From an uncultured Porphyromonadaceae bacterium (lineage in GTDB: Bacteria; Bacteroidota; Bacteroidia; Bacteroidales; Muribaculaceae), in contig CAMWXH010000002.1 in NCBI GenBank assembly GCA_947178165.1, positions 28,863 through 92,862 on the forward strand: a stretch of DNA of 64,000 nucleotides, in the 5' to 3' direction. The number at the start of each line of letters is the position of its first letter. Position 1 is the first letter of the stretch. A program made the translations under genes and the position numbers. The notes under the pieces were generated by a model, which was given only the letters and a program-made list of their open reading frames with translations, ran no database searches and was not told the DNA's origin. Shown one piece after another: positions 1 to 64,000 of the stretch.

Positions 1-1
1 A

Positions 2-1444
2 AGGGAAATAGACGTTACAAAGACCACTTATTATACTTCACAAGATGGTATAATATTCGAAAAATGGGGTGAGGGAAGGGAATTGGTTGCGTGTCCTCCC
101 GGTCTGAAAGCCGACAGTTACTCCGTTCCCAACGATTGCCATACTATTTCAGCCGGAGCCTTCTGCTTTTCTTCCATATCCCATATCAAGCTGAACAATT
201 CATTAAAGGATTTGAAGGCGTATGCCTTTGCAGGTTCAGATATAGAGGAGTTGGAGGTAAATGCAGATCTGCTGAATAGTTTTAGGTATATCTACGGTCT
301 TTGTGTGAATGCCAAAAAACTTCAGAAGATTCATGTGGTCGGTGAGAATACGGCATGTTTTGACCGTTTCTCCTTTGCAATGTGTACTGGTCTAAAAGAG
401 GTTATCGTGGATAATTCCGTTGAACTTAAGACAGGAGCATTGTATGGGTGCTCGGCTCTTAAGGAATTCCCTTTTCACTTGATATATTCTATGGAAGGAG
501 CTCAGGAATTGATTACATATTCCGGTGAAGGAAGACAATTTCAAGGAAGCGGGCTTGAATCTGTGGAATTTCCGTCTCATCTCTACATGGTGCCTGAATT
601 TTGTTTCAGCGACTGTCCTGACTTAAAGGACGTGAGCTTTAATCAAAATGGAGGATCTACTGAAGTGATAGATTATGGTGGCTTTAAAAACTGCGCTTCT
701 TTGGAATTCATTACTCTTGACGGTATAAAGGAAGTGAGAGGCGGTGCATTCGCAGGAACCCCTATAAAGAAAATAATAGTGCCCTCATGGGATGAGAATG
801 AGGAAAATTTAAAAGTTGGTCTCAGCTTTGATTTCCTTCCGGAAACTAAATGGTATATTGATTCTCCTTGTATAAAATATGTAAGTGCCGATGGCTCAAA
901 TAATATGACAAGCGCCACCTTCATTGTCTCAACCTTTCAAAAGATAAGGACGGTGCCTAACCATTGGAAGCAACTCTACTGTCCTGCAGGTATGAAAGGT
1001 TATTATGAGAATCTATACGAGTCAAGCACATGGGGAGGACCGGTCACCGAACTTTTTACAATGAATAAAGTAGACGATTCTAAATCCATTGGAATTCATC
1101 CTAATCCGGAAGTGCATGATATACATTTTGAAATAACCTCTGTATTTTTTTATGGTAAGCAAGGGGTATCAGATGGTAACGGAATCTGGACCTATCCCCA
1201 AATGGATAGTCTGGCAGGTGTAAAGATAAAGGTTGATTATTTAGTTGATGATGTTCCAATGTCAACGACTTATCCTGCTGATTACACTACAGGTATTATC
1301 GAGTCATCCATAGCGGCAAGGGCTGTAACCGGAATATATGATATTAGTGGAAAGTATTCCGGTCAGACTCTTAACAATCTTATACCCGGCATTTATATCG
1401 TGAGGTTCTCTGACGGTTCATCCCAAAAGATTGTCAAGAAATAA
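2..1444 (+). CDS. BspA-like leucine-rich repeat surface protein, 3' part (5' end outside window), C-terminal sorting-like tail
   Basis: ORF track starts at a TTG (83), but the frame is open back to base 2 (REIDVTKTTYYTSQDGIIFEKWGEGRELVACPPGLK). Repeats of the form 'AFxxCxxLKxVxF' fit BspA-type LRRs. C-term GIYIVRFSDGSSQKIVKK resembles a Por/T9SS-like tail. Confidence 0.8.
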   Translation, partial: REIDVTKTTYYTSQDGIIFEKWGEGRELVACPPGLKADSYSVPNDCHTISAGAFCFSSISHIKLNNSLKDLKAYAFAGSDIEELEVNADLLNSFRYIYGLCVNAKKLQKIHVVGENTACFDRFSFAMCTGLKEVIVDNSVELKTGALYGCSALKEFPFHLIYSMEGAQELITYSGEGRQFQGSGLESVEFPSHLYMVPEFCFSDCPDLKDVSFNQNGGSTEVIDYGGFKNCASLEFITLDGIKEVRGGAFAGTPIKKIIVPSWDENEENLKVGLSFDFLPETKWYIDSPCIKYVSADGSNNMTSATFIVSTFQKIRTVPNHWKQLYCPAGMKGYYENLYESSTWGGPVTELFTMNKVDDSKSIGIHPNPEVHDIHFEITSVFFYGKQGVSDGNGIWTYPQMDSLAGVKIKVDYLVDDVPMSTTYPADYTTGIIESSIAARAVTGIYDISGKYSGQTLNNLIPGIYIVRFSDGSSQKIVKK

Positions 1445-1472
1445 TTATCTACAATAATAGATGAGATATCAA

Positions 1473-1514
1473 AGGCGGGGTTTCTCGGTGAGTATTCACG
1501 GAGTAATCCCGCCT
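1473..1514 (+). repeat. Long hairpin AGGCGGG...CCCGCCT with inner CTCgGTGA/TCACgGAG stem downstream of the BspA-like gene
   Basis: Complementary arms read directly in the sequence. No clear U-tract, so terminator status is uncertain. Confidence 0.5.
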
Positions 1515-1725
1515 ATATAGATTGCCAAATTCAGTGAATGGTGGCGCCACATTTTTATGGTTCGTCACCATTACTGCCGACAATTCGGGAGCCAGTCTCA
1601 GTATCAAATAAGAGGATGCACCTGCAGAATAGTAAATTATCTTCTTAATTCCCACACACTTTTTGATTTTTCCGACGTTTATATGAATAAATTGTCTTAC
1701 CTTTGTATTCTAAATAGCAGATATT

Positions 1726-1941
1726 ATGTCAGAACAGGAAATGAATTCATATCGCTTCAACTCCGGGCAAGAACCTACCGACGAGATGCTTGCTCAGATA
1801 ATGAGGGAGGTGGCAGAAGAAGCACGGGAGAAGAATGCCAAGGCTACCGCTGAGTATTTTGCAAATATGCGTCGGCAGGCAGAGGAAGTCAAAGCGCAGT
1901 GGAGTAAAAGAATAAACGAGGTCATAAGGGCAACATTATGA
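1726..1941 (+). CDS. Small antitoxin-like protein (paralog of the ORF at 3008)
   Basis: MSEQEMNSYRFNSGQEPTDEMLAQIMREVAEEA... nearly matches the 3008-3217 product. 4-nt overlap with next ORF. TACCTTTG box upstream. Confidence 0.75.
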   Translation: MSEQEMNSYRFNSGQEPTDEMLAQIMREVAEEAREKNAKATAEYFANMRRQAEEVKAQWSKRINEVIRATL

Positions 1942-2306
1942 GAATAAACCACATTGCACTTTATGTCCACGATCTTGAAGGCGCAAAGAGATTCTTTGAA
2001 ATCTTTTTCAACGCTACTTCAAATGAAATGTATCATAATCCCAAGACAGGATTAAAGACCTACTTTTTGTCTTTTCCTGACGGAGGAAGAGTTGAAATTA
2101 TGAACTGCCCAGGTATTCTATCCTCTTCCTTTAATCCCTTTCGTCAAGGGTATATCCATCTTGCAATGAGTGTAGGATCCAAAGAATTGGTAGATAATAT
2201 AACATTAGAGTTGGCAAATAGCGGATATGAAATCCTTAGCGGTCCACGTACTACTGGAGATGGATATTACGAGAGTTGCATACGCGCCTTTGAAGATAAT
2301 ATATGA
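1938..2306 (+). CDS. VOC/glyoxalase-like protein, apparently C-terminally clipped
   Basis: MRINHIALYVHDLEGAKRFFEIFF...GYIHLAMSVGS...GPRTTGDGYYESCI is VOC-like. The usual C-terminal 'EGNxIEI' strand is missing. Confidence 0.75.
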   Translation: MRINHIALYVHDLEGAKRFFEIFFNATSNEMYHNPKTGLKTYFLSFPDGGRVEIMNCPGILSSSFNPFRQGYIHLAMSVGSKELVDNITLELANSGYEILSGPRTTGDGYYESCIRAFEDNI

Positions 2307-2404
2307 ATAATTCTCTTAAAATCGCATTTGAAAACTTGTCAAGCTTTCAAATAACAATCATTTCTTCTTCGGAAATCAAATCTTCCCATTATCCGATTCT
2401 CACT

Positions 2405-2599
2405 CTAAGCCACAATATCCTCAATCGGACGGTTCACGGCTACATACTTAACCTTGAATAGTTCATCTTCTTCGGCTCTCTTGTCAAGATAAGCCTTGAT
2501 GACTGCGCCAAAACGCTCAGTGCCTTTCGGCAATTTCTTCTTTCCCTCCTGCGTGGTCGCTGTGGGTGTCAGTGGGGTTGTCTCCTTAATTTCTTTCAT
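2405..2599 (-). pseudogene. Truncated PcfK-like protein (N-terminal part)
   Basis: FGAVIKAYLDKRAEEDELFKVKYVAVNRPIEDIVA* resembles the N-terminal core of PcfK-like proteins. Stop comes where the usual YIL...GFTDDEI region should begin. Confidence 0.5.
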
Positions 2600-2639
2600 A
2601 GTTCCTTGTCCTTAAATTATAGTTCTGATACGCTCGCTT

Positions 2640-2846
2640 AAACGTTCGATTCATTTCCCTTTTGTTATGATCTTTTGAGCATTTCGGTAGGGCTGGCCGT
2701 TTTTCGCGCAAGTCAAGAACTGCGGCCACAAGGGAGGAAAAGACAAGTGTGGAGTCGGAGACGGAAAGCAAAGCGGCACTTGGCGTTCCTCCCGGACGCA
2801 GTAACTTTGAACGGAAAAACGCTGCCTGACGAGACTCAATAATCAT
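2640..2846 (-). repeat. Leader repeat copy 1 (upstream of truncated PcfK-like ORF)
   Basis: Near-identical to 4980-5180: ...CATTTCCCTTTTGT.ATG.TCTTTTGAGCAT...GGGCTGGCCGTTTTTCG.GCAAGTCAAGAACTGCGGCCACAAGGGAGGAAAAGACAAGTGTG.AGTCGGAGACGGAAAG... on + strand. Confidence 0.85.
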
Positions 2847-3007
2847 AAAAGGAAAGAAACAGTTTCTCTATGTAGTCATTACAAATGGGTTTGCATAGTT
2901 TCTCAATAACCTCATTATATGTGTTTATCTTCTGAATACCTGTTACCTAATGATTAAACTATGGCAAAAAATTTGTAACTTTGCGAAATAATATAAAGAT
3001 TTCTATT

Positions 3008-3217
3008 ATGTCAGAACAGGAAATGAACTCTTATCGTTTCACTTCCGGTCAAGAACCGAGTGATGAGATGCTGTCTCAGATTATGAAAGAGGTGGCTCAT
3101 GACGCAAAGAAACGTCAGGAGCAAGCGACTGATGCCTATTTTTCAGAAATGCGACGTGAGGCCGAAGCTGTTAAGGCAAAATGGGCTGACAGAATAAACA
3201 AAGCAATCAATGGTTAA
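3008..3217 (+). CDS. Small antitoxin-like protein paired with zeta-like toxin
   Basis: MSEQEMNSYRFTSGQEPSDEMLSQIMKEVA... overlaps the zeta-like toxin ORF. TAACTTTG box about 30 nt upstream. ATG at 3008 preferred over track start 2981. Confidence 0.75.
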   Translation: MSEQEMNSYRFTSGQEPSDEMLSQIMKEVAHDAKKRQEQATDAYFSEMRREAEAVKAKWADRINKAING

Positions 3218-3827
3218 GGCTGGAAGAAAACCTGAGCTTATAGTAATAGCCGGACCTAATGGATCCGGCAAAACTTCCGTTACCCAAAAGTTTCTTCATC
3301 ATGAATGGGCGGATGGCACCGTGTATATCAATCCCGATCAAGTGGCAAACGAAAAATTTGGTGATTGGAACTCTCAGGATGCAGTATTGAAGGCCGCCAA
3401 TTATTGTGAAGAATGGCGGGAAAGATGTCTTCGGGAGAAAGTGAGCTTTGTTTTTGAAACAGTATTCTCTGCAGAAGATAAGATTGACTTCCTCATTCGT
3501 GCAAAAGAAGCCGGCTTCTTTATCCGGGTATTCTTTATATCGACAAATCATCCTTCAATAAACGCATCAAGAATAGCGAAGCGAGTTATGGAAGGCGGTC
3601 ATGATGTCCCTATCCGCAAGATTATCTCAAGATACACAAAATCCATCATTAACTGCGAGTCTATAGCGCCATTAGTGGATAGACTGTATGTCTATGATAA
3701 CTCAGTTAATGATCAGGATGCCCGGATTCAGTTCAGATTAAGCAATGGCAGACTTGAAAAGATGTACGTTACCGAGCTGCCTACATGGGCAAAGAATATC
3801 ATTCCGATTACTCTGAACCAGGATTAA
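3210..3827 (+). CDS. Zeta toxin-like P-loop kinase
   Basis: Walker A GPNGSGKTS; VYINPDQVANE; FETVFS; RVFFISTNHP; layout typical of zeta-toxin/UDP-GlcNAc-kinase-like proteins. Confidence 0.85.
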   Translation: MVKAGRKPELIVIAGPNGSGKTSVTQKFLHHEWADGTVYINPDQVANEKFGDWNSQDAVLKAANYCEEWRERCLREKVSFVFETVFSAEDKIDFLIRAKEAGFFIRVFFISTNHPSINASRIAKRVMEGGHDVPIRKIISRYTKSIINCESIAPLVDRLYVYDNSVNDQDARIQFRLSNGRLEKMYVTELPTWAKNIIPITLNQD

Positions 3828-3845
3828 TCAAGGGCATACTCTGTA

Positions 3846-4082
3846 TCAGTTCGCACAATCTCCGTTACTATTTCTTGGAGCCGTCAGTAAAGTTGTCTGC
3901 TGAATAATGGCTTTCTTGGTAACGACAGTTCCACCTCCGGATAAGCCGGCGCGACGCAAATATCCATAACCGCACCCAACATCTTCAGGGGATAGATGAT
4001 GGAAGATAGCAGCAATAGATCCAAATGCGTATGACTTACGCTTCCCGATAAGATGCACGATGATAACTTTGGTGGATTTCAT
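3846..4082 (-). CDS. Hypothetical small protein
   Basis: 78-aa ORF followed upstream by an AT-rich region; plausible coding composition (KRKSYAFGSIAAIFHHLSPEDVG). Confidence 0.5.
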   Translation of the reverse strand: MKSTKVIIVHLIGKRKSYAFGSIAAIFHHLSPEDVGCGYGYLRRAGLSGGGTVVTKKAIIQQTTLLTAPRNSNGDCAN

Positions 4083-4176
4083 ATAAGAAGATATTAATTA
4101 GGTTGCAAATATACGTTATTTGCAACCTTTTTCAAAATATCCACAATCTAATCTATGATTTTAAGTCTTACTGATA

Positions 4177-4229
4177 GCGGTTTCGCGAAGCCTGCGGAGA
4201 GAAACCGCCCCGGCATATACCGAGGCGGT
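4177..4229. repeat. Two overlapping, mutually exclusive hairpins
   Basis: GCGGTTTC(4177-4184)/GAAACCGC(4201-4208) and ACCGCC(4204-4209)/GGCGGT(4224-4229) share the middle arm. Confidence 0.6.
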
Positions 4230-4246
4230 CAATATAAAGGGTCTCT

Positions 4247-4483
4247 TTACATTACCATAACATGACAATCCATAACATCGGATGCCTTTCCAAAAGCGGG
4301 GAAATACGAGAAATAGGGATAGGTCTCACCGCTCTCTTCACTTACAGGCGATACAATCTGCACCTTATTGTCGTTCCACCACTCATCTACGATTGTCTTA
4401 TCTTCGTCCGTTAGACCGGTGCTATCTCCATTTACAAGATAGCACATAGCCCAGACCGGAATAGGCTCTATGAAAAATTCCAT
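4247..4483 (-). CDS. Hypothetical small acidic protein (possibly DUF6926-like)
   Basis: 78-aa ORF, 9 nt downstream of the next ORF on the same strand. Confidence 0.6.
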   Translation of the reverse strand: MEFFIEPIPVWAMCYLVNGDSTGLTDEDKTIVDEWWNDNKVQIVSPVSEESGETYPYFSYFPAFGKASDVMDCHVMVM

Positions 4484-4492
4484 AATTTCTGA

Positions 4493-4966
4493 TTAAGAAT
4501 GATAGCCTATGACGGCACCGAAATAGAGTTTATCCCCCTTGCTGAGAGTTGCGACCACTCTCATAAGTTCGATTGATTTCTCAGCAGTAGTTTCACCACA
4601 CTCAAAGAGGCTTGCCGTATTGAACGGATTAAGAATAGACCTTTTCAAGACCCTCATGGTTCCGTATTCATCCATCACATTAGCAGGAGTGATAGACTTG
4701 GTAACCTTCATAACGGAATCAAAATAAGATTTTTTCCACATAGGGAATCCTCCGTTATAGGTCAGTGTCATATCAGGATTGAGTGAGAACATACCTTTGG
4801 GAAGGGTCTGTTCTACAAGTTTCTTGATAGCGGTCTCACGCTCTGACTCCTCAATATCGTATGTGTAATCCAATAATACACTTTCACCCTCCTTGATATT
4901 GTCAGAATCGAGGATGTCATTCTCTGACAATGGAGCCGTTCTCACTTGAAAAATGTAACTGTGCAT
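4493..4966 (-). CDS. Hypothetical protein
   Basis: 157-aa ORF co-directional with 4247-4483; preceded by the leader repeat. Confidence 0.7.
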   Translation of the reverse strand: MHSYIFQVRTAPLSENDILDSDNIKEGESVLLDYTYDIEESERETAIKKLVEQTLPKGMFSLNPDMTLTYNGGFPMWKKSYFDSVMKVTKSITPANVMDEYGTMRVLKRSILNPFNTASLFECGETTAEKSIELMRVVATLSKGDKLYFGAVIGYHS

Positions 4967-4970
4967 AGTT

Positions 4971-5180
4971 TCAAAATTTAAAGTTCTGATTCATTTCCCT
5001 TTTGTCATGCTCTTTTGAGCATCTTCGGCAGGGCTGGCCGTTTTTCGTGCAAGTCAAGAACTGCGGCCACAAGGGAGGAAAAGACAAGTGTGAAGTCGGA
5101 GACGGAAAGTTCAGTGTCACTTGACGTTCCTCCCGGACGCAGTAACTTTGCACAGAAAAACGCTACCCGGACGAGGCTCA
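4971..5180 (-). repeat. Leader repeat copy 2
   Basis: Near-identical to 2640-2846 (see copy 1). Confidence 0.85.
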
Positions 5181-5219
5181 GTGCTCACAAGTGAAAAGTG
5201 TAATACCTCAATGTATCAC

Positions 5220-5262
5220 AAAAAAACTCAAAACAACATCCTTTTAAAGATGAAGTTTTGAG
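5220..5262 (-). terminator. Rho-independent terminator of the CBASS operon
   Basis: On - strand: CTCAAAAC...GTTTTGAG stem with inner CATC/GATG pairs followed by TTTTTTT; about 30 nt past the CD-NTase stop. Confidence 0.75.
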
Positions 5263-5292
5263 CTTATATAGTAGGATGGTATATTTTACAGT

Positions 5293-6951
5293 TTAAGGCT
5301 GATATACTCCTTTATGGTATCCGCCGCCAAGCCACTTTCCAGTATCAAGCCATACTTCATAGAAATAGCACCATTCAGCCGCCCATGGTACTATGGTTCT
5401 TGAAATGAACTTTTGTGGTGTCCATTCGCCTTCAGCGTATAGACATAACATCTGTTTGCCATGCTTGCTATCTCTATAGATGTGATTGAAATCCGCATCT
5501 TCCATCTTCCTAACAAGATTGTTTGGCTTCACAACTTCGATAATCGGACACGTTCCATGGGTAAAGGAGACGCGTAGCGTGTATTCATCACTTTTGGGAG
5601 TGGGCCTTACCGTAATATACCATTGAGCCTTCCCCTTAACCAGAGTACCTCTTGATTCGGGATAATCATCTATTAGTTTTCTCAACTGAGTTTGAACAGG
5701 AATAGCACATATTCTTTTAGAAAAAGCAGGCATATTACCGGCAAGGTTAGTATGAGGTGGAGATGATATTCGGTTCGCAGCGGTTGTCAGAGTGCCAGTT
5801 GTGGAACTTATTCCTACTAATCCTGATTTTACAGCCTGATGTATTTTGTCTCCCTCGATTGCCCTAGCTCTAACCGTAGCTGTCTCTCCGAATATTTCCT
5901 TGAGTTTACGTTTATAAGCTTCACCGTTTAAGTTAACTAAAGCTTGAATATCTGCTTTAAGTGCTTCTATCCATTTGTAAAAGAAAATTTTTTTCTGGGA
6001 TTTTTCTTCCCACTTATCAGCGAAATTCTCTCTGTTGTTGACTGGATTACGCACAAAATACGTTCTTCCATCGTATGTGATGTAATTGGTCATGTTATTG
6101 ATTACATACACGAGTGTATCCAAGAGGTTGCCATCCGGGGCATGGTCATAAGCTTGGGCAGCCAGAGTCGTCAGAAGAATTGAGACAGGCATATCCTCAT
6201 GACCATCAAACATCATATCTCTATGACGTTTTAATAACATTACAATCTTTTGAAGAATGGTTTTGGTCTTAGGTGCCTGATATTTTGGAAATGCTTCAAC
6301 CTCGGCTCTAAGAAGTAAAGCGGAAGCACTTTTATGTTTCAGTTCATTTTTCAGAGCAATCATAAGAAACCAATCAGCATACCCAATCGGATTACTCTGA
6401 GGCCAATTGGGGCGAAAAGTATCCCAATTATATCCTTGATGCTTTTTGTCTGTAATCGCGAGTATATAATCGTTAGGATTTAAGCTCTTCATTTGAATAC
6501 TACGAATATAGTCTGCTGATATGGCACAGGGTAGTACGTCCACGTGACTACCATTAGCATACACTATTGTCACGCATCTTCGTCCGCCATTTTTATCCTT
6601 CAGCATTTTCCCATAAACAGGGTCGTTAAGAAGTGCTTTGAGAACAGCCTCTTTTACCATTTTCTGAGTCCAAGAGGACGGGATATTTCGCAATTCGACT
6701 ATAACATCAACATCGAAGTTACCATCGTTTTTGTGAGATCGAGTACTTGTCCCCAGACGCATAGAGCCTTGTGGTCTAAGCTTAGGATTAAAGGCTGCAA
6801 GAACAGTATTGTTATTAAGTGCTCTTGTTATGGCACTGTATTGTTGTTCTGCTTGTTGAAACATGGCTTCCGTTGGCGCGATGCTTTCGGAAACTGTTTC
6901 AAGAACCAGACTGAGGTAAGCCCTCATATTTGTAGGAACTGTCAAAGTCAT
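5293..6951 (-). CDS. CBASS CD-NTase (cGAS/DncV-like) with C-terminal E2-like domain
   Basis: RPQGSMRLGTSTRSHKN..FDVDVIVEL and SHVDVLP nucleotidyltransferase motifs. C-term MLCLYAEGEWTPQKFISRTIVPWAAEWCYFYEVWLDTGKWLGGGYH resembles standalone E2-like CBASS proteins. Confidence 0.85.
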   Translation of the reverse strand: MTLTVPTNMRAYLSLVLETVSESIAPTEAMFQQAEQQYSAITRALNNNTVLAAFNPKLRPQGSMRLGTSTRSHKNDGNFDVDVIVELRNIPSSWTQKMVKEAVLKALLNDPVYGKMLKDKNGGRRCVTIVYANGSHVDVLPCAISADYIRSIQMKSLNPNDYILAITDKKHQGYNWDTFRPNWPQSNPIGYADWFLMIALKNELKHKSASALLLRAEVEAFPKYQAPKTKTILQKIVMLLKRHRDMMFDGHEDMPVSILLTTLAAQAYDHAPDGNLLDTLVYVINNMTNYITYDGRTYFVRNPVNNRENFADKWEEKSQKKIFFYKWIEALKADIQALVNLNGEAYKRKLKEIFGETATVRARAIEGDKIHQAVKSGLVGISSTTGTLTTAANRISSPPHTNLAGNMPAFSKRICAIPVQTQLRKLIDDYPESRGTLVKGKAQWYITVRPTPKSDEYTLRVSFTHGTCPIIEVVKPNNLVRKMEDADFNHIYRDSKHGKQMLCLYAEGEWTPQKFISRTIVPWAAEWCYFYEVWLDTGKWLGGGYHKGVYQP

Positions 6952-8126
6952 AGATTAGAAATTGTTATGGCCTCCTTGTCCATATTTAATGATGAGATAT
7001 AATCGTATATACGAAGGCTGTTATTAGCCTTTTTCATATATTTCAATCCAAACATGACTGCTGCCGAATTTGGAATCGCTGAATATACATGAATAATGTC
7101 TCCTGGCGCTTTTGAAATTTCATCAAGTAAGTTGAGCACCGTCTCGCCGAATACGTTAAGACGATGACTGGATTTTATGGATTCATAATGAGGACCCTCA
7201 AAAGGCATTATTTCCCAGATGGCTGATACTCCGTCATCGATTCTATCTCTTATTGGAGAAGTCAGACTTAAAAGTAAAACTTTACGTGCAGGTCTCAAAC
7301 GCTTCTGGTCTGGTCGAAATATTTTGAATCTTATTTCACCTTCGTCAGTATCATTCTTCCATGCCCATTGATTGTCTTCCCCTCTAAAAAGATTTTGAAT
7401 GTTGGTAACATTGAAATCTGCAAGAAGGTGTCCGAACAGAATTAGCAATGGAATTGGGGCAATACCAAAAACTGCAAGCTTTTCTCCCTGTTTAATACAT
7501 GGGGCGACTTCATTCTTGAATTGAGCGCGTAACTCTTTTTCTGCTATTTCCCAGTAATCTTTATCTCGCTCGGTTCCGCTAATATGGATTATTATTTCAG
7601 CCGGATGTTGGTTTCCTACAAAGTAGTCGGGGAAAAGGGCTTCTCGAATTTGATTATCAGAAATGGTTATAGGTTGAGCACCGATAGGAGCGCAAAATCG
7701 CACAGCTCTACGGCATTTTTCATGGGTTGGATTAGTCTGAGCTTTGATTCTACGTTCATGATCCTCCTTCCACTTTCTGAGTAGACTTTCATCATACTTG
7801 CCTTCGTTTTCCTTTTTGTCAATCATTGTATGACAAGTAGGACAGAGGATCATAATGTTGTCTTCGCTGTCGATATACTCCTGAGGATAATCCTTTACGT
7901 TCGGACGTGGACCATCGGTGCTGTGCGCGATAATGTGAGCCAATTCCCCAAACTTACCCTTGTCACCGAGGTACTCGTGGTTTAAAAGATAGCTGTTGCA
8001 CATACAACAGTATCCTCCGCATTTGACCCATAATCGGATCTGCTGTTCAGTTGTCCATTTCGGCCTTCTGCCGTGTAGGAACAAATTTGACTGTTCTTCA
8101 AAGTTTAGTTTCTTTGCCATAGGCAT
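6948..8126 (-). CDS. cap5: HNH endonuclease-SAVED effector (Cap5-like) of CBASS
   Basis: N-term HNH (CGGYCCMCNSYL...ELAHIIAHS...NIMILCPTCHTMID); C-term SAVED-like (IIHISGTERDKDYW...LAVFGIAPIPLLILFGHLLAD...IIHVYSAIPNSAAVMFGLKYMKK). ATGA overlap with CD-NTase. Confidence 0.88.
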   Translation of the reverse strand: MPMAKKLNFEEQSNLFLHGRRPKWTTEQQIRLWVKCGGYCCMCNSYLLNHEYLGDKGKFGELAHIIAHSTDGPRPNVKDYPQEYIDSEDNIMILCPTCHTMIDKKENEGKYDESLLRKWKEDHERRIKAQTNPTHEKCRRAVRFCAPIGAQPITISDNQIREALFPDYFVGNQHPAEIIIHISGTERDKDYWEIAEKELRAQFKNEVAPCIKQGEKLAVFGIAPIPLLILFGHLLADFNVTNIQNLFRGEDNQWAWKNDTDEGEIRFKIFRPDQKRLRPARKVLLLSLTSPIRDRIDDGVSAIWEIMPFEGPHYESIKSSHRLNVFGETVLNLLDEISKAPGDIIHVYSAIPNSAAVMFGLKYMKKANNSLRIYDYISSLNMDKEAITISNL

Positions 8127-8154
8127 AATTATTAAGTGTTTTTAATAATAGAAT

Positions 8155-8227
8155 CCTTGGCACGAAAAAGGTCGTAAAACGCTTGGGTATGCCAAAATAA
8201 TTGGCTACCTTTGCCGTGCCGAAGGGA
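8155..8227. promoter_or_regulatory. Promoter inside an inverted repeat (CCTTGGCACG ... CGTGCCGAAGG)
   Basis: TTG (8183-8185), 20-bp spacer, TACCTTTG (8206-8213), matching the Bacteroidetes -33/-7 pattern. Flanking arms are nearly complementary. Confidence 0.6.
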
Positions 8228-8309
8228 TCTTGGTCGGTCCCGAAGGACAAACGAATAAATTAAACCATCGAAAGAGGCTGTGTGCAAGACAGTCTCTTTC
8301 TCTTTTTTT
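8220..8309 (+). ncRNA. Candidate ~90-nt small RNA
   Basis: Strong promoter just upstream; GGGA..TCCC hairpin; terminal AAAGAGgCTGT/ACAGtCTCTTT stem followed by a T-run (8303-8309). No significant ORF. Confidence 0.55.
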
Positions 8310-8569
8310 ACTGTCTTTTCTTTGGTCTATAAAGTAATAATATGGTTATGGCAGAATATGCCGCTGTTCTGAATGCAAAAGTAATCATTTCTAACGAAAT
8401 AACAAATCTGCTCTATTGTAATGTTTTTCGTTTTGGGAAACTTTTTCTTTGACCAGTTTGTTCAATTACTTGAATCATTGTTAGATAAGATTTTTTTTGA
8501 CAAACTTTTTTAGATTATTTCGATAGAAAGTCTATTAAGGTGTCACACATTCTTTAGAAAAAGCTTGAC

Positions 8570-8587
8570 ATAGTAGCTCTCTACTAT
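8570..8587. promoter_or_regulatory. Candidate operator: perfect inverted repeat ATAGTAG-ctct-CTACTAT
   Basis: Perfect 7-bp arms about 110 bp upstream of the BREX promoter. ATAGA-aag-TCTAT at 8523-8535 is nearby. Confidence 0.4.
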
Positions 8588-8696
8588 ATGCCAAAACTTC
8601 TATAAGGGTATTCATGGTCAAGTTTCGGAAAAGATGTTCTTGAGCATATAAGGCTGCAAAGATAATGAAAAACTTTTACATATCGTCAAAATTCGC

Positions 8697-8704
8697 TAAC
8701 TTTG
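8697..8704 (+). promoter_or_regulatory. Candidate -7 box of the BREX operon (TAACTTTG)
   Basis: TAACTTTG 28 nt upstream of the regulator ATG; matches Bacteroidetes consensus TAnnTTTG. Confidence 0.6.
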
Positions 8705-8731
8705 CGTTCAACATTATGAAATAGATGAACA

Positions 8732-8935
8732 ATGGAGGATCTAAACCGGATTAAACTAGTTTTAGTTGAGAAAAAACGTACAAGCAAATGGTTGGCTCAG
8801 GAAGTTGGACGAGATCCGGCAACTGTCTCAAAATGGTGTACGAATGTCTCTCAGCCTGACTTATATACATTCAAACGGATTGCAGAACTATTGGATGTGG
8901 ATGTGCGAGAACTTATTTGTAAAACAAAACAATAA
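8732..8935 (+). CDS. XRE-family HTH transcriptional regulator
   Basis: RTSKWLAQEVGRDPATVSKWCTNVSQPDLYTFKRIAELLDVDVREL is a typical HTH_3 protein. Confidence 0.9.
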   Translation: MEDLNRIKLVLVEKKRTSKWLAQEVGRDPATVSKWCTNVSQPDLYTFKRIAELLDVDVRELICKTKQ

Positions 8936-8937
8936 CA

Positions 8938-9573
8938 ATGGCAAAGAAAAATATCGATAGCCCATATTCTGCGGCTTTGGGTGGCGGCGGTTTCCTGTTT
9001 GAGGAAACTAATGCTTTATTGCCATTGCTTCAGTCGCCGGATGCGTCAGAGCTATTGAAAAATGAAATCGTGCATAATCGGCTGCTTCACATGAATGCCG
9101 AACGCACCCGGTCAAAAGCTGTTCTCGAAATCCGAAGGAGGTATGATATGATGTCTCCGGAATTCTGGAATGAATATCAGGCAATGTCGGAGGATAACAG
9201 AAGGGCTGCGCTTTTCTATGTGATTTTGAAGACATATAAAATAGTCTTCGACTTCCATGTCGGAGTATCAATGAAGAAGTGGAGGTCAATTGACAGAAAG
9301 GTCGAATTGACCGACCTTATGATTGAACTGGACGAAATATCAGCCCGCGATGAGTTTGTCGATTCATGGACAGATGCCACCAAGCGAAAGATAGCAAGTG
9401 CCTATCTCACTATTCTCAGGAAATCTGGAATGTGTGACAAGTCAGGCAATCTCTCGCCTCTGAAGTTTGACAATACCGGTTTTTACCTTTACGGTTTGGG
9501 CGAACCGTGGTTTTTAGAGGCTTCCTTTATGCCTCCATATCAGATTGAAACCCTTAAGCAGCAGACGATATGA
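8938..9573 (+). CDS. brxA: BREX protein BrxA (DUF1819-like)
   Basis: Size, GGGFLFEETNALLPLL N-term and synteny with brxB/brxC. Confidence 0.85.
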   Translation: MAKKNIDSPYSAALGGGGFLFEETNALLPLLQSPDASELLKNEIVHNRLLHMNAERTRSKAVLEIRRRYDMMSPEFWNEYQAMSEDNRRAALFYVILKTYKIVFDFHVGVSMKKWRSIDRKVELTDLMIELDEISARDEFVDSWTDATKRKIASAYLTILRKSGMCDKSGNLSPLKFDNTGFYLYGLGEPWFLEASFMPPYQIETLKQQTI

Positions 9574-10193
9574 GAGATATGACGATGGCCGAACTATACG
9601 AGCTTCTCAATTCAAAGAAGTTTCAGGATACTGAGGAGGGAGATCTCTTCTACAATTTCTTTATATATCAGTATTCTGCTGAAAGAGAATATGAAATGAG
9701 AGAGCATATCATTGAATTCAAGCGGAATCTTAAACGCCCGACTTCATACGTGGATGTGCTCACCATAGATATATTCGATGAGTTCTGCAAGTTCCTGGAC
9801 GGGAAGAAATTTCTGCGCCATCCCTCGATGTTGAAATATTTAAGGGATAAAGAAGATGCTGATCCGGAGAATGCCGGAAGTGTTCAGGATACTTTGTCGC
9901 GCAATGCACACAGTAAAGACTTTATCAAGTATCTCCATGAACGCATCCTGGAGCATAAAGAGATTAAGGACGGATTGAAACGACCGTATGTCTTTCTATA
10001 TGGCATCGGTGCCATGTATCCATATTTGAGAGTCAATGACCTGCTGGCTATGTACGAGGACTTCAATATTTCCAATGCATACAAGCTTCTTGTCTTCTAT
10101 CCTGGCAATAGTGTCCGGAATTCATTCTCTCTTTTCAGTATGCTGCCCGACCATCATACCTATCGTGCCATTCGACTTGTAAATGAAGATTAA
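9570..10193 (+). CDS. brxB: BREX protein BrxB (DUF1788-like)
   Basis: RPYVFLYGIGAMYPYLRVNDLL...LLVFYPG motif and synteny. Confidence 0.88.
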   Translation: MRDMTMAELYELLNSKKFQDTEEGDLFYNFFIYQYSAEREYEMREHIIEFKRNLKRPTSYVDVLTIDIFDEFCKFLDGKKFLRHPSMLKYLRDKEDADPENAGSVQDTLSRNAHSKDFIKYLHERILEHKEIKDGLKRPYVFLYGIGAMYPYLRVNDLLAMYEDFNISNAYKLLVFYPGNSVRNSFSLFSMLPDHHTYRAIRLVNED

Positions 10194-10196
10194 GCC

Positions 10197-13100
10197 ATGC
10201 TTTTAAAAGATATATACGAAAAGAAAATTACTCGTCAGGTCAATCCTGCCGTCAGCGCAACTAAACTTGATAAGGAGACTAAGGATATTGAAATTGGTGA
10301 ATATGTATTCACCGATGAGATTCTCAATGGCATTTATAGAATATTGAATGCCATACGCAATAATGAGCCGTATGACCATGTGGGTATGTGGATCAACGGT
10401 TACTACGGCTCCGGAAAATCTCATTTCTTGAAATATTTCGATTATTGCATATCTCCGGAGACAAGGGATTTTGCAATGTCTCGGCTTATCGAGGCCGTGG
10501 AAGACATAGACCCGCTTGACGATAACAATAATCTGGAGTTTTCAAAAGAAGACTTGCAGGCTATCCATACATGGTTGAAACGGGCTGAAATAGACACACG
10601 TATTTTCAATCTTGAAACGTCAAAAGACTATTCTTCTGACAATAAGGTTGTGTTTCTGCATGTGTTCTGGAATGAGTTCAATAAATTGAGGGGATTCAAC
10701 GAATTCAACATCACACTCGCCCAGCATCTTGAAAAGCCCCTTCAGGAGAAAGGTGTATTTGAAGCCTTCAAGCAGAGGATTGCAGAAGAAGGAGGCGATT
10801 GGGAGACCGATGCTGCCGACCTTGTGGACAACGAACTACAGTGGGTGCTTGACATTGCAAAAGATCTCGCGCCTACATTGGATCTTGAGAGCATACGTCT
10901 CAGAATACTCAATCGTGACACCAATATGAGTATCAAGAACTTCGCTCGCGAATTGAATTCTTGGCTGAAAAATAAGGGGGAGGACTACCGTCTTGTTCTT
11001 CTTGCTGATGAGGTATCACAATTTATCAATAAGGACAAAGACCGCTACCTGAATCTTCAGGAGATTGTGACACACCTATCCGAATCTTGCGGCAATAAGG
11101 TGTGGATTGCATGTACCGCCCAGCAAGATCAGTCGGAAGTGATTGAAGAATGTAACCTGACGGAGGCTACCGACAGCACTGGCAAGATTCTCGGACGATT
11201 CGAGGTTCAGGTTTCGCTTAAAGGTACTCAACCGGAATATATCACTCAGAAGCGCATCCTTGACAAGAATGAGTTGGCAAAGAAGCCCCTTCTTGCTCTT
11301 TATAAGAAAGAGGAAAACGGCTTCTCCCAGCGTTTCGCCCTACCGGCATCTTACAAAGGGTTCACGTCGGCTGATGAATTTGTGGATTTCTATCCGTTTG
11401 TACCCTATCAGTTCAAACTGATCATGCAGGTGTTCAATAACTTCCTGAAACTCGGCTATGTCGCGAAGGAAGTGAAGGGCAACGAGCGAAGCATCATCAA
11501 AGTAGTACATGCTACTGCAAAGCGCAATGCGGAGGGAGAGGTTGGTCAACTTATTTCCTTTGATCAGCTCTACGACAATATGTTCGAGACAGGTCTGCAA
11601 AACCGTGGTCAGAATGCCATAAAGAATGCCGACAAGATGGCAGAGGAATATCCCGGTGACAAAAGACTTGCCCACCGCGTAGTCAATGTCCTCTTCATGA
11701 TATGCAACATATCTGATACTGACAAACTGATATTCCCTGCTACCTTGCAAAATATAACCACACTTCTTCTCAACGACTTCACCACTCCGTTTGTGACTGT
11801 CAAGGAGGAGGTGCGGAAGGTTGTGGAGTTCCTCTGCGAAAAGAATGTGATACGTGAGGAGAAAGCCCGTAAGGGTCTTGATCCGTTCTATTCTTTCTAT
11901 TCTGAGGAGGAAATGAAGGTCGCGGAACTCATCAAGAATCAGATTGTCGATACGACGTATCAAGCAACACAGCTTCAGGATATAATCCAGAAGTACTTCA
12001 CCTCAATGCGGCCGAAAGAACAGTATAAGACACGTTCTTTTTCCGTCGGCAGCTCAGTCATGCAGAAGACATTCCTCAATGCGAATAATCCGGATGTCAA
12101 CGTGGAATTCAATATGGATGCCGGAGTAGAGGTAGGAGATATGATACTTCGCAATCCTTCAAACCGTCTTCTCTTCCTGTTGGGAAAAGATTTCCACGCC
12201 GACAGCCGCCTGCGTAATGACTTCGCCTGGTACTGCAAGGTTCAGAAATACGCCGAGACTCCTGTTGCAAACGAGGATAACGCAAAGGTGCGTGAAGAGT
12301 TCGGCAAACGTGCATTGGAAACCCTTCAGACTCAGATTATACCCAAGATGCGTGCAATTCTGGACAACAGCCCTGTCTTGTCCGGAAATTCCGAGATAGA
12401 TTCCATGTTGCTCAATGGCAAGAAAGGACCGGAACGTTATACCGAAGCCATGAGGTATCATCTCGCTGCGATATATCCGCAGGCGGGAATGGTGGATTCT
12501 ACATCCATTCCCCGCGATACGGCCTCGCTCCGCGCTGCCATAAACAGGTCTGTACAACCCGGTGAATACGAAGGTTTGGGAGCCGCTCTTACTCCGGCTG
12601 AACAGGAACTGGAGCGACACTTGATGAAGCAGGGAGGTCTGGACGTCAACCTGTCGCAGATTACTGCCAAGTTTGCTCAGCCACCCTATGGATGGTTGGA
12701 GATATGCACTATGTATGTGGTCAATGAACTTGTGCGCCGTCATCGCCGTGATTTCTCCTACGCCAACAACCGAAATGTAGACGCTTCAACTGTAGCGGCC
12801 AAAATTGTGACCGAGACCAATAAGTTTGCTGTGCGCGAAGGTGAGGCTCTACCCCAGGAGCTGGTAAACAGATTCATTGATGCGTGGAAGAATGTGTTCG
12901 GCGTTAGCCAGACCTTCCATTCCACTGATTCGACTCAGATCTACCGTACGGCACAGGATGCGCTGACCACCCTCATAGCAAATTATGAGGAAGAGATAAG
13001 GAAATACCGTAAATACGCATTCATAACTCCGCTGAGCGATTTCATCGATCTTTTGCGAAAATGGCAACCAATCCGCGACATCGCCAAGTTCTTCAATACG

Positions 13101-13787
13101 GTCATTGAAGACTCTGCTTATGCTGCCCGTCTTATGGATTCCTGCAAGGAGGTACTGGAGTTCGTGCATGATCAGATTGGTAAGTTTGATGAGATAGTTC
13201 GTTTTGCCGACGAAAACCGTGATAACTTCCCATTCCTGGCAGACGGAGAGCGCGAACTTGCCTCCGACCTTCAGGGATTGAGCACTCTCTCATGGCCATT
13301 CCGTATCCGTGATTTTATCAAGAAGAAGAAAGAAGTCGAGAACGCGCTCAACGAAGTTCGCAACAGAATCCGTGAAGAGATTAAGGCGGAATATCTTAAA
13401 ACCTACGACCTTCTGCGCCGAAGTGCTGAGGATGAAGGTGTGGAATCGGCGATAGTTGCGGAGCCCGAGGCAATTTACGGAAATAAATGCCTCCCCGGAA
13501 ATATCTTAGTCCTCCGTAACAATCTGAACACTGACGACTATTTCAGCCGTGAGGCGGCAAAGATACAGCAGGAGAAACTTCGCCGACAGACTCCCCCTCC
13601 ATCTCATACGGGTGGAGATCCGACTCAACCGCAACCAAAGCCAAATAAACTTCCCTGCAACCTTACCCTTGATACCCGAGTGGTAGGTCTTGACAATGAG
13701 GCTGCGGTTGACGCCTACCTCGCACGTCTTAAAGAGAAGATCATGGAGAAAATCAACGACAATAAAATCGTCACCATCATAAAATAA
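10197..13787 (+). CDS. brxC: BREX P-loop ATPase BrxC
   Basis: INGYYGSGKSHFLKYF Walker A; ~1200 aa; position between brxB and pglX. Confidence 0.92.
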   Translation: MLLKDIYEKKITRQVNPAVSATKLDKETKDIEIGEYVFTDEILNGIYRILNAIRNNEPYDHVGMWINGYYGSGKSHFLKYFDYCISPETRDFAMSRLIEAVEDIDPLDDNNNLEFSKEDLQAIHTWLKRAEIDTRIFNLETSKDYSSDNKVVFLHVFWNEFNKLRGFNEFNITLAQHLEKPLQEKGVFEAFKQRIAEEGGDWETDAADLVDNELQWVLDIAKDLAPTLDLESIRLRILNRDTNMSIKNFARELNSWLKNKGEDYRLVLLADEVSQFINKDKDRYLNLQEIVTHLSESCGNKVWIACTAQQDQSEVIEECNLTEATDSTGKILGRFEVQVSLKGTQPEYITQKRILDKNELAKKPLLALYKKEENGFSQRFALPASYKGFTSADEFVDFYPFVPYQFKLIMQVFNNFLKLGYVAKEVKGNERSIIKVVHATAKRNAEGEVGQLISFDQLYDNMFETGLQNRGQNAIKNADKMAEEYPGDKRLAHRVVNVLFMICNISDTDKLIFPATLQNITTLLLNDFTTPFVTVKEEVRKVVEFLCEKNVIREEKARKGLDPFYSFYSEEEMKVAELIKNQIVDTTYQATQLQDIIQKYFTSMRPKEQYKTRSFSVGSSVMQKTFLNANNPDVNVEFNMDAGVEVGDMILRNPSNRLLFLLGKDFHADSRLRNDFAWYCKVQKYAETPVANEDNAKVREEFGKRALETLQTQIIPKMRAILDNSPVLSGNSEIDSMLLNGKKGPERYTEAMRYHLAAIYPQAGMVDSTSIPRDTASLRAAINRSVQPGEYEGLGAALTPAEQELERHLMKQGGLDVNLSQITAKFAQPPYGWLEICTMYVVNELVRRHRRDFSYANNRNVDASTVAAKIVTETNKFAVREGEALPQELVNRFIDAWKNVFGVSQTFHSTDSTQIYRTAQDALTTLIANYEEEIRKYRKYAFITPLSDFIDLLRKWQPIRDIAKFFNTVIEDSAYAARLMDSCKEVLEFVHDQIGKFDEIVRFADENRDNFPFLADGERELASDLQGLSTLSWPFRIRDFIKKKKEVENALNEVRNRIREEIKAEYLKTYDLLRRSAEDEGVESAIVAEPEAIYGNKCLPGNILVLRNNLNTDDYFSREAAKIQQEKLRRQTPPPSHTGGDPTQPQPKPNKLPCNLTLDTRVVGLDNEAAVDAYLARLKEKIMEKINDNKIVTIIK

Positions 13788-13794
13788 TTCCGAT

Positions 13795-16700
13795 ATGGAG
13801 ACAACGAAACTAAAACGCTTCGCCGCAGAGGCGCGTACCAACCTGATGGATGGCGTAAGCAGAAAACTTCAGCTTCTTGGATTCGACAAGAAGGGGAACG
13901 TCGTGGCCGAGCCGCAACCCTTGCAGGGTGGTGTCCTTTGGAATGGTGAAGAATATCCCGAAGCCTTCTACCGGCAATGGACCACACTTCGCGACCGCAT
14001 CCATGAGCGCGGTGTGCGTGAAGTGGTGGAGGAAGCGTCGTATATATGGTTCAACCGCATGATGGCAATCCGCATATTGACCATGAATGGTCTTTGCGAA
14101 CCGGTGCTCCGCTATGATGAGGCCATCGGTCTGCCACTCCTGCTGTCAGACGCACGCATGGGGCGAGTACCGGCAATGTCAGCACAGGAACGTGCCCGCT
14201 TCGACCGGCTGATGGACGATGACAATCGCACATACGATCAATTTGCCCTCCTGCTCACAGCATGGTGTCATGCGAATCCCGTCATTCATGCCTGTTTCGG
14301 CTCCATCAACGATTATGTCGAGCTGCTTCTTCCCGACAATATCTTTCGCCCAGACGGATTTATCGCCAAGCTGAATGAAACTCAATTTATTTCGGAGGAG
14401 GATTATAAGTCGGCCGAACTTATCGGCTGGCTCTATCAGTTCTATATCTCCGACCGTAAGGATGAGGTGTTTGCCAAGAAAGGCAAAGTAGAAGCTGATG
14501 AGATACCTGCTGCCACGCAGATCTTCACTCCAAACTGGATTGTGAAATATATGGTGCATAACACCATCCTGCCTCAGGTAGATGCCGATGAAGAGATAAT
14601 TGAATCGGCAAAATATCTTGTCAAGACTGAAAACAATACCGATAGAAAAGTTGAACTTGAAGATCTGAAGGTTGCCGACTTCGCCTGCGGTTCGGGGCAT
14701 ATCCTCAACGAGTGCTTCGACCTGCTCTTTGACCTGTATCGTTCAGAGGCATACTCACGCCGCGAGGCTATCGAATGTATCTTCACGAAGAATCTTACCG
14801 GTATTGACATCGACCTGCGCGCAAGGCAGCTTGCAACATTCGCACTGTTGCTGAAAGCGTGTCAGAAAGATGTGTCGTTTGCCGATGCACACTCTTTGCC
14901 TCATGTCATTTCCATTCCGGAGGTTGATAAAGAGTTGATAGATTTGGCCGATACGCGGTCAATCGCCGGTTATCTTCATCATTTCTTCCTCGGTGCGGAG
15001 ACGAAGGAATGTTCCGAGCAAATGACCGAAGCTATCGTTCTGCTCAAAGATGCGGACTCACTGGGCTCTATCATCAAATTTGACCTGTCTCCCTCAACCC
15101 GTCGCCAGCTCATTGAGGCTGTTAAGCATTGGAAACGTCAGGAGGAACTTCCGGCTGCCATCAAGGCCGGACTCCCGATGATGGATTTTATCCTAACGCT
15201 CACTGACAGCTATGATGCCATCGTGATGAATCCACCATATATGCCTACAAGCAAAGTGGAAGGATTGAAAGAGTATGCTGCAAAAAATTATCCCGACAGT
15301 AAAACCGATCTTTTCTCAGTCTTCATGGACGTATGTATCGACCGACTAAAAGACAGAGGAAAATACGGCATGATCAATATGCAGTCATGGATGTTCCTGT
15401 CCTCCTTTGAAGCATTGCGTAAGAAGGTTATAGATGAGCAACACATAGATTCACTGCTTCATCTCGGACCTCGTACTTTTGATGAACTTTCAGGTGAAGT
15501 AGTGCAAAACGCAGTGTTCGTTATTGCGAAAGAGAAGCCTCAGTCAGAAGGTATATATTATCGGTTGATTGATGGGAAGTCTTGTGCATCAAAGCAAGAT
15601 ATGTTTTTAGCAGAGGAGTATCGTTATGTTGTAAAAAATCAAAAGCAGTTTGAGAAGATTCCCGGAGCAGTTTTAGGATACTGGATCTCAGAAAAATTCC
15701 TTTCAATAGTACAAGAGAAAAAAGCTAATTCTATTCTAAAAGCTCGCCACGGAATTTTAACAGGTGATGATGAAAAATATCTTCGTCTTTGGTACGAACC
15801 GAGTTTTAAAAATATATGCTTTTGTGCGAGATCCTTTTCAGACATTGATAATAAATCCGAGGCCTTCTACCCGATGAATAAAGGAGGTATGAAGCGAAAA
15901 TGGTATGGTAATAATGTAATCGTTATTTGGATTAAAAATAATCTTAATAATTTCAATAATAACAAACTTGCTGAAAGAAATCTCTTTTTTAAAGAAGGTA
16001 TAACATGGACCGAAATAGCAGATATTGCAACAATTAGATATTCTAATCATGGTATTCTCTTTGGGCACAAAGGGGCTACTGCATTTTTCGATAGACAAGA
16101 AGATCTGTTCTGCTTTTTAGGTTATACTAATACAAAGATTTTTAATGTTATAAAACACTTACTTTTCTCGGGACTAAGTTTCACTGCAGGAAATCTTCAA
16201 GAGTTTCCTTTTAAACATATATCATCCCAAGAGATAATTAAGATTGTTAAAAGTTGTATTGCAATCTCCAAACAAGACTGGGACGCACACGAAACATCGT
16301 GGGATTTTCAGAAGTCGCCTCTCCTCGCTGCTATATGCGATTGTAAGGCTAATGTTGCTGATTTCGATATGCTTGCAGAGGATGAGAAGAATGATGTTAC
16401 GGAGATGGTCGGAAACGTGTTTGACAGCTCCAAATTAGAGGACTGTGTAAACGTAAACATATCAAAATGGACACGACTTTTCCATCGCCTTCATGCCAAC
16501 GAGGAGGAACTAAACCGTCAGTTTATCGAAATCTACGGCCTGCAGGATGAACTGACTCCGGATGTTCCGCTTGATGAAGTAACTATTCTGCAGCAAGGCG
16601 AAGTATCAATTAAGAAAGAGGAGACTGTTTCGGATGATGGTAGCCACATCCTTATGATTGACGGTATTAAGTCTATTATTGCCAAACTCCCCGAAGAAAG

Positions 16701-17442
16701 GATTGTTTGGCATGACGATGTTATCATCAAGCAACTAATAAGCTACATAGTTGGAGCATGGATGGGGCGCTACCGTCTTGACCGCCCGGGACTGCATATC
16801 GCACATCCGAACCCCTCGGAGGAGGAGTTGGCGGAATATACCTTCAACCTTTCAGGCTCTGACGAGACTCTCAGGATTGACGAGGATGCCGTAATTCCGG
16901 TGCTTCCGCAGGATGCTCCGTTCTTCGACAATCTCTATAACTATGTGGTAGAGTTTGTACGAAAGGTATGGGGCGAAGACAAGTTGGCGGAGAATATCAA
17001 TTTTATTGAAAAGTGCATGGGCAAGAGCCTCAACGACTATCTGATGAAAGACTTCTGGAAAGACCATAAAAAGATGTATCAGAACCGACCGATTTATTGG
17101 GAGTTTGCATCAAAGAAGGGTGCTTTCCGGGCATTGGTGTATGCCCACCGTATGGACCGATATACAGTAGAGGTGCTCCGCTCAAAGTATCTTCTCCCTT
17201 ACAGAGCTTTTATCGAGCGAAAAATCGCGGCTCTCGATGCACGCTCCAACGATTTCAGCACCAAGGAACGCAAGGAACTCGACAACCTCCGCAACAAGAT
17301 TCTGCCGGAGTTGAGCGAATATGCCGAGCGTGTGGAAGTCGTGGCCCAGCAGTCGGCTATGCGCGACCCGGTCTTCGACCTCGATGACGGGATCATCAAG
17401 AACCACGCCCTCTTCGGCGACATAGTAACCAAACTAAAATAA
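13795..17442 (+). CDS. pglX: BREX adenine-specific DNA methyltransferase PglX
   Basis: VADFACGSGHILNECFDLL (motif I), AIVMNPPYMP (NPPY), 1215 aa, BREX synteny. Confidence 0.93.
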   Translation: METTKLKRFAAEARTNLMDGVSRKLQLLGFDKKGNVVAEPQPLQGGVLWNGEEYPEAFYRQWTTLRDRIHERGVREVVEEASYIWFNRMMAIRILTMNGLCEPVLRYDEAIGLPLLLSDARMGRVPAMSAQERARFDRLMDDDNRTYDQFALLLTAWCHANPVIHACFGSINDYVELLLPDNIFRPDGFIAKLNETQFISEEDYKSAELIGWLYQFYISDRKDEVFAKKGKVEADEIPAATQIFTPNWIVKYMVHNTILPQVDADEEIIESAKYLVKTENNTDRKVELEDLKVADFACGSGHILNECFDLLFDLYRSEAYSRREAIECIFTKNLTGIDIDLRARQLATFALLLKACQKDVSFADAHSLPHVISIPEVDKELIDLADTRSIAGYLHHFFLGAETKECSEQMTEAIVLLKDADSLGSIIKFDLSPSTRRQLIEAVKHWKRQEELPAAIKAGLPMMDFILTLTDSYDAIVMNPPYMPTSKVEGLKEYAAKNYPDSKTDLFSVFMDVCIDRLKDRGKYGMINMQSWMFLSSFEALRKKVIDEQHIDSLLHLGPRTFDELSGEVVQNAVFVIAKEKPQSEGIYYRLIDGKSCASKQDMFLAEEYRYVVKNQKQFEKIPGAVLGYWISEKFLSIVQEKKANSILKARHGILTGDDEKYLRLWYEPSFKNICFCARSFSDIDNKSEAFYPMNKGGMKRKWYGNNVIVIWIKNNLNNFNNNKLAERNLFFKEGITWTEIADIATIRYSNHGILFGHKGATAFFDRQEDLFCFLGYTNTKIFNVIKHLLFSGLSFTAGNLQEFPFKHISSQEIIKIVKSCIAISKQDWDAHETSWDFQKSPLLAAICDCKANVADFDMLAEDEKNDVTEMVGNVFDSSKLEDCVNVNISKWTRLFHRLHANEEELNRQFIEIYGLQDELTPDVPLDEVTILQQGEVSIKKEETVSDDGSHILMIDGIKSIIAKLPEERIVWHDDVIIKQLISYIVGAWMGRYRLDRPGLHIAHPNPSEEELAEYTFNLSGSDETLRIDEDAVIPVLPQDAPFFDNLYNYVVEFVRKVWGEDKLAENINFIEKCMGKSLNDYLMKDFWKDHKKMYQNRPIYWEFASKKGAFRALVYAHRMDRYTVEVLRSKYLLPYRAFIERKIAALDARSNDFSTKERKELDNLRNKILPELSEYAERVEVVAQQSAMRDPVFDLDDGIIKNHALFGDIVTKLK

Positions 17443-17453
17443 CATTAAAGGCT

Positions 17454-17672
17454 ATGACAAAGAATCAAATAGACTATGTGACCTGTGTCATCGGAGCTTT
17501 GGCATTGATGACGGGAAAGTCATGTTCATGGATATATCAGAAGCTACATGCTGCCGGTGTTATTAAGGATTATCTGGCAGCCGCCTATGAGGTTCTTCAT
17601 ACGTTCAGCCTTGAATATGTAGCCGCTGATGTTATACAGCTGATGAAAAAGAAAGGATACGCATTATGTTAG
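17454..17672 (+). CDS. DUF3791-like small protein
   Basis: TGKSCSWIYQKLHAAGVIKDYLAAAYEVLHTFSLEYVAADVI is typical of DUF3791. Confidence 0.75.
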   Translation: MTKNQIDYVTCVIGALALMTGKSCSWIYQKLHAAGVIKDYLAAAYEVLHTFSLEYVAADVIQLMKKKGYALC

Positions 17673-18145
17673 TATATCATTCCTCTGATCAGTGTTTTTC
17701 TAATCCCGATGTAGTGCATTCTCGTGAGGCTCTTGACTTTGGGAAAGGATTTTATGTGACCAAACTCAAAGAGCAGGCAGACAAATATGCCGATCGTTTC
17801 CTCAGAATCGGGAGTGATGCGTATCTGCATATATTTGAATACACTCCTGACTCGGATCTGATTGTCAAGATATTTGAATCATACGATGAAGAATGGCTTG
17901 ACTTCGTATGCAGTTGCCGAAAGGGAAATGATGTTTATAAGTCGTATGACATTATCGAAGGCGGAGTTGCTAACGATAAGGTCTACCGGACAGTAGACCT
18001 CTATATGGCCGGTATATATAATAAAGAACAGGCTCTTCAGAATCTCGCGTATGAAAAGCCCAATCATCAACTATGTTTCATAACTCAAAAGGCTATAGAC
18101 AAATGTTTGAAGTTTATTGAGCATAAAAAGTATAGTAATGGATAA
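17666..18145 (+). CDS. DUF3990-like, possible ADP-ribosyltransferase-fold protein
   Basis: MLVYHSSD...DFGKGFYVTKLKEQADKYADRF fits DUF3990/ART-like layout. Confidence 0.75.
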   Translation: MLVYHSSDQCFSNPDVVHSREALDFGKGFYVTKLKEQADKYADRFLRIGSDAYLHIFEYTPDSDLIVKIFESYDEEWLDFVCSCRKGNDVYKSYDIIEGGVANDKVYRTVDLYMAGIYNKEQALQNLAYEKPNHQLCFITQKAIDKCLKFIEHKKYSNG

Positions 18146-18359
18146 GCCTACACGCATATTACGAGATATGAAGTATGCCCGCATCATAGAACTGATAGCG
18201 GAAAAACAACAGATCCCGCTTGAAGAAGCGATGGATATGCTTTACTCATCGCCCCTGTTTGAAATCATCGATGACGGCACAGCCGATCTCATCTGCCGAA
18301 GCGACATCTATCTCGCAGACGAGATTATCCGAACTCATAAAACCTCTCAAGCAAATTAG
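18138..18359 (+). CDS. Second DUF3791-like protein
   Basis: MKYARIIELIAEKQQIPLEEAMDMLYSSPLFEIIDDGTADLICRSDIYLADEI. ATG at 18138 is likelier than 18117. Confidence 0.7.
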   Translation: MDKPTRILRDMKYARIIELIAEKQQIPLEEAMDMLYSSPLFEIIDDGTADLICRSDIYLADEIIRTHKTSQAN

Positions 18360-18388
18360 CGAATCAAGAATTCAAATACGTAGGAGTT

Positions 18389-20212
18389 ATGGATCATAAG
18401 GAACACTTACAGGAGTTAATGGCCGATATCATCAACATTTTCGGCAAGGAGATTATCACGGAGAAACGATTCGTGAATCTTCTTGCTGACTATCGTGCTT
18501 TTGACGGCAATAACGATGCAAGAAGAATCCTTAATGCTATAGTGTCCGGGAGATATGCAAACAAGATAGTAAATCTGACAACTTCTAAATTTGATCTACC
18601 TAAATTGAAGTATTACGCTTATGAACTTTCCAAGTCAGATGGCTTCAATGAGGAGACAGTAGAAACTGTCATGAGGATGATTGTATTTGCTTGCAACAAA
18701 GGCAATCAGGACGAGGCAAACTATTCCATCATAAAGCAAGAAGATAAGTTCGGATGTGTAAATTCAAAAGGAGACATCATTATTCCATTCGAGTATGACA
18801 AGATGCGCGACTTTAAATCTGATTTTGGGATACATATTGTTTGTGCTAAAAACTTTGAATGTAGCGATGTTTATACTGCATTAGGAGAACTTGTCTTTTC
18901 CGGAGGATCAAATATCCGACTGACTAATGAAGACGGACTATGGATGGTAGAAAAAAATAACAAATATGGTTTAATTCATCCTAACGGAGAAATAGTTATC
19001 CCTTTTGAATACAAAAGTATTGTGACGGTTAATCCCGGTTCAGATATTAGGCTTCTTGTAGTAGAGACTGAAAACAGAATGTTTGGAGTGCTGGATTATA
19101 TGGGGCATCAGATATTGCCACCGGTGTTTGAGTCGATACCCAATTTTATCAGTGACACATTTGAGATAATAGAGGCAAAACTAAGCGACAGATATATGTA
19201 CTTCAACATAGACGGTTCTGTTGCTGAAATATCTCCATTGTTCTGTGCAACACCCTTTACGGCATATACATATAATCAAAATGACCATAAGATGCCTAAA
19301 GGTTATATTGTTAACGGAGAAAAATTAATAGTTTCGACTACCCACGGCGATATTACTGATGTTAATGGTAAGATACTCTGCAACCTCGGACCGTACAATG
19401 ACGGACTTGCGGTTGCCAAAGAAGACAATTTGTGGATTGGTTATATGAGCGAGTCATTGGAGTGGAAAATTCGCCAGTTCTGTCACGATCCTAATGCGCT
19501 TTTTGATTTATGTGAACCTTTTAGTAATGGATTGGCAATTGTATGGAAAGGAGATAAAAGAGGACTTATCAATACGAATGGAGATATTGTAGCCGGAATT
19601 AACTATAATGATATTGCGCGTCGTGATTGGTGTTGTCTTTTAAGGTATTCTTCAAAATATGTAAATACTATATTCTCTGATGAATATGGTGTTGGAGATT
19701 GCTATGTAAGACCCAATGATATAAGTTGCGAGTTCATTTGTACTATGAACGGAATTTATGACATAAGCAATTTTACAAACAACAGGGCATTCGCTCAATA
19801 TCGTAATTTCGTAGGAATAGTTTCCCCCAAAGGGACTTCCATTGAACCATTAGAATATGAGTGGCTTAGGAGTTGGAACTCTCACAAACTACATGAAACT
19901 ACAGTGATATCTCCTGTCCGGCGAAACGGTCAATGGGGTGGACTGGATATGGAACATGGATTCATCCCATTCAAAGACGAAATGCAAGAACGCAATGAAA
20001 AGAATTACATTTCTAAACATATTGAAACATCCACGCCTATTCCATACTTTTTGGAATACCAAAAGGATGTAACTCCTTGTGGTTTTAAGTGGAGTAATCT
20101 ATACCATATTCCGGCAGGTTTATATGCCGACTTTATGAAATTGAGAACAACAATGGCTAAAGAAGAGCAGCTTCAATGGCTTAAAATCAATTCAGTAACA
20201 GTATTAGAATAG
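18389..20212 (+). CDS. WG-repeat protein
   Basis: Repeats such as FGCVNSKGDIIIPFEYDKM, YGLIHPNGEIVIPFEYKSI, RGLINTNGDIVAGINYNDI. Confidence 0.85.
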   Translation: MDHKEHLQELMADIINIFGKEIITEKRFVNLLADYRAFDGNNDARRILNAIVSGRYANKIVNLTTSKFDLPKLKYYAYELSKSDGFNEETVETVMRMIVFACNKGNQDEANYSIIKQEDKFGCVNSKGDIIIPFEYDKMRDFKSDFGIHIVCAKNFECSDVYTALGELVFSGGSNIRLTNEDGLWMVEKNNKYGLIHPNGEIVIPFEYKSIVTVNPGSDIRLLVVETENRMFGVLDYMGHQILPPVFESIPNFISDTFEIIEAKLSDRYMYFNIDGSVAEISPLFCATPFTAYTYNQNDHKMPKGYIVNGEKLIVSTTHGDITDVNGKILCNLGPYNDGLAVAKEDNLWIGYMSESLEWKIRQFCHDPNALFDLCEPFSNGLAIVWKGDKRGLINTNGDIVAGINYNDIARRDWCCLLRYSSKYVNTIFSDEYGVGDCYVRPNDISCEFICTMNGIYDISNFTNNRAFAQYRNFVGIVSPKGTSIEPLEYEWLRSWNSHKLHETTVISPVRRNGQWGGLDMEHGFIPFKDEMQERNEKNYISKHIETSTPIPYFLEYQKDVTPCGFKWSNLYHIPAGLYADFMKLRTTMAKEEQLQWLKINSVTVLE

Positions 20213-20214
20213 AT

Positions 20215-21042
20215 ATGCCAACACCTGGAATACCCAATATAATCGATTGCGGAATTTGCAGTCTGCATCCCGCCCAGCCTTCAAATGTATGGGTGGTAGA
20301 AGAATTATTCAGACATCCGGACGTAAGGAAGTTCTATGTATTGCGCGATGACCATGCGGCTAACATAAGAAGTTTCTGCCAGTATATCATTGCAGCCAAT
20401 GTTCAGAAAGCCGCGATGAATTTCATCATCTACGATAATTATGGAAACGAAGTGGGTCTTATCTCGGCGGAACCGATGATGAACCGTAATACTAACCTTC
20501 CTATGTGGAATGTCGGTTATGCTGTTTTGCCTTCCGAAAGACGTAAGGGGTATGCCGCTGCAGCGTTAACGGGATTGAGTAACTATCTGCTTCAGAACTA
20601 TTCATTCCCTCAAGTGATGCTTGACATTTGCACCGAGAATCACGAATCGGAAGGAGTTGCCCGTAAATGTGGCTTTACGAAGCCTAATGATGGGCAAGGA
20701 TATATTGATCCCAATCACATGGAACTTGGATTCCGTTTCCGTTGGTTCAAGCAGCTTGCAGGACAACGCACAATGTACTTCAATCAGGCGGTGCACTGTT
20801 ACCGTCAGAAAGACTATATCGGAGCAATAAATGCGTTCCGGCAGGCGCTGAACGAACCTTATCAGCCTGGCACACCATATACAGATGCACAGATCTATTC
20901 CAACATGGAGATGGCTCTCTCATCCGTACATCTTTACAAGGAAGCCTTCGCTGCCCTGAAAAAAGCCCAATCCCTTGGCCTCAATAATCCGAGCATTGAA
21001 AAAGAACTCCTCTGGCTCCGCAACAATAAAGGACTTTACTAA
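20215..21042 (+). CDS. GNAT-family acetyltransferase with C-terminal TPR-like region
   Basis: WNVGYAVLPSERRKGYAAAALTGL (GNAT motif A), VARKCGF; then YFNQAVHCYRQKDYIGAINAFRQAL (TPR). Confidence 0.8.
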   Translation: MPTPGIPNIIDCGICSLHPAQPSNVWVVEELFRHPDVRKFYVLRDDHAANIRSFCQYIIAANVQKAAMNFIIYDNYGNEVGLISAEPMMNRNTNLPMWNVGYAVLPSERRKGYAAAALTGLSNYLLQNYSFPQVMLDICTENHESEGVARKCGFTKPNDGQGYIDPNHMELGFRFRWFKQLAGQRTMYFNQAVHCYRQKDYIGAINAFRQALNEPYQPGTPYTDAQIYSNMEMALSSVHLYKEAFAALKKAQSLGLNNPSIEKELLWLRNNKGLY

Positions 21043-21058
21043 ATACCATCCTCTCAAT

Positions 21059-24000
21059 ATGAGTTTTATTGACGACATAAAGAACGAGCTAAATTCAACA
21101 TATATCATTGGATCGTATCACCGTGATGGCGAACGAGGTTACTTTGATGACCTTCGTGGCGCCGCAGGTGAACGCATAGAAGACTTCGAGGGTAATCCCA
21201 GAACGGATAAGGTATACATTTCTCGAACAGACCTCATTGAAGATGAATTTTATGAATTTGATTGGAGTATCGAGGGGGAATCGGAGAATAGTTATTCGTA
21301 TATTTGCGTAGGCGGAATTCGCCCTGTAAATAAGACGCGGATGCTTCAGGTACGTCTTGACGAGAAACTTTCTCAGAGAGGCACCAACCGAAAAGATGCA
21401 AATCAGAATCAGAAGATGATTAATCAGGAGGTAACCGGTGCACCTCATACGTATATCTATGAATTGCTCCAGAACTCAAATGATTATCCTCTTAAAGATG
21501 CGAATAATAATAAAATCCCGGTTGAAGTCAAATTTATTTTGACAGAACATTATCTGTTTTTCATACACTCCGGTGCCCCTTTCAATCTCAGGAACATTGC
21601 GGCTATATGTACTGTCAATGAAGGTGAAAAAAGAGATAATACCGAGACTATTGGATATAAAGGCATGGGCTTCAAGTCGGTCTTTGTCAACAATGATTAT
21701 GTATTTCTGAGTTCAGGGGATTGGAATCTTCGATTTGATGAAAAGGAGATTAAGAACCGTAGTAGATTCCCCTTGAACTGGCAATACATGCCAATCCCCA
21801 CATCCCTCACGGAAGATATTGATGATGAGATTAAATCAGTTTTGAAAAGTATTCCATCTCACATGAATGTCTTCTTCGCCCTTCGTCATCTCAGAGATGC
21901 TAGTGAGAATGAGCCGAATCTCGAAAAAGTGTTTGTAGATGATAGGATTCTGGTGTTCATCCCTTATGTTGACCATGTAGAGGTATATATCGACGGAATA
22001 CTTCGATATGACCGCTACAAGGATCGAACACGTTGGCTCATAAAAAATGACATTAAAATTTCGGTTGACGACAACTACAAGTCAATTCTTGAAGAAAGTC
22101 TCAAGACCGATAAAAAGATTCCTGAGAAGTTCCAGAAAATCAAGGAAATTTCAGTTTCTTTCGCAGTCCAGCGCGATGGGAATAAGTTAATCCCTATTCC
22201 TATTGAGAACTCACAAGTATATAATTATCTGCCGACTGAGCAGCAATTATATCTTCCGTTTTTGATTAATGCGGACTTTGTGCCTGACGCATCTCGAAAA
22301 AGTCTGCCTGAGCATAAATGGAATCATAAAGTATTGGAGGATGCTGGACATAGGTATGCTCAATGGTGGGCATCTTTGATGCTCGATGTGGAGAATTATG
22401 ATCTCGCTTCTGTATTTGATTTGCTTCCAGACTTTAGAAAAGGTGATAAATTCCGCGAGTCCTTCATGAAGGGCTTTGAGCAAGAAATCGGTAAGATTAA
22501 GTGTATTCCAATTCTAAAAAATGGAGAACGAGCTTTAGTTCCTATCAATGAAATCATTTTCGACAATATGAGCTTTGTTGTTTCAGACAAGCCTGTAATG
22601 TTAGATAGCGACTTTTATGCTTTGCTAGGAGTAGAAAATATCAGTGAATATCTTCCGCATCCAGAGATAAGACAGCATCAGAATCTCAAGATGCTGCTTG
22701 AATATTATTCAGCAAAGAATAATATTGGCAGAGTTCTCAATAACAGTGACGTCCTGACAATCCTTCGTTCTCTAAAATTCGAGAATTGGGTCAAAGATGA
22801 GTTTAATGCCATCAATCTTTATCGATACCTGTTTGAATCTCAAAAGATAAACAACATCCTAAATTCATTCGATAAGATTTTCTTAACCGAATCGGGAGAG
22901 ATTGAATCGCCTAATAAACTCTACCACAATATCGATTACTACCTCGAAGAACTTTATATGTTCGAGGATAGACTTCCTCGTTTAAAGAAATCAGTAAGAG
23001 ATATTTTGCCTGAAGGATTCCGTGGTATTGAAGGAAAGTTCAAAATGTTCGTCCCATCGTCGGTAGCTTTAGAGCTTTCAGCAAACTTCGATAAGAATGA
23101 AGACGGTTCTCGTATTGAAAATATTACAGACAGTATCCATTTCTTAAACTTCCTTGCTACGGCAAAGGGATATACCGGTGGTATGCCTAAAACAATGCCT
23201 TTATACTTGGACGAAGGCGTTTCTATCGGAAAAGAAGATGTTTATCAGGAAGATGAACTGGGACTATTACTATCTGAGCAGCCTTGGGTTAAGCCTGAAT
23301 GGATACGCTTTATCCATTACGGGTATGCAAAACATTCAGATGATTTGTCTCGCTTCTTAACCAAGTGTGGTATTACAACCATAAACCCTGCGATGGTATG
23401 GAGTTCGTTTATCGCTGATGATGAAAGGTCTCAACATATAATCTCATATATTGCTGATAAACAGGCAAGCATTGACTTTTTCTATTTCCTTACGAATATA
23501 GAGAAGGAGGTCAAATTTACGGATCAGACGAAACAGCTTAAGAATAAGTATCATATCTGGGTAAATGATGGAACAAATGATGAATATGTGCCACTTTCGT
23601 CCGTAATTTACTGGTCAGACTCCAAAGAACGTGATGAACTACTGGAGAAGGACTGGTTACCTGCTAATGCTTGCTATGCAGTAGATGATGATTATCTCGG
23701 TCAGTTCTTGGGAGAAGACCGTGATGCCATAGAGCGAATTTTCAAGGCGAATGGTATCGTTGAGGATTTCTCTGTGTCGAACTGGATCAAGAAGTGTATG
23801 GTCAAAGAGCATCTTTGGCAGGAAGTCATCAAGAATATTACCTCAACAGATACGAGTATAAGTTTTCTTGATTTCTTATTTGAGAATCGTGCGTATAAAA
23901 GTGAAATAGGATATAGTAAATTAGATCAGATCCCTCTTTCATTGGAAGGTGAATCTGAGATGCTTCCGTTAAAGGATATTGCAGAGACTGTATATCAGCG

Positions 24001-27000
24001 ATCAGACGATCTCATAGAGTTATCAGAAGAGCCCTGGTTCCCGTCATACGAACTGACTTCTGTTTCAAGTGCCTATTCTGACCTTTTTGATGGAGCTGAT
24101 AGGCGAGCCTTTTTTGATGAGATTGGTATAAAGGAATTTGATTTGGACGAGTATATCGAGGAAGAAATTCTTGAAAACCTTGATAACTACACAGACTATT
24201 CGGATATTGATAATGCTTTAGAAGCCAATATAAGTTTCCATAAGTTCTTTGCAAATCCATCGCTCCGTTTGAGTGATGATGATTATGAGAAACTTAAAAA
24301 TACGCCTGTATTCACTATTCTGCCAGTAGAGAATAGCAAAGAATCAGAATCAGGCTTATGCGAAGTTTGTACCGGCTTCTTCCTGCCTTCCGACAAACTC
24401 GGCGAGCTGGTTGAACTTGATATAGCACCTGCATCCATTCTTCATACTATTCGTCCCGAATATTTTGCGACCGATGCAGAACAAATGACAACCTATTTCA
24501 AAGATAGACTTGGAAATAGGAAACTACAAGACAATGAACTCGTAAAGCATCTGCTTGATCACAAAAAAGATATAATTGCTTATATTCAAGAGTATAATAG
24601 GAATCTCAGATTCTGGCAATGGGCAGCGCAAAGTTCCACTACCTATGAGGAACGTCTGGCGTTCCGTAATTTCCCCATGGCGGATTCCGATAGGAATCTA
24701 ATGCTGCCAAGTGAACTGTATGCGTCAGCAGTCTATTCAAAAGATAAAGAGGCAGAACAAGTCATCCGAAGATTTATCCCAGATGCTCACTTCGTTCTTG
24801 ATGATTATGCCAACATAGAAACAGAAAATGAAATTGATTGGCTGAGACTATTCAAGAACATAAAAATCAGCATCTCGGCAGAATATGTTCTGCTCAATAA
24901 GGTTTTGCCTAAACTTAATGAGTATAAATCAGAGCATGATGATGTCGTACTTGCTTTCGCTGGTGTTTTAGAAGAGTTGAAAGCAAAGCATAACGAGGAC
25001 GCAAAGAAAATTGAAGGATATTTGCAAAACCTATATGTAAAGTGTAAAGATGGAGAATACCACAAAATTGGGGACACCATCCTTACCGGTGCATATATGG
25101 GGATAGAAACTGGGAAGTATAATGACATCGTATTGCCATTGCAAATATCTGACGATTATCTGAAAGATACAGAGGATAATCCCACTTTGCGCTCCAACGT
25201 TATTGACTTCTTCAGATTCTTAAAAGATAAAACGAACATTGATGTTATCAAGACAGCGCAAGATTTAGCCGCTCGAAAGGTTGAAATATTCCTTTCCAAT
25301 CAACAGACTTATGCGAGGTCTGATGCTCACTATCGAATTATAGGCGAGCTGGCAGAGGACTGCTACCAACAAGTAGGATGGACAGATACTATTTTTAAGG
25401 GCAAGTGTTTATTGCTCTTCTCCTCAGATAATCGTCTTATATCCATGGATAAAGGTAATCTTTATCTTGGATCAATATATAATCCCATATGTGATTATCA
25501 AGCTAATGGAATAACGAATATTCATTACGTCAGTGATGAATATCGGAAGTATGCTGAATTGGCAAGTATCCGTTTGTTCTTGACTAATCCAAGTAGGGGA
25601 CGTGTAAAATGGGGCTTCCATGGCGAAACCGAAATGAGATATTTGGAAGATTCTACTTTCTCAACATATTTCTGGAGAGTATTTCTTCCATCGCAGTTGA
25701 GGAATAAAGATTCAAGATCTCATTTTGATAGGCTTTTAACGACCGATACGCTGGAAAAGTATCGTTGTATCCCTACCGGAGGTGGCATGAAAAAACCGTC
25801 ACAGGTATATAATCCAATTGATAACCAGTTGGTGCGTATGATTAAGGTCATGGAAAAACAAGACGAATATCTGCCAACTGTAGAAATACCTATGGAGTAT
25901 TCCTACGGTTTCGCTTCACGGCTGAATGAGATGGATTGTCTTGAATTCTTGCGGAAAAGCGAAAATGACAAAGGTTATCAAGATGACAGAATCAAAGTAT
26001 GTACTTGGCTGTCGGAACTTCCAGAGAATATTTTAAGAAGTAATTACAAGAATATCGTATTACGATTTAAGGAGAATGCGTTATGGCGTAATGGTGCCAA
26101 AAAGTGGGTGCCATTAAAAGATTTATGTATTCTTGAAAGAACCAAGGAGTCTAAACTTATTGTAGATCATTTTGGGGGTAGTGAATACGTATGTTTTGGA
26201 GCATCTCTGCCTGAATCAAATCAGGTTCTCCAAAAGTTGCACCTTCTTTTCGACATTCCCTTGTTGAATAAAGATGATTTTGATCATAAAACAATTGGAA
26301 ATGTCTTTGAGGATACGTATGAAGTTTCTGAGCTCCAGAAACGCTTAGTCTATCTCTCTTATACTGAAAATCCTGATGGTGACTGGGAAACCAAATATAA
26401 AGAACGTCAGGCCAAACTCGACAATGCAAAGATAGAAGGATGTGATGAAATCATATATTTCTATGCAGGAAACGAAGACCTTTCAACAACCTTATCTTTT
26501 TTAGATAATGGAGATAACGGTTTTGCGTATAAGAAGGGTCGTAAGGAGCACATGTTTGAGAGCCGATTGAATTGGGCAATTAAGACATTTGACCTTGTAG
26601 GCTCACATATATCAGTACTTCAGGAGCTGTTCTTGGATAATTTTTCCGATTATGTTGAAAAGCATAATGGTGGAAGCTTACCACCTAATGTGTTGCATTA
26701 CTTATCAGATGCCGACAAAAGCAAGATTGGGACAGATATCGTCGAAGAAATACCGGATGACGCCCAACAACCTTATGTTAGCGGAGCTTCCGTCCCCGAG
26801 TCTCATGACACGACTCAGTCAGCATCTCAAGAGCAGCCTGTCAATCCTAACGGTACTGCGCACGCACAATTTACCGATCAAGAAAACAAATCGAGTCAAG
26901 GTAAGCCTAATGCTGAGAGTGGCGCAAATGAAGGATATGATTCTTCGATCAAACCTGAACATACACAACTCAAGCATAAGGAAAAATCAAGAGTAGAACA

Positions 27001-29224
27001 ACAATCCAAAGGACAAGAAGGACAAAGTAACTCTAAAGAAAACCCGGCTCAGCCGAAAGACACAACTGGAGTTTCTTCTGAAACTCCGGATATACCTGAT
27101 GGACCGGAAGAGTCGTTTGAAGAACGCAGCAGAAAACGTTGGGAGCAAAGACGTGATGCCAAAGTTACGCTTCCTACTTCTTCGCAACCTTTACATAAGG
27201 GAACTGAAGATGTATTAGATATTGAAGATAAGCCGGCTGACACTCCCAATTATGGAGATGTTTACGATCCAAATTCAGGAGCTTCTATCAAAAGAACTCC
27301 TAAATCAAATACATCTTTACCAAAGTCATCATCGGGAAAGGAACTTGATAATGCTCGAAGAAAAGCAAAGGAAGAGGAAGATAAACAAGATCGTAGAAAT
27401 AAACTCTATGATTTGACTCCATATACATTGGAGTGGTTCAATTATTTAATTGATATGCAACTTGAAGCTGTATATGAAGGTAAGTCAGTAGAAAGACATA
27501 TCGACTTATATGATTGGGCTCAAATTGATAAGGACTCGAATCTTTATCGATTGGTATCTCCATCTTCTTTTATTCCATCGAATCTTTCGGAAGCATCAAA
27601 TGTAAGAATCCTTGTCGTCTATAATGGCAAGAAACAAGTGCTTAATGCAGAAATTCTTGAATCTGATGAGTCTGGAATCGACATGAGATGTAGTCAATAT
27701 TTTGGCTCTCCGAGTGCGACAAGGTGGCTACGAATCGAGTACCAAAATATAGGAGGTTTCTCCGAGGCTCAGGCGAATCGTTTTAGCCAGTTAAACAGGG
27801 ATTGGAATTTGGGGACGAACCTTGTTCAAAAGCTTCCGTCAAATATGGAGTTCATCTATGGTCCTCCGGGAACAGGTAAGACTACTGAACTTGTAAAGCG
27901 AATATCAGAGGCTTTGCATGTAAATGCTCGTTATAACATTCTTGTTGTAACTCCCACAAATAGAGCTGCAGATGAGATAGCAGAGCGTTTAGCTGTTGAT
28001 ATGTTCGCCTCTGATTATCTATCCCGTTATGGCGTGACTGAAAGTCGGGAACTCATACGTAATCATCAGCAAGTCTTGAAGAACCGCCAATCTATGGATT
28101 TGAAAAAATCCAATAAGAATGTGATGGTAACAACAATTGCTCGCTATCCGTATGATAGTGTCCAGCCTTACGGAGAAGCTATATTTGATTTGAAATGGGA
28201 TCTTATCATCGTGGATGAAGCCTCCATGATTGATATTGTCCCAATCACACTGCTTTTGGTTAACAATAAGGCCGATAAGTTTATCATCGCCGGAGATCCA
28301 AAGCAAATCCGCCCGGTAAAACCAAATATAGACTTCCCTGATGAGTATGTTTTCAATATCTACGATATGGTGGGTATGAATAGCTTCAAGGAGGCGGCAG
28401 AAGGTAAACTCCCATACCCAGTAATGGCTTTGGATGTTCAGCACCGATCGGTTCCGAGTATAGGTAATCTTGTAAGTAAATTCTCTTACGACGGCATTCT
28501 TAAGAATGACTCTAACAAAGCTCTACCGAAGAGCCTGGATATACCGAATATGACAGTCGAACCCATAAATGTGATCGGATATGAAGTTATACCGATGAGT
28601 CATCTTTATGACTTTAATACGGTTGACAATTCTGCCGTGCATGTGTATTCAGCCATTTTTGCATATGAATTTGCTGCTCATATCGCAAAGCTGGTATCCA
28701 CATATTCGGATAAAGAACATTACACTATCGGAATTGTCAGTCCTTATAAGAAACAAGCTTCTGCAATACAAGAAATGCTTGCAAGCAGAAAGATTGATAC
28801 TGATGAATGTAGTGTAAGCTGCGGTACGGTACACAAATTTCAAGGTGGCGAATGCGATATAATGATTGTTGTGATGAATTACCCCAATACTCATTCTGGG
28901 GAAAATGCCAATATAAATAATCTGAATATCATGAATGTGGCTATGAGTCGTGCCAAGGATTACGTGTTCTTCCTCAGTCCAGAAAAGCGCGTAGGAGAGA
29001 AAGCTATATACCCAATGAATGATGAGTTGTTCAGGCAACTTCCGAATAATTTTAACTTCTATCATGCTCATGCTTTGGAGAAGATTATGTTCGATGATGA
29101 AACGTTCATTGCAAAGAACGCGTCCTTGAAGAGTCACCTACCTGTGAATGTTTCCACGCCTACGGGCAAACGTTATGAGGTTCGCATTAGTGACACTGCT
29201 CTTGATATTCAAATTAACGACTAA
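21059..29224 (+). CDS. Giant HATPase (sacsin-like N-terminus) - disordered linker - SF1 helicase protein
   Basis: N-term IYELLQNSNDY..HSGAPFNLRNIA..ETIGYKGMGFKSVF (GHKL-type). C-term FIYGPPGTGKTTELVKRI, DLIIVDEASMIDI, GDPKQIRPV, NVAMSRAKDYVFF (SF1). ATG at 21059 avoids overlap with the GNAT gene. Confidence 0.85.
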   Translation: MSFIDDIKNELNSTYIIGSYHRDGERGYFDDLRGAAGERIEDFEGNPRTDKVYISRTDLIEDEFYEFDWSIEGESENSYSYICVGGIRPVNKTRMLQVRLDEKLSQRGTNRKDANQNQKMINQEVTGAPHTYIYELLQNSNDYPLKDANNNKIPVEVKFILTEHYLFFIHSGAPFNLRNIAAICTVNEGEKRDNTETIGYKGMGFKSVFVNNDYVFLSSGDWNLRFDEKEIKNRSRFPLNWQYMPIPTSLTEDIDDEIKSVLKSIPSHMNVFFALRHLRDASENEPNLEKVFVDDRILVFIPYVDHVEVYIDGILRYDRYKDRTRWLIKNDIKISVDDNYKSILEESLKTDKKIPEKFQKIKEISVSFAVQRDGNKLIPIPIENSQVYNYLPTEQQLYLPFLINADFVPDASRKSLPEHKWNHKVLEDAGHRYAQWWASLMLDVENYDLASVFDLLPDFRKGDKFRESFMKGFEQEIGKIKCIPILKNGERALVPINEIIFDNMSFVVSDKPVMLDSDFYALLGVENISEYLPHPEIRQHQNLKMLLEYYSAKNNIGRVLNNSDVLTILRSLKFENWVKDEFNAINLYRYLFESQKINNILNSFDKIFLTESGEIESPNKLYHNIDYYLEELYMFEDRLPRLKKSVRDILPEGFRGIEGKFKMFVPSSVALELSANFDKNEDGSRIENITDSIHFLNFLATAKGYTGGMPKTMPLYLDEGVSIGKEDVYQEDELGLLLSEQPWVKPEWIRFIHYGYAKHSDDLSRFLTKCGITTINPAMVWSSFIADDERSQHIISYIADKQASIDFFYFLTNIEKEVKFTDQTKQLKNKYHIWVNDGTNDEYVPLSSVIYWSDSKERDELLEKDWLPANACYAVDDDYLGQFLGEDRDAIERIFKANGIVEDFSVSNWIKKCMVKEHLWQEVIKNITSTDTSISFLDFLFENRAYKSEIGYSKLDQIPLSLEGESEMLPLKDIAETVYQRSDDLIELSEEPWFPSYELTSVSSAYSDLFDGADRRAFFDEIGIKEFDLDEYIEEEILENLDNYTDYSDIDNALEANISFHKFFANPSLRLSDDDYEKLKNTPVFTILPVENSKESESGLCEVCTGFFLPSDKLGELVELDIAPASILHTIRPEYFATDAEQMTTYFKDRLGNRKLQDNELVKHLLDHKKDIIAYIQEYNRNLRFWQWAAQSSTTYEERLAFRNFPMADSDRNLMLPSELYASAVYSKDKEAEQVIRRFIPDAHFVLDDYANIETENEIDWLRLFKNIKISISAEYVLLNKVLPKLNEYKSEHDDVVLAFAGVLEELKAKHNEDAKKIEGYLQNLYVKCKDGEYHKIGDTILTGAYMGIETGKYNDIVLPLQISDDYLKDTEDNPTLRSNVIDFFRFLKDKTNIDVIKTAQDLAARKVEIFLSNQQTYARSDAHYRIIGELAEDCYQQVGWTDTIFKGKCLLLFSSDNRLISMDKGNLYLGSIYNPICDYQANGITNIHYVSDEYRKYAELASIRLFLTNPSRGRVKWGFHGETEMRYLEDSTFSTYFWRVFLPSQLRNKDSRSHFDRLLTTDTLEKYRCIPTGGGMKKPSQVYNPIDNQLVRMIKVMEKQDEYLPTVEIPMEYSYGFASRLNEMDCLEFLRKSENDKGYQDDRIKVCTWLSELPENILRSNYKNIVLRFKENALWRNGAKKWVPLKDLCILERTKESKLIVDHFGGSEYVCFGASLPESNQVLQKLHLLFDIPLLNKDDFDHKTIGNVFEDTYEVSELQKRLVYLSYTENPDGDWETKYKERQAKLDNAKIEGCDEIIYFYAGNEDLSTTLSFLDNGDNGFAYKKGRKEHMFESRLNWAIKTFDLVGSHISVLQELFLDNFSDYVEKHNGGSLPPNVLHYLSDADKSKIGTDIVEEIPDDAQQPYVSGASVPESHDTTQSASQEQPVNPNGTAHAQFTDQENKSSQGKPNAESGANEGYDSSIKPEHTQLKHKEKSRVEQQSKGQEGQSNSKENPAQPKDTTGVSSETPDIPDGPEESFEERSRKRWEQRRDAKVTLPTSSQPLHKGTEDVLDIEDKPADTPNYGDVYDPNSGASIKRTPKSNTSLPKSSSGKELDNARRKAKEEEDKQDRRNKLYDLTPYTLEWFNYLIDMQLEAVYEGKSVERHIDLYDWAQIDKDSNLYRLVSPSSFIPSNLSEASNVRILVVYNGKKQVLNAEILESDESGIDMRCSQYFGSPSATRWLRIEYQNIGGFSEAQANRFSQLNRDWNLGTNLVQKLPSNMEFIYGPPGTGKTTELVKRISEALHVNARYNILVVTPTNRAADEIAERLAVDMFASDYLSRYGVTESRELIRNHQQVLKNRQSMDLKKSNKNVMVTTIARYPYDSVQPYGEAIFDLKWDLIIVDEASMIDIVPITLLLVNNKADKFIIAGDPKQIRPVKPNIDFPDEYVFNIYDMVGMNSFKEAAEGKLPYPVMALDVQHRSVPSIGNLVSKFSYDGILKNDSNKALPKSLDIPNMTVEPINVIGYEVIPMSHLYDFNTVDNSAVHVYSAIFAYEFAAHIAKLVSTYSDKEHYTIGIVSPYKKQASAIQEMLASRKIDTDECSVSCGTVHKFQGGECDIMIVVMNYPNTHSGENANINNLNIMNVAMSRAKDYVFFLSPEKRVGEKAIYPMNDELFRQLPNNFNFYHAHALEKIMFDDETFIAKNASLKSHLPVNVSTPTGKRYEVRISDTALDIQIND

Positions 29225-29226
29225 CG

Positions 29227-31764
29227 ATGATACAGAAACGAATATACAACTACTTTGAGAGGAACCCAAGGCTGAAAGTGCTATTCATGTTCGATAGGAT
29301 GGGAGGGTTTGAAGCTGAACTGTCTGAGCTTGCATGGACGGAGGATTATGTCATTAAGGTTTTCGATGGCAAATGGTGGAATCTGAAAGTTGCTTTGCTC
29401 AGGGAATGGTCTGAAAAGAAGGTCGTGCTTGTCTTTCCCTATGAACTTCGTCCTGATACTGAGGAGAAACGTCTTAAGTTTCCCCTTCTTGATGTATATG
29501 CCTCGAATCTTGAATTTAAGGATGAGCGATATGAAGAGTTCATGCAGCAGTATGGACTTTCCCAAAAAGTAGCATCGTTTGTAAAGAACAATATTGACGC
29601 ACTTACATCAAAGAAGGTAATGCCTCTCCTTACCGGAATGCTTGATGATGTGAACTTTACAGTCGATTTTGCAAACCGCGCGATAATTTCTTCCTACCTT
29701 GGAGAGAAGAAAACTCTAGAATGGGATATAATCATTGTAAAAATGATCCTACTATCCGCTCAAACGGATGATAAAAAGTCAAATGACTTTTATCTAAAGT
29801 TATATAAGAATCTTGATGTCAGAAAGTCAGTAGACGATAAGCTGAAAAGTATTTTCGGCGTCACATTCAATCCGGATATAAATGACAAGATGCGACCTGT
29901 TGCGGAGATCTTGAAATATAACGCTATCACCCAGTCGATGCCTGCTAATCCGACAGACCATTACAGTAATTTGAAAATCAGCGACCGTCGGATTCTCGAT
30001 ATAATCAATAGTATATACGAAAAAGGGAACAGTGAACCGCAATTTTCTTCAAAATTCGCTGATGCGATGTCGAAATTGGGTTCCGGTATCAGAGAGGAGG
30101 AGATAATAAATATCTATGGTACAGATGCACCGTATTTCTTTATAACAGAGCATTTGATGCTTCCGATTCTTATGTCAGTCTTGACAAAGGATGTGGTGGC
30201 AGATCCGGGTGCAGCTATCGATAAGATACGTGCACTGAGTCTGAGGCTGAACCAGGATTCAAGCATTTGGGCTTTGATCAAGTATATTGAAAATGTTGCC
30301 TATTTCTACGATTCCGTTAATGTGCTTGGTGGGCTACGTCTTGATAAACCTTCGGAATATATTTCGCTTTATACTGAAAGATTCAGTAAGATAGACAGGT
30401 TTTATCGAATTATACTGGATTCTTTTTATCTACTGCCCGAACTTGATGAAAAAACTGTATCTTCTGTATCTGTAAGTAAAAAGACAATTGACGCTAAATA
30501 TGCCCAATTGGCAAATCAGCTCAATTATGAATGGCTGGAATGTGTGAGGGATACAGGCAATGCGTTTGACAAAGTCGGAATACTGAGACAAAACGAATTT
30601 TATGCTACTTATAATGATCCGAATAAACTTGTGGTTATTATCAGTGATGGATTAAGATATGATGTTGCAGTAGAACTGTATGAGGAACTCGCGAAGAAAA
30701 AACATATCGCTACGTTGTCGCCGATGCTCTCACTTCTCCCTTCGGAGACAAAATTCTGCAAGCCGGCTCTTTTCCCTCATAACACCTTGAAGTTGGAGGG
30801 TGACAGTATGACGACTGACGGTAAGATTCTGTCTTCTGTCAAACAAAAGACAGAACAACTATGCCGATACAGAAATGATGCGATTTGTGTCAATTTTGAA
30901 GAGGTTTCCACACAACTAAATTCACATCGTGAACTTTTCAAGAAACCGTTAGTATATGTGATGCACGATAGAATTGATAAAACAGGACATGACCAATCTA
31001 TAAGTGACGTCACAGACTCTTGCAGAAAGACTGTAGAAGAATTGGCACGATTCGTCAATAGCCTTCACATGACTTTGAATTGTAGTAATGTCATCATAAC
31101 TTCCGATCATGGCTTCTTACTCAATGACATTATATTCGAAGACAAGGATAAGCTCTCCATCTCAGAGAAAAATATTGAGGCCACAACCCGTTATTATCTT
31201 ACTACGGAGCGAGATAAGGTTGATGAGGTTGAAAAGATCAATATTAATAAAGCGTCAACCATCGAGACAGATGTTGAGACGTTTGTGGCAACCCCTATGG
31301 GAACGAATCGTTTCGCTGCTTCCGGAGGTTACAAATACACGCATGGAGGCGCATCGCTACAGGAAATGGTTTTGCCGGTGATATGCAGTAAACTTCGCAG
31401 GGAAAGCAGCAAACGAATGGTTGATGTGCTTATCAAGAACAACAATCTTAATATGGTCTCAAGCCGTCTGAATTTTCAATTAGTTCAGAAGGAAGCGGTT
31501 TCTATGGATGTAGTTGCGAGAGAAGTAGTATGCCGCATTTATGATGGAGACAGGATGGTGTCAGATGAAGTAAAAGTGTCGCTCGATAGTACAGATGCAA
31601 TGAATATCGCTAAACGTACATACGATGTCACTCTGAAACTAAAGGAATCAGGCGTCGGAAACCTGCTTCAACTCCGAGTATATGATGCCGATCCTTCTCG
31701 ACAATTGAATCCCCTCGTTAAAGAAACAGTAAGAAACAATACCATTATTGAACAGGATTTCTAA
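29227..31764 (+). CDS. pglZ: BREX alkaline-phosphatase-like PglZ
   Basis: LVVIISDGLRYDVAVELYEEL; NVIITSDHGFLLNDI; BREX synteny, ~845 aa. Confidence 0.92.
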   Translation: MIQKRIYNYFERNPRLKVLFMFDRMGGFEAELSELAWTEDYVIKVFDGKWWNLKVALLREWSEKKVVLVFPYELRPDTEEKRLKFPLLDVYASNLEFKDERYEEFMQQYGLSQKVASFVKNNIDALTSKKVMPLLTGMLDDVNFTVDFANRAIISSYLGEKKTLEWDIIIVKMILLSAQTDDKKSNDFYLKLYKNLDVRKSVDDKLKSIFGVTFNPDINDKMRPVAEILKYNAITQSMPANPTDHYSNLKISDRRILDIINSIYEKGNSEPQFSSKFADAMSKLGSGIREEEIINIYGTDAPYFFITEHLMLPILMSVLTKDVVADPGAAIDKIRALSLRLNQDSSIWALIKYIENVAYFYDSVNVLGGLRLDKPSEYISLYTERFSKIDRFYRIILDSFYLLPELDEKTVSSVSVSKKTIDAKYAQLANQLNYEWLECVRDTGNAFDKVGILRQNEFYATYNDPNKLVVIISDGLRYDVAVELYEELAKKKHIATLSPMLSLLPSETKFCKPALFPHNTLKLEGDSMTTDGKILSSVKQKTEQLCRYRNDAICVNFEEVSTQLNSHRELFKKPLVYVMHDRIDKTGHDQSISDVTDSCRKTVEELARFVNSLHMTLNCSNVIITSDHGFLLNDIIFEDKDKLSISEKNIEATTRYYLTTERDKVDEVEKININKASTIETDVETFVATPMGTNRFAASGGYKYTHGGASLQEMVLPVICSKLRRESSKRMVDVLIKNNNLNMVSSRLNFQLVQKEAVSMDVVAREVVCRIYDGDRMVSDEVKVSLDSTDAMNIAKRTYDVTLKLKESGVGNLLQLRVYDADPSRQLNPLVKETVRNNTIIEQDF

Positions 31765-33878
31765 TGGAAGAAGAAACATTACAACAAAAGATTATGGACT
31801 CCTTCTTAGGAAAGGTTGTTCGTAAAGACCTTGCCTTTTTGGTGAAGGGAGGTCTCCCCGTACCTACTTATGTGCTTGAATATCTGCTCGGCCAGTATTG
31901 TGCGAGTGATGACGAGCAGGTTATCGAAGAAGGCATCGAGAAGGTTAAGTCTGTCATACGTAACAATTATGTAAACCGTGCAGATGCCGAGCAGATAAAG
32001 GGTAAGATAAGAGAGAAAGGTAAATTCAGAATAATCGATAAGGTAAACGTGACTCTTAATGAGCGTGATGACCAGTATCAGGCATCGTTTGCCAATCTCG
32101 GACTTACGAAAGTACCCATAGGCTCCCAGTACGTCACACAAAATCCTAAACTACTCTCCGGTAATGGAGTGTGGTGTATTGTTACCATCGGTTATATCCA
32201 AGGTGATGATATAAAGGTAAGGTGGGAAATACAGACATTGAAACCGATTCAGATCTCGAATATCGACCTACAGGATTACATTGACCAGAGAAAGAAATTT
32301 ACCACGGATGAATGGATTGATTTCCTGATACATACTGTAGGCCTGAATCCGGACAAGATGAACCGACGTGAAAAATTTATCACGTTGGCCCGGTTACTCC
32401 CTCATATTGAAAATAATTTCAATTTTATGGAACTCGGCCCCAAAGGCACCGGTAAGAGCCATGTCTTTCAGGAGCTGTCACCATACGGAGTTTTAGTCAG
32501 TGGAGGTGATGTCACAAGCCCACGTCTCTTTGTAAGAATCGTAGGAGACAGGGAAGTTCTCGGTCTGGTCGGATACTGGGACGTTGTGGCATGGGATGAG
32601 TTTGAACAACAGAAAGGGCGTAATGTCGATGCCGTGCTCATCGATACGATGCAGAACTATCTTGCAAACAAATCGTTCAATCGTGGTAAGGGAACGCACG
32701 AGGCTTCAGCATCAATGGTGTTTGTCGGCAATACAAAGCATACAGTGCCATATATGCTTAAAAACTCTCATCTTTTCGAGTCCATACCTACGTCTTTCAT
32801 AAAGGGTGCTTTCCTTGACCGAATCCATCTATACAATTCCGGGTGGGAGATTAAGATGCTTAAGAAAGACAGTTTCTCAAAAGGCTACGGCTTGATTACC
32901 GACTATATCGCAGCTGTACTTCATGAGTTGCGCAATTACGATTGGACTGACAAACTAAAAGAGTATGCTCTGTTTGATGTTTCTCTTTCTGAACGCGATC
33001 ATCTTGCCATACGTAAGACATTTTCCGGAATGATGAAACTTCTTTATCCGGATGGAAACGTCACAAACGATGAGGCTTATGAACTTGTTGATTTTGCGGC
33101 AGAAAGCAGGAAAAGAGTGAAGGATCAACTGTATAAAGTTGATGAAACGTTTAAGGCAGAACCGGCAGTCTTCAAATATATCCGTCTTAAAGATGGACAG
33201 GAGATAAACGTGGAGACATTGGAGCAGGTCAACAATGTAGTAATTGTACCCCAAAATGCTTCTGCAGCCCTGAAAGCAGAACTGAACATAGAGGAGACAG
33301 AGACACCGCAAGAACAACTATCAGCAGAAGAAAAAACGTCAACCGAAGATAAGCCACGTAAGAAAAGAGAGCGAATCCAAACGCAACGTGAAGGAGCCAT
33401 GTCATTCCGGCTTGGCCAGACCGGTGTGACTTTTGAAAAGCTCTTTATGCCGTATCTCTCCAAGTCTAAAGAGATTACAATCGAAGATCCTTTTGTGAGG
33501 ACATCATGGCAGCTCAGAAATCTCATAGAATTTCTGACGATGCTTGTTGACAATCGACCTGATGAAGATATTAAAGTAAGACTGGTTACATGGGAGGAAG
33601 ATGAAAAGTTACCTACTCTCATTGACCGTCTTGACGATATAAAAGATGATATGACTACTTACGGTATAGACTTCGATTACTCTTTCAGAGAGTTCCATGA
33701 CCGCCAGATAACCACTGACGACGGTTGGAATATCAGCCTTGGCCGAGGTCTGGACATCTACGACAAATACAACGCTTTCTCAGTTGCGTCAGGTCGGCAA
33801 GATAGGCGAAAATGCAGAGAGTTCCGTGTGATATACATGAAATCAGATAAAACGACAGAACATGGGAAAACTGAGTGA
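31764..33878 (+). CDS. brxL: BREX AAA+ protein BrxL with MIT_C-like C-terminus
   Basis: MDSFLGKVVRKDLAFLVKGGLPVPTYVLEYLLGQYCASDDE..; NFMELGPKGTGKSHVF Walker A; C-term ITIEDPFVRTSWQLRNLIEF..HDRQITTDDGWNISLGRGLDIYD. Confidence 0.9.
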   Translation: MEEETLQQKIMDSFLGKVVRKDLAFLVKGGLPVPTYVLEYLLGQYCASDDEQVIEEGIEKVKSVIRNNYVNRADAEQIKGKIREKGKFRIIDKVNVTLNERDDQYQASFANLGLTKVPIGSQYVTQNPKLLSGNGVWCIVTIGYIQGDDIKVRWEIQTLKPIQISNIDLQDYIDQRKKFTTDEWIDFLIHTVGLNPDKMNRREKFITLARLLPHIENNFNFMELGPKGTGKSHVFQELSPYGVLVSGGDVTSPRLFVRIVGDREVLGLVGYWDVVAWDEFEQQKGRNVDAVLIDTMQNYLANKSFNRGKGTHEASASMVFVGNTKHTVPYMLKNSHLFESIPTSFIKGAFLDRIHLYNSGWEIKMLKKDSFSKGYGLITDYIAAVLHELRNYDWTDKLKEYALFDVSLSERDHLAIRKTFSGMMKLLYPDGNVTNDEAYELVDFAAESRKRVKDQLYKVDETFKAEPAVFKYIRLKDGQEINVETLEQVNNVVIVPQNASAALKAELNIEETETPQEQLSAEEKTSTEDKPRKKRERIQTQREGAMSFRLGQTGVTFEKLFMPYLSKSKEITIEDPFVRTSWQLRNLIEFLTMLVDNRPDEDIKVRLVTWEEDEKLPTLIDRLDDIKDDMTTYGIDFDYSFREFHDRQITTDDGWNISLGRGLDIYDKYNAFSVASGRQDRRKCREFRVIYMKSDKTTEHGKTE

Positions 33879-34221
33879 ATCCGCTTTTGCAATAATGGGC
33901 ATGTGTGAGAATGAGCGTAAACCATTCGGAATAACTGTTGACAAACGCGGGAATGCCTACGCTTTTTGTTGGGCATTTAAGATGAGTAAGGAACAAGCCG
34001 CGCGTGAAGGGTATGACAAAACCCATGTGAGAGGATCAATCGTCTATGACGATGATTTCAACGGTTGTCCGTATTGCGGATCAAAGGGCTTTTACATTTG
34101 CAACAGATGTGGGAAAGTTGTTTGCTACGATGGTAGAGAAATGGTCACATGTCCCAACTGCGGAACGTCCAGCGGTGTGGTTCCGGGAGAGACATTCGAC
34201 TTGTCCGGCGGAGGAATGTGA
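33862..34221 (+). CDS. TerY-C-like zinc ribbon protein
   Basis: CPYCGSKGFYICNRCGKVVCYDGREMVTCPNCGTSSGV; adjacent to kinase/vWA/PP2C genes. Confidence 0.75.
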   Translation: MGKLSESAFAIMGMCENERKPFGITVDKRGNAYAFCWAFKMSKEQAAREGYDKTHVRGSIVYDDDFNGCPYCGSKGFYICNRCGKVVCYDGREMVTCPNCGTSSGVVPGETFDLSGGGM

Positions 34222-34279
34222 TTAAAAATGTTTACATTTGCCGCTTAGCTGATATATGAAAATAAACGACTTCAGATAA

Positions 34280-35545
34280 ATGAAAGAATTAAAAACAAAT
34301 GACAAAGTAAATCTCGTAGGAGGCCTTCAGGCAACAGTAGTCAAAGAACTGGGGAGTGGTGGTCAGGGCATCGTTTACCTTGTAGAACTTCTCGGGAAAA
34401 AGATGGCCCTTAAATGGTATCTTAATGCTCCCGATGACAGATTTTACAAGAATCTCGAATCCAATGTTAAGAAAGGAGCTCCTTCGGGAGCATTCCTGTG
34501 GCCTGAGTATGTAACCATGAAAGAGAAAGGAAGCTACGGCTACATAATGCCATTGCGTCCTGAGGGATATTATGAGTTCGGGCAATTCTATCTTGCTCGT
34601 GTGCAATTCCAGTCTTTCGAGGCACTCCTCAATGCCGCTATGAAAATATGTGAAGGTTTTAAGAATCTTCATCTCAGTGGCTTCAGTTATCAAGATCTTA
34701 ACGATGGCAACTTCTTTATCCATCCTGCGACTGGTGATGTGCTGATCTGCGACAATGACAACGTTATGCCGGAAGGTGAAGCGTCGGGAATCCTCGGTAA
34801 AGCTCGTTACATGGCTCCTGAGATTGTACTTGGAAAGAATATGCCCAACAAGGGCAGCGACCGTTTCTCTCTTGCCGTGCTTCTCTTCATGCTTTTTTAT
34901 GGCAACCATCCCTTTGAAGGAGATAAGGTGCTTCAATGCCCTTGTCTGACGGAAAAATTTGAGAAGAAATTCTATGGAAGCGAGATACTTTTCATCTACG
35001 ATGAGAAGGACTCAAGCAACCGTCCTGTAAGAGGTGTGCATCGCAACGTAATTCGTAGATGGCCTGTATATCCTGCAATTCTCCGCAATGCGTTTATCGA
35101 AGAGTTCACTCAGGAGAAACTGAAAGACCCCAACAAGCGAAGTATTGAGAAAAGATGGCAGAACATCATTCGTGGTCTTCGCGATATGCTTGTAGTATGC
35201 CCGAAATGCAAGGAAGAGACTTTCCTAACGGATCGTCAATCTCCTAAGTGCATGAACTGCGGTACTACCATGCAGATTGCCGGTGGAATACAGCTCCAGA
35301 ATCGTACGGTTTGGCTTACTCCGGGGACCGTTTTCTATCTCGGATATGACAATGTTCCAACTGCTCGTATCGTAACAGTGCCGGGCGACAAGTATCCCAT
35401 CCAAATTCAGAATATGACATCTGAAAAATGGACGGTAGAAACTCCGAGCGGCAAATTGAAGAGCATTGAGCCTCAGGGAATGATGCCTGTAAAGGCCGGT
35501 CTTAAAGTAATCTTCGACTCAGCTAATAAAGCAACAATAATCTAA
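34280..35545 (+). CDS. Ser/Thr protein kinase-like protein with C-terminal zinc ribbon
   Basis: ELGSGGQGIVYLVELLGKKMALKWY; SYQDLNDGNFFIHPATGDVLICDNDNV; ARYMAPEI; CPKCKEETF..CMNCGTT. Confidence 0.85.
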   Translation: MKELKTNDKVNLVGGLQATVVKELGSGGQGIVYLVELLGKKMALKWYLNAPDDRFYKNLESNVKKGAPSGAFLWPEYVTMKEKGSYGYIMPLRPEGYYEFGQFYLARVQFQSFEALLNAAMKICEGFKNLHLSGFSYQDLNDGNFFIHPATGDVLICDNDNVMPEGEASGILGKARYMAPEIVLGKNMPNKGSDRFSLAVLLFMLFYGNHPFEGDKVLQCPCLTEKFEKKFYGSEILFIYDEKDSSNRPVRGVHRNVIRRWPVYPAILRNAFIEEFTQEKLKDPNKRSIEKRWQNIIRGLRDMLVVCPKCKEETFLTDRQSPKCMNCGTTMQIAGGIQLQNRTVWLTPGTVFYLGYDNVPTARIVTVPGDKYPIQIQNMTSEKWTVETPSGKLKSIEPQGMMPVKAGLKVIFDSANKATII

Positions 35546-35566
35546 AATCCAAAATATCACAAAATT

Positions 35567-36307
35567 ATGCCAGGATTAATTGATAGCGAAAGGCCTCCAC
35601 GTAGGCAAATGACACTCTTCTTCATCATCGACAAATCAGGCTCGATGGGTGGTTCTAAAATCGGGAGTGTAAACGATGCAATCGAGAATGTTCTCCCTAT
35701 GATTGCCGAAATTTCCGACAACAATACTGACGCCGAAATCCGCGTAGCAGCATTGGAGTTCTCCAACAGTACACAATGGCTCTATGATGAGCCAAAGCTT
35801 GCACATGAGTTCATCTGGCAACCCGTACAGGCTGCCGGTATGACATCTCTTGGTGAAGCATGTCTCGAACTTAACAAGAAACTTTCGCGTAACGGTGGTT
35901 ACATGTCTTCTCCGAGCGGATGCTTTGCTCCTGCATTCATCCTTCTCTCTGATGGTGGTCCCACTGATAACTTCGATGCCGGTGTCAAGAAGCTATGGGA
36001 AAATAGCTGGTTCAAGAGCGGAATCAAGTTGGCTATTTCAATTGATTCAGATGTGAACGTTCTGGAACAGTTCACTGGATCAAAGGAATCAATCGTGGAA
36101 GTTCACAATATAGAAGCCCTGAAGGACATGATTAAGTTCATGGCTCTCACATCTTCCCAGATCGGTAGCCAAAGCTCTACTTCTGCGGAGAAAACAAAGC
36201 AAGAACTTGTAGAAGAAAAGATCAAAGACATCGTAGACAACACCTCCGGTGCAGAGACTGCCGCTGAACCCAAACAAGGTAGCGACTCATACGATGAATG
36301 GGATTAA
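35567..36307 (+). CDS. vWA-domain protein (TerY-like), copy 1
   Basis: FFIIDKSGSMGGSKIGSVNDAIENVL (MIDAS DxSxS); ILLSDGGPTD. Confidence 0.9.
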   Translation: MPGLIDSERPPRRQMTLFFIIDKSGSMGGSKIGSVNDAIENVLPMIAEISDNNTDAEIRVAALEFSNSTQWLYDEPKLAHEFIWQPVQAAGMTSLGEACLELNKKLSRNGGYMSSPSGCFAPAFILLSDGGPTDNFDAGVKKLWENSWFKSGIKLAISIDSDVNVLEQFTGSKESIVEVHNIEALKDMIKFMALTSSQIGSQSSTSAEKTKQELVEEKIKDIVDNTSGAETAAEPKQGSDSYDEWD

Positions 36308-36318
36308 AATGACACAAT

Positions 36319-37488
36319 ATGAAAGGAGTAAGTTCTCTGAAACATACATGTCAGGGAGAAAGTCATAAAGCAACAAACAAACCTTGTCAAGACTTTTCAC
36401 AGGCAGAATCAAAAGAGGCGTATGCCGTGGCTATTGTAAGCGATGGCCACGGCGGTGTACGCTATTTCAGAAGCGACAAAGGTTCTGAAATAGCTGTCCG
36501 TTGCGCAAAGAAAGCAATCGAGAAATTTGTTAAGGAGACCTCCAATACCCAACTATTCAAGGGGAAGAGACTCACCCAAATAGGAATAAATCCTGAGAAG
36601 TCTGATGACAAAGTATATACGGCACTATACTGGCTCGTTTCAAGTATCATCCGACAGTGGAACTCTGAAATCTTGAAAGATGCTCAAACTCGTAGAATTA
36701 CAGAGTGGGAGCAACAACATGTAGAGCAGAAATATCTTGATGATTTTACCAATAGCCTGATTAGCGATGAAGGTAAATTGGAAAAGGTATATGGATGCAC
36801 ATTGATGGCTTTTGTTATGACCAAGGATTATTGGTTTGCCTTCCAGATTGGAGACGGTAAAATGGTATTCTTTAATCTTGGAGATCAAGGTATGGAAGAC
36901 AATCAGTTTATCCCCTGGGATGACAAATGTTTTCTCAATAAGACCACATCAATCTGCGATAGTGATGCTGCTTCAGAGTTTAGATTTGTCTATTGCGGAG
37001 ACGGTACATTTCCTGAAGCTGTTTTCCTCGGTTCGGATGGAATTGATGACACATATGGCGATGGCGACAAGCTAACAGACTTTTACATCAGGATTTATAA
37101 GGAGATAGCGACTTCGAGTCCAAAACAGGTAAAGAAAACGTTAGCCTCTGATTTACCTATAATTAGCAAAATGGGTAGTCAGGATGATATGTCGATTGCT
37201 TGTATCTACTGGAATAATAATGAGCGTGTACGTCAGAATGCACGGCTAATGTCGCAATGGCAACTTGCTAAACTCCATCAGGAATCTAATGAACTGGAAG
37301 CCAAAAAATCAACTCTGCGTGAGAAGATTGAGCGATTCAAAGATTCACGCGAATTAATTGAAAAGCAACGCATAGAATTGACTTATGCGGAGAATGATTT
37401 GAGAAGAGTTGAGGAATCTCTTGAGAAGATCGAAGGAAACGTGCAAACAATTCTGACATTTGATTTGAACTTGAATAAACAGAACTAA
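36319..37488 (+). CDS. PP2C-family protein phosphatase with C-terminal coiled coil
   Basis: AVAIVSDGHGGVRYFRSDKGSEIAV; FAFQIGDGKMVFF; FLGSDGIDDTY; SQDDMSIACIYW. Confidence 0.88.
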   Translation: MKGVSSLKHTCQGESHKATNKPCQDFSQAESKEAYAVAIVSDGHGGVRYFRSDKGSEIAVRCAKKAIEKFVKETSNTQLFKGKRLTQIGINPEKSDDKVYTALYWLVSSIIRQWNSEILKDAQTRRITEWEQQHVEQKYLDDFTNSLISDEGKLEKVYGCTLMAFVMTKDYWFAFQIGDGKMVFFNLGDQGMEDNQFIPWDDKCFLNKTTSICDSDAASEFRFVYCGDGTFPEAVFLGSDGIDDTYGDGDKLTDFYIRIYKEIATSSPKQVKKTLASDLPIISKMGSQDDMSIACIYWNNNERVRQNARLMSQWQLAKLHQESNELEAKKSTLREKIERFKDSRELIEKQRIELTYAENDLRRVEESLEKIEGNVQTILTFDLNLNKQN

Positions 37489-37491
37489 TCA

Positions 37492-38589
37492 ATGGGAACA
37501 TGTAAGTATTGCGGTCAATCAACTATTTTGTTCTCACGCTCTCACAAGGAGTGTGAGAACAAACATGCTTTAGCATTATCTGACTTTGAGAAGGTTTGCA
37601 CCTCTTTCTTCGCTGGATATAAATCTCAGTCTGAGATCGTAAGTGAACGGAACATGCTCCAATCCTCATCATTCTTATCGGATGAGGATATAGTGGATAT
37701 TGCAGATAAGGCAATACGCGCATATACGGACTCAATCCGTCGTCCATTTGTCCCAAGCCAGTTGTCTCTGGTGGACTCCTTTATCAATGCTGTAGGTGTT
37801 TCATACGCCAATCTAAACAGAAATGGTGCGGTAGATTCATTCTCCCAAAAACTTATTAAGGGGTTCATGGTTGATTATTTCTCTGATCAACTTACCTTAC
37901 CAGCCGCGCAAAAGAGATGCCAGCGGGTTACATCAACGCTACCGATGAATGTAGCTAATGAGAGAAATGCCTATCTCTATGTACTTGACAAGACGGCGAA
38001 AAACTTCTTGGATGATGGGATGCTTACAGACTCAGAACAACGTAAAATAGACGAGTATATCTCAGCTTTATCGCTACCGATCAATAATCTTCCGGCTCAG
38101 TTCAATGGCTCATATCTGGAGAAGCTCGGACAGGTCGCAATTCTTAAAAATTTCGAGAGAGGTATTCTGCCACCTCGGAATATGAGTGTGCCGGTAATTC
38201 TTGGTAAAAACGAGAGTGTGCTATGGTCGTTTAACGGCATCACGCTTTACGAAAAAAAAATACAGCGAGAATGGGTCGGACGTAATCGGGGGTTGTCTTT
38301 CCGGATTTGTCGAGGTGTTTACTATCGTACTGGTGGCAGCAAAGGACATCCTGTTGAACACTGCACGATGCAATCTCTCGGTACAGGCACACTATTTGTA
38401 ACGAATAAGAATCTTATCTTTCATTCCATGATGAAAGGGATAAAGATTCCTTATAAGAAAATAATTGGTGCTACGCCATATAGCGATGGAATCGAGATCC
38501 ATCGTGACGGTACAAACGCCAAACGATTAACAATGCAAGGTTTCGATCCTTGGTTTGTGATGAATCTTCTTTCAATGATAGCAGAATAA
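37492..38589 (+). CDS. Zinc-ribbon protein with bacterial PH-like C-terminal domain
   Basis: CKYCGQST..HKECENKH; GTGTLFVTNKNLIFHSMMKGIKIPYKKIIGATPYSDGIEIHRDG. Confidence 0.6.
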   Translation: MGTCKYCGQSTILFSRSHKECENKHALALSDFEKVCTSFFAGYKSQSEIVSERNMLQSSSFLSDEDIVDIADKAIRAYTDSIRRPFVPSQLSLVDSFINAVGVSYANLNRNGAVDSFSQKLIKGFMVDYFSDQLTLPAAQKRCQRVTSTLPMNVANERNAYLYVLDKTAKNFLDDGMLTDSEQRKIDEYISALSLPINNLPAQFNGSYLEKLGQVAILKNFERGILPPRNMSVPVILGKNESVLWSFNGITLYEKKIQREWVGRNRGLSFRICRGVYYRTGGSKGHPVEHCTMQSLGTGTLFVTNKNLIFHSMMKGIKIPYKKIIGATPYSDGIEIHRDGTNAKRLTMQGFDPWFVMNLLSMIAE

Positions 38590-38593
38590 TACA

Positions 38594-41500
38594 ATGGGCT
38601 ATATTGAGGACATACAGGCAATTGATGCTTTGACACTTGATGACATCATCCGGGTGTCACGGAATAATGTGCCTTTAAAATATCGAGAAAAGCCTTGGTC
38701 ATGCTTTGGCTTGAATCATGGTACTGCTGTGCTATCTAATGAGGAACAGCTATGTTGCTATATAGCTTCATACGGAGAGATGCACAAGGGGAAATTGGAA
38801 AAAGCCCTTGAAACATTCCCGTGGAGAGAACTGACATCCAATCTTGAAATTATTGACTGGGGATGCGGTCAGGGCATTGCATCCGTACATTTTGTCTCTA
38901 AACTTAGAGATTTTAATCATTTGTCAAAGCTCCAGAAGATAACTCTCATCGAGCCATCAACGGTAGCATTGGAACGTGCCAAAGCCAATGTTTTACAGGC
39001 TGTCGGTAGCAATGTTGAGATTGAGACAAAGAATCTATATCTGCCATCAGTTAACCCGACATCGAAAGCAGAACTTGATAAGTTACATATTGAGGAACCA
39101 GTATGTATCCATCTGTTTTCCAACATCCTCGATATTTCCGAAATAGACCTAAAGAAGCTTGCAAACATAATAGCCACTACAGGCTATCGACATTACTTTA
39201 TCTGCATGGGTCCGTTGAATTATGGGAATCATCGAATCGAGGCTTTCAGCAGATATTTTGCAAAAGCCAACGAATATATTTTCTCTAATTCCGTATATCC
39301 TCAATACAAGCAACTGAGCAACGGCAAGTGGTACAGTTGCGTCACGAAGGGATTTAGAATGCTCCGCGAGGATGGGGAACCATTCCTTGTTCCATTATCG
39401 TTCTTCCCACCGAGGGAGTTTCTCGCATCATATAAGCTTGATGCTCTTTGGAAAGCCGATAATATAGTTTCTTTTGAGAGCCATGGCGCATTTGAGGTGC
39501 TGGCACCTTTCGATATTGGGGCAAGTGTCTATTCCGATGTAGATCCAGTCATAGCAGTTCTGAATAATGTCATAACCAGAGGTATCCCAACCAAGTGTAG
39601 CCCGTTTATTGAAAAACAGTTTGCTGATATATTTAAGGCAACATCGGAAACTGAGAGATATGGTGCTGTCAGTTATGAGGTTGTGGACAGTAAGTCATTA
39701 AAAGACAATGAGGATATATTCCGATATACTCCCATTGGAATAGCGCGAATACAGAAAGTCGTTTTAGAGGCAATCTTGACAGGCCGATTATCGCTTGATA
39801 ATAATGAATGGAAGGTAATAGTCAAGGAAGCTGACTATCCATGCGCTGCATTGGCATTTGCAGACTTGGAGCAGATGTTCAATCATCTAGGCCCACTTAC
39901 TGTCGAATATTCTGAAAGGAGATTCCCAAAGATAACCCTTTCGATTATAAACTCCGAATTTAAGGATTCTCCTTTGCATCTTGGCAATAAGTGTGTATCG
40001 TCTGTCAAAAAAATAAATAAGGAAGAGGAGTTTGATTTAGTCATCGACATCAGCTTTAAGGATAAGACTGATGCCGAGCATGTCCAGTTCTCGGAGTTTA
40101 AGGCTAAAAATGATTGTTATTTCAATATCAGATCTTGTGAACAGACTACATCTCGACCAATATACACTTCGGATAGGATAACCTATAAGCCACTTACTCA
40201 ACTCAATCAATCTGGTGGATATGATAATATAGTTGAAAATGTAGAGCATCTGAATTATTTTCTTACTCTGATTTTCCGGAAAATTGCTTTCCGCCCGGGC
40301 CAGTTACCTATACTTAATCGGGCAATGCAAAATAAGGGAGTAATCGGATTGCTCCCGACAGGCGGCGGTAAGTCACTGACATATCAGCTTGCTGCAATGC
40401 TCCAACCCGGAGTTACCGTTGTTATCGACCCGTTGAAGTCTTTGATGGAGGATCAATATGACGGTTTACGTGCCATAGGTATTGATGCCTGTACCTATAT
40501 AAATTCCGAACTTCTGCCAGAAGAGCGAATCGCGCATGAGGCTATGATGGAGTCATCGGAGGTTATCTTCGCTTTTATGTCTCCCGAACGATTGTGCATA
40601 TATGAGTTCAGAGAGAGGCTTCAAAATATGCACGAACTTGGTGTATATTTCTCATATGGTGTTATCGATGAAGTACACTGCGTCTCCGAATGGGGACAGG
40701 ATTTCAGGTTCTCATATCTTCATCTTGGGCGGAATCTTTATAGCTATGTTAAACCAAAGGTAGGCGAAATCTCCCTGTTTGGTCTTACCGCAACGGCATC
40801 ATTTGACGTGTTATCGGATGTCGAACGAGAATTGTCCGGGCATGGTTCATTCACACTTGATCCGGATACTATCGTAAGATATGAGAACAGCAACCGTCTC
40901 GAATTACAGTATAAAATAGAGCGTGTTGATGTTGGATATAAACCAGAGCCATATTTTAATGACCACGGGCTGTTGCACAATCTTCCATGTCCTGTAAATA
41001 TTGGAGATAAGTGGGACGCTTATAACCAAAAGAGTAAATTCTTAAAGGATTTATTGCCTAAGATACCGGGATATTTAAGAGAACTTAGCACGGAAGCCTC
41101 TGTCGATACTATAGTATCTAAATTTAAGGACAGAGAAGAATTAACAGCTATAGAAAGTTCAACATTAAGTGCTGAACTCAGTGATGATTACTTAAGTCAG
41201 CGCGAAGTCTATGAAGGAGCGGGTATCATCTTCTGTCCTCATGTGAACACTACTGGGGTTAGCGTAGGATATAATGCAAGCAATTTATCCGATTTATGCG
41301 AAGTTGGCTCATTTGCTGGATCTAATCTAAAATCAGATTTGGGCGATGAATTAACCGACAATCAGTCAATGATTAATATGCGTAAATTCAGGGATAACCA
41401 ATATCCTATAATGGTTGCGACCAAGGCATTTGGCATGGGCATAGACAAACCAAATGTACGATTCACTGTGAATATGAACTATTCAAGTTCATTGGAGAGT

Positions 41501-43159
41501 TTTGTGCAAGAAGCTGGTCGAGCCGGCCGAGATCGCAAAATGGCATTGTCAATAATTCTTCTTGCTAATTACGACCTTATAAGAATTTCTCAAAATTGTC
41601 CAGTAAATGACCAATATGGACTAATATCAACGATAAAAGGACATTGGTTTAGGAAAGAAGATTTGCGAACGATAATGACTGCATATGGAATATCCATTGA
41701 TATGCGGTTTATTGAGCAATGTAATCCTATAACTGATTTCGTAAGGCTCAAATGTAATACAGACAACGTCAGAAATCAAAACGGAGAAGAGGTTCGAGAT
41801 AATAAGGGTAATCTCAAAAAACAATATTGGAGATGCAATGAAAACTGCTCTAAATATGGCACATGTCAACTCAGAAACGTTGATTATGGGCTAAGATACA
41901 AGTGGATTTACTTCCCAGATTTGCAGAGATACCTTCGAGAAAATCGGATTCGACTTCAATCATCCGACTATGAATATAATGGCCCGGATTATGGTAATGT
42001 CATGTATTTCTTTGACAATAATTTCAAAGGTGAATATGAAGAAAAAGTCAAGATGCATGAATTGCTCAATATCCTCGGAGTTCGTTATTTTATTGGTAAT
42101 GACAGAAGAATAAAGCATGAAGCTATCAGATATGCGAATGGATTTCTTCCTGCATTACTGGATTGTAATGTGGGTGAGGAACTGGTCGTTCTGATACCAT
42201 ACGATAACAAAACGTATCAAGATGTAGCGAAGGCCATATACCGAATGTGCATTATTGGACTTATTGATGATTATACTCAAAATTATTCAAATAATCCAGA
42301 TGATCAATATTTTCGGATTGTAACTCGTAGAAAGAAAGCCGGGGCATATTATGAGCGATTAAAAGAATTTTTGCAGAGATATTATTCTGAAGAACGTGCT
42401 GAAAATGAAGTAGAGCGTGCGAGTATTCGCAAAATTGATAGGCGTCGAGTAAAAGATGATCAAGTAGAAATATTACGTTGTCTTGGTTATCTGACAGAAT
42501 TTGTTTACGACAAAGTCGTCATGAAGCGTAAACGTGCAATTGACGATATGCGTAATTTCTGTCTCACAGGTATTGACGAAACCAAAGACTGGAAAGAGAT
42601 AAATGAAGATCTTAAGGATGAGATATTCTTTTATTTCAATTCTAAGTTCGCTCGCGTCGGATACAGAACAGAAAACGATGAGCCATTCTCACTATACGAT
42701 GATGTCGTAGAAGATAAACATCGGGATTTTGATATTCTGTTCAAGTATATGCGAGTCATCGATAATGACGTAATTGGAGCGTCCGGCTCACCGAAAGACA
42801 ATATCAAGCATCTTCGCGGTGCTGTCAGACTAATCAGGCGAAGTGAGACTGACACAAATCCAGTACTGTCTTTTCTCAATGTCTTCTGCCTGACAATCAT
42901 GAGACAGCCTAATGACAAGAATATGCTCCATGAACTTGAAGAGAGTTTTGTAGAAGGATACAGAATATTCAAAGAGGAAACGCATGATATAGAATATTTT
43001 TATTCCATGATTGATCAATTCTACAAAGAGTTCACGATTAACCATAGAAATGCCGCTTCTCAAAAAGAAATACGTCATCTCAAAGAACTTCAACTCTTAG
43101 CAGAACTTGAAGAAAACGGAGACTGGCTCACTGGTTTTAAAAATAACTACACCGCATAA
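38594..43159 (+). CDS. Methyltransferase-like / RecQ-type DNA helicase fusion
   Basis: LEIIDWGCGQGIASVHFV (SAM-binding motif I); FRPGQLPILNRAMQNKGVIGLLPTGGGKSLTYQL; GVIDEVHCVSEWGQDFRFSYLHLG; ATKAFGMGIDKPNVRFTVN; QEAGRAGRDR. Confidence 0.88.
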   Translation: MGYIEDIQAIDALTLDDIIRVSRNNVPLKYREKPWSCFGLNHGTAVLSNEEQLCCYIASYGEMHKGKLEKALETFPWRELTSNLEIIDWGCGQGIASVHFVSKLRDFNHLSKLQKITLIEPSTVALERAKANVLQAVGSNVEIETKNLYLPSVNPTSKAELDKLHIEEPVCIHLFSNILDISEIDLKKLANIIATTGYRHYFICMGPLNYGNHRIEAFSRYFAKANEYIFSNSVYPQYKQLSNGKWYSCVTKGFRMLREDGEPFLVPLSFFPPREFLASYKLDALWKADNIVSFESHGAFEVLAPFDIGASVYSDVDPVIAVLNNVITRGIPTKCSPFIEKQFADIFKATSETERYGAVSYEVVDSKSLKDNEDIFRYTPIGIARIQKVVLEAILTGRLSLDNNEWKVIVKEADYPCAALAFADLEQMFNHLGPLTVEYSERRFPKITLSIINSEFKDSPLHLGNKCVSSVKKINKEEEFDLVIDISFKDKTDAEHVQFSEFKAKNDCYFNIRSCEQTTSRPIYTSDRITYKPLTQLNQSGGYDNIVENVEHLNYFLTLIFRKIAFRPGQLPILNRAMQNKGVIGLLPTGGGKSLTYQLAAMLQPGVTVVIDPLKSLMEDQYDGLRAIGIDACTYINSELLPEERIAHEAMMESSEVIFAFMSPERLCIYEFRERLQNMHELGVYFSYGVIDEVHCVSEWGQDFRFSYLHLGRNLYSYVKPKVGEISLFGLTATASFDVLSDVERELSGHGSFTLDPDTIVRYENSNRLELQYKIERVDVGYKPEPYFNDHGLLHNLPCPVNIGDKWDAYNQKSKFLKDLLPKIPGYLRELSTEASVDTIVSKFKDREELTAIESSTLSAELSDDYLSQREVYEGAGIIFCPHVNTTGVSVGYNASNLSDLCEVGSFAGSNLKSDLGDELTDNQSMINMRKFRDNQYPIMVATKAFGMGIDKPNVRFTVNMNYSSSLESFVQEAGRAGRDRKMALSIILLANYDLIRISQNCPVNDQYGLISTIKGHWFRKEDLRTIMTAYGISIDMRFIEQCNPITDFVRLKCNTDNVRNQNGEEVRDNKGNLKKQYWRCNENCSKYGTCQLRNVDYGLRYKWIYFPDLQRYLRENRIRLQSSDYEYNGPDYGNVMYFFDNNFKGEYEEKVKMHELLNILGVRYFIGNDRRIKHEAIRYANGFLPALLDCNVGEELVVLIPYDNKTYQDVAKAIYRMCIIGLIDDYTQNYSNNPDDQYFRIVTRRKKAGAYYERLKEFLQRYYSEERAENEVERASIRKIDRRRVKDDQVEILRCLGYLTEFVYDKVVMKRKRAIDDMRNFCLTGIDETKDWKEINEDLKDEIFFYFNSKFARVGYRTENDEPFSLYDDVVEDKHRDFDILFKYMRVIDNDVIGASGSPKDNIKHLRGAVRLIRRSETDTNPVLSFLNVFCLTIMRQPNDKNMLHELEESFVEGYRIFKEETHDIEYFYSMIDQFYKEFTINHRNAASQKEIRHLKELQLLAELEENGDWLTGFKNNYTA

Positions 43160-44208
43160 TGGATACACAACAAATACTCTCATCGTTGGCCTCACTGAGA
43201 GAAAATCTCTCGGCTATCGAAACTGCGCGACAACAGGTGCAGAATAATGTTGCTGCGTACGACAAGGTTCGTCAGCAACTTGCTGATACGTCCACAGATG
43301 TCTCCAAAATACTTGATGACTTCACATCTCTTATGAGTGAGATTGAAGGGTATCAGGCATCAATCTCAACAAATATTGAAGAAACAACATCTGACATCTT
43401 AAAGTCCTTAAAAAAGAAAGCCAATGTCATTTCAAATGAATCAACAATAGTTGTTGAAGCTCTCAGAACTTCTCTCGCATCTGTACAAAGCGAAATAAAA
43501 ACAGCAACAGATGATACTATCAAACGAATTGAGGCGAACACTGTCCAAACAAACCAAAATCTCGATAATCTACTACAAGAGTCTAACTCTCAATTTGTAG
43601 CATCAACAGAAAAGATTGTTAAATCCTTTGCAAAAGAAATTGAAAAATTCCAGAAGCAGGTTAATAATCTCTCGGAGAAATTCGATAAAAGCCTTTCGGC
43701 GCAATTAGGACGATTGGCAACAAGTGTAAATGACCATATTGGTAAGTACGAGTCTCTCAATCAGGAATTGAAGAATCAGATTGCTGACTTGAAAAGCATT
43801 AACGATGAATTGAAAGCCGTCATTGCAACCCTTGAAACATCTATCAGTAATAAAATAGATGAGATACTACCCAATCTCTCTTCTCTCATTGATGGTGTGG
43901 TAACAGAGATTGGTAAGTCCAAGGCCGAAGTTAAGGAGGAAATCGACTCCGCATATCAGAAGGTTAAGACCGACTTAAAAGGCAGCCATGATGCTACAAG
44001 GAAGAGAATTGAGAAGTTTGATGATAGACTTTCATCAAATCACAACAAAACTCTTTCTGCAATAGAGAACTCGGGAAAGAGTTTTCATGATAAGATAGAA
44101 GAAGTTAAGTCACAAAACGGTAGCACACGTACACTGATGCTTATAGGGTTTGTTATAATAGCACTCCCGATACTACTGATGTTTGCAAGAATGTTCAAAT
44201 TTATTTAA
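43159..44208 (+). CDS. Coiled-coil protein with C-terminal transmembrane helix
   Basis: Heptad-rich 320 aa followed by TLMLIGFVIIALPILLMFARMFKFI. Confidence 0.7.
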   Translation: MDTQQILSSLASLRENLSAIETARQQVQNNVAAYDKVRQQLADTSTDVSKILDDFTSLMSEIEGYQASISTNIEETTSDILKSLKKKANVISNESTIVVEALRTSLASVQSEIKTATDDTIKRIEANTVQTNQNLDNLLQESNSQFVASTEKIVKSFAKEIEKFQKQVNNLSEKFDKSLSAQLGRLATSVNDHIGKYESLNQELKNQIADLKSINDELKAVIATLETSISNKIDEILPNLSSLIDGVVTEIGKSKAEVKEEIDSAYQKVKTDLKGSHDATRKRIEKFDDRLSSNHNKTLSAIENSGKSFHDKIEEVKSQNGSTRTLMLIGFVIIALPILLMFARMFKFI

Positions 44209-44213
44209 TAGAT

Positions 44214-44804
44214 ATGGATATAATCTTGATGATAGACATATCCGGCAGCATGAACGGCCATAAAATTTCGGCTGTAACTGATGCTCTTGAGAATCTTAAA
44301 GAGTCTCTGGTTAATTATAACTATGACAATGGACCGGTAAGGATATGTGTGCAATTTTTCTCAAGAGATGTTAGTTGGTTTAATGAAGTACCCATTCTTA
44401 TTGAAGACTTTCAGTGGGAAGAACCATTCTGCACAGGCTTGACTTCGTTAGGTTTGGCATGCTCATCGCTGTGTGAGTTCCTCCAAAACACAGAATTGTC
44501 TAAGATCATCAAGATTATCCTTATATCCGATGGTTGTCCAACTGATGATTATGATGAAGGTCTTAACCGATTGAGGGAATTGACCATCTTCAACACATCG
44601 TACCGGTATGCTATCGGATTAGGCGAAGAGGCTGATATACCTTCGCTTGTCAAGTTCACAAATGATATTGATAAGGTTTTTCGTGTAACAGACTTGGACA
44701 AACTGCTAGATTGCATGACAAAAGCGGTTGTTGAAAATGGTGTTCCTGAAACCCTAGAACTCCCTTCATCTTCCAATGACTCTGAAGCTGACGAATGGGA
44801 ATAA
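44214..44804 (+). CDS. vWA-domain protein (TerY-like), copy 2
   Basis: DIILMIDISGSMNGHKISAVTDALENL; IILISDGCPTDDY. Confidence 0.9.
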   Translation: MDIILMIDISGSMNGHKISAVTDALENLKESLVNYNYDNGPVRICVQFFSRDVSWFNEVPILIEDFQWEEPFCTGLTSLGLACSSLCEFLQNTELSKIIKIILISDGCPTDDYDEGLNRLRELTIFNTSYRYAIGLGEEADIPSLVKFTNDIDKVFRVTDLDKLLDCMTKAVVENGVPETLELPSSSNDSEADEWE

Positions 44805-44816
44805 TTTAGAAAGGAA

Positions 44817-45902
44817 ATGGCTAGCAATAAAATAAAAATCATAAACGATAATGGAGTAGTTGTGGATGCAACGGCTCCGGTGATCGTGTCTGCGAGTCGA
44901 TCGACAGATATTCCGGCCTTCTATGCCGATTGGTTTTTCGAGCGATTACGACGTGGATATTCCGTTTGGACTAATCCGTTTAACGGCGTACCATCTTATG
45001 TATCCTACCAGAATACTCGTTTCATAGTATTCTGGTCAAAGAATCCACGACCTCTTTTAAAGCATCTTGATTATCTTAAGGAAAGAGAGATAGAGTGCTA
45101 CATACAATATACCCTTAACGATTATGAAAGAGAGGGACTCGAAAAAGGCGTGGCTCCATTATCACAGCGAATTGAAACCTTTAAGATGCTCGTTGATAAG
45201 TTAGGAAAGGGACGTGTGATCTGGCGATTCGATCCGATGATACTGACTGAAAAAATCTCTATAGGTGATTTGCTCGATAAAGTCATGTTCATTGGAGATC
45301 AATTAAAAGGATATACGGAGAAGTTAGTTTTCAGCTATGCCGATATAGCAGCTTATCGTAAAGTGAAAGCTAATCTTGATAAGAATGGCATCAACTATAT
45401 GGAATGGAACGAGTCCCAGATGAATGAGTTCGCCTCACAGCTGTCTCGCATGAATCATGAGAGAGACTGGAATTATACGTTGGCCACTTGTGGAGAAAAG
45501 ATAGATATTGACCAATATGGTATTCAACATAATCGTTGTGTGGATGACAACCTAATGATTCGTTTCGGATACGATGATAAGGATTTGATGGAGTTCCTGA
45601 AGGTTGATGTTCGCCACATCGCGCCAAAAACTCAATCATTATTTGATGAGTTTGACGAAGCCGCGCAAATACCCGAAGGTGCCATCATGCTCAATGACAC
45701 AACATACGCTGTTAAGAAGAAAAATAACAAGGACAACGGTCAACGTCAGTTCTGCGGTTGCATCGTAAGTAAAGACATCGGACAATATAACACATGCCCG
45801 CATCTCTGCGAGTATTGCTATGCAAATACAAGTAAAGAAGCAGCCGTTGCAAACTGGAAACGTCATAAACAAAATCCATTGGGTGAAAAAATCTTAGGAT
45901 AA
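44817..45902 (+). CDS. DUF1848-like protein
   Basis: IVSASRSTDIPAFYADWFFERLRRGYSVWTNPFN..FIVFWSKNPRPL; C-term CGCIVSKDIGQYNTCPHLCEYCYAN cysteine cluster. Confidence 0.85.
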   Translation: MASNKIKIINDNGVVVDATAPVIVSASRSTDIPAFYADWFFERLRRGYSVWTNPFNGVPSYVSYQNTRFIVFWSKNPRPLLKHLDYLKEREIECYIQYTLNDYEREGLEKGVAPLSQRIETFKMLVDKLGKGRVIWRFDPMILTEKISIGDLLDKVMFIGDQLKGYTEKLVFSYADIAAYRKVKANLDKNGINYMEWNESQMNEFASQLSRMNHERDWNYTLATCGEKIDIDQYGIQHNRCVDDNLMIRFGYDDKDLMEFLKVDVRHIAPKTQSLFDEFDEAAQIPEGAIMLNDTTYAVKKKNNKDNGQRQFCGCIVSKDIGQYNTCPHLCEYCYANTSKEAAVANWKRHKQNPLGEKILG

Positions 45903-46679
45903 ATGAAGATACTGACTTGGAACGTAAATGGGCTGCAGGCGCGGTTGGAGGCTGTGAATCGGTTGGTTACCGAGTTGCAGCCGGAGCTTATGTGCTTTCA
46001 GAAAGTGAGGAAGAAAGGAGCTTTACTGACAAGTATTGACGGCTACTTTGGTTGGCTTGGCATCATGGACGATGGCTTGTTTGGCGGTGTAAGCTCATAC
46101 ATCCGTCGAGGTTTCTCTTTTGAGTTCGAGACTCAACGAAACGATATGCCTGAATGGTTAATGGAGACAGGTTGTCTGAATGTAATTCGATTCGATCAGT
46201 TCATACTTGTCAACGCCTACTTTCCTTATGCCAATAAGTCAAACGAAGAGTTTATCAAGATAAGACAACGTTGGGACTATGAACTTCATGACTATCTCGT
46301 AAAACTTGCCAATCAGAAGCCTCTGATTCTCTGTGGTGATCTGAATATTGTTGCTGAAGATAAGGATGCTTGGGACGGAGTTTCGGTAAAGAACGACGGT
46401 TGTTTCTCCGAATGGGAACATCGTAACTTCAACTCATTGATGTCGCAGGTTGGCTTTGTCGATACCTACCGTTATCTTCATCCTGACGGTAGAGACTATT
46501 CCTATTTCTTTCAAAATAAGGCGGAGTATAGACTCCTGAACCAAGGTTTCCGTATAGATTATTGTCTGATGAGCGAGAAACTGTTACCATATCTAACGAA
46601 ATCAGAGATACTTACTGACGTAACAGATACAACCAACAGTCCGTTGCTAATAGAAATCAATCTCCCAAAATATTTTTAA
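45903..46679 (+). CDS. Exonuclease III/AP-endonuclease-like (EEP) protein, probably degenerate
   Basis: MKILTWNVNGLQARLEA, LILCGDLNIV, DGRDYSYFFQNKA, FRIDYCL; but CFQKV instead of (C/L)xQET, and no SDH near the C-terminus. Confidence 0.8.
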   Translation: MKILTWNVNGLQARLEAVNRLVTELQPELMCFQKVRKKGALLTSIDGYFGWLGIMDDGLFGGVSSYIRRGFSFEFETQRNDMPEWLMETGCLNVIRFDQFILVNAYFPYANKSNEEFIKIRQRWDYELHDYLVKLANQKPLILCGDLNIVAEDKDAWDGVSVKNDGCFSEWEHRNFNSLMSQVGFVDTYRYLHPDGRDYSYFFQNKAEYRLLNQGFRIDYCLMSEKLLPYLTKSEILTDVTDTTNSPLLIEINLPKYF

Positions 46680-46681
46680 GA

Positions 46682-46852
46682 ATGGAGAATACAAATATAG
46701 TGGAAGAAATTGAGTCTGGAGAAGAATCTATCTCTAATCTTCCGATAGAGAACTCAGATTGTGATTGCCCGGAATGTCGAAATGGCAGGAAACATTACAA
46801 TCCGATTCTCGATATAGAGCGGTACGTTGAACATCTTAATGACTGGGACTGA
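46682..46852 (+). CDS. Small Cys-containing protein (not in supplied ORF track)
   Basis: MENTNIVEEIESGEESISNLPIENSDCDCPECRNGRKHYNPILDIERYVEHLNDWD*; 2 nt after the ExoIII-like stop, TGATG overlap with the next gene. Confidence 0.65.
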   Translation: MENTNIVEEIESGEESISNLPIENSDCDCPECRNGRKHYNPILDIERYVEHLNDWD

Positions 46853-47961
46853 TGGATCTCATTGAAATTTTTTCAAAGTTTTCAAATTCAGAGCTAATTA
46901 ATTTTGCAGTTACATTTGCAGGATTTATTATCTTTGCCATAGTACTATACTTCACAGTGAAGACCTGGTTGTTAAAACATGGTCAAGCTGTAAGGGCTAC
47001 GTATAGTATTACTATAACAGATAAGCCATATATATCGAGTGTAATAATAGAAAATCTTAAAGATCGAGATCTTATCATATTTGCTATCTATCTAAAATTT
47101 GGTTCAAATGTATACCTTGATCTTTTAGATATTGATGATAATTATGATCGATATCATCACATAGTGCCCTCTCTTTCTACTCGTGTATTTGAATTAGGAG
47201 AGCCGCTATACTATACGGAAAGTTGCAGAGAAATTGACATAGAAGAGTTGCTGAATAATTGGCAAACAGGCTCGATTATTCTTTTGACTAATAACGGTAA
47301 AATTAAAGCAAGAAAAATTAAACACGGTTGGAGTCCTATTGCTCAATATTTTAAGAATTATGGAACATGCTATGTAAAACCAATACGACTATATACTAAG
47401 GATGCGGTACCATGTTCTCACCAACAAAGTGAAAATTATATAGATTATACATCGTATCATAAAGGAATTCACTACATTGTTACTTTAAAATTCTCAGATG
47501 GGAAGGTACTGGACTTTGATATACCTCCTTTTCATAGATATGTGGATTTTGTTAAATTAAAATTTACACCAGAAGTATTAAGTTCTTGTGGAGAATTAGA
47601 ACGCTATTTTTTGGAAAGTCGTGAGGTTGGAGCAGTAGAGTTTGAAGAAATCATAAAAATAGTAGATATTAAGCAGATTATTGATAAAGACAAAGAGAAG
47701 ATTTATTGTGAAAAGGTCGAGACTATAAAATCGCTTAACCGTTTCAATTATCATGTTTTGTGGAAACTACGGACATGGCTTTTTAATATTAAACACCCAA
47801 ATTTTCCATCAAAACTATTTTCTTTTTATTGTTGGTTGGGAATTAAAGAGAATCCGAATAAAAAGAAAAGAGCAAGCGTAAAAACACCGGAGGTCAAACC
47901 GCCCCAAAAAACTAAGAAAAAGGGTAAAAAGAAGAGAAAACAAAATACGAGAAGAAAATAG
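46852..47961 (+). CDS. Membrane-anchored hypothetical protein with Lys-rich C-terminus
   Basis: N-terminal TM FAVTFAGFIIFAIVLYFTV; C-term KKKRASVKTPEVKPPQKTKKKGKKKRKQNTRRK. Confidence 0.7.
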   Translation: MDLIEIFSKFSNSELINFAVTFAGFIIFAIVLYFTVKTWLLKHGQAVRATYSITITDKPYISSVIIENLKDRDLIIFAIYLKFGSNVYLDLLDIDDNYDRYHHIVPSLSTRVFELGEPLYYTESCREIDIEELLNNWQTGSIILLTNNGKIKARKIKHGWSPIAQYFKNYGTCYVKPIRLYTKDAVPCSHQQSENYIDYTSYHKGIHYIVTLKFSDGKVLDFDIPPFHRYVDFVKLKFTPEVLSSCGELERYFLESREVGAVEFEEIIKIVDIKQIIDKDKEKIYCEKVETIKSLNRFNYHVLWKLRTWLFNIKHPNFPSKLFSFYCWLGIKENPNKKKRASVKTPEVKPPQKTKKKGKKKRKQNTRRK

Positions 47962-47982
47962 GTACTTTCAATATTTGTATGT

Positions 47983-48150
47983 ATGGTGAAGCTGCGATGC
48001 GTTGTTGAGCATATCACTTACCAGAATCCGGAGAACGGATGGTCGGTGATGAAAGTCTATGTCAAGGAATATAATGGTATTGTTTACGCTATCCAAAACC
48101 AAACCCTCTCCAAACACAATCCCAAGCTAAAGGAACGACTAAATTCATAA
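47983..48150 (+). pseudogene. RecD2-like helicase N-terminal remnant
   Basis: MVKLRCVVEHITYQNPENGWSVMKVYVKEYN... matches the N-terminal OB-like segment of RecD2-type helicases, then diverges and stops at 55 aa. Confidence 0.6.
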
Positions 48151-48153
48151 ATC

Positions 48154-48714
48154 ATGAGTAGCATTTTTTGTCTCGAAACTGAATGGGAACAGTCCATTCA
48201 TGACATGAAAAAGGAATCATCGGTACGCCCTTTGTTGCAGTATCTCAATGCTTCTGAAGGAATAGAGTTTGTATTTCGACAAGTGGCGACTCGTGCCGAG
48301 TTTGAATATTACCTTGAACATTTATCAAGATTGTCTTATCAACGTTTTGATATTGTTTATCTTTGCTTTCACGGAATGGAAGGAGAGATAGCCTTTGCTA
48401 ATAGAGAGTGTATAAGTCTTCTTCAAATTGCAGAGCAATTCCCTAAGATATTTACAGAACGGAAGGTTCACTTTGGCTCTTGTAATACCTTAAAGGTGGG
48501 AAAAAACATCATCTCAGAATTTAAGGAGTCTACAGGAGCAAAACTTGTCACCGGCTATGCGAAAGCTGTGCCATACCATAATAGTTTTCTTTTTGAACTA
48601 TGGCTTATGCACTTATTAACCCATCATAAAAGTTTGGGACCAATCAAGCTCGAAGCAAAGGTAGAAAAGGAAATGAAATTCTATGGTGAGACACTAAGAT
48701 TCAGGATATTCTAG
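48154..48714 (+). CDS. DUF6642-type caspase-like protein
   Basis: DIVYLCFHGMEGEI ... KVHFGSCNTL gives His and Cys in caspase/CHAT-like context; FCLE..W, SVRPLLQYL, VATRAEFEYYLE fits the family. Confidence 0.65.
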   Translation: MSSIFCLETEWEQSIHDMKKESSVRPLLQYLNASEGIEFVFRQVATRAEFEYYLEHLSRLSYQRFDIVYLCFHGMEGEIAFANRECISLLQIAEQFPKIFTERKVHFGSCNTLKVGKNIISEFKESTGAKLVTGYAKAVPYHNSFLFELWLMHLLTHHKSLGPIKLEAKVEKEMKFYGETLRFRIF

Positions 48715-48749
48715 AATAAGTAAATTCACGTTACTATATTAATATCCCC

Positions 48750-49082
48750 TCAGTTTATGTAAATGATCTGATGGGATATTCCTTTTCTTTCGGCATAGTC
48801 AATCGTGAACTTTGTACCACGGCTTACGCCGTCCCAGAACGCAAGTAGGAAATCGCAGTTATCAACGATTTGAAGGTTCCTCATTAGCGGAGCCTTCCTG
48901 CCATACTTCCGATAATCAGGCAAAAATTCAATGATAGGTATATTATTCTTTATTGCATACTCCTTAGCGTAAGTGTCCGCTCCCTTTGCTCCGCCACTGA
49001 CGATTGTATCAGGAACAAAAGGGAGACAGGAAGCAATATCAATGGGAGGGCAGGTACGACTGCCGATAATAGCCAATCTCAT
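48750..49082 (-). CDS. DUF2493/SLOG-family protein
   Basis: MRLAIIGSRTCPP..VSGGAKGADTYAKEYA..KAPLMRNLQIVDNCDFLLAFWDG.SRGT. Confidence 0.9.
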   Translation of the reverse strand: MRLAIIGSRTCPPIDIASCLPFVPDTIVSGGAKGADTYAKEYAIKNNIPIIEFLPDYRKYGRKAPLMRNLQIVDNCDFLLAFWDGVSRGTKFTIDYAERKGISHQIIYIN

Positions 49083-49092
49083 AATCTGAATA

Positions 49093-49641
49093 TTACTTTA
49101 ACCAATTACTTGTTGCACTGATAGCCAATAGAGAAGGTTCGACCTTTACATATTTCCTCAATGCCTTTCTTGCACGGCTGAAGGTGAAGCCGGTGTTTAG
49201 CACATTATCCAAAAGGTAGATGTCAGAATGAGATGCCAATGTCTCCATGCAGTCGGCATCCTCCTTGACCTTCATTCCGGTCTTTACCCCTTTAAGGCTT
49301 GTTCTTGTTTTCTTAATGTCATAAAGTTTCTTCCTCGTCCTGCCCGAAAGAATATCTATAACTTCGCAGTCCTGGCGTATAATCCGAATTGTGTTTGCAA
49401 GTTCAAGAGTATAGTCAGCCTTACCGCAAGATTGGGGAACAGGAATCAACACTGCATTAGGGGAAAGGATTTGAGAAAGGAGAAGGGCAGCAATGGCTAT
49501 GGCAGTGGAATCATTCTTCTTCACGTCCTTAGACAGTTTCCGCAAAGAATGAGCGTACACCTCTGAATCCTTATACATCTTGGCATAAGAGCCTAAGACC
49601 TTTATTTCCTTGATTGATATGTTTTGTTTTGAACGCCTCAT
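49093..49641 (-). CDS. Phosphoribosyltransferase-like (ComF-like) protein
   Basis: VLIPVPQS..; SDIYLLDNVLNTGFTFSRARKAL resembles the PRPP loop. MRRSK start at 49641; the track start runs through the leader. Confidence 0.7.
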   Translation of the reverse strand: MRRSKQNISIKEIKVLGSYAKMYKDSEVYAHSLRKLSKDVKKNDSTAIAIAALLLSQILSPNAVLIPVPQSCGKADYTLELANTIRIIRQDCEVIDILSGRTRKKLYDIKKTRTSLKGVKTGMKVKEDADCMETLASHSDIYLLDNVLNTGFTFSRARKALRKYVKVEPSLLAISATSNWLK

Positions 49642-49644
49642 AGT

Positions 49645-49960
49645 TTTAATTTCTTCCCTTTTGTTTGAAGCCATTTGGCTTCTCTCGTCCGGGGTGTTTC
49701 TACGATACATCCTACACGGAGGGAAAGGGGACGTAATGCAAGCGTGGCAAATGAAAAAATACGGAATACCCGATTTGGCACAAATCGCGGAAGGCTGTCG
49801 GATTTTTTCATGCAGCCAAGCGGGAGGCGGTCGCTTGCAGTCGGTACCCCCCTCCGTAACTTCGTATCGGAGAAATCCACAGCCGACGAGACCGCAGGAG
49901 GCAATAAAGAAAAGCGGTCTCCACGCATCACGCGCAAAGACCGCAGTCATCATTCTTACA
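49645..49960 (-). repeat. Diverged third copy of the leader element
   Basis: On - strand GGTCTCGTCGGCTGTGGATTTCTCCGATACGAAGTTACGGAGGGGGGTAC versus copy 1 AGTCTCGTCAGGCAGCGTTTTTCCGTTCAAAGTTACTGCGTCCGGGAGGAAC; both end with CAAAAGGGAA before the gene. Confidence 0.55.
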
Positions 49961-50049
49961 TGAATCTACCTTATGTTATCTAATCATAAAATATTTATGC
50001 ACTGTGTTAAGATTAGTAAGCCAAAAGCATGAGCAACAGGGTAAAGTAT

Positions 50050-50226
50050 TCATGTCCTGGATTTCTCCAAAGAGAGTTTGCGGAACTGCTTCAAGAGCGG
50101 TTCCATTTCGAGGGACACACGACGGGCACGGAGTCCCGCTGCCTTGTTCCCGTTCTCAGCCTGTGCAAGAGCATCCTTCCTGAAAGCCTCGCCCAATTCA
50201 TTTATCTTTTCGATAATCTCTTTCAT
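50050..50226 (-). CDS. Histone H1/Hc1-like small protein
   Basis: MKEIIEKINELGEAFRKDALAQAENGNKAAGLRARRVSLEMEPLLKQFRKLSLEKSRT*, read manually; not in the track. Confidence 0.6.
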   Translation of the reverse strand: MKEIIEKINELGEAFRKDALAQAENGNKAAGLRARRVSLEMEPLLKQFRKLSLEKSRT

Positions 50227-50302
50227 ATTCGTTCATTATTTTTTGAATTACAGTTATGTCTGACACCTGAGGATAACTCACGGCAATCAGACCCTTGGGG
50301 AG

Positions 50303-50848
50303 TCAAAGGATAGGGATTTCAAAAGAATTGATCACCACTTCCGCCTCCTTGTCAATGATGCACCAGAACTCCGAATGATAAGGAACCTCCTGAGAGGATT
50401 TGGCGGTATATTCAACCTTGACTTTCCAACCTGAGAACTCCTTCTTCTCATCCGACGGCTTGTCAGTGCTGAAAGGGCTGACTGAACGCAAAGCAGAGAC
50501 AGCCGCCATCTGACGCTCCATGAGGGAAGTCACCTCCTTGCTCGGCGTATCGACATCCTCCAAGTTTCCGGTCTCCTCCATGACCTTTCTGTTCACCTTA
50601 ATCATCGCCATAGCGAGATTCATCTTCTCCTCCGGAGTTACGTACTCACGGCCGAAAACTGAATCAGCCTCGCTGAAAGCCTTTATCTCGATACTCTCCG
50701 GATTCTCTGCAGTGGCATATAGAGCCTTCTCAGCAAGAAGCCTTGCCTGTTCAGCCTTGCTGCCTGAACAACTGATGAAACAGAAGATAGAACCCCAGAG
50801 GATAACACACGAGATTATCATTGCAAACAATAGTCTTCCCGGTTTCAT
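50303..50848 (-). CDS. Hypothetical lipoprotein-like protein
   Basis: Hydrophobic N-term ...GSIFCFISCSGSK; ATGA-type overlap with upstream gene. Confidence 0.7.
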   Translation of the reverse strand: MKPGRLLFAMIISCVILWGSIFCFISCSGSKAEQARLLAEKALYATAENPESIEIKAFSEADSVFGREYVTPEEKMNLAMAMIKVNRKVMEETGNLEDVDTPSKEVTSLMERQMAAVSALRSVSPFSTDKPSDEKKEFSGWKVKVEYTAKSSQEVPYHSEFWCIIDKEAEVVINSFEIPIL

Positions 50849-51390
50849 ATCTTCACGATTTGGAGTTTATCAGGAGAGAGGCCCAGACGCTTGCGGTAAA
50901 CCGTACCATCATCCCGGAACATCTCCAGTTCATCTGTTGTCATCTCCTTCTCGCATATCTCCCTTGCTTCAGTCAGTGTAAGCTGGTGTCCCCCGATATT
51001 GCGCCATATCGAGAAGTTGCATTGATTCTCCTGACTGGAGAAATTGGAGCAGTTGAAAGCCCTTGCCCCGACACGTATATCACCGCCGCAACGGGGACAC
51101 TTGCCGATTACAGACTGCATGTTCACCGCACCATCATCGGCAAGTTCAAGCATCGTAGAGAAAGACTTACCTTCCTTAGTCGAGAAGCCGTCGAGCATGA
51201 TACGACCTTCTGCAAGAAACTCCGTAATCTCATCATCTGACATCTTGCGGTTTCCTATGATGCCGTTGATATTGAGCGCACATGAAGGATTATCCCCGAT
51301 ATTGTGCTCACATCGGTATCCCTTGCAGGTCTTGATGACATTGCCACCGCATAAGGGGCAACGTCCGATAATCTTCTTTTCAGAATCCAT
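50845..51390 (-). CDS. Topoisomerase-type zinc ribbon protein
   Basis: Two CPxCGG..KxCxxGYxC-type repeats (GRCPLCGGNVIKTCKGYRCEHN; GKCPRCGGDIRVGARAFNCSN). Confidence 0.75.
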   Translation of the reverse strand: MDSEKKIIGRCPLCGGNVIKTCKGYRCEHNIGDNPSCALNINGIIGNRKMSDDEITEFLAEGRIMLDGFSTKEGKSFSTMLELADDGAVNMQSVIGKCPRCGGDIRVGARAFNCSNFSSQENQCNFSIWRNIGGHQLTLTEAREICEKEMTTDELEMFRDDGTVYRKRLGLSPDKLQIVKI

Positions 51391-51452
51391 TTTTTATTAT
51401 GTATGAAGTTTTAGTTATAAGTTATAGAGTGGAGAAGAAACTATGAACGGAC

Positions 51453-52265
51453 TCAGGGGATGAACCTGTCATCCACAATCTTGCCACCCTCATAGAACCA
51501 GTCACCGAAATTGAGGTCAGCCTTGAAGATGAAATCACCAGTAATACCCGAAGCGTTCCAGTCGGTAATCAGGCCGTTCACAATATTCATACCCGACATT
51601 ACAGAAGCCCATCCCTCCGGATCGAGAGAGAACCAGAGGTCATTCCATGAGAGGGTACGGATCTGCCACGCGAGAATAAAGAGGTCGGTATTTATGGCCT
51701 CCAGACGGGTAACGACCTCATTGGCGATATAATACCTTTCCCCGGCACTCAGGAGATTAACCTTATGTTTCTCGGTGGTACCCTCGGCGGTGCTGACATC
51801 GTATGTGCCGGAAGTCACGAGTTGCTTCATGAAGGGGTAAAGAGCCGCCATCTGCGCTCCGGCATCCGTAATCTCCCTTGAAACGAGAGTGGCGATAGCC
51901 GTACCCTTGAGATTCCCCTTGACAGCATTGGTGCAAAGCACTATGTTCTGTGGAATCTCCGTTGCTACAAGTTCGGCGGCACGTTTTATCTGATAGAGGT
52001 TCTGCATCGCTCCCTGAGCATTGGAAAGATACTCCAGCATCTTGTTCTCCACATTGTGGACACGGTCGAGAGCGACAGTAACAGCAGCCTCGGCCGTGAT
52101 GATCTGTTCCTGAATCTTGCGCCTCTTCTTATGCTCGTTCTTCAGTTCCACCGTCTGGGCTATGACAGCAGCCGTCAGAGTCGGGTCGGTCTGCTGTGCA
52201 TATATCTCCACCGCAGGAGCTAAAGTCAGACTGCCTATAATCAGAGAATTTATTATCTTCTTCAT
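51453..52265 (-). CDS. Conjugal transfer-associated exported protein
   Basis: Signal peptide MKKIINSLIIGSLTLAPAVEIYAQ; position in ICE backbone. Start reassigned to 52265. Confidence 0.6.
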   Translation of the reverse strand: MKKIINSLIIGSLTLAPAVEIYAQQTDPTLTAAVIAQTVELKNEHKKRRKIQEQIITAEAAVTVALDRVHNVENKMLEYLSNAQGAMQNLYQIKRAAELVATEIPQNIVLCTNAVKGNLKGTAIATLVSREITDAGAQMAALYPFMKQLVTSGTYDVSTAEGTTEKHKVNLLSAGERYYIANEVVTRLEAINTDLFILAWQIRTLSWNDLWFSLDPEGWASVMSGMNIVNGLITDWNASGITGDFIFKADLNFGDWFYEGGKIVDDRFIP

Positions 52266-52269
52266 ATTT

Positions 52270-53454
52270 CTATAATTTAAGAGATGAATTACGTCTTTCA
52301 GAGAGATTCCTGTCACGGTCAGACTTGACGGGAGTAACTTTCAATTCCATCGGCTTATTAAGGAGACAGTCGTTCCAATCCTTAAAATTCTTCGGAGGTG
52401 TCCAATGACCCAGTTTCCTTTTTATAGGAACTTTATCAAGAATCTGTGAAGAAACCGACTTATCGGATTTGACCTCTATAGACTTACCCTTTGTCTCGAC
52501 AAGAAGGAAAGAATCTGTCTTGGTAATCTTCATCGGCATATCCTCGACAATGGCCATGAGCCGTAAGGAATAGGATCTGCCGGAAATATCATTGTCAAAG
52601 CAGTCGAAAGACCGTGCATTGGGAAATCTCTGTATAACATTCCTGACCTGATTATTTGAGAAAGTACCGCCAAGGGAAACAAGAGCGATCCTCTCAGGCA
52701 AACGTGCCCGATTAAGCTGATGGAACGCCATTGCATCAAAAGCGGATTCAAAGAAATAGACAGACTCCACCATATCACTCCGTCCTCCCGATATATTGGC
52801 AACCCACGCTGCCGAAGAAGAATTAGTGCCGGATGCTTTTGACTTGTAGCCTGACAAGCCCCTTATTTCATAGCCTGCCGGCTTACCTTCATCGGAAGTG
52901 GTATAGGGGAAACCTATGTTGTAGCCGTCAAAATTCTCGTTCCTTTTATCCCTTATCAGTCGGATGTGGTCAGAGAAAACTCGAATTGTATCTAAAATAA
53001 ATCCACGGTCTGAAAGAACCTTCGGCAAGGTATCGCCACTGATGTTACGTATCTCATACCGGTCTGCCTCAAAATTTCTTAAAGGAAGAGCAGAGCCGAC
53101 ATAATCACGGTCGCTCCTGTATTCCGGCTCCGGCATATTGGCGAAACGAGCCATGACCTTAGCCACCTTCTCCCAATCATCCTTACCGGAAACGAAAAAG
53201 GAATTCAGGTTCTCCTTAATAAGGGTAATGACATCACCCTTATCACCATTCCTGCGGAAGAATACCTGAGAAGCCTTGTTATGGGTATTGGTGACTATAA
53301 TGGTGTCGCGTCTGTTTTTCCCATCCCCAAGGACAAGTTCTATATATCTGCCGACACCGGCCTTTCTGTCCAGTCGGTAGCCAAGTGAATAGGCCACATC
53401 ATCGACACCTACACTGTTCTTAAGCTGTTTGAAATTTACTTTATAATCCGCCAC
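52270..53454 (-). CDS. Toprim/DUF3991-like primase-type protein
   Basis: VFFRRNGDKGDVITLIKEN; VYFFESAFDAMAFHQL..IALVSLGGTFSN; FDCFDNDISGRSYSLRL (toprim-like). Confidence 0.8.
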   Translation of the reverse strand: MADYKVNFKQLKNSVGVDDVAYSLGYRLDRKAGVGRYIELVLGDGKNRRDTIIVTNTHNKASQVFFRRNGDKGDVITLIKENLNSFFVSGKDDWEKVAKVMARFANMPEPEYRSDRDYVGSALPLRNFEADRYEIRNISGDTLPKVLSDRGFILDTIRVFSDHIRLIRDKRNENFDGYNIGFPYTTSDEGKPAGYEIRGLSGYKSKASGTNSSSAAWVANISGGRSDMVESVYFFESAFDAMAFHQLNRARLPERIALVSLGGTFSNNQVRNVIQRFPNARSFDCFDNDISGRSYSLRLMAIVEDMPMKITKTDSFLLVETKGKSIEVKSDKSVSSQILDKVPIKRKLGHWTPPKNFKDWNDCLLNKPMELKVTPVKSDRDRNLSERRNSSLKL

Positions 53455-53493
53455 AATAATATACCGATTTAGATTTATGAATCCTCAGGAGTC

Positions 53494-54813
53494 TCAGATA
53501 CCCAAGGACTTACTTCTTTCCTGCGACAGCCGGGAGATCTCAGGCTCGAAATGCTTCCTGACCGTCATTGCAAGAAAAGCCTCCTTATCCCTCATGTCAG
53601 TTAACTGGAAATAGGTCTTAGCCGTGGATTTCTCGATAGGCTTCAATCCTGAATCCTGACCATCGAAAGAGGCCCGCACGGCATAGCCACCGTCCCGGGT
53701 CTTGACAATGGCCGCATTCTTGAAAGGGATCTCTTCATTCGGGTCCATAGGAGCGAGAGGGTCATTCTTGATAAGGTAAGGTTGTGCGCCCAAATAGAGT
53801 TGCTGCGCATCAATACGGTCAAGGATCAGTTCGGAAGCCTTGTTAACGTCAGTCATTACCGAGGTGATGAACTTGGGTTCCTCCTTCAAGGTCTGAATCC
53901 AAGAATCGAGATATGACGCGGAATTATCGGTAATCTTCTTGTCGAAACCCATAGAGTGGGAGACCATCGCCGCCGTCAACTCAGCCACAAGTTCCTCCTT
54001 TGCATACTTTTTATCTCCGAAACGTCCACCCGTCTCACGGTTGAGACGTTCAGGGGTCATAGTTGAATGAGCCATCTCGTGAATCATCGTCGCATAGAAC
54101 TCCTGACCGCTGCGGTAAATCTCATCCTGACTGCCTCCCTGGTTGAACTGAGCCTTCATAGGTAACACCACCATATCATGTGCCGGAGAATAATAGGCTC
54201 CGTTCTGAGGTGTGTCAGCTTTGATGGGACATAGCCATGACTGCTGACGTATCATCTCGTCAAGAGCCGGGTGCATATACATCCCACGGGTATCAGAGAA
54301 CTCAGGAGCCTTGAACTTATCAAGAAGTTTCTGGACGCGCTCAGGCTGCACCTCTTGGAGATTGGTCTGCTGGATATTGTAAACCGGGAAAGCCTTTACA
54401 AAAGGTATGACCGTAAGATTCTTCCTCTCCTCCTTCGACATCGCCCGGTAATCATGCTCCTGAACCCTCTTGCCATTCATATCCTTGATGAGCATGTCCC
54501 AATAGACCACAGGAAAAGCCTTCTCACCTTTAAGCACATGGGCTTTGAGATTATGGGCCTGCTTAAACGTGAGATATACGGGAATCTGATAGCCGCTCAT
54601 GGCGGTGTGCATCTGGAGGAAGAAAGAATTGGAGCCGGAATAGTTGCGACCACCCACATTCTGAGGCAATCCGCCACCCTGACCGTCGATCCAGCCCTTC
54701 TTCCAATCTGAGGCCTTCATCTGCTCCATGCGGTCTATCATCATCTGAGCGAAACGGTCAAGCGCGGCCTGACCCGCGCCGACCGTCTGCTGCGGACGAG
54801 GATTCTCAGTCAT
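53494..54813 (-). CDS. ArdC-like antirestriction / zincin metallopeptidase protein
   Basis: MIHEMAHSTMTPERLNRE (HExxH), YAKEELVAELTAAMV, KAFPVVYWDM. Start set to 54813. Confidence 0.85.
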   Translation of the reverse strand: MTENPRPQQTVGAGQAALDRFAQMMIDRMEQMKASDWKKGWIDGQGGGLPQNVGGRNYSGSNSFFLQMHTAMSGYQIPVYLTFKQAHNLKAHVLKGEKAFPVVYWDMLIKDMNGKRVQEHDYRAMSKEERKNLTVIPFVKAFPVYNIQQTNLQEVQPERVQKLLDKFKAPEFSDTRGMYMHPALDEMIRQQSWLCPIKADTPQNGAYYSPAHDMVVLPMKAQFNQGGSQDEIYRSGQEFYATMIHEMAHSTMTPERLNRETGGRFGDKKYAKEELVAELTAAMVSHSMGFDKKITDNSASYLDSWIQTLKEEPKFITSVMTDVNKASELILDRIDAQQLYLGAQPYLIKNDPLAPMDPNEEIPFKNAAIVKTRDGGYAVRASFDGQDSGLKPIEKSTAKTYFQLTDMRDKEAFLAMTVRKHFEPEISRLSQERSKSLGI

Positions 54814-55093
54814 TCCAAATGCCATAGTCCTCGTCGTCGATAAGTTGCATCTCCATAGCGTCAATCTCCGTCTGCTCCAGATAGAACTCCGCCGCATCGT
54901 CAGACGGCTCGACACCGTGGCTGTCGCACCATGCGATGAAATCCTGTGCCGAATCACCTTCAAGCACGAAACGGAGATGACCTATCTTCCCCTCCTGAAG
55001 GAGCTGTACACGCTCATCGTATGAAAGCGGTGCGTGGGTATGCTCATTCTCCATATTATTGTTTTCCATATTGCTCATAAATAGAAAATTCAT
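54806..55093 (-). CDS. Hypothetical acidic protein
   Basis: 95 aa, overlaps the ArdC-like start by 8 nt. Confidence 0.7.
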   Translation of the reverse strand: MNFLFMSNMENNNMENEHTHAPLSYDERVQLLQEGKIGHLRFVLEGDSAQDFIAWCDSHGVEPSDDAAEFYLEQTEIDAMEMQLIDDEDYGIWND

Positions 55094-55104
55094 TTTTTAG
55101 GGTT

Positions 55105-56421
55105 TTACATTTTCATTGACCGGCTCTTCTCCTGCTTCACCGGCATTGAGAGTTTTTCCTGAATCTCAGTACCGAGATGCTTGACCGCAAGCTGATCCCT
55201 TGTTGCGGTCTTAGCTTTGAAAAGGGAATAGCCGTCATCAAAGGAGATCTCCTTCTTTGATGTCCTGCCTTTCTCACCGAGATCAGCCGACACATACCAT
55301 TTCCCGTCATTGCGGTCTTTGGTCACACGTCCGCTTCCCGGCTCCATACCCGGAGGATTCTGATACTTCTCGTATGCCGATTTAAGATGCAGCCTCTCAC
55401 CGAAATTCTTCTCAACAAGCTGCCCCGGTGTCCTAGTGCGGTCGAAATAGGCGTTGAGATCCTGCTTCGAGGGGATCACCGACATCTGCTGGTCTCCGAC
55501 CTTGGCATAGAACTTATACTTTCCGAAATCGGCACGCTCCACATCCTTCTCCTTATAGACATTGAACTTGTCAACCGTGAGGTTTCCGTTAGGCCCGACT
55601 ATCACATTGGGAGTCTTGAATGCAACCTCAGGCACTTTCTCCTGGAGTTTGGTAGGATAATACTTCTCCATAAGCTGCGGAACCGTAATCTCCTTCTTCT
55701 TGAATGCGGCAAGGTCAGCGGGATCCATTTTCTGCGGTTTCAACTGCTCACCATTGATCTTGGCGGTGAAAAACCAGTCCTCCTTATTGAGGGTACTCTG
55801 GAAAGCATGGCCGTGAGTAACCTTATCACCGTTCACCGTCACCATCTGAGGCTCACGGGGCTTGCGCTCCTGCTTGGCCTCGCTCTTCTGTTCGGGCTTC
55901 TGCTCCGTGGGAGCCGCCTTTACCGTCTTTTCCTTCTCCTTTACAGGAGCCTCCATGACGGCCTCTTCCTTTTTCTTTCTTGGCATTTTGGGTTCTTTTA
56001 ATGATTCATCTTTCTTTTCATCTTTTACGGAGGTCTTGGAAGTGGACTTGACAGACTCCTTCCTCTCCGTCTTTTTCCTGATTTTGGGATCTTCAAGTTG
56101 CTCGCAGATAGCAACCCTGCTGCCGGCTCTGACCAGTTTAGGTAGATAGGTGTCGAGAGCGTGGTGCGGGAATCCTATCGTCTTGACATCCTCCTTGCCG
56201 ACCTTGCGGTTGACAACATTGAGGTCAAGAATCTTTGAGGCCTTCTCCGCATCCTGCTTATAGGACTCATAGAAATCACCGACTCTGAAAAGAAGCACCG
56301 CATCGGGATGTTTCTTCTTCATCTCCTCAAACTGCTTCATCATGCTTGGAAGACTCCCGGCTCTTGAATTGATTTTACTTTCAGCCATATAGTTATAGTT
56401 TAATATGGGCTTGTCCGTCAA
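55105..56421 (-). CDS. MutS domain I-like N-terminus fused to DUF3945-type repeats
   Basis: [72 protein letters not shown] is MutS-I-like; then K/E-rich linker and DUF3945-like repeats. Confidence 0.8.
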
Positions 56422-56434
56422 TAGGACTCGAACA

Positions 56435-57220
56435 CTACATCTTCAGGGAAGATGATTGTTTCTCCTCCTTAGCCGGAGCCAGTCTAATAGCCCTCTCGTG
56501 TGAATCCCGGTCAACGACCTGCTGATACTCCCAGCGGTTCTTGTCAGTCATCACAAGACCGATATATTCAGGATGCTCGATGTCATACTTCAATTTCTGC
56601 TGACGTTCCCATTCTTTCATATCGCCTTTGATGACCTTGAAACCCTGAGGCTTCTTCAGGTCGATGCCGACGGTAACTTTCTCATCACCTACATTGAGTT
56701 CCATGGGCTTGCCCTCACGCACTGCCTGTTTCTGCTGTGTCCCCAATTCAATGTCATTGACCTTCTCCATATCTTTCAGCTTCTCCTCAATTTTCAGGTC
56801 GGTGATGCGCTTGTGGATGACTGACTTGGTTTCGGGATCGAGTTGTAGGAACTGATTTGACTTTTCACCGTTAAGGTCGATAGTCTTACGCAGGACCTCC
56901 CCATTGCGGAGACGTTCTGCCTCCTGGGGTGATAGATTCAGAATCTTGTTCCGGCTCTCGTCAAGATCCGCCCTGACAGGGTAAGCCATCAACGCCGGAT
57001 TCCCGTTTTTGTCCGCTGTCATCTGGAGTTTGAGGGGCAAGGTGATGATTTCACCGTTCCGGGCATTGATGGAAACCTGCAGTAATGGAGTGACTTCACC
57101 GGAGACCAATGCCTTCTTCACTTCCTGAGGCAGCTTATCCGCTTTATCGCGGTCGATGCCAAGAAGTTGTAACTTTTCATAAGGCAGGTCGGGTTGAAGA
57201 TTTTTATTGTCTTTTTCCAT
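56435..57220 (-). CDS. DUF4099/DUF3945-like ICE protein
   Basis: [38 protein letters not shown]..; synteny. Confidence 0.75.
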
Positions 57221-57303
57221 TTTATTGAAATAAGTGTATTAATTTTGCGGTGTGAAAATCCGCATTTCTGACGCACAAAGATATTCATAGACTACGGAAA
57301 GAA

Positions 57304-57981
57304 ATGCACAACAAGATTCTGACATTTGGACTGCTGATTATTAATTCGATAACCGTGCAGGCACAATTCCACACGATTACAAAAGAGAGTGAAATAGATT
57401 ATTCCGGGAAGAAGAACATTGTTTATAACCCTGATTTACAGGATGCAACAATAGAAGATGATGGGATAGTATTGGAAAATGACGTTATCTCCATATCAAC
57501 TCTCTCAAATACCAATGATTCGCTAAGTTCCCCAAAATGTAACGGTTACCCGTTGCCGAAAAAAGGGTTTGAATATGCCAAGGCACGGGGCAGAAAACCC
57601 CGAAACAAGGAATTGTTTGAAACATCAAAGTCGATTGGTAGAACCATAGATCTGCCTGAGCTGACAATCCCAAACCTATACGCCGAGATCAAGAAGAACA
57701 ACATCAAATATCCGAAGATAGTATTGGCACAGGCAATACTGGAGACTGGATGGTTCAAGTCGTCGGTATGCCGGAACAAGAACAACCTGTTCGGCCTCAC
57801 CAATCCCCGAACCAAGACATACTACGAGTTTGACCACTGGACCGAATCAGTGACGGCATACCGGACCAAAGTACAATACAAGTACAAGGGTGGCAACTAT
57901 CTGTTATGGCTACGCGACATCGGATATGCCGAGGACAAGGGGTATATTCAGGCTGTGATAAGGGTTCTGAGACAACTATGA
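57304..57981 (+). CDS. Glucosaminidase-domain (peptidoglycan hydrolase) protein
   Basis: IVLAQAILETGWFKSSVCRNKNNLFGLTNPRTKTYYEFDHWTESVTAYRTKVQ. Confidence 0.85.
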   Translation: MHNKILTFGLLIINSITVQAQFHTITKESEIDYSGKKNIVYNPDLQDATIEDDGIVLENDVISISTLSNTNDSLSSPKCNGYPLPKKGFEYAKARGRKPRNKELFETSKSIGRTIDLPELTIPNLYAEIKKNNIKYPKIVLAQAILETGWFKSSVCRNKNNLFGLTNPRTKTYYEFDHWTESVTAYRTKVQYKYKGGNYLLWLRDIGYAEDKGYIQAVIRVLRQL

Positions 57982-58072
57982 CTAAGATTATGCTGTCAGG
58001 ATTTTGGGTTACAAGAAATTCTTTATAACTTTGTATTACCAAAAAATGTAGAAATCTACAACTTTTAGTAAT

Positions 58073-59329
58073 ATGATAATCCCTCGCCCTACATATCTTC
58101 AACAGTTAATTTCTTCAAGAGGCAACCGCATGATAAAGATTATCACCGGAATCCGCCGATGTGGAAAGTCGTTTCTGTTATTTGACATTTTTCATGAATA
58201 CCTCATCTCAACCGGGATAGATGAAGATCATATCATAGAAATAGCTCTTGATGACCGTACTAATGCCGAATTACGCGACCCGGATAAGATACTCTATTAT
58301 ATAAAGAGCCGGATTAAAGATACTGGTCAATACTATGTCCTTCTGGATGAGGTTCAGATGATAGATGATTTTCCCGGAGTCATGAACAGTCTCCTTCACA
58401 TGAGAAACGTCGATGCCTATGTAACCGGCAGTAATTCACGGTTCTTATCCAAGGATGTGGTGACGGAGTTCAGAGGGAGAGGACAGGACATCCACATGTA
58501 TCCTTTATCCTTCTCGGAATATTATTCAGCCATAGGAGGAGATTTATCAAGATGCTGGAGGGACTACTTCACTTATGGAGGATTGCCGCAGACACTTCTG
58601 CTTCCTGATGCAAAGGCAAAAAGAGATTATCTGACGCATCTTGCCGACACAGTCTATATCGCTGACGTTGTGGAAAGGCATAAAGTAAGGAACAAGCCTG
58701 AACTTGACGAGTTATTGCAGATCTTGGCCTCCTCGATAGGCTCGCCCTGTAATCCGTTGAAATTGGCCAATACATTCAAAAGCCTGAAGAAGGTCATCAT
58801 CTCCAATAAGACTATCTCAAAATACCTCGGGTATCTTTGTGATGCCTTTCTCATTGAAAAAGCATTGCGATACAACATCAAGGGTAAGAAATATATCAAC
58901 ACCTTGTCTAAATATTACTTTACAGATACGGGAATCCGGAACGCCCTGTTGGAATTTCGCCAGCTTGAGCAGACTCATCTTATGGAGAATATTATCTACA
59001 ATGAATTGCTTTACAGAGGATATTCAGTAGATGTAGGGGTGGTGGAAGCCATCAGAAAAGATGAGAACGGCAAATCCATAAGGAAACAGTTTGAAGTGGA
59101 TTTTGTGGCCAATGATTCGGATTCAAGATATTATATTCAATCTGCATATGCGATTCCGGATGAAGAGAAGATGATTCAGGAAACCAACTCGTTCCGTAAT
59201 ATAGATGATTCCTTCAAACGTGTCCTCATTGTCAAGGATGACATGACTCCTTACCGTAATGACGATGGTATTTTGGTTATAGGTCTGTATGATTTTCTAT
59301 TAGATCCGGAACTTATGATAAAGGGTTGA
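58073..59329 (+). CDS. AAA ATPase with DUF4143-type C-terminus
   Basis: IKIITGIRRCGKSFLLFDIF; YVLLDEVQMIDDFP; YVTGSNSRFLSKDVVTEFRGRG. Confidence 0.9.
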   Translation: MIIPRPTYLQQLISSRGNRMIKIITGIRRCGKSFLLFDIFHEYLISTGIDEDHIIEIALDDRTNAELRDPDKILYYIKSRIKDTGQYYVLLDEVQMIDDFPGVMNSLLHMRNVDAYVTGSNSRFLSKDVVTEFRGRGQDIHMYPLSFSEYYSAIGGDLSRCWRDYFTYGGLPQTLLLPDAKAKRDYLTHLADTVYIADVVERHKVRNKPELDELLQILASSIGSPCNPLKLANTFKSLKKVIISNKTISKYLGYLCDAFLIEKALRYNIKGKKYINTLSKYYFTDTGIRNALLEFRQLEQTHLMENIIYNELLYRGYSVDVGVVEAIRKDENGKSIRKQFEVDFVANDSDSRYYIQSAYAIPDEEKMIQETNSFRNIDDSFKRVLIVKDDMTPYRNDDGILVIGLYDFLLDPELMIKG

Positions 59330-59383
59330 GTAGAGCTCAACGAAAAGATTACAAAAGTTTTAGATGGAGCCACAGAAGAATGT

Positions 59384-59417
59384 ATCGGTAATTTTTGCAA
59401 AATTACCGATATTTTTC
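59384..59417. terminator. Perfect 12-bp inverted repeat, bidirectional terminator candidate
   Basis: ATCGGTAATTTT-TGC-AAAATTACCGAT followed by ATTTTT, between convergent genes. Confidence 0.6.
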
Positions 59418-59453
59418 AATGCCATAATGAGTCGGAAAGTGATTTTGGTTCAT

Positions 59454-60215
59454 TCAATAAAGTAATGAGAATAAAAGAAGATGTGCGGGATAGAAGGCGT
59501 AGAAGCTATACTTGGCTACTGCGCCTTTGATGTTTCCGCGAGTGCCGTCATATAGAAAAATCACAATAGAAGCAAGCATCCCCCCTGTAACTCCATAGTG
59601 CATCATCAACGGGAAGGTAAAAATTAACTGCAGGAACGCCTGTTTCGGAAAATCAATCCGGAATCTCTCTTTCCACGGCTCTATTGTACGGAAACGAAGC
59701 ATATAGAACATCACAATCATCAGCACGCCTCTCCAGTCATAATCTGATTGGAGGAGCCATGCAACACCGCAGAACACAATAACCGACAGAAAGCATATCG
59801 GGCCATGCTCGCAGAGCCGGTCGAACACAGATATTGCCATGACACCAAGGGCAAGCGTGAACATCACATTATGCGTCCCGTCATTACCGTTGAGCATAAT
59901 CCAGGGAATCTCGCTGACCAGACCGAAGAAGATAAGCAGACCGAGATAACGCCAACGGCTAAGGGTATAAGCGCCCCCCTCAGCAACAAGAAAGGCGAAC
60001 ACAGGGAAAGCGATCCTGCCGAAACACCGCATCACCGAATAGAGCGGACTTGCCGGATCCACAAAGAAAAACGCCCAATGGTCAACGACCATCGAGATTA
60101 CCGCAATCACTTTAAGGGCACTCCCGCTCAACCTGAGCGGGAGTGGCACTGAAACAAATGACCTTTCTGTCATTATTATAGAGATGAAAAAAGTAACAGT
60201 CTGAAAAATATTCAC
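59454..60215 (-). CDS. TraX-family membrane protein
   Basis: SALKVIAVISMVVDHWAFFF..FGRIAFPVFAFLVAEG..R..LLIFFGLVSEIPW. Confidence 0.88.
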   Translation of the reverse strand: MNIFQTVTFFISIIMTERSFVSVPLPLRLSGSALKVIAVISMVVDHWAFFFVDPASPLYSVMRCFGRIAFPVFAFLVAEGGAYTLSRWRYLGLLIFFGLVSEIPWIMLNGNDGTHNVMFTLALGVMAISVFDRLCEHGPICFLSVIVFCGVAWLLQSDYDWRGVLMIVMFYMLRFRTIEPWKERFRIDFPKQAFLQLIFTFPLMMHYGVTGGMLASIVIFLYDGTRGNIKGAVAKYSFYAFYPAHLLLFSLLY

Positions 60216-62521
60216 GCCATGCCGAGAAGTTCCTTCACCATAGTCTCCACTTCCTGGTTGACGCGCTTGAAATTACGGTTGAGCATAATCTCCTTCTCAC
60301 GAGCGTTCCTGAACTCATACAGTTTCGGAAGCTCAACATAATGGTTCTCCTCATCCTTGATAGCCTTCATGTCGAAGTGGGTTTTGCAGAAATACTTCGT
60401 GGTCTTGAACTCCTCCGACTGCTCGATGTCAAAACGATTCAACATCCTGTCATCGGTCGCAGTGAAATCACGCGCCTCCTGACCTGCGAGCCAACCGGTA
60501 GCCATATCAGCAATCTTAGCCGCCGGAACGAGATAGTCAAGTTTCTCGGAGATAGAGGTGGAAACCTTTGAATCATTTATGGTGATCGAGGTGGAAGTCT
60601 GCTTCGCCTTGCCGAACACATCATTCTGCGCCCATTCAAGGGTCTCCTTGTTACGGGCGGCACCCATGAAGATATTACCGCAGGTAGTGATGATTTTCTG
60701 CATACCCACTTTTCCGTAATCAGCCTCCAACTGAGGCAACTCCTGAAAACCGAGAGTGACGGCAACCTTATTGCTTCGGGCAGTACCGATAAGGCGGTCA
60801 ATCTTATGGAAATAGAGGGTCGGCAATTCATCCACTATGATGCTCACCGGGATATTTCCCTTGGAGTTTACACGGGTAATCAGACGGTTGAGCACAAGCG
60901 CGTTGAGCGAACCAATCACCTGTTCCTTCTCCGGGTCATTGGCAATCACAAGATAACTCGGCGCCTCCGGGTCAGAAATCTTCAAATCGAAATCGTCCCC
61001 CGTGAACACCCAGTATGCTTCCGGAGAAACAAGACGTGCGGCATTTACACGGAGTGTTCCCACCATTCCCTCCAACTGGTCGTTCGCCTTGTTCTCGTAA
61101 GCCGACTTGAAAGGAGCCATCAGCGAGGCAATCTTATCATCCTGCATAAGGATGTTGAACACCTGGTCGTAAGGTCTTCCGAGGAAAGACAGCACGTGAG
61201 GCATATCCGAAAATTCCCCCGTAACAGTATCAGGCTCCACCTCATTGCCGGCTTCATCCTCATACCAGCACCTCTCAATGATGATACGTTTCCCGGTATG
61301 GTCGGTATAGGAGAATCCGTTAAGTTCAACAAACATCCTGTCCTCATCCGTAGAAACAGAGTTACCCTCACTGTCAATGAAGTCAAGCACCACATCGCCA
61401 TTCTCATCGAGGGCATTGAAATCATCCCAGTTACGAATCACAATCTCCAACTTTCTTCCCTCATGTAGTATGAAACGTTTCAGTTTCTTACCGTTCCGGA
61501 AACCGACAGGATGGAAATTGACAAAGAAATATATGATCGCGGCAAGAAAATTCTCAGCAGAATTGGTAAAGAAAGCCTCCGAACCACCTTTCTTCTCGCC
61601 ACCACCTTTGTTCAGAGAGGCCAACAGGGTCGCTGCGGTCTCCGAAGCGGCCGCAAGGTCAGGTATATACTTCCTCTGGATCGGATTGATACGGTTTGAA
61701 TACTCCACATCTGTAAAATTCACAATCCTGAAACCGCAGTCCTTGGGAAGTTTTCCACTCTTTCGGTTCTTGCAGAACTGATAGAACAGAGTCTTCGCAA
61801 GAGTAGGGAACTTATAGTCATACACCATCATGGCAAAACCCTTTGCCGCGTGCTGACGTATGAAAGGGTCGATGATTCCGAAAGACTTACCCGAACCCGG
61901 TGTACCCAACACTATAGTACCTCGGAACGGGTTGATGATGTTGATCCAGCCGTGGTGCATTCTCTTCTTGAAATAATATAGCATGGGGATGTTCACCGAA
62001 TAAGGGGTCTCAGCCTTGACATTTGACTGCTCGAAAGACTCATTCTCAAAGTTGAAACGGTCCTCGCCAACTTTCATATTATAGTACTTGGCTATACCGT
62101 CAAGACCCTGATGAAAGAGCATTGTCCCGACCACCGAACAGAAAGCGTAGAGGACACGGCTTTCCGGGAATCCGAACATCGACATTCCCCATTCCCCGTG
62201 ATGGAATATGAAGCAAAGACCCACAAGGGTTACTCCGGCCAAGACCGGATAGACCACCATAGTCTTGACATTAAACTTCAAAGCCTTCTTCGCCTTAGTG
62301 CCGATAGCCACAATACAGATGCAGACAAGCTCGGCTACCTTACATCCGGCCACAGAATTGAAAATCCTGAATCTCGACAGCAGATCGAGGATGAACCCCG
62401 TGATACGGTTGTCAGCCGTAACCGGGAGGTTCATCACAATCTCGATAATCAGGAATATATAGATGCAGCTACGGAAGTAGTTATACATCATCTGCTGTTC
62501 CTTTGTTTCCTCGACACTCAT
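60212..62521 (-). CDS. Type IV coupling protein (VirD4/TraG-like)
   Basis: VLGTPGSGKSFGIIDPFIRQ; SIIVDELPTLYFHKIDRLIGTARSNKVAVTLGFQELPQ. Start set to 62521, after the TraO stop. Confidence 0.9.
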   Translation of the reverse strand: MSVEETKEQQMMYNYFRSCIYIFLIIEIVMNLPVTADNRITGFILDLLSRFRIFNSVAGCKVAELVCICIVAIGTKAKKALKFNVKTMVVYPVLAGVTLVGLCFIFHHGEWGMSMFGFPESRVLYAFCSVVGTMLFHQGLDGIAKYYNMKVGEDRFNFENESFEQSNVKAETPYSVNIPMLYYFKKRMHHGWINIINPFRGTIVLGTPGSGKSFGIIDPFIRQHAAKGFAMMVYDYKFPTLAKTLFYQFCKNRKSGKLPKDCGFRIVNFTDVEYSNRINPIQRKYIPDLAAASETAATLLASLNKGGGEKKGGSEAFFTNSAENFLAAIIYFFVNFHPVGFRNGKKLKRFILHEGRKLEIVIRNWDDFNALDENGDVVLDFIDSEGNSVSTDEDRMFVELNGFSYTDHTGKRIIIERCWYEDEAGNEVEPDTVTGEFSDMPHVLSFLGRPYDQVFNILMQDDKIASLMAPFKSAYENKANDQLEGMVGTLRVNAARLVSPEAYWVFTGDDFDLKISDPEAPSYLVIANDPEKEQVIGSLNALVLNRLITRVNSKGNIPVSIIVDELPTLYFHKIDRLIGTARSNKVAVTLGFQELPQLEADYGKVGMQKIITTCGNIFMGAARNKETLEWAQNDVFGKAKQTSTSITINDSKVSTSISEKLDYLVPAAKIADMATGWLAGQEARDFTATDDRMLNRFDIEQSEEFKTTKYFCKTHFDMKAIKDEENHYVELPKLYEFRNAREKEIMLNRNFKRVNQEVETMVKELLGMA

Positions 62522-62522
62522 A

Positions 62523-63020
62523 TCAGAAAGGGATTTTAAGGCCAACCATTAAACCGTTCCGGAAGAGATCACCATGCAGGAAACAGACATTGTTCTTCTG
62601 AATCAGTGCAAGCTCGATACCGTTTGCAAACACATAATCATACTCGAAGCCCGCTTCAAGTCCGATAAAAAACTCCTTCTGAACCGCGCCCAACACAGGG
62701 CCGGCACGGAAAGAGAAATTGCTGTTCTTGAATCTCTTCAGCTGATGCTTGTAAAGGAGACCGCCGTTCCAGAAATAGCCTTTCCAAAACTGACCCTCCC
62801 CAACTTTGCGATGATTCCCCAGTTCACCGAACACCTCAAAGGCACGCCCGTAGGAGAAATTGTACTCATATCCGACAGTGGCATCAAGGGTTGCAGGGAA
62901 AAGGAATCCGGCATTAACAGTGAAACGATTCTCAGCCGAAGCACTGAGGCTGCTCACCACACATACTACTGCAACAATAAAAGTCTTGAACCATTTGCTT
63001 AACTTAAATCTATCCATCAT
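62523..63020 (-). CDS. traO: Conjugative transposon protein TraO
   Basis: FTVNAGFLFPATLDATVGYEYNFSYGRAFEVFGELGNH; synteny. Confidence 0.8.
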   Translation of the reverse strand: MMDRFKLSKWFKTFIVAVVCVVSSLSASAENRFTVNAGFLFPATLDATVGYEYNFSYGRAFEVFGELGNHRKVGEGQFWKGYFWNGGLLYKHQLKRFKNSNFSFRAGPVLGAVQKEFFIGLEAGFEYDYVFANGIELALIQKNNVCFLHGDLFRNGLMVGLKIPF

Positions 63021-63940
63021 CTTGCCTCGTATAAGTGGTTAGTACGGTTATAGTTCCAAGGTATCTTGTTGAGAATATCAGCATCGAAACCGTCAGCGTT
63101 CAAGATATCCTCGTAATGGACTGTCATTGAAATTACACGCCCGCTTATCTGATTCTCCGATATTTCAAGGGTAAGCACCTTCTCGTCCGGGAAAGTCAGC
63201 TTGGGAATCACCAGCACATTGCGGTAATGCTTCTTGAACTTCTTTGCTGTATTGAGGGAGAAAACAGGAGTAAGCTCAACAGTCTGTGAATTTGTAGCCT
63301 TTACCTCCTTCTTGTCAGTGAGCTTGATTCTCAGTTCTTCTATGTCATACGGTATCTTTGTCTTGTTCTCCAAAGAGTAATCAATGAAAAAGAAATCACC
63401 TATGGAGTAGATGTTGTTTATCACAGCCTTCATGCCGTGCTTCTTGGAGACAATCTGATTGTACTTGCGGCCGCTCCCATAGACAGCCCATGCGTAACGC
63501 GCCATCTCCGCCTCCGGCATGGTAACGTCAGGATTGACGTAAGATTCCAGATCGGTATAAGGGACATAGAGAACCGAGGCTGCCGAAGTCGGAGTAGCGG
63601 TATAAATCACATCATACTGCGCGATATGTCTCTCACCGATAAGGGTAAGGGTGCCGATAAACTCATTGTCGCGGAACTGAGCTGGACGGTTGTCAGGATC
63701 CGGGTCATCCTGCCCCTCGATGAAAGGCTTGATGCGGACGATATTGTCATTACACTGGTTCCCGGCAATCTTGGTAGTGGAGATATCCACCATCTTCACA
63801 TTCTCCGGCATCACGATATGGGTTGTTACCTCGTCGTTGACAAAGATCCTGTTCTTTGCCGAAACGCCTGCGGCACAGGCCACCATAGCCAGAGCCGCCA
63901 TATATAATTTAAGTTTCATAAAAATCTTTGCTATTGTCAT
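63017..63940 (-). CDS. traN: Conjugative transposon protein TraN (DUF4138-like)
   Basis: IFVNDEVTTHIVMPENVKMVDISTTKIAGNQCNDNIVRIKP; synteny with traO. Confidence 0.82.
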   Translation of the reverse strand: MTIAKIFMKLKLYMAALAMVACAAGVSAKNRIFVNDEVTTHIVMPENVKMVDISTTKIAGNQCNDNIVRIKPFIEGQDDPDPDNRPAQFRDNEFIGTLTLIGERHIAQYDVIYTATPTSAASVLYVPYTDLESYVNPDVTMPEAEMARYAWAVYGSGRKYNQIVSKKHGMKAVINNIYSIGDFFFIDYSLENKTKIPYDIEELRIKLTDKKEVKATNSQTVELTPVFSLNTAKKFKKHYRNVLVIPKLTFPDEKVLTLEISENQISGRVISMTVHYEDILNADGFDADILNKIPWNYNRTNHLYEAR

Positions 63941-64000
63941 GTTAGATTAATAATCAACCATACTACCATTCACATTTATGATTACGCTACAATACATATC

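Follow-up and report, generated by a model that had tools for sequence, protein, structure and literature searches.

The window, by which we mean the whole 64,000-nucleotide stretch that was analyzed, carries a complete BREX type 1 core in the order brxA-brxB-brxC-pglX-pglZ-brxL; this result describes the operon and not the giant gene inside it. The core genes all lie on the forward strand and encode BrxA (positions 8938 to 9573; PF08849, E value of 6e-27), BrxB (9570 to 10193; PADLOC, E value of 3e-31), BrxC (10197 to 13787; PADLOC, E value of 8e-143), PglX of the BREX-1 type (13795 to 17442; NF033452, 974 bits against a cut-off of 500), PglZ (29227 to 31764; PF08665, E value of 1.5e-34), and BrxL with a C-terminal PLD-like domain (31764 to 33878; PF13337, PF20442, and PF16565). 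The slot between pglX and pglZ holds cargo genes on the same strand, encoding a DUF3990 protein (17666 to 18145; PF13151, E value of 2e-48, a PADLOC PDC-M13B/M10A candidate), a WG-repeat protein (18389 to 20212; PF14903), a GNAT acetyltransferase-like protein with TPR (20215 to 21042; PF13302, E value of 9e-14), and a giant protein of 2,721 amino acids (21059 to 29224), referred to here as BIG. A preliminary description of this DNA had placed the giant gene between pglX and pglZ, and this was borne out, with BrxA, BrxB, BrxC, and PglX encoded upstream and PglZ and BrxL downstream.

It is common, and widely reported, for BREX loci to carry additional effectors (PMC12839542). Like BIG, the Salmonella ATPase/DUF4435 pair STM4493-4494 sits between pglX and pglZ (PMC9009780), and BrxU is another added gene of a BREX-1 operon, although located between brxC and pglX (PMC8565348). 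The proteins themselves are unrelated to BIG.

BIG is an intact gene under purifying selection

The reading frame of BIG is free of stop codons to position 29224 and is also open upstream, as far as a TTG at 20975. We take the ATG at 21059 as the most likely start, in preference to the TTG, because homologs begin at the ATG position, two of them (L075 and L078) exactly at the equivalent ATG. The gap to the GNAT gene upstream is then 16 bp, and that to pglZ downstream is 2 bp. Estimated dN/dS ratios were ~0.13 against a 91% identical homolog and ~0.07 against an 81% identical homolog, indicating purifying selection, and BIG is therefore a real gene and not a chance open reading frame. BIG is very large and rare, as a decaying and functionless passenger might be, but such decay is hardly credible given these ratios, the intact motifs of both motor domains, and an unbroken frame in all four full-length copies found within genomes of the host family. 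The proposal that a GHKL ATPase and an SF1 helicase share a single polypeptide was correct.

Domain organization of BIG

Domain boundaries were taken from matches to Pfam, NCBIfam, and PADLOC models, from sequence motifs, and from AlphaFold2 (AF2) predictions; the model of amino acids 1 to 1150 had a mean pLDDT of 84. A small beta-rich domain (amino acids ~12 to 90; 21092 to 21328), predicted by AF2 and conserved in alignments, precedes an Hsp90/sacsin-type GHKL ATPase and an Hsp90-middle (S5-like) domain (amino acids ~92 to 445; 21332 to 22393). The NCBIfam sacsin N-terminal domain model NF047352 matched above its cut-off (E value of 2e-17), and the best Foldseek matches of the N-terminal part were Hsp90 and TRAP1 (E value of 6e-9). 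The catalytic glutamate E135, together with N139, D142, and the G2 motif G199-F205, was invariant across 11 relatives. The Bergerat-fold motifs with their catalytic glutamate, joined to the middle domain, place this region in the sacsin/Hsp90 type of GHKL ATPase, and the motifs quoted in the preliminary description are all present (YELLQNSND at amino acids 134 to 142, HSGAPF at 170 to 175, and GYKGMGFKSVF at 199 to 209).

The following ~1,600 amino acids had been described as unassigned. A large central stretch does exist, but most of it is a tandem array of repeats of ~120 amino acids rather than featureless sequence. The array spans amino acids 480 to 1785 (22496 to 26413) and comprises up to 11 units of 105 to 126 amino acids. 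When a profile of long homologs (up to 26) was aligned with itself, off-diagonal matches appeared at successive offsets with E values of 1.6e-33, 3.9e-25, and 4.8e-13, while a reversed control gave nothing below 0.25. The starts of 11 units could be named in BIG; in pairwise tests, units 2 to 6 were clearly homologous, and the outer units weakly so. Searches with hidden Markov models, which had been suggested for this region, returned no further family domain from Pfam, NCBIfam, or PADLOC; amino acids 1150 to 1550 lie outside the predicted structures. The possibility that this region conceals a new enzyme was also considered and, on the strength of the self-alignment and its control, rejected for most of its length.

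The array is followed by a last folded block (amino acids 1786 to 1893; 26414 to 26737; AF2) and by a low-complexity linker (amino acids 1894 to 2091; 26738 to 27331). The linker is predicted to be disordered, with pLDDT values of 22 to 50 over most of its length, and coincides with the one proposed at ~26.7 to 27.4 kb. The C terminus (amino acids 2092 to 2721; 27332 to 29221) is an SF1 helicase of the UPF1/SETX/IGHMBP2/DNA2-like kind, matched by Pfam AAA_12 (E value of 7e-22), AAA_19 (E value of 1e-17), and AAA_11. Its fold was nearest to Upf1 (Foldseek E value of 1e-24), Setx, Ighmbp2, and Dna2, and motifs I to VI, the SF1 fold, and an inserted beta-barrel assign it to the UPF1-like group. 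It is complete, as had been claimed, with Walker A (GPPGTGKTTE, 2268 to 2277), DEAS (2386 to 2389), and motifs Ia, III, IV, V, and VI in place; the catalytic residues of both the GHKL and the SF1 motor are intact. No nuclease domain was found in BIG.

BIG matches named defense systems only in part

Tiamat and Mokosh are reportedly both described in Millman et al. 2022. The PADLOC TmtA model of Tiamat (PDLC03972) matched amino acids 136 to 675 of BIG with an E value of 2.3e-87, and the short fused relatives described below also match TmtA. BIG could therefore be regarded as a form of Tiamat to which a helicase has been added, in which case an existing system name would already apply. We consider this quite unlikely: the relatedness is confined to the N-terminal GHKL ATPase and the first repeats of the array, and the best model aligned at positions 20 to 540 of 1,302, about 40% of its length. 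BIG adds a longer array, the linker, and the SF1 helicase; the array and the helicase have their matches elsewhere. Mokosh shares a related SF1 helicase, with MkoA and MkoC matching the C-terminal region of BIG only (PADLOC E values of 7e-33 and 1e-26); BIG differs in having the GHKL ATPase and no Pfam match to a kinase, PLD, or NERD domain. Because each system matches only part of BIG, we filed it under neither, and no named system of identical architecture was encountered among the PADLOC matches.

More distant parallels also differ in composition. MORC and paraMORC GHKL ATPases of restriction-modification (R-M) operons pair with SF2 helicases and nucleases (PMC2292703), which likewise ties a GHKL ATPase to helicases and methylation-based defense; the GHKL domain of BIG, however, is sacsin/Hsp90-like and gave no MORC family match, and its helicase is SF1, not SF2. 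CnuH of the CoCoNuT systems is a UPF1-like SF1 helicase in a predicted defense system, but its partners are a McrB-type GTPase and HEPN proteins and not a GHKL array protein (PMC11090510). Within the open-access literature, a scope that excludes most subscription papers, no description of a sacsin/GHKL-SF1 defense fusion was found.

Relatives of BIG occur in three architectures

A scan of 397 genomes of the host family recovered relatives in 16 (E value of ≤1e-30), a patchy distribution. A wider scan covered 84,980 species genomes, of which the best 80 loci were kept. Inspection of loci gene by gene revealed three architectures. Giant fused forms (architecture C, ~2,640 to 2,750 amino acids) comprise BIG itself and proteins that are 91% (L058, from genome G213), 81% (L075 and L078, two metagenome-assembled genomes [MAGs] with the same protein), 44% (L059/L060), 34% (L061 and L130), and 25% identical to it, the last (L062) being incomplete at a contig end. 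In two-gene forms (architecture B), nearly all from Bacteroidales, an ATPase-array giant of ~2,200 to 2,530 amino acids precedes a separate SF1 helicase gene. Short fused forms (architecture A, ~1,500 to 1,900 amino acids) have fewer repeats and come from Bacteroidota, Bacillota, Pseudomonadota, Spirochaetota, Myxococcota, and others. Phages were rejected as carriers, no relative of the N-terminal half being present in 50,697 phage records, and plasmid matches were weak and of the DUF3883 type only.

The helicase gene directly follows the giant in 17 of 17 two-gene relatives, with a spacing of −86 to +12 bp. Since the half with the ATPase and array and the half with the helicase are either fused or encoded by adjacent genes in this way, they are coupled and work together. 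Their histories nevertheless differ. Helicases of the giant fused forms grouped with those of three short fused forms (an 11-row clade; SH-aLRT support of 100), far from the two-gene helicases, whereas their ATPases grouped with the two-gene giants (a 27-row set; support of 100). A constraint that joined the ATPases of the giant fused forms to those of the three short forms was rejected (AU test, P = 2e-5), and these groupings show that the two halves have been reshuffled. The constraint joining the helicases of two-gene and fused forms was not rejected (P = 0.50), as the branch leading to the two-gene helicases is very long. A simple fusion of the neighboring genes of a two-gene form is too simple an origin for BIG.

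Exchange also reached the alleles of BIG. Between the window and the 91% identical copy, amino acids ~150 to 1000 are encoded at 65 to 89% DNA identity, while most of the rest is mostly 97 to 100% identical, and the non-BREX copy in L075 is locally closer to one or the other. We take this pattern in the compared sequences to reflect mosaic exchange with alleles outside BREX.

BREX operons of the host family mostly lack BIG

PglZ of the kind in the window was present in 8 of the 397 host-family genomes, and BIG lay inside the operon in 2 of these, namely, the window and the 91% identical copy. It was absent from the other host-family BREX loci examined, two of which end at contig ends; two BIG-free loci show all six core BREX genes. 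Where the slot could be read, it held a SIR2 gene (G150), a Schlafen gene (G394), or three unknown genes (G361). In the 91% copy, genes for OLD-ABC and DUF4276 precede the same WG-GNAT-BIG set; this PARIS-like pair takes the place of the DUF3990 gene of the window. PglX is 79% identical between these two loci and the other BREX proteins 90 to 97%, the lower value being as expected from specificity changes. One further locus (L149, genome G012) is BREX-like, with BrxA-BrxB-BrxC-PglZ-BrxL and no recognizable PglX between BrxC and PglZ.

Co-occurrence with BREX, which had been proposed as a check, was not the rule. A BREX-sized PglZ was found in 3 of 50 genomes with BIG relatives (those of L093, L098, and L103), and most PF08665 matches in the homolog genomes were proteins of 515 to 570 amino acids, a size that fits PorX-like response regulators and not the PglZ of BREX. 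Only one lineage, consisting of the window and its 91% copy, showed the giant fused form within BREX, so its residence there counts as one observed event. A second association of the superfamily with BREX genes was observed in a Bacillota MAG (L093, positions 1 to 14902), where a short ATPase-helicase lies with a partial BREX-1-type PglX, PglZ, DrmD, and a PDC-S68 RecD-like gene; the position of this short form beside PglX and PglZ might point to a functional connection with BREX.

Alternatively, BIG could be a functional BREX subunit or a BREX-dependent helper, acting only on DNA flagged by BREX as unmethylated or modulating PglX or PglZ. BIG and pglZ are probably cotranscribed, given their shared strand and 2-bp gap, and relatives occur in methylation systems, including a type I R-M operon with HsdM and HsdS, operons with DrmD and a type IIG-like methyltransferase, and the PglX-PglZ-DrmD locus of L093. 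We nevertheless judge a BREX-dependent role unlikely: close homologs occur wholly without BREX, host-family operons with all six core genes dispense with BIG, and few relative-bearing genomes encode a BREX-sized PglZ. With SIR2 and Schlafen genes filling the slot in other host-family operons that lack BIG, and OLD-ABC also found as slot cargo, BIG is not a BREX component. The description of BIG as a BREX-associated add-on thus holds for its position as slot cargo and not for membership in BREX.

Relatives outside BREX lie among other defense genes

The 81% identical homologs lie in loci without BREX, in the order Mrr-type endonuclease, BIG, Schlafen/AlbA, primase-like protein, and RT_UG24 (UG24 reverse transcriptase). 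Among more distant giant fused forms, a Schlafen gene lies downstream in L059/L060, and the neighbors are a DruE-like helicase in L061 and a type IIG-like methylase in L130. Two-gene forms were found near genes for DrmD-like proteins, type IIG-like methylases, DruE-like helicases, Septu, and an AbiP2-type reverse transcriptase.

Three two-gene loci (L066, L067, and L084) share a conserved five-gene operon of a DrmD-like SNF2 protein, a type IIG/DrmMI-like methylase, the ATPase-array giant, the SF1 helicase, and a DruE-like helicase, an arrangement resembling a system related to DISARM and Druantia, with the two-gene form as part of it. A UvrD helicase follows this operon where the contig allows (L067 and L084; G304_C1 in L037), and in L084 Septu and OLD-like genes are inserted in it. 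A type I R-M-like operon (L046/L047; G304:C17) encodes a WYL regulator, HsdM, HsdS, PDC-S05, and a 1,210-amino-acid protein with a weak REase_I match, together with a short ATPase-helicase of 1,596 amino acids, a 331-amino-acid protein, and an SF2 helicase; genes of similar size surround the short form of G194 (L049/L050; G194:C12).

These neighborhoods also bear on whether BIG might be a sacsin-like chaperone with a housekeeping or stress role, its location among defense genes being incidental. BIG and eukaryotic sacsin are both giant proteins with a sacsin-type, Hsp90-like ATPase domain and fold. BIG, however, is prokaryotic, carries a full nucleic acid helicase, and lacks the ubiquitin-like, DnaJ, and HEPN domains of sacsin (no DnaJ or HEPN match was found with Pfam). 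The patchy distribution and the recurrence of defense neighbors (BREX, R-M, Septu, reverse transcriptase, Schlafen, Mrr, DrmD, and DruE-like genes) likewise make a chaperone role very unlikely.

BIG as a candidate auxiliary defense effector

We favor, as the fairly probable reading of the sequence comparisons, that BIG is an independent auxiliary defense effector riding as cargo in the pglX-pglZ slot. The preliminary description had offered an independent defense gene hidden in the operon as one of its options, and from the genomic comparisons this option appears well supported: homologs occur without BREX, and BIG-free BREX operons carry other effectors in the slot. It is the neighbors that point to an anti-phage function. 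Given the many other defense neighborhoods in which relatives sit, BIG probably represents an anti-virus module that stands on its own and has yet to be named.

A detailed mechanism can be offered tentatively, and we would put it at somewhat less than an even chance. An Hsp90-type dimer, opening and closing with ATP, would act as a gate and, together with the array, control the tethered helicase. The repeat array may recognize a phage-made protein or nucleic acid or may scaffold a complex; its size and mosaic variation suggest the role of a sensor. Binding would free the UPF1-like helicase on its flexible linker to translocate on phage RNA or single-stranded DNA, unwinding or stripping it and so blocking replication or expression. 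For UPF1-like helicases of another predicted defense family, RNA is the presumed substrate (PMC11090510). Since BIG has no nuclease domain that we could find, damage would come from motor action or from partner nucleases. BREX would provide shared transcription and a first line of defense and would not be a required partner.

More broadly, there is perhaps an even chance that BIG and the proteins related to it make up a widespread, unnamed class of anti-phage systems. In these systems, an exchangeable UPF1-like helicase would be driven by an Hsp90-like ATPase whose long array of repeats serves as the sensor. They would take the form of one protein (short or giant) or two genes, with sensor and motor halves reshuffled, and would be inserted as a backup layer in BREX and other methylation-based defense operons. 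What was a single odd open reading frame becomes a definable family with three architectures, and repeats explain most of its unassigned middle. By a Rosetta-stone argument, the Hsp90-like ATPase and the UPF1-like helicase would be one machine in prokaryotic defense. The giant protein adds to the known kinds of cargo of the pglX-pglZ slot, which may be a practical hunting ground for backup effectors.

Other genes of the window

Just upstream of the BREX operon, on the reverse strand, lies a CBASS-like pair of a CD-NTase (SMODS) and an HNH-SAVED effector (5293 to 8126). Downstream of brxL, positions 34280 to 46679 encode a TerY-P-like triad of Ser/Thr kinase, VWA, and PP2C-like proteins, followed by a 1,521-amino-acid RecQ-like helicase, a coiled-coil protein, a DUF1848 protein, and an ExoIII-like protein; this is probably another defense cassette. 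The region from 52270 to 62545, on the reverse strand, encodes a coupling protein (TraG/TraD, YWFCY), an ArdC-type antirestriction protein, a Toprim/DUF3991 protein, and a MutS domain I protein, from which the defense island appears to lie in or beside a conjugative element.
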